Source of the DNA: Pocillopora verrucosa
Taxonomy: Eukaryota > Cnidaria > Anthozoa > Scleractinia > Pocilloporidae
Direction: 5' to 3'
Assembly: GCF_036669915.1 (NCBI RefSeq)
Contig: NC_089315.1
Location: 31,258,131-31,322,130 of the forward strand
DNA length: 64,000 nt
Shown here: positions 1 to 64,000 of the stretch, piece by piece
Position numbering within the stretch: the first letter of the stretch is position 1
How the letters are laid out: every line of letters begins with the position of its first letter
Notes under the pieces: generated by a model
What the model saw: the letters and a program-made list of their open reading frames with translations, nothing else
The model's database searches: none
Told to the model about the DNA's origin: nothing
Program-made: the position numbers and the translations under genes

Positions 1-16
1 TTTTTTCCTTTACCAG

Positions 17-3000
17 AGTGACGCACCATTAATAACGTTCAGCACTTGGGATCTTGCGGGGCAAAATGTTTATTACGCGGCTCATCAAATGTTTTTGTCG
101 CCTAATACTCTGTACCTGGCCGTGTGGAACGTGACACATGGAGAAGAAGGAGTGGAGAGTCTGAGACGTTGGCTTCTCAACATACAGGTGGTGATTTAAA
201 TGCTGTAGTCATTTTACTGGAACAAACCTGACTCGAATGTTTGTCAGGTCAGCTACGCACGCAGCATTAGTTAATCTTCATTTTCACCCATGGATTAGAA
301 AGATTCACTGTTCAGGATAAATTACATGAAGAGCTTTACGATTGGGTGCGGCAGTAATACAACCAAAGTAACCACAATGATCAATCAGTGCAAAGTAAAT
401 GTCACAAGGCCCCAATGAGAACTAAAAAAAACAAGACAAGTAAAAATACAGCCTGATGCGTGGACATGGCCAAGTATAACGATTGGTTTTTGTTTTGGAC
501 GTGATTGGTTGAGAGAGTATCACGAATCTTTAAGGCCATTCTTAAAACAAAGGGAAGCGAATCCCACGCAATCCCGGATAACGTTCGCCTCTCAATTAAA
601 AATTGCTCCAAGGTCGCCTATGATCGACGTGTTTCTTATACAAAGTGATAACCACATTGTCCAAAATGGTATACCTCCGGTGTCATGACATAACTAGGGT
701 TCTGAAAAATTTCCCCTGTGTTTCCTTTCAGGCTCGTGCACCGTCTTCCGAAGTTTTGATTGTCGGAACACATCTGGACTTGCTTCCGAAGAAAAATCGA
801 CAACACCGCGTGGATGCACTGAAGCAAAGCATCGCGCTGAAGTATTTGGACAACCAAGGATTTCCGAAGATTGTCGGCAATATTGTTGTGTCGCCGACGA
901 CTGGCGAGAACATTCCGGAGTTGAAAGAACTGATTTACAGCAAGGCGTTAAAAGTCAAGGATCATGGAGAAAACATCATTGGCCGAATGGTTATTAGTTT
1001 TTATTGTTTTCCTTTCCTATTTGATTTTCGAAACAGCCGTGATTTATGATGAGATAGACAGAACGTCAACATTGTTCTTCCTTTATTTCATTTGCCTCCT
1101 TCATCTTTGTTCAGCTTGAAAAAGTCAGAGTGCTAATCGGTTGATGACTTAATTGTTTCTTACTTCTCTCTGAATTCTCTTCAGGTACCACAAAGTTACA
1201 TCGACCTCCAACAAGCTGTTATACAAGAGGCTGAGCGCCGGAGAACCACAGGCGAACCACCCTTACTCTTGGAAGATGAAATCTTGCAACTCGCCAAGTG
1301 CAGTCCACAGAATGACATCTTAGATACTGAGGAGCTAACACTAGGTAAGTGAGCTTCCATCATCGAACACGACTACAAGTGTCACTGGCGTTATCTCACC
1401 ACTGATATGTGGGAATGAAGGTGATTTTTTGTTGTTGTTGTTTGTTCAGACCTCGGGTTCGTTGTCGCGTTTCGGATTAACTTTGCATTTTTTTTTGCTA
1501 CAGTTTATGGTAATGGGTAAGAATTACCGTCATGAGGATAAGAAACCTTTCGCGAACTTCTTAAGATCTCTCTGACTTGGTTCACGTCTTAGCGTTTTCG
1601 GAGAAACAAACGAACAATAATAATAATAATAATAATAATAATATAAAAACAAAAACAGACGTCCGAGAGATGCAATATCAAAATTCAGTTAACGACATGC
1701 CTATCCACCAGTAACTTGTGAGCTGAACGTATTGTGGTATTTAAAAAAAACTAATTTTTCCTGGGCGTATTCCGTCTTCTCTTAGCCACCAGATTCTTAC
1801 ACGAGAATGGTGTGTTACTTCACTACAATGATCAGCTGCGGGGCCTCAATCATCTTTACTTTATTGACCCTGCTTGGGTCTGTGATCTTATTGCGACTCT
1901 TGTCACCGTCCGAGAGAGAAATCCTTTTATTGTTAACGGTGTCATGAAGAAGAAGGATTTGCAGTTGGTGTTGAGAGACCCCAAATTCCCCCAAAATTTT
2001 ATACTACAGGTGAGCCTTAAAGTCATATTTTGTACAACACTGACCGATCAGCCGTCTGATGGATTTATTGACTGAATAATTACTTGTTTCAGTATCTGCA
2101 ACTAATGGAGCGTTTCGAGATTGCTCTCTCTATAAACGAGGAACAGCTTTTAATTCCTTCAATGCTACCAAAAGAGAAACCAGGACTGCAGCTTCACAAG
2201 CTTCAGAAGTTGATGGCCAAGAGAAAAAAGTCAAACGAACAGGTGTGGCTAAATTACTCACGTTCCTCACCTTCACAGTACTTGAACTTGAGTAAAAGTA
2301 TGCACTCTTATAATATTTCTGACTTACTATTGTATGTTACTGATCAACAGGGCAGATTTTCCAGTAGTCGTGGCAGCAGCTCACTAGACAATTCAAACAT
2401 CAACACAGTGTGTAGGAATTACCAGATGGCCTACACGCCGAGCGGGTTCTGGAGCCGACTCATTACCAGGCTTATTGTGTCCATTCAAAGATGGCGGACT
2501 ATTGAGCAAATAAAGGAAGAAAGCTATTCTTTGGTTTACTGGCGGGAGGGGATTGGTGTCGTGTATGAGGGAGGTTACTTCAAGGTGGAATCATACCAAG
2601 AATTGGTGCGTGACTTTTTGTATCGTACGATCCTTGTGTTACATGACTCTTCTTTTCTGTGACCCTTAAGTGTTGCATTGATTGCTATTAAAAAAAGTCA
2701 GTTCACGTTACATGATGTTTTTGTTTGCCTTTGAAACTAACTATTTTTGACTCTGTATTTCTTCTTCAAGATCCCTGTAAATCAAGGAAAGGCCGTCTTC
2801 CAAGAAATCAATGGTGTCGCTATCACTGTATGGTCAGAACAGCGAGACTTTGCTGCTATTGGATTCATTGTCGATCAGATTGACGCTCTCATTTCGGAAT
2901 GGTATCCGGGTAAATGAAAATACTGAAGCTATTTGCTTAGGGTTAGCAATCACAATCCCTGTGAAAAATAAGTTATTTTTTGAGAATCGATACAGAAGCA

Positions 3001-6000
3001 ATTCTAAAAAGAAAACAAAAGAAACCCGTGAAATAGTCGGAAAAATATTGTAAGCCCAGCTCGTTTAGAGAAAAAATAACTTCACCTAGTTATCAGTGTA
3101 GCTGTGGCTGGTTTGCTCTGAGAGTTAATTTGGTTGAGCCTCCTTTGTTAAATACCCACAGTCGATATCTCACCTTTAAAATAATTGGTTGTAGGTCTCG
3201 ACGAGACTGACATGTATGGGTTGCCATTGGTCCGTCGTTTAATTCCGTGTCCGCTTTGTATCAACTGGATGACTCACCGCAAATCAATGAAACGATCTGT
3301 TTCTATGGAGTTTCCATCCACTCTTCCCTCTAATTTTCTTATGTTGCAAACTCTTCATCCGCACAATTTCACTCTGACGGAATGCGCAGCAACTGCGATG
3401 CGTTTTTCAACTATCAGCTGTCCTTCCCATCCGGATAGAGTGGTGTCCATATCGCTTCTTATCCCGGACTTGTTAATGGCAGACCTACCCCGGCAGTTAC
3501 TTGTGGATCAAACTCAATTCAAGTTCGACCCGCGAGAATCACATAAGATTGGCGGTGGTGGCTCTGGTGAAGTGTATCGTGGATCATATCGAAACGAGAC
3601 TGTGGCGGTGAAAATATTCCACTCTATAGGCCAAACTGGGTAAATGTTTGAGAAATTCAAATTTAACTTTTCTGTTATGCTCTTCTTATAAGTTGAGTTG
3701 TTAACGATCATGTTCATGTGCTTGATGCGTGTCGAAGGATTTTACAACTAACTGGTGTTCAGACATCATGGTTTGGGCTTCTGTGACTAAGGACTCAGGC
3801 ACTTTATCATTACACGTTTGGAATACATATTATCCTAAATATTATTCATTAGAAGAGGTAAATCCCTTGCGTGACATTTATGGTTTCTTTGACTCTTCCC
3901 GATGTGCAGCTCTCTCCTTGACAGCGGACTTGGAAACACTGGGCCCTCTCCTGGATCCAGGACTTTAAGTGGATCCTGTTATAGGTCCCATGTGAGTGAG
4001 GGCTCAAGTGGCCGGAGATCTGATGTGTACACTGCCAACACTGAACGTGACATGGAGGAGGAACTGGAAAGGACTAAGGTTGTCAAAGCTTTCTGGGACT
4101 TACGTCAAGAGGTAATAATAAAGCAACATAATATCAGTTTCTAATCTTTTGTAATAAAAGTAACTAACAGTGTCATATTTTTCTTTACCCTGCCCTACGC
4201 CACCCTAGTCCCCTCGTTTCACTCCCAAGAGCTTTTCATTTGCATTACAGACTACACATCACTAACGGGTCGCTTATTTGCAAGTAAACGCTCGAGAAGT
4301 TGTTGCTCTCACATACCACCATTGTTTCTTAGTTTTATAACACACCCGGTAAGAACCTCCAGCCCTTCTTCAATCTCCCTCCACAAAACCAATAATAATG
4401 AATAAATGACAGAGATGGGCATTATTCATAAGAAACTAAGTTCAGCCATATTCCCCAAATATGCGGCAGATAGCAAATGATTCAAGAGTATTAAGATGTT
4501 CTTCGAACAGTTAATTTTACTTATTTTCGTAATGAATTAGGTTGTTAATTTGCTTTAGTTGATAATTTTGAAATTGTTAGAGTAGCAAGGATTTTCTTTG
4601 TGATCGTGTTTTTAGGTAGCAGTCCTTTGCCGATTGAATCATCCATGTGTTGTCAGACTTCTTGCCGTTTCTCTGCGTCCACTATGCTTTGTTTTGGAGC
4701 TCGCCCCTTTTGGTAGTTTAGCTACAGTCCTTGACGAGCTCTCATCAAAGCGTGAAGCTCGAGAGAACGAAGGCAGCCAAGTTTCCAGGAGCAGGGAGTC
4801 AATTCTTGGGCGTGAATTATCCTATAACATCGCTTTTCAGGTATCTGTCACGTGTAGAGAAATAACAGACGCCTTAGAGGATTACCTTGGAACTAGAAGG
4901 TGTCTAAAGGTACCTCCAAGGTTTAGCTTTAGGATTGTGACGATGTTGACACGTGATTGCTTCTTTCTCGTAAGTTTTCTTACGTATGCGGTGACTTGAA
5001 ACCGTTTGCCACCATAAACCGCTTACTTCCTTCCTTAGACAGGAAAACAAACAGACAGCCAACAAACAAACAAACAAGAGTTGACCTGTAGCAAGTACGA
5101 AAGTCAGAACCCCTCAACAGGCATCCGTGTGTTGCCTCTTGTTTGCTTTTGCTCTTGCTTTCGCACCAAAGCTCAAAAGAAAAAGACAGCATGTTTGCAA
5201 TTCCTTTCAACGCTTTTAATTCTTTTTATCGCCTCAGGTCGCCAGTGCCCTTTGGTATCTCCACGACTGTAACATTATCTATCGAGATCTGAAAGCCGAC
5301 AATGTTTTAGTTTGGTCCATGGATGAGTCCGCTTTATTGAACGTCAAACTATCTGACTACGGAATCTCGTGTTTCGCCACACCTCAAGGAGTTGCTGGAG
5401 AGGAAGGGACTCCAGGATATCAGGCTCCGGAAATTCGCACTGGAGTCGGTTACGATGAAAAGGTAATGAAATCACAGACTTAGTGATAAAAGCAGAAAGG
5501 TTAAGCGATATTGTGCTACCTACAAGTAAAATTGTCAAAGTGCATTAGTTACGAGCATCTGAGCGCGGAATCTGAAGGGCTGAGGTTTCGATTCCTCATG
5601 AGGACTCAAAATTTTTTCTTTGTCCCACGCTCGTGACAAGACGAAAAAACATCTTTCTTTAATGCATCAGTTATGTTTCTTTTTTTTGTTCCAGGTGGAT
5701 ATTTTCTCCTTTGCAATTTTTCTGTTTGAGCTGCTGACAGGATGTCGTCCTTTTAGTGATTATCGCAATGTCGTGGACATCAAGAAAGCGATTCGACGAG
5801 GGGTGCGGCCTTCACCTCAGCTTGAATTAGATTCACAATTACCAAGATTAGAACGGCTAATGAGGTAAGAATTTGTCAATGATATACCTCTGCTTCACAC
5901 ACTTAATACCCTTGTAAGATTGTCCACGGAAATTCAGTTTATTGATAGTGCAAGGTTTCTTTGGGATAATGAAACCACCTCACAGGAGAAGGAAGGCGGG

Positions 6001-9000
6001 AAAAACTATAACTGAATGAGTTACCCACCGCAAGAAGATATTAAGTACTTTTTCTAAATGTGGTGATGCATGTAAAATTATTATAGAGGGTTTGGATCAT
6101 GTGGGTCAACGCTTAATTAAATCCCATTCACACGTAATTCTCATTCCCACTTTACCTTGTAACTTGCATCATAACTTATGTTGCTTTGCATTCTTTAGAT
6201 CATGCTGGCATCAGTTGCCAGAGAAGCGTCCTCCTGCAAGCGAAATTTTAAAAGAGATGGAAGATCCAGCTTTCTTATGTCAGTGTCGACTGTTACCAGC
6301 CACTGATGAAAACTTGTTGGAGAAAGTTACAGCAATTTATGCCTTATCAAATGTTGCTTCTGGTAAGACTCGACGGCTTATCGCCATTGGATCATTTAGT
6401 ATAAGTGCGCGTGTTGCTTGTGTCTTTATTATCTCTCTCGTTCATTTGGGTCTTTTCCATCCGTAAAAGATGTCGACTTTGCTCATGTACTCGTCAACTT
6501 ATGTTACCTGCGCACTCTTGCAGGCAATCCCAAGGTCCCTGAGGCTATGGAGGGTTCTTCAACTGAGATCGCTTCGAACTTTATTCTGATTTGGAGTCGT
6601 GAACGAAATGATCGGTACTACAGTATAATCAACTGTGAGACAGGAGTGTTCCATACACAAGGACAAAACTGTGAGGGACATAGAGTGCTTTGCATGACGA
6701 GAGTTGAAAATCGAACTTGGCTTGGCACGGAGGTAAATAAATTTTGTTATTAATCGCAAACAAGCTGAAAAGAAAAAACTTCTTCTTTGCAGTACTCAGG
6801 AGTGGATATGATTAATTTCGAAACTGAGAGAAAAAAATTGTTCTAGTGTTGCTTTTAGTTTATTTTTAATGTCTATAAGAGTGTAAATCTGACAGGGACC
6901 ATTTTTGTAGGGGTGCACTATAGAGGTGTTCGGACGGACGTCCTGGCGTAATCCCTCAATTCTGTGGTCGTATACCACTAAGGCTCCAGTTCTTGCGCTG
7001 TTGACGGAGTATTTTCCTACAGATGAGGACCTTCCTGAAAAGGCAGAGCTTGAGGTATAGCTACAATGTTTTTTGTGTAATATTGTCACTATGATATAGT
7101 TGCCATGGTTTTGTGTTTTGTATTCGTACATTTGTATGTCGCAGCCAGCGTTAAATTCTCTTCCAAGGGAGCTTCCTCATTATGCACTAGTGGTGTTTAA
7201 AATGGTTCCCTTCGAAGCTACATAGAGAAATGGACACAAAGGCAACTGAAGTAACCTCGCTAAAATGTAACAATTCCAGTACCTTTCAAAGGTGAATGGG
7301 AAAAAATACCTTTGGACGGAATTTGGCCTGGATCAAACACGTCCATTTAGTTTTTTAACTTCCAAGATTAGAGTATCTTGAACTTCACATTTAATTGAGG
7401 TTTCTGTCTTTTTTCCATTAATAGAGTGGCACAAGAGTTAAAAGTGTATTTGCTTCCCTTGCCAATGGTACCCTGATAGTGTTCACTCCTAAAACTAGAT
7501 TAGCACGAAGATTTTCGCATGCTGATGTCACTCTAGAAACGAAAGGCGAGGATGAACGGTTGAAAAAGGAAAGTGACAAGTGGTCTAACTTTCAGGTTTG
7601 TTGTGTATGTTGTCTTTTTTTTCAGTTGCGAGAAATACTAAAGGAGAAAGACTTTACCCTTTGTCACATTAGAAATGAGAGATTGAAACAGTTTGTTGTT
7701 AACGATTGCACGTTATACTGCGAACATGGTATTACACATAAGTTCACAACATGTACACGTCTAACGACAATGGATTATTCTTGGTCAAAATTCATTTACT
7801 TCTTAGCCGAAGACCATTCTGGTGGCACTAACAGGTTGTGGGTTACTCTTTAGTGATACATAGCTGTGTTCACTTATTGTAGGTTGTTAACCTTGGTCAG
7901 TCTGGTATGCCCACCAAATGTATGGTTCTCGTATTCAATAATAAAGAACTGTGGGTTGGATGCGGCAACAAGATTGTGATAGTGGATACCAACACCTTGG
8001 TCATTCTGGACGAGATTGCGGTGTACCAAACGCAAAGGACGCATGTCCGGATCATGGTAACGGACGGAACACGTGTTTGGTGCGCGGACAGGAGGTCATC
8101 GAAAATTTTACAATGGGAAGTTAGCAGTCGTCAGCTGACCAATATTTTTGACTGTGATGTTAACAGTCCAGTTGGAAAAGTTTTAGACACAAACATAGTA
8201 GAGTCCCGCCGTTTCACTTCAAGAAAAGGTGATGATGAACGCTCTTCCCGTCGTGACAGAACAGTCAGTGACCCACCTGATATGTGCGAGCCCTCTTTCA
8301 CTGAATCGATGTTTAAAGAGGCGATGGATCGTAGTATCAATGAAGAAGGCGACGAAACAAACTCTTTGCGTAAAGAGGATTCACTTCCTCGTCGAATTGG
8401 TTCTGACTTTGGTCGAAATACAACAGAAAATGATCGTCATGAGGATTCTAAAAATATGGATTCTAAACAGGTTCAGGCATTTTCCCGTTCTCTGTCCCTA
8501 CCAGCGGAAACCGTCTCCGATGAGGGTGGAATTTCTTCTTTTTGTAGCACAGATACAACGAAAAGTATCACAGTTCTTGCTCAGGCTAGCAGTACCCCGC
8601 AGGAGTCTCACGCTCAAACCGAAGATTTTCAAACAAACGAAGATTCTGTTTCAGTAATTTCCGAAAATGTTCCAACTTTAATCGAAAAAACAGCGACAAT
8701 CGATAATATTCGAAACTCCGGCGAGGAAGTCATAGAATCGAGATGCGACGCTACTTCCAATCATGGCAAAAGTGATGCATTATCTATGACATTATCAGTT
8801 GAAACTATTCCTGAAATTACAATTGAAGCCCAGAGACAGACAGGAGACAACAATGTTGAAGATGAAAAAGAGACCGAAACAGTAACCAGAGAAGCTGTCG
8901 ACAAAAGGGAAGGTGCAGATTTTGAGCTCGTTGACCGCGAAGAAACTCGTCAAGCTTTCATCGAAGGTGCACGAAAAAGTTTAGGCTCTGAAAGCTCGAT

Positions 9001-9544
9001 ATCCCGTCCATGTGCTTCTATGACGTCGTTAAGGCAGCCTTTCAATTCACCTTCTCGAACTCCCTCGCTTATGAGTTCAACCAGGAGAAAATCTCAACGG
9101 CGACAGGAGAAAGATGAAGGCAACAAGTCACCACTTAGTAAACCGTGGGCAGCGAGACCTAGGATACGAATACTTGCTGGCACAATTAATCGTGTGACAG
9201 CACTTTCGTTAGTGAATGGCACGTTGTGGATTGGACGAGGAGTTGGTGACGTGCTAACACTGAACGTCAACTCATTTAATGATGATGTTCCTTTGGGTCT
9301 TGTGTTCGCTCAACTCGAGAGTGACAATCTTCTAGGTTACGAAAATGGTCAAGTGGATGAAATTGTCAGCAGTGGCATGGACAAGGTGGTCTGTTTGCGT
9401 CGGCTGGAGACTCCAAGAGGTAGCGTGAATACTACAGAACGCGGTTTGGAGCGCTATCAGTTGGTCCTGTGGGAGGCCTGGGGAGACACGGAGTTTAGAA
9501 AATTTAATTCGCGGCTGGAGGAGTTTAACTCCTTGATTCCGTAA
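17..9544 (+). CDS. LRRK1: LRRK1-like ROCO protein kinase, C-terminal part (5' end outside window)
   Basis: Seventeen exons: 17-187, 732-989, 1185-1344, 1786-2009, 2093-2242, 2351-2605, 2771-2909, 3195-3639, 3910-4111, 4616-4840, 5238-5462, 5695-5864, 6199-6362, 6524-6732, 6911-7054, 7425-7595 and 7883-9544 (stop TAA), 1657 codons in frame. Domains in order: Roc GTPase from its G3 motif (WDLAGQ) and G4 motif (THLD); COR ([18 protein letters not shown]); kinase with glycine loop [13 protein letters not shown] lysine, YRDLKADN catalytic loop, DYG in place of DFG and GTPGYQAPE; then a WD40-like region. [30 protein letters not shown] and the C-terminal [12 protein letters not shown] fit LRRK1 better than LRRK2. 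The family are multidomain GTPase/kinases linked to Rab phosphorylation and endosomal traffic. Odd points: a Ser/Gly-rich insert of about 50 residues before helix C (exon 3910-4111) and a disordered insert of about 310 residues inside the WD40-like region. The G1 P-loop, LRR and ankyrin parts must lie upstream. Confidence 0.92.
1615..1642. repeat. (TAA)n microsatellite
   Basis: About nine uninterrupted AAT/TAA units in the intron of the LRRK1-like gene between exons 1185-1344 and 1786-2009. A simple repeat with no visible function. Confidence 0.9.
5547..5611 (+). repeat. tRNA-derived SINE-like fragment in LRRK1 intron
   Basis: The stretch reads like the 3' half of a tRNA, with a B-box-like GGTTTCGATTCC at 5584-5595 followed by a CTCATGAGGACTC acceptor-like end and a T-rich run. 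No intact cloverleaf is present and it lies in the intron between exons 5238-5462 and 5695-5864. I read it as an old SINE piece rather than a tRNA gene. Confidence 0.5.
8217..9159 (+). other. Low-complexity insert in the WD40-like region of the LRRK1-like protein
   Basis: About 310 residues inside the last exon (7883-9544) are rich in Ser, Thr, Glu, Asp, Asn and Arg, with no hydrophobic core pattern. They sit between a WD40-like blade ending near ILQWEVSS...[11 protein letters not shown] and the resuming blade [16 protein letters not shown]. The reading frame is open throughout and the flanking blades match the family, so this is coding sequence. Several Arg-x-x-Ser stretches (such as [13 protein letters not shown]) could be phosphorylated, which is inference. 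Vertebrate LRRK1 also has a low-complexity segment here as I recall, but a shorter one. Confidence 0.75.
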
Positions 9545-12500
9545 TCAATGCTACTATATTATAGCATGTTAATATGTTATAGCATGTTACTATGTTATAG
9601 CATGTTATTATGTTGCCACAAAATCCTTTAAGAGAGTTTCTTTGCATGACTATTCCTCGTGTTCGTACTATATTTACTTCCCCTTCTGCAAAAGTTCGAA
9701 GGAAACTAATTTTACAACACCACTTAATAATTCCTATGTTATACTTATACTGAAAATGATACGTATGATAATTATATTGATGACAAGAGGGAGATGAGAG
9801 ATTTTTCTAAACAAAAAGGGCTTAAAAGTCCGTTAAAAAGAGGAAAATGATGACTTTTTATGTACGAGTTCCTAATGTACACACTACAACGTTTATCTCT
9901 CTCTGACTACAACCGTGCAAGTTGTTCATGACAGTACCAACTGTCACGTGTGTTACCATGTTTCGAGGACTTAAAAGTAATGAAAATGGTTGGCTTTTAC
10001 TCCCATTTTAGTTAGCATTGTAATTTCTAAGTTGTGAGCCATTAGTTTGATTTAATGCGACGTTAGCGTTATTTATAGTACAGAATACACAAGATTGTTA
10101 AAAACTAGTTTTATTTAGTCAAGCAATTTTACAAGAAGTAGTAATTTTGAAGATTCGAAATGTATTGCTCGACGGGTAATTGTATTTTAGACTATTAGTA
10201 TTTAATTTGAGCTGGTTTTGGTTTTTCTAGAACAATTTTTATCGAACGAATGAATTCTTCGAAGTGTTTAGCGTTTGTTTTGTGATTGGTTGTTGCTTAG
10301 CGTAGCTGCAGTGTGTGGCTTTAAAACAAGACGAGATGTCTGAGAGAATCTACCGCATAATCACATATTTCTAATAGTGGGAAATTTGTGGGGACAAATT
10401 TGGTTTCAACGAATATTTTAAGTCTTCAATGATTGCCATCCCTAGCCTAGATCTTTGGATTGCTTGTTTAAAAAAAAATGAACTTAAGAGTAACATTATA
10501 GATTTGATACCTGTTGGATTTCATCTCGTGATTTTTGTTGTATTCAAACTCAAAATATCAGTCACGTTACGTAGTGTTTCGTCAGCACATTTGTCAGCAC
10601 TTTGAGACGATACCAACAAGCTAATGGTAGCTTGATGCGTACTAACCCAGTAGTCTCCAGGCTTTTAACTGCTCTCCTTCATCAGTAATTACACAAAGCC
10701 AACTTAGATGTGAAGGATAAAAATCTAGATGGCCAATCCAAAAGACAGACGTAAAGTGAGACTAAATTTGCTGGCTAACAGTTAGAGAGAGTCTAAATCG
10801 TGTCTAAGACGTGTGCAATAGCTGAGACCTTATTAAAATTACTGTTTTCTGACCAATTTTGCGATCTTATTGCGAATTCTATGTTTAAAATGTCATTTTG
10901 TTTTATTTTATTTGTCGGGTGTGTTATCCCGACGATTACGTGAAGGCCTGCTTTGTTAGATTTCATTGACACAAACGAGTGGTCATTTTAATACCTCATG
11001 CATTACACAGTGTTTAAATCAGTAACAGCAGTTGATTCTTCAAAAGGTGGTAGGCCACAACCACGCAATTATATTGTTCACGGGTATTGTTGGTCTGATA
11101 TCAATTTAAATAACTGACAATATACCTATTTTTGCGTCGATTACGTTATGTAACATATTTGTTTGGTTAGCGGTTGCTTTCGTTTCTTGACGCCTCTTAG
11201 TCATAAGCTTTGACCTTGTATCCCTCACTGCTTTCACTGAAACACACATAAAGATAAATATTCTAAACTGGCTCCTGAAAGTCAACAAGCCATGATCCAC
11301 TCTTATGGTGAAACGTTATCGTGCGAGGAAGAAATAGCATTGCAATATAGCAAACCTCCTAAAAATCAACAAGGGAAACATTTGGCAATGCTAATTGTGA
11401 ACCAAAATAGTTCACGTGATAAAGGTCATGAATTGTGGTAGACCAAAATAAACTGGCATGAGTTGACATGAACTTATTTCATTGTCAGTTCTGAATAGCA
11501 TCACTTCTGGAAAATATTTCATCCTAAACCGGTAATAAAACGTCGAAGGATACGCTGGAAAAGGCTAATATATCAAGTGTATTTCCTTTACACGCACACA
11601 CATGAACTTCATTACTTATTAAAACATTCCAATGTAATTAGAAGGATATTTTTATGCGTAGTTTAGTGACTGCATATAACCCGGTTGAAGCGATGGAACA
11701 GGCTTCGCAAAGGCCACCTGATATGATGTTTCCGGAATTATATGCGATATTGCCGTAAAACAGCTCAGTTCGGTTCAAACTGTCGACCAGTCGTGTTGTT
11801 GGAACGTCATATGCCCACTCTATCAAGCTCTGTTGTGCCTGCGGTGGCGCAAAAGATTGTATACAGCGGCATATAGGAAAGATCGTCAGCCAAGCACATC
11901 TGGAAACAAATTTTCAGTGTCATACGGTTGTATTGTGATAAACGGTTTGTACTGGGTTTGTTTAGGTGTTTTCTGTTTAGAACTCGAGTCGCGTGTTTTA
12001 TTTCTTGAGTTCACTGCGGAACTACAATTGCTGTCAGAAACTGAGAGCAAAAGATCATTAATCGTGGTTTTATTCCTGCTTAGGTAAGTTCTCGAACTTA
12101 ACTCTTCTGTAGAAACTCCTTTAATTTACTAAAGTGGTAAGTATTTTTCTCAAGTGAATTTTGCAAAGCTATCAATGAAGAATAACGAAAAAGTAAATCA
12201 CGGGTGAGACAGTTGAAAGTACAACTTTAAGTGATAATAATTTGGTTCATTTACAAACATTTCCTTAGGATTTCAATTCTATTTTTTTCCGAGTAGTTTA
12301 TTTACCGGGTGAAATGTCGCACTAAAGAGTGGTAACCTCTAAAAGATGTGCAATAGGTATGGTTATGACAGAGTGAAATTTTCGAAACGCAGCAGATTCA
12401 AGAATGAACGGGAAGCACGAAAACTGTCGGGGATATCATTTCTTTCCTTTCGGTATACTTAGAGTATATTGCATGAGGATTCTATCGTAGAGTACTCGTT

Positions 12501-13045
12501 CAAATTGTCAAAGCCTTTCAGCAAGGAGAAAAATGGACAATGATTTCTCTGTATGGAGAACAGTCAGCAAAGAGACTAAATTGACTAAATTATGTTTTGA
12601 CAGCTAAAACCACTTATAAATATTTACCAGATCCTTCAACAGTTGAATTGCTCCAAGGGTGACTGATATTTTACGAGCGTTTTAACATAATAAGGAGCAC
12701 TAAATAAGGTTGTTAACATTTGTTCCCAATCGGAAGTTGTACAGTGATGAGATAAAAAAAAAACTTATCGTACTCACTTCATCATCGTCTTCATCTTTAT
12801 GAACATCAGTAAAATTATTTTTAGCTCTTTCTGGAAGGGGGAAGCGATATTTGGCAATGGAGGAAAGCCGCCCGCCCAAGATGAACATCATCACTATGTT
12901 CCTGTTGGTGGCTATCCATTCACATACTCTTGCTTTAACGTAATGACATTCATAACATATTTGTCGAAAAGACCAAAGCAATAATCGTATTCTAAAGTGA
13001 TTATTAATCATTGTTCTGTTTACAAACTTCCAAAGGAAAACCACG
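9545..13045. other. Intergenic region between LRRK1-like gene and first GPCR
   Basis: About 3.5 kb of AT-rich sequence without a supportable gene. It holds the presumed 3' UTR of the LRRK1-like gene, a short 18-bp tandem repeat at 9560-9613 and, near its right end, the presumed 5' UTR and promoter of the GPCR at 13046. ORFs of 60-160 codons here show no domain, membrane or splice pattern. Confidence 0.6.
9560..9613. repeat. 18-bp tandem repeat, three copies
   Basis: Three consecutive units of TATAGCATGTTAATATGT with single-base differences (A/C/T at the 13th base) start 16 bases after the LRRK1-like stop codon, in the presumed 3' UTR. Confidence 0.85.
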
Positions 13046-13915
13046 ATGACAGCAAGTGCGAGCCCTTCGGTGACGCCTCCAAACCTGGCCTTAGTTCTAT
13101 CAGCCGTCACAATAAACGGACTACTAATTATCTTGGGTACACTGGGTAATCTACTGGTACTTTTGGTGATTTTTTTCAACATTCGACTTGCAACACCATC
13201 TAACCTACTTCTTGGAAACCTGGCCCTAATTGATTTATTAAGTCTGTTTGTCGTCTCTCCTGGTGGTATCTATAAATATATGTGCAGGAAAGGTTTTTGT
13301 CACGTCCCAGAAACGTTTGTTGTGGCAAATCGTGGACTTTCACAGTTTATCGCGCCTGCTGCAGTCTCAAGTTTATTATCGATCGCTGTAGACCGTATTT
13401 TATCCATTAAATATCCATTCAAGTACACTTCTATGATGACAAAACGACGTGCTGTCGTCATTATCTCCCTTACGTGGCTGTTAGGGGCATTTATATCAGC
13501 TGTTTTTATGGTACTAAACTTTATATATATACAGCCTGCATACTGCACTGTCATCATGTTGGTGACAATATTTTTGTACATTCATATCTTCCTGTTTGCT
13601 CTGAAAAAAGAAAGACAGATTGCCAGCTTGCAGATTTCAAACGTGCAAAGAAATACAAACTTCTTACATGAACGAAAGTCGACGAGAACAATGGCAATAA
13701 TTCTTGGTGTATTTTGTGCTGCATGGATCCCAGCTCTTATATTTTACTCAGTAGTTTTTCCAAGTGATCCACGATACTTCGACATACAGAACTGGATTAA
13801 CATAATATACTATTTAAATGCCTCTTTAAATCCATACATCTACTGCGTACGAAGCGCTAACTTTCGGAAGACAATGAGAAAGATGGTGAAGTCTTGTATG
13901 ATTCGTTACAGGTGA
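13046..13915 (+). CDS. Class A (rhodopsin-like) G protein-coupled receptor, orphan
   Basis: Single-exon ORF of 289 aa with seven hydrophobic segments and a very short N-terminus of about 15 residues. Class A landmarks: GTLGNLLVL in TM1 (N1.50 at residue 35), NLALID in TM2 (D2.50 at residue 63), VDRILSI at the end of TM3 in place of (D/E)RY, AAWIP in TM6 in place of CWxP, NPYIY in TM7, and a basic C-tail (RKTMRKMVK). Cys in the CHVP segment before TM3 and in the second extracellular loop (AYC) could form the usual disulphide. It acts at the plasma membrane through heterotrimeric G proteins; the ligand cannot be told from sequence. It is a close paralogue of the receptor at 16795 and the pseudogene at 19334 (shared CHV/CHA, NIIYVQ/NFIYIQ, ALKxExxIAS, YYLNA motifs), so the cluster arose by tandem duplication. 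Confidence 0.93.
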   Translation: MTASASPSVTPPNLALVLSAVTINGLLIILGTLGNLLVLLVIFFNIRLATPSNLLLGNLALIDLLSLFVVSPGGIYKYMCRKGFCHVPETFVVANRGLSQFIAPAAVSSLLSIAVDRILSIKYPFKYTSMMTKRRAVVIISLTWLLGAFISAVFMVLNFIYIQPAYCTVIMLVTIFLYIHIFLFALKKERQIASLQISNVQRNTNFLHERKSTRTMAIILGVFCAAWIPALIFYSVVFPSDPRYFDIQNWINIIYYLNASLNPYIYCVRSANFRKTMRKMVKSCMIRYR

Positions 13916-14552
13916 CAACTGGCCAGGACTATGCAATGACTTTACGGAGTTTTCGAAGAGCCTTGTCACGGCATGGAACATGACACGATAGCCGACAGGA
14001 GAAAGATTATATTTGTTATAAAGCTAAGAAAGTTTTAAATTCAAAATTAAACTATCTTTAAATTCAGATATATGCAAAAGTATTTTTTGAAATTTACTGT
14101 ATGATTAACATTACAGCAATGGTTTCGGAGTGAAGTACATCGCAGGAAAGGTTTCAGAGATCTCTCACCTTTTTAACGAAATCAAAGGAAATCGGTCATA
14201 AATTATACCTACTGCGCTCCTTTTCAGCTTGGTTTTCCTCTAAAATTGCCCTCATGTGCCTCTGATCACGAGCCCGATTTGAATCAACATAAAGAGTGCC
14301 AAATAATACAAGTACTTTATACACGAACCCGAGGAGCCAGTCTCTACTGGTGTATTGTTTGCTATGAGAATGACCTAGTCCAACCTTTCTGGCGACCAAA
14401 CACCTAATAATATGTCAGCGGATAAAGAAAAAGAAAGAATAGCCACGGCGAGACAAAAATTGTTACTTTAGAGAAAGTACAAGACCGAGAGAGCTTTCAG
14501 ACCGGTCTTTACATTGGAAAAATAGAGAAATTCAAACCTGAGTGTCAACAAA

Positions 14553-14602
14553 GTACCATCAGCTGAGTTGATAACGTAAATTTGCCGCCGAAAAGAGTTT
14601 CA
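14553..14602 (-). repeat. Penelope-like element terminal fragment
   Basis: About 45 bases around CAGCTGAGTTGATAACGTAAA...GAAAAGAGTTT match, with scattered changes, the terminal sequence also present at 17725-17865 in the same orientation and at 53686-53835 in the other. No coding part remains. Confidence 0.6.
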
Positions 14603-14957
14603 GAGAGTAAAGTAAAGAGTTTTACTGTAAAGATTTTCACCGTTAATTGTTTTTTCACCTCTAAGAATTTGTCAACAGGGGTTACGCGGCAGGAAGAGAT
14701 GACCCGGCCTGTCCACTTCAGTTTATTTTGTCTCTTTGTACGACCCCTGGTTGATTTGTTCAAGTGCATGGGACGAATCACTGCAGTAATAACCTGGAGG
14801 TTTGCTTTCCCAGGCTGCACTTGGCGTGGTTTACCTCGAGACTGACCCGGGTCAGTATTTTTGGTGACCAAATACGTCAAAAGAGGAGAGACAATAGTGG
14901 TGATAAAAATTATTTCAAACTCGAGTACGACGGGATAGTTGTGGTTCCAGATTTTTG

Positions 14958-14989
14958 ATCTCAAGAAGCCTGAAAAGGCTTCTTGAGAT
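14958..14989. repeat. Perfect 13-bp inverted repeat (hairpin)
   Basis: ATCTCAAGAAGCC at 14958-14970 is followed by a TGAAAA loop and its exact reverse complement at 14977-14989. It is not followed by a T-run and is far from any gene end, so a terminator role is not supported; it may be a repeat end. Confidence 0.85.
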
Positions 14990-16794
14990 TATGTTTACAC
15001 GACAAAAATTGATTGAACCTCAACCCTTTTGGTCAGGTCAATCCCGCGTCTTGACAAGGTTCATCTGGCGAGCTGCACCTAAACATTAGCGAATGATGAC
15101 GGAACATGACAACTGATCTCTGTGTTCCGATTGGTTTGTTGGGTAAAACGGACAGTCAGTGTCGTTAGGTATTGAAATATGAGCGCAATATAAGAATTAA
15201 CTTTACTTACGCCGTTTCATTTACCACAATAAGAAGTGATCCTTCAAACACTCATAAAAAATTTTCAAGCCCTACAGACGAAGACTTTGGGGTGAGCGGA
15301 AGGCAATCTTCTTGAAATATATGTATCTTTTTCATCTTCAATAGAGATGAGTGAGAGATATGTTCAAATCAATAAACTTCGTAACATGTGTGTCAATTGT
15401 CGGCGTACAGATAGCCTGGGAATCTTAATGAGACAAATATATAGGCGCAGTTCATTCAACCATGTGAAAATTTACAATATTGTTCGGGCTTGTAATGAGT
15501 GGGTGTTTCACTTAATGCATGTGGAAAAAAAACAAGTTGTTATTACATTCTTTGACTACCTCCAGGCAGAGAAACTACTTCACCACGAATTTCAGTCGAG
15601 TGAACGTTCAAAAGCGGAGCTGACAGAGGTTAACTGTTCACAGTTGCCAAAGCAAGTAAGGTAGAATCAAACACTAAAGCGCTCTCTTTATCTACAATAT
15701 TTTCTGGTTTGCGTATAGCAACACTGGTGATAGGCGATTGGGGCCTTACTATTGGAATAAACGTTTTTTACAAGAAACAGTTGTCGTTAACCCATTGGTT
15801 GATGACGTTTTTATTTGTTTAAGATGCTATACCAGCTAAGAATGTTTTAAAACAGAAAGCAATTCTCCTATCCAAACGCTGGCTGAACTCACAGCCTGAG
15901 CCGCTAAGAATTTCGTCACATCGCGTCGACTGATTATTTAAGAGAATTATTTAAAAATATATATTTCTACATATCCAGTCTCCCTCTAGCAGCTACCAGC
16001 CACGGATTTTACATGGCGTCCTCAATAGAGCAAGCCAGTTAATGATATTTTAGCTACGTTTTTCTATCCAATGATTTGTTCTATAAATGGTGAATGTACT
16101 ATGTTCTTTGAAGATTTCTAGTTATATTCTGTTATGATGAGCTGGCCACCCTCTTACTTAGATTTCTAACCTGTACACTGAAAGTTTGAGAGCCCCCTAA
16201 GTATTCCACTGTGGTCTCCATTGGAAGTCAGTTCAAAACCAAGAAGGCCATGATGACCTATGTACTGGTCATCCAATTCACAGATGGTCAAATATTTGAT
16301 AACAAGCTGCAGAAGAAATCAGTAATAAAAAAGTGACCAATATCGAGATTAACAACAAATATTTACACCTCTCTTTGAAGACGAAGTTAGGAGCAAATAG
16401 AAATTAACCATTCATCTTCTATGATAGTTTGACGACTATGCATATATGCCCGCTTCGAATAATACCTGATACTGCACCAACAAATTCGAAGGACATGTGC
16501 TCAGTTATTGGTTGTAGATTTTCCTATGATTGGTTAATTAAAAGTTTGGCTTCAATTATCATAAGTCAATGGGCGCATAAAGCGCCAGGAAATCTTGAAC
16601 AATATCTATATTTTAAATGGTATGCATGAAAAAAGATTTTTAAAACCATGAATGACCACTTAAAGTTTATGCTTTTTTTCTGATGGTGCTAATTGTTAAT
16701 ATTTCTTTATGTGTGAATTACGAGGTTCATAACGTGTTTAAAATGCCTTCCATTTTTCTCTTTTTTCAGTTCTCCACATCGAGTGTTAGGCAGA

Positions 16795-17676
16795 ATGTAT
16801 GAAAACACCACTCGACTCGCCACTTTAAATTTAAGTCGTCAAACACCGACCATCTTAACTGATGCGACAGGTGGAGCTGTTATTGCGCTTGATGGACTCA
16901 TTTCCATATTTGGGACGTTAGGAAACCTTCTCGTATTAGCAGTGATTTTTGTTGCGCTTCGTTTCTCAACAGTTTCCAACATCTTGATAGCGAACTTGGC
17001 TTGTGTTGATTTACTGACCGTTACCGTGCTGATTCCAGGTGATATTGCACGTCACTTGTGTGCTAGAATGGGACTTTGTCACGCGGACAGGACATTGGTG
17101 TTGCTGCACCGTGTACTGGCTCAGTTTATTGTTACTGCTGCCTCAACAAGTTTATTTTTTATCGCATTGGAGCGTTTCATAGCCATTGCTTTTCCATTTC
17201 GTTACAAGTCCCTGTTCACGAAGACAAAAGCTACAGTGTGTTCTTTCCTAACTTGGACCTCGGGTGCATTAATTACCGGTATTTTCCACGGTTTAAATAT
17301 CATTTACGTTCAAAACACCTACTGCATCTTGCTACTTTTGGTTACATTCATACTATACTTTTACATGTTCTTCGTTGCCTTAAAACACGAAAAGAAAATA
17401 GCTTCAACGCCGGCTAACTATAATATGCGGCCGACTCAACTCCTTTGGGAGAGCAAGTCAGCCAAGACAATGGCTATTGTGTTGGGTGTGTACGCACTTT
17501 GCTGGTTTCCCTCAGTGATATTTTACTCAGTGGTTCGACAAACTGATTGGTTGTACCCAAGACTCCAAGTCTGGATAAATACAGTGTACTATTTGAATGC
17601 TACCTTAGACCCGTTAATTTACTCTGTGCGAAGTGAGAAGTTTCGTAGATCTGTTAACAAGCTTCTCACATCGTGA
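16795..17676 (+). CDS. Class A G protein-coupled receptor, orphan
   Basis: Single coding exon, 293 aa from the ATG at 16795; an in-frame GTG at 16783 opens the frame slightly earlier but is not a likely eukaryotic start. The N-terminus has two N-glycosylation motifs (NTT, NLS) and seven hydrophobic segments follow. Motifs: GTLGNLLVL (TM1), NLACVD (TM2), FIALERFIAI (TM3 end, ERF instead of DRY), LCWFP (TM6, a near-canonical CWxP), DPLIY (TM7, Asp in place of the NPxxY Asn) and a short basic tail. The acceptor-like CAG at 16769 suggests a 5' UTR intron, and an AATAAA follows the stop within about 40 bases. It is a sister of the receptor at 13046 and the parent-like copy for the pseudogene at 19334. 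The ligand is unknown. Confidence 0.92.
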   Translation: MYENTTRLATLNLSRQTPTILTDATGGAVIALDGLISIFGTLGNLLVLAVIFVALRFSTVSNILIANLACVDLLTVTVLIPGDIARHLCARMGLCHADRTLVLLHRVLAQFIVTAASTSLFFIALERFIAIAFPFRYKSLFTKTKATVCSFLTWTSGALITGIFHGLNIIYVQNTYCILLLLVTFILYFYMFFVALKHEKKIASTPANYNMRPTQLLWESKSAKTMAIVLGVYALCWFPSVIFYSVVRQTDWLYPRLQVWINTVYYLNATLDPLIYSVRSEKFRRSVNKLLTS

Positions 17677-17724
17677 TTTAAAGATGCGAGGCTCAGTTTG
17701 CCTCATAAATAAAGGGGGTAAGTC

Positions 17725-17865
17725 TGTAAAGAAACTGTAGTGCTGCATCGGATGGGAGAGTATAACAGGATAATTTAGTTTTATCAACTGAGTTGATGAC
17801 GTAAATTGGCCACCGTAAAGAGTTTAAAATCTGACGTTTCGAGCGTTAGCCCTTGGTTGGAGCAA
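17725..17865 (-). repeat. Penelope-like element terminal sequence
   Basis: The stretch (GTAGTGCTGCATCGGATGGG, GAGTATAAC, TCAACTGAGTTGATGACGTA, GACGTTTCGAGCGTTAGCCC) is the reverse complement of the sequence at 53686-53835 with scattered mismatches. It lies directly next to the endonuclease coding remnant at 17946-18507 and in the same orientation, so both belong to one element copy. Confidence 0.75.
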
Positions 17866-17945
17866 TTGGAGGAATTGCGGGTTGTGCGTGTTTATATAGA
17901 GCTACGTTATTGGTGGAAATATGGTGACAAGAAAACAAGAATAAA

Positions 17946-18507
17946 TCAATTGAATGAAAAGCGCTCGTTGATACCGTGGGGATTAAGAGTGCCGATTTGA
18001 GTGATATATTTTTGTCTTAGAGTTTTGCGGCTTTCCGAACTACCTAGATGTATGGAAAGGCCGCAAACTGCCATATGTTGCTTAGAATGGTTAAGGAGAT
18101 TTAAGTGTCTACCGACTGATTTGGATGCGTCCTTGTCATTTCTTTCTACGTCGCGAAGGTGTTCTCGGCCACCTAGTCGTCTTCTTGTTTCATCAATGTA
18201 TAACTTTTTGCAACAAGTGCAAGTTATGCAGTAGGTGACATTGGCGAGGGTGCACGTGAAGTGATCAGTGATCTTTATCACATCTCTTGGGTCTCAACTT
18301 TTTCTCTTCGTTGTGACTGAAAGGACAAGTTTTGCATTGTGAGCTAGAGCATTTTAAAGTTCCAGGTTGGTCACTGATTTGAAATGAACTTCTGACCAAA
18401 AACTTGCTTATGTTTTTGTCACGTTTGAATGAAATTAGCGGAGTTTGCCTCACCTGTGTGGAGACAGAGTGGCATATCAGTGGTATTAGATTACAAACAG
18501 TGTCCAC
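17946..18507 (-). pseudogene. Penelope-like retroelement ORF, 3' remnant (end of reverse transcriptase and GIY-YIG endonuclease)
   Basis: On the minus strand the first part (18507-18285) reads CNLIPLICHSV...ISFKRDKNISKFLVRSSF...KTCPF, a pattern known from the segment between reverse transcriptase and endonuclease in Penelope-like elements. The second part (18281-17946) reads TYCITCTCCKKLYIDETRRRL...EHLRDVE...NHSKQHMAVCGL, the C-terminal GIY-YIG type nuclease of these elements. The two parts are in different frames, with the shift near 18285. The nuclease has YIDET where YIGET is usual and lacks a few residues before EHLRD. The reverse transcriptase core is absent. A dead, 5'-truncated copy. 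Confidence 0.82.
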
Positions 18508-19333
18508 AAAACACGTCCTTCCTCTTCACAATTTCATTTTCGTGATAAATTAGGATTTTCATTGAAAATGGCGTAACTTGAAGTTTCCTGACAAAGCATT
18601 TGGTTTTTTTAATGCGTTAATGTTTCCCGAAAATATTTGCAGGTTTAGAATTTATTTATTGTCGACCTAGTTCGGGGCAAATTTGATACTTCTTAATACT
18701 TCTTTTCGTCATTCCAACTCATGGTTCAATTCCTGTAATGATTGTGCAGTATGAACCTTAAGATATCTAAAGATAAGGCCGGCTAGTGGTGGAGAAGTGC
18801 AGGCTCAATATCCGACCCCCCCTTCTCATACGGGCACGTACCAAAACTGACCCCGATCCATATTATTGGTTCTTGGCTAACATGGAAGTACAGGAAGATT
18901 CACTTAATGCCAAATACTGTTCTACGGTCAAGATAATTGATCCATCTTTCATAAACTCAATTTTAAGAAGTTCACGGCTGCTGGTTTATTTCAAGTTACC
19001 GAAATAAATAAGTAGGCCATATTTGATGCTACACTTGGGTTCCGATTAAACAGGTAATGCTCGTGATCAGGGCTCATGCTATCAGTCCGTTTAAGTCGCC
19101 GGCAATAACAAACTATGTTATTTCGTACCAAGAATAAAAATAGCACCCAACACATTCTCATTTGCAAACGTCAAAAAAGTTCTTCTTAAATTTATTAAAA
19201 AGAGAAGATTTCCAATCATATAATAGATCGTGATTGTCCCTCTCGTGAGGCCTGGAGGACTCATCACAATCAGTTTGCTTCCCAGAATCATATCCTCACT
19301 TCACACAATGCTTTCTCTTTATAGAATTCACCC

Positions 19334-19663
19334 ATGAGTCTACGTGGGAGAATGTATCCAAACGGAACTGATGTGAGTACATCAAATCACATGTTCCGAA
19401 GACCGTCTTTGATGATTGCTATACCAGTTATCACATTGGATGGGCTCGTTTTGATTATTGGAACTCTGAGAAATCTGTTTGTATTAACGGTGATATTTGT
19501 TCACACAGTGGTTCAACAAAATGATTAGTTGTATCCAAGAATACAACCCTGGATTAACATTGAATGCTACTTAAATGCCACCTTAAATTCATTTATCTAC
19601 TGTATGCAAAGTGAAAAGTTTCACAATTCTGCTGCAAAGCTCATTAACGGTACATGTCATTAG
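19334..19663 (+). pseudogene. GPCR pseudogene with TM2 to TM6 deleted
   Basis: The start (MSLRGRMYPNGTD...LDGLVLIIGTL) matches the N-terminus and TM1 of the receptor at 16795, including a GRMY segment and an N-glycosylation site. Directly after TM1 the frame jumps to the region between TM6 and TM7 (TVVQQND, stop, LYPRIQPWIN, CYLNATLNSFIYC, SEKFHNSAAKL). About 570 bases of coding sequence are missing. There is also a TGG-to-TAG change at 19526-19528 and NSFIY in place of NPxxY. A splice acceptor-like sequence (CTTTCTCTTTATAG) precedes the start as in the intact paralogue, so the duplication included the 5' flank. Confidence 0.88.
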
Positions 19664-20169
19664 CTGCTGCATCTGATCTATGTAGAGCTGCATATTTTCC
19701 TATCATTGGGTCTAAGGACAAAGTATATGGCGGAAGAGTGATTCAAACCTCTTTTTGTATTTAAAGACTGAAGTAACCTCCATCTTGCAGAAATTTTGAT
19801 GAAAAACACCTTCAATTTTACAATCAACACATAACACAGGAAAACAGAAAATCAATGACTTGACATATAAATCTCCAACTGAGTGTAAAACAGTTTTAAC
19901 CATTTAACAGCCCTCCTGACAGTTTTCAAGATGCATTACATCTAAATTTTGTTCTCTCCTCTTTTAAAATAGCAATTTTTAGTAAGTTCTTATTGAATAA
20001 CTGCAGTACTTGAAGATAATTATTTAGTTATACAATTGTAAAACTAATGTACAAACTTTAATTACATTATAGAGGCTAGTGTTGCCCACCTTGACATGTG
20101 ATTGAATGTTCATCCAGAAGGTGAAACAAATTTTAAAATTTCTGTAGACAATATAGAAACTAAAAGGTT
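19664..20169. other. Intergenic gap before mL37 3' end
   Basis: About 500 bases of AT-rich sequence between the GPCR pseudogene and the mL37 stop codon. It probably contains the mL37 3' UTR on the minus strand; nothing else is visible. Confidence 0.5.
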
Positions 20170-23163
20170 CTAAAATGGTTCATGACTCACAGTTTCCTTG
20201 CAAAGGAAAGCTAAAACAGTTTTGAAACATTCATCATTAAAACCACAAACTTTGTTGTCCACATCCAAAGTCTCAAATAAAAGTGGTTTGTGTTTAGCAT
20301 TTGTTACCTCAAAAAGGTTCATGCTGTGTGAAACCCATGCACAATTCTTGATTCCAAAGTCTTCCTGAAATGAGAGTGTGTTCAGTTGATAGCACATCAA
20401 AGTGCACTGGATTCCATCTGTGATAACACACTTAGTAACAAGTGGCTTCTGCAAGTGTTGACCCATCTGAACACCATAATCCATTGCCAGGGCAACCAGA
20501 GAACCAAACATGCTCATGATTCCATAAGCTTGCTGCTGATCATACGTCAGTTTGCTTATGTTTGTCAGAAACATTACATGATTGTAGGGGTATTTGTAAA
20601 ATGCACTGTTCTGAAAGCCTGGTTTGTTCTGTAGATGTAAGATGGGATGGCGGAAGACATTGATGCTGTAGTTATCAAATGGACCAGGGATTGTTTCCAA
20701 GGATGTTTTTTCTACATCTGTAGGTAAAGAAAACAAAAATGAGTTAGATTAGTTTTGGCAAAGTGTAAGTGTATTTTTACAGTAAATATGAAACTCCATA
20801 CCCTGAATGCTGGAAATCATATTTGCTAAGCTTGATAAACGATAACTATCAAATAAGACCTCATAACCTCTACACATACCAAGCTTGGATTATCACTGGT
20901 GAACTGCTGCTTCCAAGGTTGTAATGTTATTAAGCAGCAAGGGTGGATTACTCTCTCTTAAGTGGTGTATGCCTTAGTATAAACTTGTGTCTATAGTAGT
21001 AGTTAAAACTTAATTTACACAGGGTAGCCTATTCAGCTCCAAGGCTGGTCTCCATAGGGACCCTGTACCTTTAAAAATCAATTTACATCAATAATTTTCA
21101 TAAACTATCACATTCAAAGAGCCTAATACAAATACAACAACAGAATTGATGAACTACATTAAGAGCCTAGAAAGTACAATGCAAAATCACTTTTAGAGCC
21201 TAAAATATAATAAAACATCAAATTCATGATAAAAAGAAATGTCTTGCTTGGGGGCAGAACATCTGAGGGTTTTCACTCTTCAAAATGTTTACAAGGAGTT
21301 TGTTAAAAATTTTTGCACCACTTAAAAGAAAGGTCCTCTTCCCAAAATTCTGTTTCATGTTTGGTAGGGATAGCCTCATACTTTGCCTTGCAGAATAATT
21401 GTGAATGATCAAAAATCTAGTAAAATATAATGAAAAATAACTAGGGACTAATGAGTGAAGACAGAGAAAAACGAGTTAAGCCTAATGTGCTCAGAGCATC
21501 TACTGGAAAGAGTTGGCCAGTGCAGCTGCTCTATTGCCTCAGATGAGTGAGAGCAATGCGTGATGATCCATGCAGATCTATTCTGTGGGTACTGCAGTTG
21601 ATCTATATCTCGCTGTAGAAGGTTACTCCAGGCAATGTCACAGTAATCATATAATGGAAGAATTAAAGTGTTGTGAACAAGTGTTGCTGCCCCTTTTGTG
21701 ACGAAACTTCTAACACAGCCAATGATACTAACTCTTGACACCACCTTCTGTATCAGGTAGACTGTCTCTCTCAACTATTGGATGATCCATACTTAAGAGG
21801 GTCTACAGCAAGTAAAGTTTGGGAATGGGGGTCCTGCAGGATTTTGCTATGAAACAGGGTAAGAGGCAGAACTGCCTTGGAATTCTGCTCTCCAACTTCT
21901 TTTCAAAGTTATCTCAGTCTATCTTTCCTATAGCGATTATAGCCACAAGGCATCATGGGCTTGATATCAGTGCTTTCCTTCACCTACGTTTAGGTCTACA
22001 GTTCACTATAATGGGCCACTCAACCTGCCTATACCATTTGGCAGAAAATGTCAGGGAAAGAATTACACCTTCAGAAGGCCATAAAAAGATTTAAGTTTTC
22101 TGAAACCATGGTTTCCATTAAGAAATGTAACAGTAGGAAACAGTGTAAAGTAACAAGAGAATACACTACACAACAGCTCCACAACTGAATAAAAATATAG
22201 TTGGGCCATTAAAATTAAGCCCAATAAAATTAATATCGTAGACATAGTATTCTCAGATCACAAACTATGTGATAGCACTTTGCAAATATCTTTTGTTCAC
22301 TGCTTGACCATTGAACAAAACCAAACCACACTTGGAGAACAGAAAACTTGTTTTTGCTGTTTGAACACACTTAATTGAGTTTGGTTGTATTGTGATTTTT
22401 CCGTTTTTCATATTGATTACCTACTTAGACAAGTATTTCAAACACAGACCTCATACTCCACTAATAAGGTGTAATAAGAAATTTCTCATCAGAACTACAG
22501 CAACTGAGTTGATTTATACTGTCAATGTTCCAATCAAAGAGTTAAGTTGTTTCACTTACTTGGCTCTAGAAGTTGGGATGGTTGTTTTGTTCGAATAACA
22601 AATGCCGGCTCTTGGTCCAACTGGTAAAAGTTATGATGTCTGGCCCAGTGGATCCTCATCTTGGGCTTCAAATCAAGAAAACAATCATCCAAATGACGAT
22701 GTCGATCAGATAACGACCATCCAAACCTAAGCAAATCTTGCAAAAACCCCATGGTCATTTCCTCTCCTCTTCGTCTAAACCTGTGGTTAGCACTAATTCC
22801 TTCTTTGCGGAAAGCATGATTTTGTAGGATGGACTCCTTAAATTTTTCTCTCAGATGTTCATATTCTTTATCATCCAGGAAATTGTCTACGTTTGAAAAG
22901 GGAGCAGGTAGTCCCTCGAACAACTTGGTTTTAGTAAGCCACTGATATTTTGAGCTGGCTTCAAACACACTTGTTGTCGAAGGATGCACGATGAAAGCTT
23001 TGGCGATCACATGTTTTGGGACTATCAATGGAACTCCAGTCTGACGAGTTTCTTTATGTTGTTGTTGTACGGCTACAGCGCAGAGTTGACGGCAAACAAA
23101 CCGCCAGGTGCAGCAAATTTGTTGATTGCTTAACACACGTTGTCGGAGAAAAGTAACGGCCAT
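20170..23163 (-). CDS. MRPL37: Mitochondrial large-subunit ribosomal protein mL37
   Basis: Two exons, 23163-22560 and 20717-20170, joined in phase 1 with GTAAGT and CTACAG splice sites, give 383 aa (human about 423). Supporting segments: YQWLTKTKLFEGLP near residues 72-85, the family's conserved WLTKTKLxEGLP motif; YKYPYNHVMFL in the middle; and TDGIQCTLMCYQLNT followed by IKNCAWV near the C-terminus, matching the mL37 pattern of TDG...QLNT...VKNLAWV. The basic, Arg-rich start (MAVTFLRQRVLSNQQ) fits a mitochondrial targeting sequence. mL37 is a metazoan-type protein of the mitoribosomal large subunit, related to mL65/MRPS30. The 1.8-kb intron holds a LINE remnant (21220-21780). It lies upstream of no other gene within 1.2 kb; AK6 follows on the same strand at 24401-26054. 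Confidence 0.92.
21220..21780 (-). mobile_element. Non-LTR retrotransposon (LINE) reverse transcriptase C-terminal remnant
   Basis: On the minus strand broken frames read TLILPLYDYCDIAWSN...IDQLQYPQNRSAWIIT...AIEQLHWPTLSSRCSEHI and then NYSARQSMRLSLPNMKQNFGKRTFLLSGAKIFNKL. This is the pattern of the region after the reverse transcriptase core in LINEs of animals (LYDYCDxxW, LQxxQNRxARII, L.W..L..R, R....L..P....G...F...GxxxxN.LP). The frames are shifted relative to each other. It lies in the mL37 intron. Confidence 0.72.
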
Positions 23164-24400
23164 GTTGGATTGCTTGTCAAGCTGAGCCAGCGATACCTAA
23201 AACTTAACGAGACCGGATCTCTGGAAAACCTTTAGTAAAACCGAAGAGACTCTTGGCCCAAGATTAAAAAGGTAACGCCAAGCCACACAAGGTTCTGTCC
23301 CTTGAATGGAAATCTTCAACACCATGAATAATGCAAACTTCTGCTTATGAGACCCTCTCCCCTCCTATACAGCCCCAAATAAATTACACCCATTTAAAGC
23401 ACCTCTATTTCTAGATTGTGTTCAAAATATTGAAATAAATTTTATTTACTTTATTTTTGTAACGTGACCTTTGCAACCATGTGCTTTTGAGAGTCCACCA
23501 TCTTACCAATAAAATTGTTGTGGTCCTGGATTCTTGTGTGTTTTCTTCTCTCGCAAAGCTACTACAATTTTGAAGCTTAATTATAACCAAAAAAAAAGAA
23601 AACACATTTCAAACTCTCCTTAGGGTCATTCCTAGGTAATTTTCACTCTGTTTACCCCCATGTCTTCCCCTTTTATCATTCTTTTTCACTTCCCATACAA
23701 GTTTACCAGCCCATCAAAAGCCTTTCACGGAGTTGCAAGAATTAATTGTCAGTCAACAGTCAGAGGTGGAGAAAGCAAGGTTACAGTCCAATTTCAAATG
23801 TTAGAAATTCACCAAAAGTATTAAATGAAGGGCACCTAAAACTCCTTTGATGAACTGATGACAAATTTCATAATCTAACTATATTTCAAAGGAAAAAAGG
23901 GACTGGAAGTAGAGAAATAATTGGTTCACACAGGAAGTAATGGCCTCCTGGATCACATTTCAAAATATCAGGTAGTGTTAACTAATAACATAGTGTTGGC
24001 TGAATTGAACATCACAACTACTCACATTCCAACACATTTCATTGCATATATTTTCTTTTATTAAGAATCTCTTCTGCTACGTTTGAAATCAAAATTGACA
24101 CAAAACACATTTCATTATGATGGCTGACCATGACATTTGGCTCCTCACAGAGTGCCAAAAGAGACCATTATATTACAGCATTGATGAGCACTTGATATTG
24201 CTTGTTATCATCCAACACAGTTGAGCCTGTCCAGTAATGCCTTGCGATGAAGTAACACCTCTTTATTGCACCCCTTTAGGCATCTTTAATGCTTAATAGT
24301 AACATAATTCAATTCAGTTTTCTTCAATGTTTTAAAACCTTAGTGTTTCCACAAATTATCAATGTAAAAAATAAGTTAAGTTGAAAACAATCTATTACTG
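23164..24400. other. Intergenic region between AK6 and mL37
   Basis: About 1.2 kb, AT-rich. It should hold the mL37 promoter at its left end and the AK6 3' UTR at its right end, both on the minus strand. I see no gene or clear repeat here. Confidence 0.5.
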
Positions 24401-27052
<2,652 letters not shown>

Positions 27053-30000
27053 TTATTGAGTTGCGTAGGAGCTGCTAGGTCGACACGGTTCCTCACTATC
27101 GATGGAATCCTCAAAGAAATAGCAGTCCCTGTGGCGCCGAAGAACCGATATGGCGATATCTTCAACTGAATGAGGTTCAACTCCCAGATCTTTCAGTCCT
27201 GGTAAACCTGGTGTAACCTGGTCTGATAGGAACTCCTGATAAAAAAAAAACCAGAAAAAAAACAACTACAAAACTTGAATAAATCTTAGTTACAGTCAAC
27301 ACTGGTAGACATTGATTACACTGACAAGCTGTGGTTCGGCTGTGAGGTTTCAGTTATAATAAATACACGAGCCTCGTGACCGACCAATCGCAGTGGAATA
27401 ACGGCAGGAAATTACATTACTCCATTCTTACCCTAAACAGCATATCTCGTGTAAGACGCGGGTTGAATATGGACTGCTCCATGACCCAGGCTATAAGGCT
27501 GGAAGGTAACACAATAATCAAACAATAGAACTTTTTCCTTAAACAGAATAAGATGAGAAGGCAAAGAAAAAAAGAAAGCAAAGGGTAATAGCCTCAGATG
27601 ATAAAAGCTATAATAGCGTCCATGAAGTTTATTTTGTAATAAACAAAAAATCACAACAATAATCACACAATTCATAACATGTCAGGTAAACAAAGCAATA
27701 AGAATAATGATAATAGACTAACGGATTGTTCAATCACAGCTTACTTGTACATATTTCTTGGTATGTTGTAGTAAGGAAGTTCTTTCCTAATCAACCGATA
27801 GATGTAGTCCAGAATATCAAGCAAGTAATATTCTTCTGGGCTATGAAAAAAAATAAAAAAGTAAATTAAGAAACAAACAAACAAACATCCCTACCACAGT
27901 TAACAATTAAATGTGGGGAGGCAACAGAGAAACAGGTATTAGCTTCTGTCACATACATTTATGTAAGCAAAAACCAACCAAGTTTTGTCATGAAATCATT
28001 TTGAAGCGAGTTCTGCTATGAACTGTATTTATATTGTCTACCATAAATATTGAAAAAGTAAAATTCCATGTGCTTGTGTATCTGTTCAGGTACAGATCAG
28101 AAATGAAATCAGTGTGGTAAGAATCAAATTCTGACCCAACTCATAACATAAAATGGTATTACAGATCTTACCCTGTAAGTTCAAATGTTTGCCCTATGCT
28201 CTCATCATTATTGACAGCATTTACTATTGCTTGGGCAACATCAGCCACCTGGAAACAAAATGGAAAACGTTTTTATCAACAATCACATAAAGAGTAAATC
28301 AACATAACATAATCATTGATTTAGTTATACTATCTTAATGCCTACACACAATCAAGCTATACAATCTATCCAGATACCCAATTTGCTCCAAATTTGATGA
28401 TTTTAAGCCACATAAGACAAATAAACCATGTTAAAAATGTTTAGAAACTATCATAAAGAAATTGGGGTAACTTCCTAAATATTATTTTTATACACTGTCT
28501 TGAAATCATTCCTTCACAAATCTACAAAACCACTGTTGATGCCACACCTAAGTATCTATTTTTACATTCCTCACTACCCTTCTTGCAAACATCCCACACA
28601 AAGCCTCAAAACTTTTAAAGAAACTTCTATACTGTACCTAATACCTGGATTAAATGGAAATTCTCATGATCTTGCAGATGGGTGGTGGTAGCCCACTTCC
28701 ATGAGATGACTACATGTAAATATAGTTCACATCACAAATTTTTAGGTACTGCAATGCTGCTCTGCTCATGAAAGTTATGCTTACAGTTCACTTACATAAA
28801 CAGGCCTTTTAGTTGTGTTCATGCCTCCATCAATAAGTGGAATACCAAAAGGAATATTACCAAGATCTTAAAGAAGATAGAGAAAATAACTCAGTTAACA
28901 AGTCAAATTTTAAATTAAATTTATCATTAGGTTATATGTTAGAAAGTGTATTGAAAGCACACCATTGGTAACTTATCTTCAACATGAACTTACACACATA
29001 GTAGTTCAAAAACTGATCTTCATGGCCAAAAAACTTTGCAGGTCGCACAATGGTAGCATCAGGAAATTCTTCTCTAACAGCAGCCTCCCCACGAGCCTAT
29101 CACATATTAAGTAAAACACAAAGTTGTTTCAGTACAGAAGAACTAAGGCAATATCATATTTAGTATTATGGCATTTTTTAAGAGAAGAATCTATCTAAAT
29201 GTGAAAGGAAAAAAACCATAAAGCTCCACAAAAACATATGTTAAAACAACTATCAAAACCAAACGAGGAAAACTCACATCTGCTAAATCTGAATAAATTA
29301 ATTGTCACTTCAGTCTAAAATTCAACCCCATAGAAACAAATTTCATCATATGGCTTTCTAAAGAGAGGTTTTAAATTTTCTATTTAATTAAATTTCTAAT
29401 TTTTTTTATAATTTCTTCCAAGTGTTAAGTACAGTTCCCCGGTAAATTTCATTTTCATGCTACACATAGGAGAGGAAACCTCTCTAAAGAACACAACACA
29501 GAGGCTAGGTCACATATTTTCAATAACACATACCACAGGCTGCCCACAGGCTAAACAATCATCGCAGGTATCTAGACAAAACTACAATTTTCAGCTTTTT
29601 TTCTGTTCTTAATCTATGGCAATAATTGCCATAGATTAAGAATGAAAATGTGTGACTGTGATTAACCTTTGACTGTAGAAAATTTGATGGACTATCCTCA
29701 CTGGCATTAAGTGCTGACACATGGATTAAACGTTTGACTCCTGCTTCCCGAGCAGCTTTGGCAATAACCCTAGCTCCCTCACAATGGGCATCCTCAAATG
29801 TAAAGTTCCTGGGCAAAAAATATAAAAAAATAATGCCACATTGTATATGATGAGTAAGAATGTACAAGTAAATTTAAGTAAATGAGGTATAGGGACAAAG
29901 CTAGACCCCACGCTTGAGGTGGCTCTAGCACAGAGGTTGAATTATGTTTTTCAATTGAAGCTATACTTAGGTTTGGATTCTTTCCTCTGAGAAGCTATCA

Positions 30001-33000
30001 GTAAACACCTCCTGTACCTCTGCAGTTATCATACACTGGTAAACAGGTATATTCTGTATTTGTTATCAGTTAAGCACCAAAAAAAAAAAATAATAATAAT
30101 GCCAACTCTTGGGAGGAGGGGTGCAGCTGGGGGATAGGGTCATGGCTAAAAATTTGTTATATTTATAACTTTGTGAACTGGTGTAAATTACACAAGTCCT
30201 TAAACATCGTTTCTACTCTAATGTCTTTTGTATTGAAGTCAGAAACCCACCTTGTTTCAAACTGTCTGCCAATCAAGTTGATCACACAGTTGGAATGTTT
30301 CAAAACTTTGGCCACAGAATCAACATCTTTTAGATGATAATCCTTGAATATAAAAAAAGGGAAATTGTAACTTTTGAATAGTCCAGCAACAGCAATTTTT
30401 AAAAAAAAAGAAATTTCAAATTTGGTCTACATATTATACATATACATATTGTACATTCAAATAAAAACTTCTCCTGCTTTATGGTATCACCCTTGATTTT
30501 ACTTTAGGAACCATTTGGTCAAAAATCATTCATAAAAATATAACCAATTGGTAATTGAAAACTACCAGAGGCTCTTCCTATACAGAAGATACATGTATAT
30601 GATTATGTTGACTGGTTCAAGTGGAAACTTTTAATAATGATTTGGCTCATCTAATTTAAACATACATTCCAATGATGGTTGATATAATTTGCACCAGGGC
30701 ATGCATGAGAAAATTCTTAATGTACTTTAAGCCCACCAGCTGAAAGTATAATACTCTACATGTAACAAACATCCACCAACTTATATTGACATCATTTTTC
30801 AAATTTTGATGAATTCTACTATCAGGTGAGAGGACTCAGCAGTTCTTTATCTAGAAAATACAACCTTTACATGTTCACTGTATGTTTCAAACTGACCCTC
30901 ACTGAGTTATTAAAAGGAAAAAACTCTCTGTTAACATATTAAGCAGTATATTACTCACACCAAATTTAGGTTTAGGTTACTGTAATATGTTGTGATGTAA
31001 TTAACACCAAGAACGACATATTAACAAAGAATTGTCAGCTCATTTATCCAACGTAATGGGTCACGTCCTAGGACGGGACTTCATTTATGCTGCAATCTTA
31101 TTGGTGCGAGATACATACCTAAATGCAGCAATCTGATTGGTGCAAGCAACATACCGCTCTACATACTAATAAGGGTTTTTTTCTTTTATTAAAAAAAATT
31201 TTAAAATTGTGCAAAGCATTTGCATCAGTAAGAATATTTGATTAATAACCTTGTTTTTTCCTTGTGATTGCTCTTTTCATGAAGGTCGAAAAGATCAGAA
31301 AGTCATATTTACTTACTGCTTTTAAAAGTTCTTCACAAATTACATCTTAAATTTAAATGGTATTTTCCCAATACAATTGTCACTATTAACTAAACTTTCT
31401 TGGATGAAAGCCATTTATCAGTGAACAACCTACACTCAATGACATGATCCTACCTCACTGAAAAATTTCACATGGAAGTAAATGCTACTGTAAGTCAATC
31501 TTCCATGCAATTCTCACATGCTAAGATATTTTCTCCCAGTCAAACTGATAATTTACTTTTATCGCATATTCAGCACACATGGGGCAAAGTCCAGACTGGC
31601 AATACCCATATAAGGAGACTATGTTGTTATGCCCTTGTGAAAGTCTTTGAAATATGAAACTTTGTCTCCATTCAAAGTATTTCAACTTGTCTGCAAAATA
31701 TCTTGGGTTAGAGGCTATTGGATATCAAATAGAGTTTTGGTTTAATTCCCACAGCAAAATTACTGTAAACGTCCATGTATAAGCCGCACTTTTTTTCACA
31801 AAATTGAAGCCAAAAATCAAGGGTGCGGCTTATATCTGTGTTTGGAGTTCTCAAAAACCTAATATTCATAAAACTTCTTAAGATGCCAAGAAATAAACAA
31901 AAGAAACTGAAGCCATTTGTGTCTTCGAGTGTTTATCAGCGAATCTTGCTCTCCAAGAGTTCTTTCAAGCGATTAATTTTCGCTTACTACCTTCATGGCA
32001 AATTTGTCGACTGCATTATCAGGCTCCTGTTCTGCATGAAGTTTTTCACCTATTGCGGGTTTCCAAACATCTTTATACAAGTGGTATCCCCAAACAGCTG
32101 AGTCGAAAGGCCCAGACTCCTCCCAACATTTAAAGATTGGCTACTAAGCACTTGTTTGTTATTTTTCAATGCCGAAGGAATTTCAACTTTATGGTATGCT
32201 TTGTAGTGATAATCTTGAAAAATCAGATCAAAAGAGCATTTTAAAGAGATGGTGTAAATTCCAATGAAAAAGACGGTACAACAAATGAAATTTTGCTTTC
32301 TTTAGACTTGATAAATGTGAAAGATAGCCACAACTTCTATGTCGGTGTTTCGAAACCTTGATTGTTTGTAGCAATACAACTCTACTGAAACTTCAAACTG
32401 TATTGTTTTTATTTTTTCCAAATTCTGTACTTCCAAATTGGGGGTGCAGCTTATTTACAGATGCGGCTTAAACATGGACGTTTACAGTATATGGAAGAAT
32501 ATTTTATGAGGCAACTAGCTGTAACACCAGTGAAGATAGTCTTAACATGCTCTCCATTGAACAATGTATTCATTGGATTCTTTTGAAAGTGAATGCACCC
32601 TCTCCTTTATAAAAATACAAACATCAGTTTCTTAATGCCCCAAACTGTAACTCACTCATCTTAGCTCTGGCCTTAAAAAAAACACTTACAAAAAACATGA
32701 TCTGCCCCAGATCCCCCATCATCCTAAGGTTTCGGTAGTCATGTTCATCTCCACGGTATGGTACAATGATCTGGTTTCCACGACGACCTTACAGATGAGT
32801 ACATATCATTAAAATATAGTTTGACAAGTGAAAATTACCTCTCTAATTATTCATGGAATACACAAATTTCAAAAAGTCACTGTTAATATTTACAAAATAC
32901 TTACCTCAACAATCAAATTGTCAGCCTTGTCACATAGATAAAGTGAACTATGAAGTTGCAAGAGTTAGTCATATTCCTTTTTTTTAATTTTACCTAATCT

Positions 33001-34429
33001 GTTGATGACATATCTCCCAAGAAATCCAGTGGCACCAAACACTGTAGCTACCACTCCACTGAAAGATGACCTTCCACCTGGTCCTGCTTTAGGCAAGTAA
33101 CTCACATTTCGCTGCGATGACAAGACTTTGTTAAGTAAGAGTATACATTGAAGTAAATGTATCACTTAACATTCACAACATCAGATACCTGTTATACCAG
33201 TGATTTTAACAGTATAGATGCCACTAATTAGCAATTAAATGTACAGTGCACATGTATACACCTCATGTAAATGAGAGCAAATGCATAAGGAAAACAAATG
33301 GCAAATTCTTTTAAAATATTAGCCACAGCATGGCATTCTGTTATGCCTTTAACCACAGACATTACTTCATTCTTAATATACTTATGGTATTTTACTAGAG
33401 AAAAAGTGACATAAACTGATACATTGGTGTACAAACAGTACTGCTCAAAGGTAAGTTGAGTCTTGACTCGATACTCAATCCTTGAAACTACTGAGAATGG
33501 AGGATGGAGAATGGAGGCTCAAGTATTAAGCATCAAGGATCAAGAATCAGGGATCAAGACACTTGAAGAACTTTTCAAGGATCTTGAACTGCAGTATTGA
33601 GAAAACAATTTAATTATTGCAGGGAAAACAATAGCAAAGGACAAAGCACTTGACAAGCAGCTCTTCTTTACATGCCCTGTCTTAGTGTTGAAGATACTGA
33701 ATAAAGCATGCATTACATTTACATCTACAAAACTTAATTTTGGAACACATGAACTTTGAGCTTACAAGTGCCGGCTTCGAGGGTCTCGACATGCGACTTG
33801 AGCCAAAATCCTCGAAGTTATCGAGTATGGAGGGTCGAGAATCAAGGTTCAGGGGACTGTCAACTTACCTTTGAGCGACACTGTACATTAAACCCTCGAG
33901 TGTTGCCACTTGAACATAAAAAATTGAGAATGCCAACGAAAATGATAATTAAAACTTTAAACACTAGTAAGAAAAAACCGTGCTCACCTGAAAAGATAGT
34001 GTTAGTCCAGCAAATCTTGCAGGGGAGCCTAAAGATTACCAAAAATATTCTCTCATTTCAAGAATAAAGAATTAACCATACTCATACCATAACCATAATT
34101 TTAAATTAGAGTTAAACACCGACGGCGCAGATCTCAGAATCGAAGGTAAGATTTTGGATTCAAACATTTAGCTGTCACCCTGCACTGATAACCAAGAAAA
34201 CGATCATAGTACCAACAGTATAACTTGTCTGATCAGAAATTGAGCTCATACAGGCGTATTAACATCCAACATCCTAATCGTTCAATACAAAAAATGGGGT
34301 ACACACAGATGCTTCGAAGTAACCTCTACTCTCTAAGTTCACATACTACTATTAAGCCATAAAACTGGTTGAACAACCTTATCACAGCTACTCACAATTT
34401 AACTTTCCAAAGCTTTGGGTAACCAACAT
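27053..34429 (-). CDS. NDUFA9: NADH dehydrogenase (complex I) accessory subunit NDUFA9
   Basis: Twelve exons: 34429-34396, 34028-33988, 33111-32994, 32787-32690, 30342-30251, 29808-29667, 29096-28994, 28866-28796, 28248-28172, 27840-27745, 27498-27432 and 27235-27053. Total 1122 bases, 373 aa (human 377). All junctions are GT-AG and keep frame; the two short first exons were found because only they give the needed phases. The start lies in GCCGCCATG, a strong Kozak context. The first 38 residues form a basic mitochondrial leader, then GGRSSFSG and the Rossmann loop [10 protein letters not shown] (G51-G57), [54 protein letters not shown] and the C-terminal LPGLKDLGV. It is an SDR-fold, NADPH-binding accessory subunit at the hydrophilic/membrane arm junction of complex I in the inner mitochondrial membrane. 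Confidence 0.96.
29606..29642. repeat. Perfect 18-bp palindrome with 1-base spacer
   Basis: TTCTTAATCTATGGCAAT at 29606-29623 is followed by one A and then the exact reverse complement at 29625-29642. It sits in an NDUFA9 intron, 25 bases beyond the end of the exon at 29667 (minus-strand sense), so a hairpin would form just after the splice donor in the pre-mRNA. Confidence 0.95.
31087..31155. repeat. Imperfect tandem duplication, 36-bp period
   Basis: ATGCTGCAATCTTATTGGTG at 31087 recurs as ATGCAGCAATCTGATTGGTG at 31123, followed by related tails ending ACATACC. Both copies hold ATTGG (inverted CCAAT). It lies in a large NDUFA9 intron; function unknown. Confidence 0.7.
31763..32487. mobile_element. 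Non-autonomous Tc1/mariner-type element (TA target, inverted termini)
   Basis: CTGTAAACGTCCATGTATAA at 31763 is matched by its inverted copy ending TTTACAG at 32487 (one mismatch over about 24 bases up to the GCCGCA segment). TA dinucleotides at 31761-31762 and 32488-32489 are the expected target duplication. The 725-bp interior has no transposase; a 92-codon ORF contains MPRNKQKK but no recognisable domain. It lies in the NDUFA9 intron between exons 32787-32690 and 30342-30251. Confidence 0.82.
33436..33883. mobile_element. Miniature inverted-repeat element in NDUFA9 intron
   Basis: CAGTACTGCTCAAAGGTAAG at 33436 and its near-perfect inverted counterpart TCAACTTACCTTTGAGCGAC ending at 33883 enclose 448 bases. 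The interior is made of diverged TCGA/GAGAATGGAGG-like short repeats. No clear target duplication is left. It lies in the intron between NDUFA9 exons 34028-33988 and 33111-32994. Confidence 0.72.
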
Positions 34430-37400
34430 GGCGGCGGTCTATTCGGCAATCCAAGCCCGCTCTCTCCTGCGGTCAGTTAATTGTATTTGTATATATGTTG
34501 TATATAACTTAGTAAAGTGTCAACCGTTACCCCAGGCATCCCAAACAGCAGAATAACGTTATTATGATCTCATCTTTCCTAAAACAAGATGTGTTTTACA
34601 CTTTTCAACTTTTTACTGCGAAAATTTTCAAACTATGGAATGAGTTGAAAAATTTGTTTTTGCCATCGCGCCCACTTTTTTGCTGACCTTGGGGTCAACG
34701 TAACATCAGAAACAGAAACTTATGATCACCCATCATCATTGTCAAATTATTTTATGTTGCCAGGCTACATTACAAAGTGTTCATATACATAGCTTTTTAA
34801 CACTAGACTATGACGCCAGCAATGGTCTGACTCTTAATTACATTTCTTTGATATTAAGTCACAATCCTTGCTGCATTAGTTTGTGTTTTAGTTTGGCACG
34901 TTCCCTTAAAGCTTCCCATTCAATGAGTTATTACCATCAAATGAAATCTACATTTCCAGTAATTTTCCAGTTGTAACGAAGATCATGACAAGCCGCAGAG
35001 TTACATTCCGTGAAAATGCCATAAAAAACTAACATTTATCGAATTCTAAAACTGTAAGAGGTTAACGTTGAAAACAATAATGTTTCTTCTAAATGCTTAA
35101 ACCCTCACGAAAGAGGAAAGTCTCAGTTTGCCAATACAGCCAAGAAATTCAATTTATCATCTTTCCTTAAAGGACTTATTACAAATTTATTCGTGAAGAG
35201 GAAAAATGCTCGATTCAGGTAACGTTTTAATTAGAACTTCAATATTACGTTAAATAGTTTTTAAAACTGTTTAACATAATATTGAACCTCTTTAAAAAGA
35301 GTCACTTGAGACTTACAAACGTCATCACTCTGCAACAAGTCCTGTGTTCATATTAGGCGTGTGAGATCACCATTAGCGCCATTAAAACTGGTCAAAGATA
35401 AAGAGTTTAAGTAAGAAAGGTCAGTCTTAAAATTTTCTTGCTTTCTCTTTATCATTTATGGTCAACCAGAATACGGAACAGTTTATTTGTACAAATTGTC
35501 TGAAAAAAGGGCTTTTATGGTTAAAGTGTATGAAACTATGATGAAATGTATGAAAACTGGCTTGTTACAGCATCGTGTGAGCATGCACACTGTAGAGAAA
35601 TCATCCGCAATTGGAAAAGCTCAGATGATCGAGGAAAACATCTTTGGTGAAACCGAAGTACCGTCTCCAGGACGACACAAATATCACTGTTGCTGTGACA
35701 ACAAAAAGATAACGTCCAAATATTGGTTTCAATCATCCGATAAGTGGAACAGTTCAATTTATTTTGAACAGATAATTTAGAGTAAATTTCAATTTTAGTA
35801 TCATCATGTAAGATAAAAGATGAAACTATAAGCAAACTTGTTCATTTATATTTATTCTCTTCTTATATAGCTGGAAAATCTCAAATCTTTATGTCTTGTA
35901 CTGTACGTGATGTCGAGACTTATCAAAGAAAATTGTTACTGTCATGTCGCAGGCAACACCCTTCAGGCCCTCCCCTCCCCCCCTACTCCCATCCTGGCCC
36001 ATTCGAGCTTGATCATTGGCATCATCAAAACGTTGCCATTTTTCATTGTAGCTGAACATTATGATTACCAAATATCCACGAACTGAATTTTCAAAAGTTA
36101 TTGCAAAATTTCAATCGCTCGGATTGTAACAGCAACTACTCGGTTCAAGATAATCGTCTATGTCAGTTACGCTTGCAACTGCAATAATTTTGATAACATG
36201 AAAATCCGACAAAAGTAATTGTAACGATTCAGAAAAGAACAAGTCAGGCCAACTGGTTCGTTTATGACTGAAACAAAAAACAGAAAATCGAGATGAGCTT
36301 AACTAGGATGATACTTTGAGATATCCATTGATGAAGCACAAATGAACTTGCTTTCTCTCTTTATCACCGAATCGCTCACAAAAAGAAGCAAAAACGGCTT
36401 AAAGAAAACGCTCCCATGTCCATAAGTCGAACGAGCTTTAATTTACGACCGGTAGCTGGTGAGTCAGTAATTAATTCGCTGCCAAGTAGACTCACTATTT
36501 CATAATTGTTTTTTTTTTCTACAGCCGAGAGTCGGCTCAAATTTGTTTCCAGGAAGCATTAAAACCGTTTAACTAACTTCACAATACAACTCAATTGCAA
36601 ATGAGTTCTCTATCGTTTATCTGTGATATTGAATTGGCTTTGTGTCACCTCATGAAAACGATATTGCTTCCTGTGAGTCTTTTCATCGTCAAAAAATGTC
36701 AGTCAAAGACAACAACGATTCCGGCGAGCAGAAGAATAAGAAAAGAGAATGCTCTTCACGAATATCAGACAAACCTTCTCAACAGCACATATTCCGTGAA
36801 TCAATCTCTGGTAAAAAATATTTCATGCTGTATTTCACTTGATACTAAAAAGGTGAATTTTTTACCATTTTTGTCCGACTCAGTGCATGACTCTTGTTCA
36901 CTTTTTCTTACGAATGTTTACTGGAAGCAAAATACATCAAACAAAGGAAGATAAAAAGAAATATCACCTCACAAAGGAAGTTTTCTTGTTCGTATAGAAA
37001 AACCGATATTCTATTGAAAGAGATTCAATTAAGCTCAGTTGGCTTGCAGCTGTCCTTTGGGGGTGGGGTTGGTTTTCAAACAATGATGCTATAATGAAAA
37101 AGACAATAAAACAAGTTGCTAATCACCTTAATTGAGCTAATTAATCATTGCCTGTCCATAATCCACTCAATTTCTAAATACGATAAACCAGTTGAGAATT
37201 ATGTGTACATGTATCACTTTCTATATATCCATGTGAGGATTTATTCACGTACGGCTTGCAGTTAGGAACACGTAATTACTAATCGTGGTAAACTTAATAA
37301 TTCCCACTGCTTATAGTCATGGAAACAAACCGAGACTTATTCATTGACTGTATTGACTCTGGTCCGAATAGCAATCCGAGAGAAATGATTTGAACGACAC

Positions 37401-39957
37401 TTTCTAATGGCCATAAATAATTAAGTTAAATTGTCTTAAAAAGCCAAGATGATTTATCTGGCATAACCACAAAAAAGTGTTTTAATGTGAAATATATTTG
37501 CCAAGCAAGCAAATGTGCTCTAAACCAGATGTCAATTTTTACAATAAGGGTACTCGTATATGGACAAAAAGCAAGAGTATTTTCTTGTCGCTATTCAGTC
37601 CAGAAACAAGCTTTAGACATTATTCAGAACGCGTGTGTCTTGAAATAATCAAAACACCTTGAACAGTGTCCTATACATAAAGGTTGGACTTGGACGAAAA
37701 TGATTTATTTCATCTAAGTCAGAGTACCATTACTTTTCTTTCAATTAGGTAATAGTCAAGAAAACATTCCCTGAAATTTATTTAAGTCATGTAAAATGCA
37801 CTTTGGGCTACACGCGCAAACAAGTCAAGTCAATATGTTGTTTGCCACACACATTTTAAATTCTTTGTTTTGTAACAACAAACTGCTCTGTTCTTTTCAT
37901 AAACGCGGTAGAAACCAGCTGGAGACTTATCAAAACTGATCTTTGTGTTTTTAGATGCCATGCTGGGAGGAAAACAAACTTAAATTCCACAGTTATATCG
38001 TGGCTTGTTGAGCGCTACTTCTGGAGAGTTCCCTTCATGTATACACCGCAATCGCACTGCACCACCTGAGTAAAAATTACACAAACATATCTCTGTTGAT
38101 AAAAATCGTCATTTGCTGATCAATAAATCAAGGAGGAATATTTCTGAAATTTTAGCAAGCGGCAAAACGCAATTAACAGGTGAATTCTTTCACCAACAAC
38201 TATTTTATCGAACAATAGAAAAAGTTGGAGGAGTATCCAGTTATCTACATTCCCATGTCAAAATTACAGACTTTTTACCTGCTTAATTTGCAAGACAAGT
38301 CAGCGGGCAAATTTGAAAATATCAAAAGAATGTGATTTCCCTCCATGTTTTCGAAAAAACGCCTTATACATGTCTTTCAATGCTGAGAAGTGTCTAATTT
38401 CATGTAGTTTTTCCGACCATGTCTTCTTCTGAATAAATTTCGTGATCGTGTAAGCGGAAGGTATATATACAGGCTAACAATTTTTTTGCGTGTGTGATTT
38501 TACTTCAATTTTACCCTGATATAAATGTATTTTAACAATAGTTATTGTGGGGCTAATCAATTCATTATTTTTTGGGTGCCAAAGGTTTTATCAAACCATA
38601 AAAACTATTTGGCCTCAGGACGAAAGGAGAGGTTTAATTTGTTTGAAGTTGATCTAACATCAAAACGATACAAGTTTCCCAAACATCGCAAACTACGAAA
38701 TAGAACCCATAAACCAGACATTGCTGGAGACAATTATTGAAAAGAGATGAGGATGATTTTATTGTAAACAAGGAACACGTTTTCGAACTGCTAGAAATGA
38801 AATTATGGACTAAACCGCATTCATTTGTCAGCAAAGAAATATAAACATTAATCCCATGTTTAGTAGATTTGTGAGACAAAACAACTGCTTTTGACGCCTT
38901 GCTCTGTATGCATTTGGAAACTTATCGACCATCAACATTTAGATCTTAAATTTCTAAATTAGGTGGTACTCTGTCGGATATTACAATTTTATCTTGAACA
39001 GTTTTACATAACTCTTCAAAGTACCTCCAAGACAAATACTGTATCTGAAGAGTTCTGACGTGTAAGTTCGATCGCGCTTAGTGCGGGATATTGCTTGCTC
39101 ATGCCATTTGGCGCGTTAGGTGGAATAAAGGTAAACATCATCTCTTTATCTGTCGTATATATAAATTTTCTTCCTATTTATAAACCCGAAAAATAACAAC
39201 AACCTTTGCTCTACACCTGCTTTAAATCTACCATAAGTTGTTTCGTGCAGATTGTCAACGGAAAACTTGGCAAAAACAGATAACTTTTGGTATTTATCAC
39301 ATCGACTGGTGGTTACAGGGTCAAAACGATTACTTTATTGTCGTTAGTCTGTTAGCGAGGAAAGAAAAGATGCCATCTGTCTCTAGCGACTTATATTTTA
39401 TAGAAAGCATTACTTATTGGCCAAAGCTTGTGTCTTAGTGTCAATGTAATGTTCAGCCAATCAGCTTTCTGCTTGTAAAACGCGGTCACTATTAGACTGC
39501 GGACCGGGTGGTCGATCCTGGCAATGGAGGCGGTGCTTGCAATTACCTTAATCACCTTGTCTACAAAAGAACTTAACAGTCAAGAATAACATGAAAGAAA
39601 CGCGGTGAAATCAAGACCTAAAATTACCAAAAAACTGATTTTATCTATCGGTATAGGTATTTTATTGGAGCTAAGCAATTTCGTGGCTTGTAAAACGCTC
39701 TCCTTTGAAAATTTCCTTGGATTTCGTGTCGCGTTCGGCTCAATTTAGCTGGTTAGTTTTTGGCTTTGTTTAGCCGAGACAGAACAATTTGCAGTGAGGT
39801 CAATATAAGCACTCATGAGGGTGGTGATAAATATATGTCAGCGACCTGAAACCAATCGGAAGCTATTGTTTGGCACGGTATTTGTTTGACTAACTAAAAG
39901 TATAATAATTCATAATCTGCAGTGGGCCGTAGAAAGCATACACGGCAGTGGTAATTC
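34430..39957. other. Gene-poor interval between NDUFA9 and FoxQ2-type gene
   Basis: About 5.5 kb, AT-rich, no supportable exon chain. The left end holds the NDUFA9 promoter; a plus-strand 41-codon ORF starts at 34428, overlapping the NDUFA9 start codon on the other strand. ORFs near 35487, 36595 and 38525 have no domain features. The right end should contain regulatory sequence of the forkhead gene, but I cannot point to a specific site. Confidence 0.5.
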
Positions 39958-41052
39958 ATGAGAATACACACAGGAGACATGAGCGAATTTTTAAGTGATA
40001 TGGTGGTTGACCTTACAAACTTCGGACAACTTTCGACTGCCGAGAGCCACAGTGAAATGGCGTTACTGCCTGAAAACAAAGAAATCGAAGACACAGAGAA
40101 TGAACATGTTATTTCAGAGAGTGATCATGGAGCACAGAACCCTGAAGAATGCGTCCAAAACTTTATAGAGGACTTAGACTCGGCTACGATGGACCGAAGC
40201 GAGTCGCCTGAAGAAGATGGCAGCCATAAAACTGACTGCAACGATCCAGACGTGAAGCCAACCCATTCTTACATTGCGCTGATAGCAATGGCGATATTAA
40301 GCTGCCCTAACAAGAAGATGATACTGGGAGATATCTACCAGTACATTTCAGATAACTTTCCGTATTACCGAAATAAGGACAAGAGTTGGAGGAACAGTAT
40401 CAGACACAACCTGTCTCTAAATGAGTGTTTTATCAAAGCGGGTCGCAGCGAAAACGGCAAAGGAAACTACTGGGCTATTCACCCGGCCAACCTTGAAGAC
40501 TTTGCCAATGGTGATTTCAGGCGTAGAAGAGCCAGACGGCGGGTGAGGAGAAGCAACCCTTTAAAATATGGAAGCAGTTCCTGTCCCTCGGCGTATTTCC
40601 GGGGACTGAGTCCTCTTTCAGCATCTTCTTCTTTCTTTCCTTTTCGCACTGACGACTGTCGCGGATACCCAAACCTAACATACATCCGTCCTACCAAGAA
40701 AAGCTTCGCCATTGAAAGCATCATGGGTTCTTACGATTCCCCTTACCTCTACAGTCCACTATCTGTTAGGTCGTACCCTTCTCTGAATCTGGTTGGGAGT
40801 CGAGAATTTCGTGGCACCTCACCACCCCACTCGCTTCTTTTCCATACCTCACCGAAGCTCGTCTCTTGCGTATCAAAATTGGGAACAACTGCTATTCCTG
40901 GGTGTGCTGCAACCTCACTAGAGTCGTCAGCGTTTTCAGCTTACCTCGGATCAAAAACTGTTGTCACACAGGGCCAAAAAGGCTCTGCACCAGAAAGCTG
41001 GCAAGAAACTCTATCTAAATTACAAGATCAACTGAGAAAAGTAACACCCTAA
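39958..41052 (+). CDS. FOXQ2: Forkhead transcription factor, FoxQ2-type
   Basis: Single exon, 364 aa from the first ATG; a second ATG at 39979 (MSEFLSDMV) is an equally possible start. An acidic N-terminal region is followed by a forkhead domain near residues 100-195: KPTHSYIALIAMAIL, DIYQYISDNFPYYR, DKSWRNSIRHNLSLNECFIK (recognition helix), GKGNYWAIHPANLEDFANGDF and a basic RRRRARRRVRR wing. AIHPAN..DF..GDFRRRRARRRVRR is typical of FoxQ2. After it, residues 250-256 read FAIESIM, an eh1-like Groucho-binding motif on the C-terminal side, as described for FoxQ2 of some lineages. FoxQ2 proteins bind DNA in the nucleus and pattern the aboral/apical end of cnidarian and other larvae. A candidate AATAAA lies at 41620-41625. 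Cnidarians carry more than one FoxQ2-like gene, so which paralogue this is remains open. Confidence 0.88.
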   Translation: MRIHTGDMSEFLSDMVVDLTNFGQLSTAESHSEMALLPENKEIEDTENEHVISESDHGAQNPEECVQNFIEDLDSATMDRSESPEEDGSHKTDCNDPDVKPTHSYIALIAMAILSCPNKKMILGDIYQYISDNFPYYRNKDKSWRNSIRHNLSLNECFIKAGRSENGKGNYWAIHPANLEDFANGDFRRRRARRRVRRSNPLKYGSSSCPSAYFRGLSPLSASSSFFPFRTDDCRGYPNLTYIRPTKKSFAIESIMGSYDSPYLYSPLSVRSYPSLNLVGSREFRGTSPPHSLLFHTSPKLVSCVSKLGTTAIPGCAATSLESSAFSAYLGSKTVVTQGQKGSAPESWQETLSKLQDQLRKVTP

Positions 41053-44000
41053 ACCAAAAGTGGCTTCGTAAAAACTTACAAATGCCGAGGTAATGTGGGA
41101 ATTAAAACTCGGGCTGCCTAAGGAAAGAAACTTTGCTGTTTCTCAGTAAAACAGAAACATACCTGCCAAGGGTCATTTTAACGAGAAGCTCAAATGAAAT
41201 ATATCACAAACAGACTCGTGAATGAACAAGTTTCTCGTTCAGTTGTGCATGAATTAGACGAGAACTGATCGGCATGAGGGGAAAGCTGTTTTTTAACCAT
41301 TAGAAGGAACCTGCGTTAATATTTCTTTGAAACGAAACCATAACATAACTCAGTTACCAAAAATGATGTTTTTAATTCCATAAACAAAGAATGTTTCATA
41401 ACGTTCAGTTTGGAAAAGATGACCTAAGGTTTAAAAGAGATTATAGAACCAAAATACCAAATTGCATTTGATATGATGCGTCGACATTTCCACTCAATTA
41501 GCCAACGGATAAGTCAATTTTTAACACTTGGCGAAATGGTTAAGTAGATGAAACACTGAATTAGAAATATAGAGTAAGTCGTCTTATTTAATGGAATGTT
41601 ATCGCAGTAAAGAAATCTCAATAAAATGTTGAGTAGAAAGAGAGCTTTCTAATGAGTGAATTCACCTTATAGAAAATCTTTTGTAAAACTTGGTTAGCTT
41701 CTTTTTTCCGACGCACTTTCAAAAACGCGTTCAGTAGCACGATATTGCTAGAAAGAGGAAAGCAAAAAAGGGCAGCTTGTGAACGTGGCATCAACTCTTA
41801 AACCCATTCATAGTTGACATGGTTACTTAGTGTATCTCAACAAATTCATATTAGTCTTACATATTGGCGAATTCAACCATCGGCTCCACCAACTGACAAA
41901 ACAAGATAACTAAATCGACATCTAAGAAAAATTAGTCTTCCGAAGGAGTTTGTTTCTTTCCTTACGTATCCCTAGCATATTTATTTTTTTTACAAGAGGC
42001 TTAGCTGTCCGAAAGAACTGCAGTCACTTAGAACGAGTACATATATTTTGGCTTCAACTCGATATACGATCAGCCAAGGCAGTTAGTGCATTATATTATA
42101 AAAAATTATTTTCGGAGCCGGGGTGATGGATACTCAACTCCGCTCATGCCCGAAGGCTATTTTTCAAAGCAATTTACTTACATTTGCTGTTTAATATGAT
42201 TGCGCCGTGCAATAAGCTATCTATGAAATCGGTATAAAAGGTATGAATGATGTACCGAAATAAAAACATCACACAAAATTTTCCAAATAGACTTGCTTTG
42301 TGGGGGAGTAACTAATTTACATAAATAATGATGCTTCTTGACTGCTACAGCAACAGCAATCGTTGAGCGGTAGATGACAAAAGCGTTTACCTCAACCAAT
42401 GTGCGTCAGTAACATGGATATTCTTTAAAGCTATCTGGTTCCTTTAGAGAAAAAAGCCGCTCTCGGAAGATTTTCTTTCAAGTCATGAATTTTTTATGCG
42501 CAAACTTTTCAATTTGGGAATTTTAACGTGCTCAATGTAGGTTATAATATAATGTTTTGCTTTATTTAATTTATCATTTTTGTAAATAATGAAAGGAAGT
42601 GAAAGGTCGGTGACTGTCCTCTGTGTGCGGTTGGATATGATATATGACTTTATAGTGTTCTGCCGTCTTGTTAGTTTGACCGCGTGAAGACAAATTTAAC
42701 GAAATTGATTTTGCGTGTTTCGGCAGGATTTGTTACAAAAATGAAACAGAAAAAAAGATCTGTCAACCGAAAATGAGAACAAAAATATCTCGGCCGATAT
42801 GAAAAAAACGAGTAATTATACCCGTCTTGGCTGGACTCTTATGCTACATGAGACTAAGAAACAATTCCGCAGTTTGCAAATCCTCAACATTGTCTTTTGT
42901 TCTCGTTTTGAACATTCATTTTATGTTAAAAGTATGGAGAATCTTTGCTAGGTGAGTTGATGCAGTTTGCGCCGTTGATGTTTATGGCAGTCCTAATTAA
43001 AGGAAAATTGATTTGTACTTCGCTTTAATTGTTATTTTTTACCATGTAAAAGATGTCACAACAGCAAGGGGAGTTTGAATAAAGTGGCGACAGAAAGTGG
43101 TTGGTATAAGAAAAAAAAGATTTTATTAAATGAAAGAGGAAACATGCCGCAGAACAAAATTGTATTCATTATGATCTGACAGCACTTAGTCTCAAATTTG
43201 ATTATATTCCCCATTGCAGTAAAGCTCTTTTCATTGAGCTTTGAAGAAACCGCACAGATCCCTTCGTTGTGATAAACTCTATTTTCAATGAGTGCTCCTT
43301 TCTACCTCAGCAATTTTAATAATCGTTAGAGAGTAAGGTTACTGCTATTCATAGTTTTTGTTGACTACCGGAGCCATGTAAATTGCTCTGACAAGTTAGT
43401 TTTACATGTGTGTTGAGTCTGTCTGTAATGTAAGAGTTTTGGGCAGACTGCTAGATTAATAATTTAGCCTGTTGGCGTCAAAGACTATCAGAGTGATGCA
43501 CCAAATGATGTAAGAGATGATGATATGGCTACGTGACAATATCAAACGTTTCAAACCTAGCAATGACAATTATGTTTCTTTAAGCCACGTTTGTTATATT
43601 ATCTGACAAACTCAAACATCTTTCTTTGGATATTTATACAACTGAACTGTCTTCAAATTGCGAATGTGTTCGGTGGAATCAGTGGCACGCGTTTCTTTTT
43701 CTGATATCAATCTGACTGGGGAAGAGAACTTCATTTAAACTCTGCGCGACTTTTCGTCCCAGTTTTCCAGACCCAAAGTCGCCTTCAGAGTAAAGAATAT
43801 ATGTCATTGCCACGGCTGTAAACGATTATTTAAAAACTGTGAAAATGTGAACTTATAAGAGTATGACAAAAATATTGAATTTAATTCGAAAAAAATTGGT
43901 GTATTTGAGATCAAGAACGAAATCACCAGTGAACAATGCAAACTGTTCACCAAGATGGCCGAATAAAGAGCTCAACGTGCACTGACAATTTCCACTGAAT

Positions 44001-44408
44001 CAGTCCACATTTTATGGGGACTAGTGAAGGATAGTGATTACAGTTTGCAAAAGAATGCACGAGGAACTATTCGTCCTAAAAGTAACTGTTATTGACATTT
44101 TCACAATTCTATCAGATTTTACAATTCTCTAAAGGAAGTTTTTTCGGAGTCTCGAACTTTGGTGAAGGCGGGTAGAGGAATCTAGAGCCAACACATTGAG
44201 TGCGCTGCTCGTGGTAAGTAAGGAGTGAGCAACTGAGACAAAAAGCTTGGCTATCTTAGCTTCAGTTTGAATCATATTCCACGCATGGTAACTATTCTTT
44301 TAAGGAACTAGTGACCGAAAGGCGGTTTCGAGTTTTTACTTTGGAAAATTTGTATTATCTAGCTCTTCCCTCCTCATAATGAGAAATCTTCGGACTCAGT
44401 GGAGGAGA
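41053..44408. other. Intergenic region after FoxQ2-type gene
   Basis: About 3.3 kb without a supportable gene. It contains the probable FoxQ2 3' UTR with AATAAA at 41620-41625; the remainder is AT-rich and shows no clear repeat structure by eye. Confidence 0.5.
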
Positions 44409-44545
44409 CATATTCTCCCTCTGAAGATTTAGATATATGAAAATTCACATATTTGCACTGCGGTGGAAAGATGAAATTAGAAGATCCTCGCAGCTAAGAA
44501 CACTACTGAAACTAGTAGTTGTAAGTAGGACCTGAAAAAAATTTC

Positions 44546-44618
44546 AGGCCCGTACGGGATTTGAACCCATGACCTCTGCGATACCGGTGCAGCGCTCTAC
44601 CAATTGAGCTAACAAGCC
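44546..44618 (-). repeat. tRNA-Thr(GGT)-like SINE head, copy 1
   Basis: A 73-base cloverleaf is possible: acceptor GGCTTGT/ACGGGCC, D arm GCTC/GAGC, T arm with GGGTTCAAATCCC. In the anticodon arm the loop reads CCGGTAT, so position 33 is C instead of the invariant U and base pair 31-39 is A-C. These defects and the shared SINE tail argue against a working tRNA gene. Confidence 0.75.
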
Positions 44619-44783
44619 AGCTGGTCAATGAATTGGGTACAAATAAACATCCGAGTGAATGAAGATTTAGATATATGAAAATTCACATATTTGCACTGCG
44701 GTGGAAAGATGAAATTAGAAGATCCTCGCAGCTAAGAACACTACTGAAACTAGTAGTTGTAAGTAGGACCTGAAAAAAATTTC

Positions 44784-44856
44784 AGGCCCGTACGGGATTT
44801 GAACTCATGACCTCTGCGATACCGGTGCAGCGCTCTACCAATTGATCTAACAAGCC
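44784..44856 (-). repeat. tRNA-Thr(GGT)-like SINE head, copy 2
   Basis: Same 73-base structure as the copy at 44546-44618 with a few substitutions, including GAACTCATG in the T arm and GATC in place of GAGC/GCTC pairing in the D arm, so it is more decayed. It keeps the same C at loop position 33. Confidence 0.72.
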
Positions 44857-45136
44857 AACTGGGAGCTGGAAGATCCTCGCAGCTAAGAACACAACTGAAA
44901 CTAATAGTTGTAAGTAGGACCTGAAAAAAATTTCAGGCCCGTACGGGATTTGAACCCATGACATGAAAAAAATTTCAGGTCCTACTTACAACTACTAGTT
45001 TCAGTAGTGTTCTGAGCTGCGAGGATCTTCTAATTTCATCTTTCCACCGCAGTGCAAATATGTGAATTTTCATATATCTAAATCTTCATTCACTCGGATG
45101 TTTATTTGTACCCAATTCATTGACCAGCTCCCAGTT

Positions 45137-45209
45137 GGCTTGTTAGCTCAATTGGTAGAGCGCTGCACCGGTATCGCAGAGGTCATGGGTTCAAATCCCG
45201 TACGGGCCT
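45137..45209 (+). repeat. tRNA-Thr(GGT)-like SINE head, inverted copy
   Basis: The forward-strand copy has an intact A box (TTAGCTCAATTGGTAGAGC) and B box (GGTTCAAATCCC), the RNA polymerase III promoter of a tRNA-derived SINE. The anticodon-position bases are GGT with C at position 33. The head is followed at once by the CCTGAAATTTTTTTCAGG hairpin of the SINE body. Confidence 0.78.
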
Positions 45210-45439
45210 GAAATTTTTTTCAGGTCCTACTTACAACTACTAGTTTCAGTAGTGTTCTTAGCTGCGAGGATCTTCTAATTTCATATTCTCCCTCTGTTGT
45301 GCAAAATCTTAAACCAATTGACCTTACACCATTAGCCGCTCAAGAGCTTACCGTTAGATCGGCAATACAACTTAAGTTTCAATACACTTGAATATTTCGG
45401 GCAATCTGGGTCACTGTGGTCAAAAATAAAGATAAAGAA

Positions 45440-47629
45440 GAGGGTCTGAATGGGATTTAGTGTTTAGTGTTATTTGCCCATATTTTTTAGTGTTTACTGT
45501 TAAATTGACTATTTTTTTAATGTTTACTGTTCTGGAAAAAATACTGTTTAGTGTTTGAAAGAAGACCCCAAAGTTTTTTTTAAGCATTTTCATATTTTAT
45601 CTGCTCTTTTAAATTCTGCAAGAAAATCAAGAACATCACTCGCGAACAGTGAGCCAAAGCTGAAATGCTCTTGTCCTTAGAACTGATAATGCGCCTGACT
45701 AGACCCTCAGTACTAGATGTACTTAAGGGGATACGTTTGATAATCCACACAATAGTTCCTGAAGAGTGTCGCTTCTGGAAGTCCAACCAAATTAGTGTTT
45801 GCAAAAGACCAATTGTAATTGAAATTGGGCCCCAAGGCAAAGTACTGGCGTTAGACTACGATTTCGACTCTCGATAGTCTCGTAGAACTGCGTTTACACC
45901 GACCAGTCGATGTAAATATTCGGAGGGAAGTACTCAGGGATGCGCAGGACCTATGCTTTACCAATGGCGTAGTCTTCGTTGCAGAGAGAGGCTCATCAGC
46001 AATCCGTTTCATTGAATTGAAAGGCGAAGTACTTTTCAAACCCGGACGCCTAAAATCGCGAGCTGATTTGCTTTCGCAGCTTAGTCGTTTCAGATTGTCA
46101 CTTGAGGGTACAGGTCCAGTTCTACAGAAGCGGTTGACGACACATCTGAGATCTTTAGCTGCACAAGTCGAGAATAAACAAATTGTCCAGATTAACCCAC
46201 CTTTAAGTAAATCAACTTCCATCTGTGCGGCAAGTAAGGATATCTTCTTGTTTGCAGATGATGAGCAGAGAAGCATAATGCAGCTGGAGTTAGAGTACAA
46301 TGGAGTGCCTATCATCGGTAGTAGGCTGAGACAGATAAACTATTCCAATGACGTGACAAGTGTTGAATCTCTTTATGTTCTGCAGCAATCAGCATACTTG
46401 GCAGCAAATGGCGCAGCTGGAGGGTTATATGGTTGTAACCTCGATTCTGTCAATGTTGAGCGACTCTTGCGGAATTCTTCAGATTCTTGTAAGGAAATCA
46501 AGAGGCTGTATAGTTATGAGGGCAACATTGTTTTCACCGACAACAAAGATCAAAAGGTTACGACCTTTAATCCCTTAAGTGCAACAGTAGAGACCTTGTC
46601 GGGTACTGGCCATGAAGGAACCGTCGATGGAACTGAAGAAAGCTGCTCATTTACACAAGTGCATGCAATCTTTTCCTTATAGAAAATTTTTTTTGTTTCT
46701 GATATAGCTGATGAAACAATCAAACTAGCTTTGGGGTTTACTGGCAAAGTGTCCTTTCTTCGCAACCTCGAATGTCTCTATGATAGTTTTGGAATTGGTG
46801 CACATACGATCGACGCGGTCCAATTATCTTTTCAAGATGCTGTGTGCAATGTTTCATCTGTAAATGCTTATATTAAAAAACACAGTCGCTGAAGTAAGGC
46901 AGCACTATAAAATGAAAGAAACGGCAACAATAAGTCGCCCTGAAGGAACTGTTTCCAGCAAAACACAGGAGTCATTGGTGCTTCTCGAAAGAGGTATGGA
47001 ACAGCTACGAGATAACGTTAAGAATGTAAACGAGGACTATCTTGGTGACATTGACCTGCGTACGCTGTTAACAACTTAGGTGGAGAACCTTCATGCAGTC
47101 TCCCACTTCAAAAACGAGACTTTCACCTCTCTTCAGTATGCTCAAGACTTTGGAACAATTTCAAAGGAATCTTTAGAGAGAACAACGAAGTGGGGTGCGA
47201 AGTACTTCATACTTGAGAAGTCTTATTATCCAGTGCCTAAATCCAGTGTGGAGTTACAGGACGTAGATTTCATGAAACCTCCTCCAGCTGATAACGTTGA
47301 CCCCAACATTGAGGCAGCCATGAAGAAATTGGTTGACAGGTATCGACCTGTCAAGGACGGTAAGAAGCTAAGTAAGTAACTCTTCGGAAGTCTTGAAATA
47401 ATCCCGAATTGTTGGAAAATGGCCAAAAAAAACCTCTTTGATACAATAAACATAGGCCCAAAATAGATATTTCCCCTTTTAGGATGTAGTTTGTTTGTTT
47501 ATGGGAAAAAAAATGTTAGTACGAATTTTTTAATGTTAGTGTTAAAATGGCTGAAAATTAACTGTTTAATGTTATACACTCAAAAAAATAAGTGTTTAGT
47601 GCTATCGAAGTACTCCCATTCAGACCCTC
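45440..47629. mobile_element. 2.19-kb DNA element with 16-bp inverted termini and 6-bp target duplication
   Basis: GAGGGTCTGAATGGGA at 45440-45455 is exactly inverted at 47614-47629. AAAGAA directly outside both ends (45434-45439 and 47630-47635) is a 6-bp target site duplication. Just inside the termini, short TGTTTA/TTTACTGTT-type repeats occur; AGTGTTTAGTG is found on the plus strand at both ends (about 45459 and 47591), so these subterminal repeats are direct while the tips are inverted. The interior is almost fully taken up by the broken NHL-like gene at 45665-47379. No transposase is recognisable. The superfamily is not determined: 6-bp duplications are known for Polinton/Maverick elements, but this element is far smaller and has short termini. 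Confidence 0.85.
45665..47379 (+). pseudogene. Broken NHL-repeat-like gene carried by the 2.19-kb element
   Basis: A continuous protein can be followed through at least four lesions: a frame change near 45850, an in-frame stop at 46680-46682, a frame change near 46890 and an in-frame TAG at 47077-47079. The first two thirds look like a beta-propeller with NHL-type strands (NGVVFVAERGSSAIRFIELKG; GNIVFTDNKDQKVTTFNP; LSGTGHEGTVDGT; VSDIADETIKLALGF). The C-terminal part (LLTT, then VENLHAVSHFKNETFTSLQYAQDFGTIS and KWGAKYFILEKSYYPVPKSS) resembles a multi-copy family I associate with coral genomes, without a known function. The reading frame ends at 47377-47379. It is probably the element's own gene rather than a host gene. 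Confidence 0.72.
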
Positions 47630-47635
47630 AAAGAA

Positions 47636-48480
47636 AGTAACTCCTAACGCCTCTCAGTTGTCGCTGTTCACTGACACTGTTCAGTTGGCCAGGAGACTGT
47701 TAGGTGTACCGCTGTTTCTATGAGTGAACCAAACTGTAAACAAAATCGTTTCTGTTAAAAGGCAATTATCAAGGGAGTATTGCCTCATTGAAATGTTTAG
47801 CCTATTCCACGATATGCTTAGATGATAAACTGCAACCTGAAAATGATAAAGCGGCCGCATAAAATATTTAATTTATGCAATGAGCAGTGTTCACTTGCCT
47901 TTGTTGTTGCTGTAACAAAAAAGTCCATATCTTTGTTTTGCTACCTTTGATATACCCTGGAAAGGGTCAACCGCTTGACTATATCTTCATAGCAACGCTG
48001 AAACAATTTTTTGCCGACTAGGCCAGAGTGTGTCTAAGTGGTAGTAAAGGATTTTTAAGGACAAATCAAGTTACAACACAATTAAGTAACATTATATTTA
48101 GCGTTCAGCTTTTTCACCTCAAGTACAAAAGTGCTAGAAAGAAAAGGGCTCTTCTATAAATCAAATTTCCTGTTCATGTAAGGAGAGATAAAACTTAATC
48201 TATATATTATTTTTTAATTATATCTAGATACATTTCGATATAGGTATGCCGGACCAGGTGTCGATATTTTATCGTGTGCTGCTAAGTGAGTGAGTTAAAA
48301 TAAAGATCTAAAAAACTGTAGAGATAGTGCTTCATTAGTTAGTTACAACATAACTTCTTTTTAAAAGACATGTATGGCGTTTCACGAGGACACGCACGCC
48401 GTGAACAAATTAAAAGCTCCATTACAATAGATTTTAGTAGATCTCGGTTGAAAATAAGTGAGTAAAACTTCCTAATGGCT
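47636..48480. other. Intergenic interval between two mobile elements
   Basis: About 850 AT-rich bases between the 2.19-kb element and the LINE fragment. No gene or clear repeat is visible. Confidence 0.5.
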
Positions 48481-48960
48481 ATTCGCAGGAGGAATTGACG
48501 GTTCTTTTTAATAGCATAGTTATGTCATTATTTTTGTGTGCAATTGAAGTTTGGGGAAGCACATTAGAATGTAAACACCTTAGCCGAATCGATAAGTTCT
48601 GTAAACGTGCCCACAAATATAGTTATTTATTGAATTTTACACCCATTAAAGATATTCTTCGTGTCAGAGATAAATTGTTATGGGAACAGATCACGAAAGA
48701 CTACGATCATTGTCTACGTGACCTACTTCCCATGCAGAGGGAAGGTCGCTCCGTTATTGCGGCCATAACTACATTTTACCTCGTATTCGTACGGAACGTT
48801 TTAAGCGAACTTTTATTAACAGATGTCTTTTTAGTTTTATCCAGATTACAACTAGTTTTCTCTTAAGTGATGAATTTTTGTAAACCTTGCACGTTTGTTT
48901 GCAAGTATATATTGTTGTGTAATTAATAAAGACTACATGCATACATTCAATTCATGCAAT
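48480..48960 (+). mobile_element. LINE 3' fragment (end of reverse transcriptase ORF)
   Basis: The plus-strand frame reads LFNSIVMSLFLCAIEVWG...LSRIDKFCKRAHKY...TPIKDILRVRDKLLWEQI...CLRDLLP, the pattern seen after the reverse transcriptase core of animal LINEs (LxNSxVLSLFxYxIEVWG, SRIDKLxKRAxKYGY). It is 5'-truncated and its last part is frameshifted (VFVRNVLSELLLTDVFL corresponds to the usual RTERFKxCFVNRCLF). An AATAAA follows near 48925. Confidence 0.78.
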
Positions 48961-49785
48961 TCCTAACTCATTCAATAGCTCTAGGCCTGTAGTGGGTCAG
49001 TTGAGGGAACTTAGATACGCTCTTCCAGTGATTTAATCGGAGGGATGCTACCTAACCACAACACTCCTTATTTCATAATGTTCGTATCCTAGCTCCACCT
49101 TCATATCGTGCGCCCAATATATTAACTGAAACAGTACATTTATAACCTGAAAAAATTACATCTCGAAGCAAGAGATAATAAAATGTCAAAATTGGTTTAT
49201 ATTTTCTTGCTCAAAGTCCGGCAACATTCGGACTTTGCAACCTTCAGTTCAAGCCTTGGATAACCTGCTCAAAGGCATATTCAAAAATTACATTTCTTCG
49301 TGCCTAGAAACTCTTTTTGCGTTAAAATAAAGAAATCATCGAGCGCATGTCTTTAATTTCTTTTTCTTTGACTAGACTAGACTGTCACTTTACTAATAAT
49401 AGAAGGAAATATCCTGCAGATATACTGTGAACTCCGTTCCTCATCTTGCAAAAAGTGGTTTCAGGTCTCTCTCTTTTTCTACTTATCATTCTGGTTTGTT
49501 AGTTTGTATCTCAATCTCCAGAGGATATTGGAATCTTTGTTATTCGGGTGCACTGAAACTTTGGGGTGGAATGGTTTGATTAAAGTTCTAGGGTGGAGTA
49601 GAGTTATTACGTAATATTGGTCAGCGCGATGCACAACGGGCGCATAGGGATTCAAAGTTGGTACTATACCACAACACCACCGCGGTTAGTTCCATCTTTC
49701 AGATCAACATGTGCGTCGATGAGGTTGGCGATGCAACTGTTTCATGTTATGTAGATCATTCCTGCAAATTGTTTTGCTTTTAAAG
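48961..49785. other. Region upstream of RIOK2
   Basis: About 820 bases that should include the RIOK2 promoter and 5' UTR. I see no other gene. An 8-bp-arm inverted repeat (AAAGTCCG/CGGACTTT) lies at about 49214-49237. Confidence 0.5.
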
Positions 49786-55867
<6,082 letters not shown>

Positions 55868-56410
55868 GCTAGGTAACAAGAAGAAGACGAGTCTAGGATG
55901 AATTAGGTGAAGGACGTCGGCTGTTGATCCGCTTTGTTAAATGTAAACCCTTCTGCACAGAAACTGATAACTGGATTTTCAGAATATATTAAATATCATA
56001 GAGCGGGTCTTCTTAGATTAATATTTACATCAAACAAAATTACATGTACCGTTTAAATAGTTTACGAAATCAAATGTTTAGTGAAATCTATGTTCTTAGT
56101 CGTGAGATCGTACAGATGAAAATATATTAACTCTAAAAAAGTCTCTTTTTTCTTTGCACGATAACAAATATTACTAGTAGCAAGAAACTTTTCAAAGCGC
56201 GCGACTGGGACAATAAAATTGTAAATAGTTTTGACGTTCCAATCGGGCGTATTGACACATTACATTTTTTTCGATTTTGAATGTTTTAATAGTCCCTCAT
56301 CAGCGAAGAAGGATGCATGGGTCACCATCAAGTGCTGTGTCTCTGTTTAACTGTTGAGAAACTTCATCTCGATCCGTAGGGAGCATGTGGAACGTAGAAA
56401 TGACCGCTGG
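55868..56410. other. Convergent intergenic region between RIOK2 and the 372-aa gene
   Basis: Only 543 bases separate the two stop codons. An AATAAA at 56212-56217 on the plus strand could end RIOK2 transcripts; the two 3' UTRs may overlap. Confidence 0.6.
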
Positions 56411-59400
56411 TCATTGGTAATGGGTAGACATAACACCCTTCCTTTCTGAAACCCAGTCAGGAGCTATTATGAAGTAGCCTCGATCTCTTGCGCTCGTGTT
56501 AGTGAAAAATGAATTTTCGTGTACGTAGTCGTAATCTTCAAAACTTGTGTGGTATGTAGGGTCCACTCGTGGCCTTAGTAAGTGTGTTAGGGTTGCTTCT
56601 CCTATACCACAGGATCCGTACCTGGAGACATGAAATTAAAACAAATCATTTAATTTGACAAATTACGAACTCTTGTAAACTTGTACATATTATGAACTGA
56701 CAACGACATTGCGTAACAGAGACCTCTTATCTAGCATCAACCCATTTTGGACGTTGGTTTAATTCTCTTCATCGTTACTCTTTTTTGTTGTCTTGTAGCT
56801 AAAGTTTTGGTCTTATCATAGCGGTTATAACTTTACTCTTCCCTTCACACACTTCCAAAAAATTTGCGCAGAGTGTAACCACAGTCAAGGAGAACCAGGA
56901 AGGAATAGGGAATAACCAGGAAGGAATAGGGAATAACCAGGAAGGAATAGGGAATAACCAGGAAGGAATAGGGAATAACCAGGAAGGAATAGGGAATAAC
57001 CAGGAAGGAATAGGGAATAACCAGGAAGGAATAGGGAATAACCAGGAAGGAATAGGGAATAACCAATGGCCCAAAGCATTAAACCTTTGCTTTGAAACAG
57101 GAAAAGTGCTTCCCGTCTTGTTGTCTGCAAAACATTACAAACTACTTAACAGAAGGCGTGCAACTTACTTGTTAAGGTGTTCCAATAATCTCTTCACTCT
57201 TAAATAATCACAAAATTCACACTTTCCTTCCCCGTGATTAAAGTGATGGGGGTGTGCATGTTCCACGACTTGATTTTGGGTTATCTCGGCAACTTTGCCT
57301 TCATTCCTGATGAGTAAGTCAAAATTTGATCAGTTGTAAGAAAAGTGCATACTCCGCTGAAATAATACCATGCGTGGACTGACAGGAATGAATGAGTGGA
57401 GGAGGGAAACTTGTAAAAGTTAGCACTCTTCCCAGATCCTTTACTTTCCATTCGATATTTTCTCACTTTTGTGTTAGTCAGGCAGAGTTGAAGATCACGA
57501 AAGACCGGCAGTGGTGATCCTACATTATCGTACTCAGAGCAGCTCGTCGGGTAAAAAAAGACATAGCGATCAAAACAAATCCAAAAATACTGACTTTACA
57601 ACTCTCTATGGTCCGCCTTGCAACACTTTCTGAAGTTCAGCGAATAAAGAATTGTCATTTTCAGCTTCAGTGACACACTTACACACACTTTTCCTTTAGA
57701 AAGTCACTAACCTTACTGATCCAACAGATTTGGGACGCGGTGGAAGTGTGGGGCGTTCTGATACTCTTTTGGAGCGAGCACTTTTTGCCCGTTGTTGGAA
57801 ATACAATTCCTTTGAAAATTGAGGTTTCGTAGTTTTCTCTGCGGCTCTAGGTGCACTCTGTTTCACTTGTACAACACTCGAGGACGCCTTGTTTAATGTA
57901 TCTATGAAGTTGTGGACAACTGCTTTTTCTGGGAGGAAAAGAACAAACTAATTTAACCCAAAACAACTGGAGAACAACGGTGATCGGGAAATCATGGAAG
58001 AAAACATTCTCAAAGGAAAAGCATTAAAATTACCATATTCGGTTGAAGACCGTAACCAATTGTTAACACCAGGCAGAACAGGGCGCTCCATTTTCGCCTG
58101 AACGGAAAACAAATGTAAGTTCATTTAATTGGAAGACATAAGAGAGTACACCTCCCCCAGTGCGTTTGTACAAATAATCTTGTAATGTGCCCAGAATAGA
58201 ATTTCTCTTCTTCACGCTGTGCCGGCGATCATTTCGCTAGAACCTTTTCTTCTCATTATTCTTTCAGTTCGCAAATTCTACTTCAGGAAACTGCTAAGTA
58301 GACATTTCTTTTGACCTCACTAACTAGATTAAGAAATGAAAATCAATTTTAGCAAAAGTACAGCTTCAAAACAAAAAGGGTGGAAAACGTCTGCTGCAAT
58401 TCCTCACTCAAATAAGTTCTTACTCTGTTAATGTCATACCTCGCGTCTTTCAGGTCTACTGTGTAGCTCAACTTTCTGTCCAGCCACACCATAAAGGCGA
58501 TCTGCCGATAAAATGGAAAATATCATTTCAATGAATATTACCCATACACAGGTGTGAAACCAACTTTCTATCCATTGTTCAAATACCTCTATTCCGTTTT
58601 GTGCTGGTCGCTTCTCCTCGCCATGCCTCCTCCACTAATTCTAGTGTTGGCTGAATAAATTTCTGTAACAATGCCCTTTCCGAGTGCGTGGCTAGGCAAG
58701 AAAAACAAATCTAAGAAAAAACAGTAAAAAACACAAGCCTAACGAAATCATAAATATGTATATATGGCAAGTGTAATTTGCTTTCATCCGATTTAATCAT
58801 TTGTTTTTTCATTGCTCATGCTCGATTCAGTTCTTACTCGCCGTTTTAACACCTCTCGTGTGCTAAAAGCCCAGCTGTCAAAGTCCTTTAGTGTCTCAAG
58901 TTTACTTTGGCGACAACTAGCGAAGAGATATTTTCAAAATAATCTGCGCGTGTTTACTTTTTTCCTCTCAGGATTCATTCAGTGAAATTCCTTGGTCTCT
59001 CAGAATTAAGACCAAAAAAGAGTAATTAAGGTCATATTTTCCCTTGCCCTCTTGAAATTATCGTTTGAATAAACATTTTGGATCACTCAAATAAACAGTA
59101 AGATACATCGGCTTCACAACTTGGTGCGTCTGATGGATTAGAAGCTTTCGGCTAATATCTGTATTGTCTAAAGTATGCGCTTTTACATGAAAACTATGGA
59201 TTGTACCAAAAAAATCTCGCTGGCTTCTTTGTGTGACCTTCCTACTTGAATTTTCGTGATTCAGATGCGTTCTGTAACAACATATTGGCAACTCATTAAA
59301 GAAATTTGCGTCATGAAATGTACGGACAGTGGTAGACACGGCATTATCCAGTTCTGAAAATTAATTAAAGTACCTGCCGATCTTGAGTCGTCGGGTGTTT

Positions 59401-59938
59401 TTATGTCAACATCTGATCGAAAATTCCGCATTTGGTGTGAGCTTACAGTGGACAAGGCTCTCTCGAAATCTTCTTTAAAATTGAGGTAATTGCCGGTCTG
59501 ATGCGCTCGCATCGTCTTTCTGTCGGGTTTCTGAGGGGAAAAAGATTCGTGTTATAATCATTCATTACTATTTAAACTGATGAAAATCATTTTGCTTAGT
59601 AAACAGTGAAATTCGACCGACAGAGAAACATAGTATAATGGTGACTTTGCTTTAATACTGCGGAAAAGCCGGGATCCTGAAAGGAGGTCATGCGAATTTA
59701 TATGGCGCAAATATTAAGTTCTACATGACTCGGCTTAACTGGGAGATCAAGCGAGTATATTAGGACGGCGAACCTTTGGTACCGGTGGATGATGTTTGCT
59801 GCTTGGAAATCCGCGAGCCTTTTGAAGATGAAGTTGAAAGCCAGGTCTCTTGCTAGAATAATCAGTAGTGTAGATTGACTTTCCCATCGTGTGTTTCTCC
59901 GGTAGCAAATTCGGAGGCAATTGTACCCACTGTGGCAT
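56411..59938 (-). CDS. Unrecognised eight-exon gene, 372 aa, CxxC-containing
   Basis: Exons 59938-59774, 59530-59374, 58691-58587, 58501-58440, 58097-58034, 57928-57712, 57306-57169 and 56621-56411 (stop TGA) join with GT-AG ends and compatible phases at all seven junctions, which is strong evidence for a real gene. The start is MPQWVQLPPNLL, the first ATG in frame. The protein is basic, Pro/Ser-rich and without a signal peptide or membrane segment. Segments: N-terminal PPNLLPEKHTMGKSIYTTDY and RPGFQLHLQKARGFPSSKHH; a helical stretch SERALLQKFIQPTLELVEEAW; PVLPGVNNWLRSSTEYE; a Ser/Lys/Arg-rich middle with ELYFQQRAKSARS; then HPHHFNHGEGKCEFCDYLR with two Cys in CxxC and several His; and a C-terminal part rich in Tyr (SFEDYDYVHENSFFTN). 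I do not recognise the family. The N-terminal style recalls small axonemal proteins, but that is a guess. Confidence 0.82.
56893..57065. repeat. 21-bp minisatellite, eight copies
   Basis: The unit AACCAGGAAGGAATAGGGAA plus T is repeated eight times without visible change and ends in a partial unit. Because 21 is a multiple of three, the minus strand is open in several frames with a repeated heptapeptide (WLFPIPS in one of them); these frames are by-products. It lies in the last intron of the 372-aa gene. Confidence 0.95.
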
Positions 59939-61472
59939 TTTTAGCGACAAAATGCACTTTAAAGGTGGCTAGATGAAATCTGTTCGCCGTTACTGTAATG
60001 AAGGAAAGTCTTTTGTATCGACATCCACGAGAAATCGACACAAGTCAGCTCTTAAGACAAACCGTAAGTCGTAAACTAAAGCAGTCGTCATGGGGAATTC
60101 GCTACTTGTCCTCTGATTGGCTGTCTTAACAATAACCATACCAAGCATTAAGTAATTAGTCACTTATGTTTTAATTGTATTCGATGTGGCTTTAGGTTTT
60201 AAAATTTTAAGAGCGCCTTATTTCTCGTTAGAAGTGTCTATATTGGATTTAGGGAATGCTGAAAAATGAAACAATAATTTTACAAGCTTCGACCCGGCCA
60301 TTATCTTCTGCAGAATTTGCCACATGGAATATTTTTTCTTATGTGTAAAACTGATGCAAACCCGCTGCTATACAATCGGTGTTCCTATGTATTCTAAATA
60401 ATTACTCCGGAGAAAGTCTGTTTTACTGCGTGACACCTGCGCGTAAACGGTTACGTTTCCTGTCTTGCCGTGGTTCTGATCGTTGGAGTACATCAGCAGT
60501 CTATTGACTTGTAAAACATCTGTTGACCGTCACGCTACATGAGCTTAGGTCAATTTATAGTCGGCCTTATCGATAACGGGAGAGCAAACACGGCCCGCAC
60601 TCAAACGAGGATAATGTTTAACATTTACCATTGCAGTTATCTTTACACTGTGGTTTTTAAGGACTTTTAAGGTAATATGGACGAACCCTTCATATTTGTC
60701 AGGCTTAGTAATGTTATAGACTTAGGAGAGACAGTGGTGTAGCCTGAGTACTATTTTTTGATGTGTCTTTTTTACTGTTGAAATTTTGGCTGTAAAAAAA
60801 AAACGTTTTCCACTTTTTATGTTTATTTTTGTTTTTAACAAGTGCCCCGGGAGTAAGTCCCTATGTGACAGGAAAGAGTAAAGCTCAGCGGAAATCCAAT
60901 ACATTTACAATCACTAATGAGGGACTTTTAAATAAGGAAGTACACAATACACAGCTGGCTTAGCACACTTAGTGCTCCTAAAAACTACCACCCTAAGCCG
61001 ACAGTTGTTTCCATTCGCAAATTATAAATGGTTAATCTTCAAAGGAAATTATACGGTAACGAATCGGGTTGCGGCTTTCGGCTTGCGGCTCATAGAGAAT
61101 AAAGTATTATCAAAACACTCCAAAGACAGCGAAAAAACCTTGAAAAGGCAGTTAAAATGTAAAACACACAGCTATGTATACATTTCGAAGAGAACTGGGC
61201 CAGTTTCCCTGTGGAAAATGTTTATTTTGTAATGATTTGTTTGTATCGTACAAAAGGGCAGGCGGGACTTTCCATTACTATTGTTCATGGTGGGCTGAGC
61301 TGGGTTCAGTTTCCGGTGGCCTCACCACGCAGGCGTTCTTCTATAATTTCCGGAATTTCCCGGAAAGCTTGAAGGACCTTGTTCCGTAAAGCCAGTAACT
61401 GAGAGGTCGTCCTATAAACTGGCCGAAAACGTTTGCTTTAGTCAGAAATAACTTTTCCTGATATGTTAGAAC
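59939..61472. other. Divergent intergenic region
   Basis: About 1.5 kb between the 372-aa gene (minus strand) and the CARD gene (plus strand), so it should hold the promoters of both. No other gene or repeat is clear. Confidence 0.55.
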
Positions 61473-64000
61473 ATGGAGGAATTACACAGGAAAGTCTTAA
61501 GAAAGTTTCGGCTTCGCATCTCGCGAAATATTGATGCAAGGAGAATAACAGAAGTACTGTTTACCAAAGAAATTTTGGACGAAGCAAGCAAAGAATTCAT
61601 TCTTGCTCAAACTACAAGTGAGGGGAAGGCATTTTGCCTCTTGGATGAGCTTTCTCGAAGTGGTCCTGATGCTTTTGAATCGTTTTTGAATGCTCTTCAT
61701 GGCTCCGGCCGTAGTTTCTTGGCGAACGAGATCAATTTCCATCTGTCAGGTATGAAGATATTTTGATTCTACACGAGCATAAAATATTCATGTACATTTT
61801 TCGCCTAAGACACAAATAGAAGGTGAACAAATTGATTTATAAATCTATGTAACTTATTTGTTTATATGGCAATCACAATTATCACCAGTATGCTTAAATA
61901 TTTGATTATTTAATTGATCAAACTTTTCTCTTACGCCTTCATGTGTTAATAGCTCAAAACGTAACAGTAAACGTACTCTTGACATTGGAAATCGGCCAGC
62001 TGATAAACCATGAATGAAAAGCTGACGTGCAACTGCAGACTCAGTTATTTATTTGAAAGCACATGTTCGTAAAGAATGGTTACCTTCTTCTATCTGTTTT
62101 GGAAATATTTCCAACCATTTTTGGTAGAGACACACAGCTGTACAAGGGAAGGTGGCTCCTCAAAAGGAGCCGTCGACAACAACAATCCCATTTATTTCTT
62201 TCTCAGGACATGATCCTGCAATCAGAGTGGCCTTTAACGCGGTCCGGATTTTCCTTTCTCTCCACGGGCACTGTAACGCTTTCGTGAGTCGCCGAGAAGA
62301 CATGCCTAGCTTCGTTGCCGGGTAAGTACTAAAACATGGAAAAACCTAAAACCACCTACAACCACCTCAAAAACATCTTCAGCCACTCGATACTATCTAA
62401 AACCATCTAAAACAAGGCATAAATGTCTAAAATAAGGCGAGACGACAATATGTCACGTAGGTGGTTTTAGGTGGTTCCATGTTTTAGTACTTACCTTCGT
62501 TGCCGTTTTTTACAACTATATTTTGCTTTGCCGACTGTGCAGTATTTTCAGGCAAATTATTTTTAAGCAAATCAAGCCGATGGATAACTTGTTGGTCCAC
62601 ACTCTTTTTTCTCTCAAATCACTTTGGTTGCCAGAAAACACTTGTTTCCAAAACGAATTTGTGATAGCATATGTGTCGATAAATGAGTTAGCACGTGGCT
62701 TTAAAGAAGTCTTCAATTAACTGTACTCCTTCACAAAAAGTAGCTCAGAGAGTGAAAACTTTGAGATACTTGTTTTCAATGGAATAAATCGGTGGAACTT
62801 TTATTCCTTTAATATCTGAATTCTTTTAAATAATGTTTTTGTTGTAAAACGGTGAGTAAAGTTTTCAGTCTTAATACAAAGACGCTTTCGGTAACTTTCG
62901 GTGTTCAATTTAGCTATTTGTACCGTAAATTTCACAACAAGAACCGAAGGAATTCTACAAGAAAAACCGTACTAAATTCTTCTTGGGTCTAATAAAGGTG
63001 TCTCATTTTATTTTAGTGTTATGGTTAAAAAAGGCCAGATTTACACGCGTCAATGCAGCAAACAAATGAGCAAATGCCCACGAGTTCAAAACTTGTCAAT
63101 AAATTTACTTGCAATTACTTTCCTAGCCATTTACTGACTGAACAAAGATATTCTTCCACAATAATATCGATGGAAGTGTATGATACTTTCCGTGAGATCA
63201 TTGAATGTTTTGAAGAAAAACTTGTCGTGACAGTTTGTTTGCTAAACTAGTACCATTTTTTTTTCAAAAGTGTACAAAGTTTGTTTGGAAGCCTTCTAAA
63301 TCATCTTTATCTGCTACATAAATAAACATTTTCAGTGAAGCCTCTTTCTATAATTTGCATTATCTCTATTTTTACTGCCATTTACTTGCTTGAAAATTGC
63401 TCAGTGTAAAGAAGATCTTGCTGTAATTACAGCCCTAAATCATTTGGGTTCTTTTGGCAATTATGTCTAGTTCCAGAAAATGTTCATGCCCTTCACCCAT
63501 TGCAGAGGGGATTTCCTTTAAAAAAAAAATTTGAGAAGGCCAGTTTTGTTGGAAATCTAGCCCAGAAATTGCTGGTTGCTCACTTGAAATATATTTCACA
63601 TTGGGAAAAAGTACCTTTCATAATTAATATTCTAAAGTTCTCTTGGTAGCCAGTTCATTGAAATTTTCAAATGCAGTTCTGTTAGTGCTGGTGTCAATGA
63701 ATGTATTTGTCACTGGTCTTAATTGATAAAAGTGATGTGGTTTGACCAAATGGCATTTTTATGAGGCAGATTTAATCAAATATTTTCTTGTTAAAAAGTT
63801 TTTCATATTTGATAGGGAGTATATCTGGAGATTTTCAAGGAGGAGGGGTTTATACTTATCTTGAAAAAGACTTAATTCAAAAGGGAGGAATGTGGCTAGG
63901 TATTACCACATATTTACTCATAATGCACTGAATGATGCAATTACTGAGTTGTAGTGGTCACTAAAAATATTTTAATTTTTTTTATTTGCAGGTGTACAGC
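61473..64000 (+). CDS. CARD-domain protein, 5' part (continues beyond window)
   Basis: First coding exon 61473-61749 (92 codons plus one base, ending before GTATGA). It encodes a death-fold CARD: MEELHRKVLRKFRLRISRNIDARRITEVLF, ILDEASKEFI, GKAFCLLDELSRSGPDAFESFLNAL and SFLANEI. The pattern of a basic helix 1, LLDxLxxxGPxAFxxFxxAL and a closing helix fits CARDs of caspases and adaptors. A second exon, 62207-62321, is plausible (acceptor TTTCTTTCTCAG, phase 1 in, phase 2 out, 38 residues starting HDPAIRVAFNAVRIFLSLHG); its donor is made by an inserted element. A third exon begins at 63992 after TTTATTTGCAG. Exon 1 can also join 63992 directly. The rest of the gene decides whether it is a caspase, an adaptor or a NOD-like protein. 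CARD proteins work in apoptosis or innate immunity by homotypic binding. Confidence 0.8.
62321..62495. mobile_element. Miniature inverted-repeat element at the end of a CARD-gene exon
   Basis: GGTAAGTACTAAAACATGGA at the left end is exactly inverted at the right end (TCCATGTTTTAGTACTTACC, 62476-62495). The inner arms continue with matching AACCACCT-rich sequence. TTCGTTGCC lies directly outside both ends (62312-62320 and 62496-62504), a 9-bp target duplication as seen for Mutator-like elements. The first bases of the element form the splice donor of the exon 62207-62321. The interior, about 80 bases, has no coding capacity. Confidence 0.85.

Follow-up and report, generated by a model that had tools for sequence, protein, structure and literature searches.

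A probable cut-and-paste DNA transposon relic in the coral Pocillopora verrucosa, apparently retaining the rear half of its own fused NHL-like protein

Introduction

The 2.19-kb element described here is very probably the relic of a cut-and-paste-type DNA transposon, which was internally deleted twice, was left with the rear half of its own fused protein and would have spread in trans. It occupies positions 45440-47629 of the window, the whole 64-kb stretch of Pocillopora verrucosa DNA that was analysed, and belongs to a family, here named A, with larger relatives named B and C. The copy searches covered one genome of 353 Mb in 52 contigs, of which individual stretches are given L numbers.

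Termini and target duplication of the window element

The features of the element, by window position and strand, are as follows.

45434..45439, no strand: left copy of the target-site duplication (TSD) AAAGAA, abutting the left terminal inverted repeat (TIR)
45440..45455, + strand: left 16-bp TIR, GAGGGTCTGAATGGGA; base 16 is G in 12 other A copies inspected
45456..45562, + strand: direct repeats (TTTAGTG units) of the left subterminal region; the first 160 bp contain 7 motif matches and no reversed one
45653..45877, + strand: gene piece 1, directly behind the lost front half; the B protein FWKSNQ..CKRPI..LDYDF matched by eye
45855..46682, + strand: gene piece 2, NHL-like repeats flanking a possible SAP-like segment; terminates in a stop
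46683..46892, + strand: gene piece 3, in which the NHL-like region carries on; broken by a 1-bp insertion
46864..47079, + strand: gene piece 4, C-terminal region; terminates in a stop
47080..47379, + strand: gene piece 5, conserved C-terminal part (QYAQDFGTIS, KSYYPVP)
47368..47379, no strand: point at which an internal 1.0 kb present in L021, L023 and L028 is deleted
47510..47605, + strand: right subterminal repeats, in the same orientation as the left ones
47614..47629, - strand: right 16-bp TIR, an exact inverted match to the left TIR
47630..47635, no strand: right TSD copy AAAGAA, abutting the right TIR

The exact 16-bp inverted termini and the 6-bp AAAGAA duplication, both reported in a preliminary description of this DNA, were found at these positions. 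A scan for inverted pairs that match exactly at a spacing of 60-12,000 bp and are abutted by duplications of 4-9 bp returned the element as the sole 16-bp case in the 64 kb apart from an inverted tRNA-Thr cluster at 44437-45276. Any pair of at least 12 bp with a duplication of at least 6 bp arose in 3 of 60 Markov shuffles, the longest being 14 bp. With up to 3 mismatches allowed, the terminus is found within the window only at the two ends of the element, and two or more such loose matches occurred in 7 of 100 shuffles. The last TIR base is altered identically at 45455 and 47614 (GGGA for the GGGG of the 12 other A copies inspected), as though one end were a copy of the other. The exact terminus was also encountered in 11 stretches of viral contigs, which were judged to be chance by a rough 16-mer estimate.

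The surroundings hold some features of their own. The tRNA-Thr-like copies at 44437-45276 form a tandem and inverted cluster with long shared flanks, which stops about 160 bp left of the element and in which ARAGORN reports two tRNA-Thr genes. Elsewhere in the window are a 365-residue open reading frame (ORF) with a forkhead-type DNA-binding domain by eye (39955-41049), two ORFs resembling seven-helix receptors by eye (13001-13912 and 16717-17673), and an in-frame minisatellite of NNQEGIG units, open on both strands (56803-57204).

Copies of family A and their insertion sites

A DNA search with the element gave at least 54 matches, with 40 of 72 candidates scored. Besides the window copy and the diverged relatives, family A has at least 25 further loci, in which the matched pieces are 87-95% identical. 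The 16 other A copies with both ends measure 2,170-3,216 bp; most lie between 2.7 and 3.2 kb, and 9 of the 16 exceed 3 kb. Thirty stretches (L020-L049) were examined, representing 25 A loci and 5 B loci, and both ends were located in 19 of them (two after extension), leaving 11 without both.

The duplication was tested at 23 insertions, namely these 19, the window copy, L055 (extended), L059 and L060. The earlier suggestion of a 6-bp repeat, with its reproduction at other copies as the check, is borne out: the duplication is exact in 17 of 23 and has at most one mismatch in 20 of 23, more than one being present in L023, L037 and L040. The target sequences are varied, and a control with swapped flanks gave 3 matches in 506, two of which came from the duplicated pair L022/L025. 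Not all of the 23 are independent, as L022 and L025 have common flanks and L032, L036 and L037 a common left flank; these shared flanks probably reflect local or segmental duplication rather than transposition. The latter three lie at about 2.18-2.23 Mb of contig C14, and the former two on contig C1.

Two deletion derivatives have the same ends. L059 is 1,037 bp long with an exact ATTTAA duplication, and L060 is 2,912 bp long with a duplication bearing one mismatch; they retain different parts of the rear half. No front half was noted in any of the A copies examined. The non-autonomous family that had been considered possible is also borne out.

Subterminal repeats

TGTTTA is present in forward orientation in four places close to the left end and, close to the right end, at 47496, 47563 and 47593; its reverse form is found at 46175 and 47447, the latter about 180 bp from the right end. 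The earlier statement that these repeats are direct, not inverted, therefore holds for the outermost 160 bp or so, and likewise in B. TTTAGTGTT-like motifs, a pattern chosen after looking, keep to one orientation in the outermost 160 bp of either end, both in A and in B; the B copy L044 has 5 + 5 forward and 0 + 0 reversed, against shuffle maxima of 2 and 1. C has no TTTAGTGTT-like motifs and instead carries AACCGAC, likewise all oriented one way, with a single unit in the left 200 bp and five units in the right 200 bp (raw counts). The arrangement, not the sequence, looks conserved, and the repeats are putative transposase-binding sites.

The interior gene and its NHL-like character

The interior is taken up by a single broken gene on the + strand, in five pieces, the first of which loses its frame at a 5-bp deletion. 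A phmmer search against the PDB matched the NHL domain of SOQ1 (7djm) with a whole-sequence E of 4e-5 and 0.086 for the best single stretch, and the middle gene pieces are those that resemble it. The Pfam NHL model PF01436 scored 19.6 and 18.6 bits on relatives, against a cut-off of 20, and 12.7 bits (E 0.14) on the window copy, where two other scans gave none. The preliminary reading of one broken gene with NHL-like strands is compatible with these results. It had reported no transposase, and in the window copy the gene is indeed unaccompanied by a transposase half.

The segment at 46044-46178 is possibly SAP-like, to judge from ERI1 matches that have an E of 0.13 and ranked under three designed-protein matches; Pfam listed Hairy_orange and FIMAH, not SAP, at this place. 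Single-sequence folds, with a mean pLDDT of 32 and 38, were useless. The search for other copies of the gene within the 64-kb window gave weak matches only, and no relatives of the gene pieces were confirmed in viral and GTDB contigs. Relative to L021 the window copy is without 1,000 bp at about 47368-47379, so that the apparent gene end at 47377-47379 is an artefact of the deletion junction.

Larger relatives and their fused protein

Family B was found through diverged matches of 72-73% DNA identity. Its copies include L044+L050 (6,876 bp, CTACAG duplication), L042+L052 (6,783 bp, CGTTAA) and L046 (5,446 bp, TTTAAA). GAGGGTCTGGATGGGG stands at both ends of L044 and L042; the right end of L043 and the left end of L045 were not found. 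In aligned blocks, the four other B copies share 98.7-99.7% identity with L044, which suggests that B was active recently. C is represented by L058+L055, 7,472 bp long with a TGAGAA duplication, and its left terminus is the A terminus with one mismatch. By the right end of C, at 6668-7045 of L055, an ORF that is tyrosine-recombinase N-terminal-like by eye starts a few bases inside the element and runs outward.

The long frame of B is open over 1,107 residues in L044 and 1,077 in L042, and broken in L043, L045 and L046. Other ORFs lie upstream of it, and it would be the last exon of its gene. Its front half is rich in cysteine and offers candidates for D, D, DxxH and E, and its rear half is NHL-like. 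The B protein aligns in order to C at 57, 55, 32 and 48% identity. A has nothing that corresponds to the B protein as far as residue 424 or so (by arithmetic); beyond this point come the NHL-like part and a C-terminal part with QYA.DFGTI and S(Y/F)YPVP. At the DNA level, A aligns to B at 1-117, 4155-5903, about 6013-6123 and 6757-6876, with nothing at 118-4154.

This alignment, together with the uninterrupted frame of B, indicates that the NHL-like gene makes up the rear half of a long protein belonging to the element itself. Three options had been offered for it, and by these comparisons the gene appears to be the element's own product, namely the C-terminal half of a large element-encoded protein, and neither a captured host gene nor a passenger. 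The proposed search for larger relatives encoding a transposase led to B and C, which share the ends and whose long protein has candidate D, D, DxxH and E residues; no curated transposase model scored above its cut-off.

The front half as a transposase candidate

The front half is probably an RNase H-like (DDE-type) transposase, and would be the part that performs catalysis. The motifs behind this assignment were recognised by eye. DGTALKPGLE(Y/F)D is present in L044, L055 and L054, and a cysteine-rich stretch in L044 and L055. TDC.ECNKKA is found in L044 and L055 and appears as TDCESGNKTA in L056, L057 being without the D. PD..H.GKS occurs in L044, L055 and L057, not in L056, and VRNKDRMAVEP in L044 and L055, with VRNKYRMAVDP in L057.

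Profile searches were less productive. No Pfam transposase model was above its cut-off on any B or C piece. PF21787 matched the C copy L055 at an E of 0.023, below the cut-off, in scans where an irrelevant RuBisCO activase domain reached 0.012 in L057; it gave no match in L044, L054, L056 or L057. In a PF21787 search of the coral's own genome at E up to 10, no B or C copy was among the 7 matches listed. Position 32 of this model takes the D of DGTALKPG (residue 68), as it does the D of the P-type copy L061, by counting with no gap assumed. Comparison by hhalign with five P-type fragments gave a probability of 0.1%, the profiles being shallow. Pfam found no THAP domain in four ORFs lying upstream in L046 and one in L044, where a domain split between exons could escape, and no GTP-binding domain. 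Against the PDB, a profile of the front half drew four chance-looking matches, antibodies first, and phmmer with the front half of L046 drew one match.

Rear halves and termini across the genome

The rear half gave at least 95 matches in the genome (88 of 257 candidates scored), which merge to 67 loci. The terminus pattern has 84 genome matches, against 0 for the reversed control, and for 59 of the 84 a rear-half locus is no more than 7.5 kb away, compared with 0.3% of the genome. The earlier proposal had been to count how often the gene lies within such termini, and to look for copies without them. An exact terminus in the correct orientation lies within 7.5 kb of 41 of the 67 rear-half loci (17 with both ends, 11 with the left only, 13 with the right only), and of 3 of 67 in the orientation-swapped control. 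The association stands for these 41; near the other 26 no exact terminus was found. The window copy is one of the 26, as the last base of its ends departs from the pattern. Given 41 of 67 loci beside transposon ends, transposon debris is the first reading to consider for such 'orphan' NHL-like genes.

Matches to the front half number 39 and fall at 29 places. For at least 7 of these places a scored rear half lies no more than 3 kb away, and widening the limit to 6 kb adds none. Many of the 22 places without a scored rear half may be front-half fragments alone; L057, one of the 22, shows rear-half motifs in its DNA.

Shared lesions and the loss of selection

Most A copies are broken in the same places. 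The 5-bp deletion relative to B is present in 21 of 22 A rows and the stop at 46680-46682 in 20 of 22, L034 being without it and L037 gapped there. L034 lacks both common lesions, and its rear-half matches are stop-free but in separate pieces; its right end was not found in the stretch examined. Among the 22 rows, the insertion near 46875 is confined to the window copy, and the stop at 47077-47079 to the window copy and L030.

Within A, leaving out L036 and L037, the variable columns are spread as 221/203/213 over the three codon positions (of 611/610/610), whereas the A majority differs from B at 131/102/277. The dN/dS of the rear half is 0.185 for the A majority against B (610 codons), a rough value as the dS of 1.14 is near saturation, and 0.76 within A (20 copies). 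The rear half was therefore under selection before A spread, and hardly afterwards. Given the common frameshift and stop, A would have spread with dead cargo, moved in trans. The A and B ends share 15 of the 16 bases of the family terminus and about 77% over the outer 117 bp, and from this similarity we infer that B or a relative did the moving.

Origin of the element and alternative explanations

The following course of events would account for these results. Complete relatives, of about 6.8-7.5 kb with the same inverted ends, direct subterminal repeats and 6-bp duplications, would encode one very long protein, in which a cysteine-rich, probably RNase H-like (DDE-type) half comes first, followed by an NHL-like propeller and a helical C-terminal half, with a possible SAP-like segment. 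Family A would have arisen by loss of the stretch that begins shortly after the left end and finishes a little way behind the catalytic half. The remaining rear half would then have gained the frameshift and the stop, while the family kept multiplying, its copies moved by protein made elsewhere, for which the nearly identical ends of B-like elements would be suited. The window copy would later have lost a further 1.0 kb.

Other explanations can be weighed against this one. It is very unlikely that a non-autonomous element captured a host gene by transduplication. NHL-like repeats are widespread in host proteins, and the window and A copies examined do carry the gene without a transposase half; against this, B has the same region in one frame of 1,107 residues with the front half, C has it in the same order, and 41 of 67 loci of the rear half adjoin an exact terminus. 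We give as little credit to the idea that the A protein still works, as an accessory or regulator retained by a non-autonomous element as an aid to transposition. About 1.75 kb of coding sequence is kept, above the need of a minimal deletion derivative, and L034 escapes both common lesions with stop-free, though separate, pieces; this sits poorly with a frameshift in 21 of 22 rows, a stop in 20 of 22, variable sites even over codon positions and a dN/dS of 0.76 within A. A chance inverted repeat around a decayed gene, a suspicion to which a lone 16-bp pair in 64 kb is open, is hardly conceivable in view of the copies with the same ends elsewhere, the 17 exact duplications in 23 and the 84 pattern matches against 0.

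A weightier alternative concerns classification: the chance is only a little short of even that these elements form a divergent lineage of a named superfamily (P, Kolobok, Dada, MuDR, or hAT with 6-bp duplications). The order D, D, DxxH, E, read by eye, is like that of the C/DxxH group in the available text of PMC9587614, PF21787 reaches E 0.023 in C, the GA..TC ends fit the Kolobok rule, and 6-bp duplications are described in Dada and hAT6. Against it stand the descriptions of P (8 bp), Kolobok (TTAA), IS3EU (TA..TA) and Dada (no inverted ends, small RNA gene targets), the lack of any Pfam model above its cut-off, and the negative hhalign comparison with P-type fragments. The superfamily may be undescribed. 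Among the titles and abstract openings of the literature matches listed, with Repbase outside this coverage, no description of such elements was found.

As a bolder proposal, which we put forward tentatively and consider somewhat doubtful, this would be an undescribed animal superfamily whose DDE transposase bears a cysteine-rich insert and is joined permanently to a beta-propeller of the NHL type and a DNA-binding, SAP-like segment. Contact with DNA or chromatin would be the task of the propeller, acting in cis, in an arrangement independent of RAG1/RAG2 but parallel to it. As binding sites it would use the direct subterminal repeats at both ends, which differ between families (TTTAGTG for A and B, AACCGAC for C) while the 16-bp termini stay nearly constant. 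The preferred reading, a deleted transposon relic with the rear half of its own protein, would already explain a class of 'orphan' NHL-like genes in this genome as transposon debris and not a host gene family. Confirmation of the fused transposase-propeller protein would provide a separate case of a beta-propeller-reliant transposase, with a bearing on RAG-like origins, and a new group with 6-bp duplications for transposon classification.

Comparison with known transposons

Terminal inverted repeats common to many copies, and a constant 6-bp duplication at separate insertions, speak for placing these elements with class II TIR transposons. The known groups are compared below as far as the available text of the cited papers describes them. 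P elements, which make 8-bp duplications (PMC7776569), and THAP9 (TNP) resemble the present elements in the succession D, D, DxxH, E, as read by eye along the front half, in the weak PF21787 match in C, and in having inverted ends with subterminal repeats and internally deleted non-autonomous copies (PMC7776569). They differ in the length of the duplication, which is 6 bp here, and the present elements have a cysteine-rich insert between the two D and an NHL-like rear half; the profile comparison was negative.

Kolobok has TTAA duplications and termini of the form 5'-RR..YY-3', and the C/DxxH group comprises hAT, P, MuDR, Kolobok and Dada (PMC9587614). The GA..TC ends found here fit the Kolobok and KolobokP rule, and the C/DxxH motif group is alike. 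The duplication here is a variable 6 bp and not TTAA, which sets Kolobok apart by description, not by transposase sequence, and terminal direct repeats of the KolobokP kind were not noticed here. The coral MITEs of PMC2872659, with TTAA duplications in the available account, were considered and are not these elements.

Dada makes 6-bp duplications, has no terminal inverted repeats and targets small RNA genes (PMC3706591). It is alike in its 6-bp duplications and its place in the C/DxxH group (PMC9587614), and unlike in that the present elements have 16-bp inverted ends and varied target sites. IS3EU also makes 6-bp duplications, but its ends are TA..TA or TAYGG..CCRTA (PMC10045372, PMC12730594), while those here are GAGGGTCTG (GAGGG..CCCTC). 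Some hAT members have 6-bp duplications (hAT6; PMC12730594); for hAT and hATC, no hAT model was listed in the Pfam scans of B and C pieces.

The RAG-like elements (RAG1L-RAG2L) pair a transposase with a beta-propeller partner, the kelch-type RAG2L (PMC7204232). The likeness is one of analogy only, that of a transposase working with a beta-propeller partner. In the accessible description, RAG-like elements have 5-bp duplications, separate convergent genes and a kelch propeller, whereas the putative propeller here is NHL-like and fused behind the transposase-like part in one frame.
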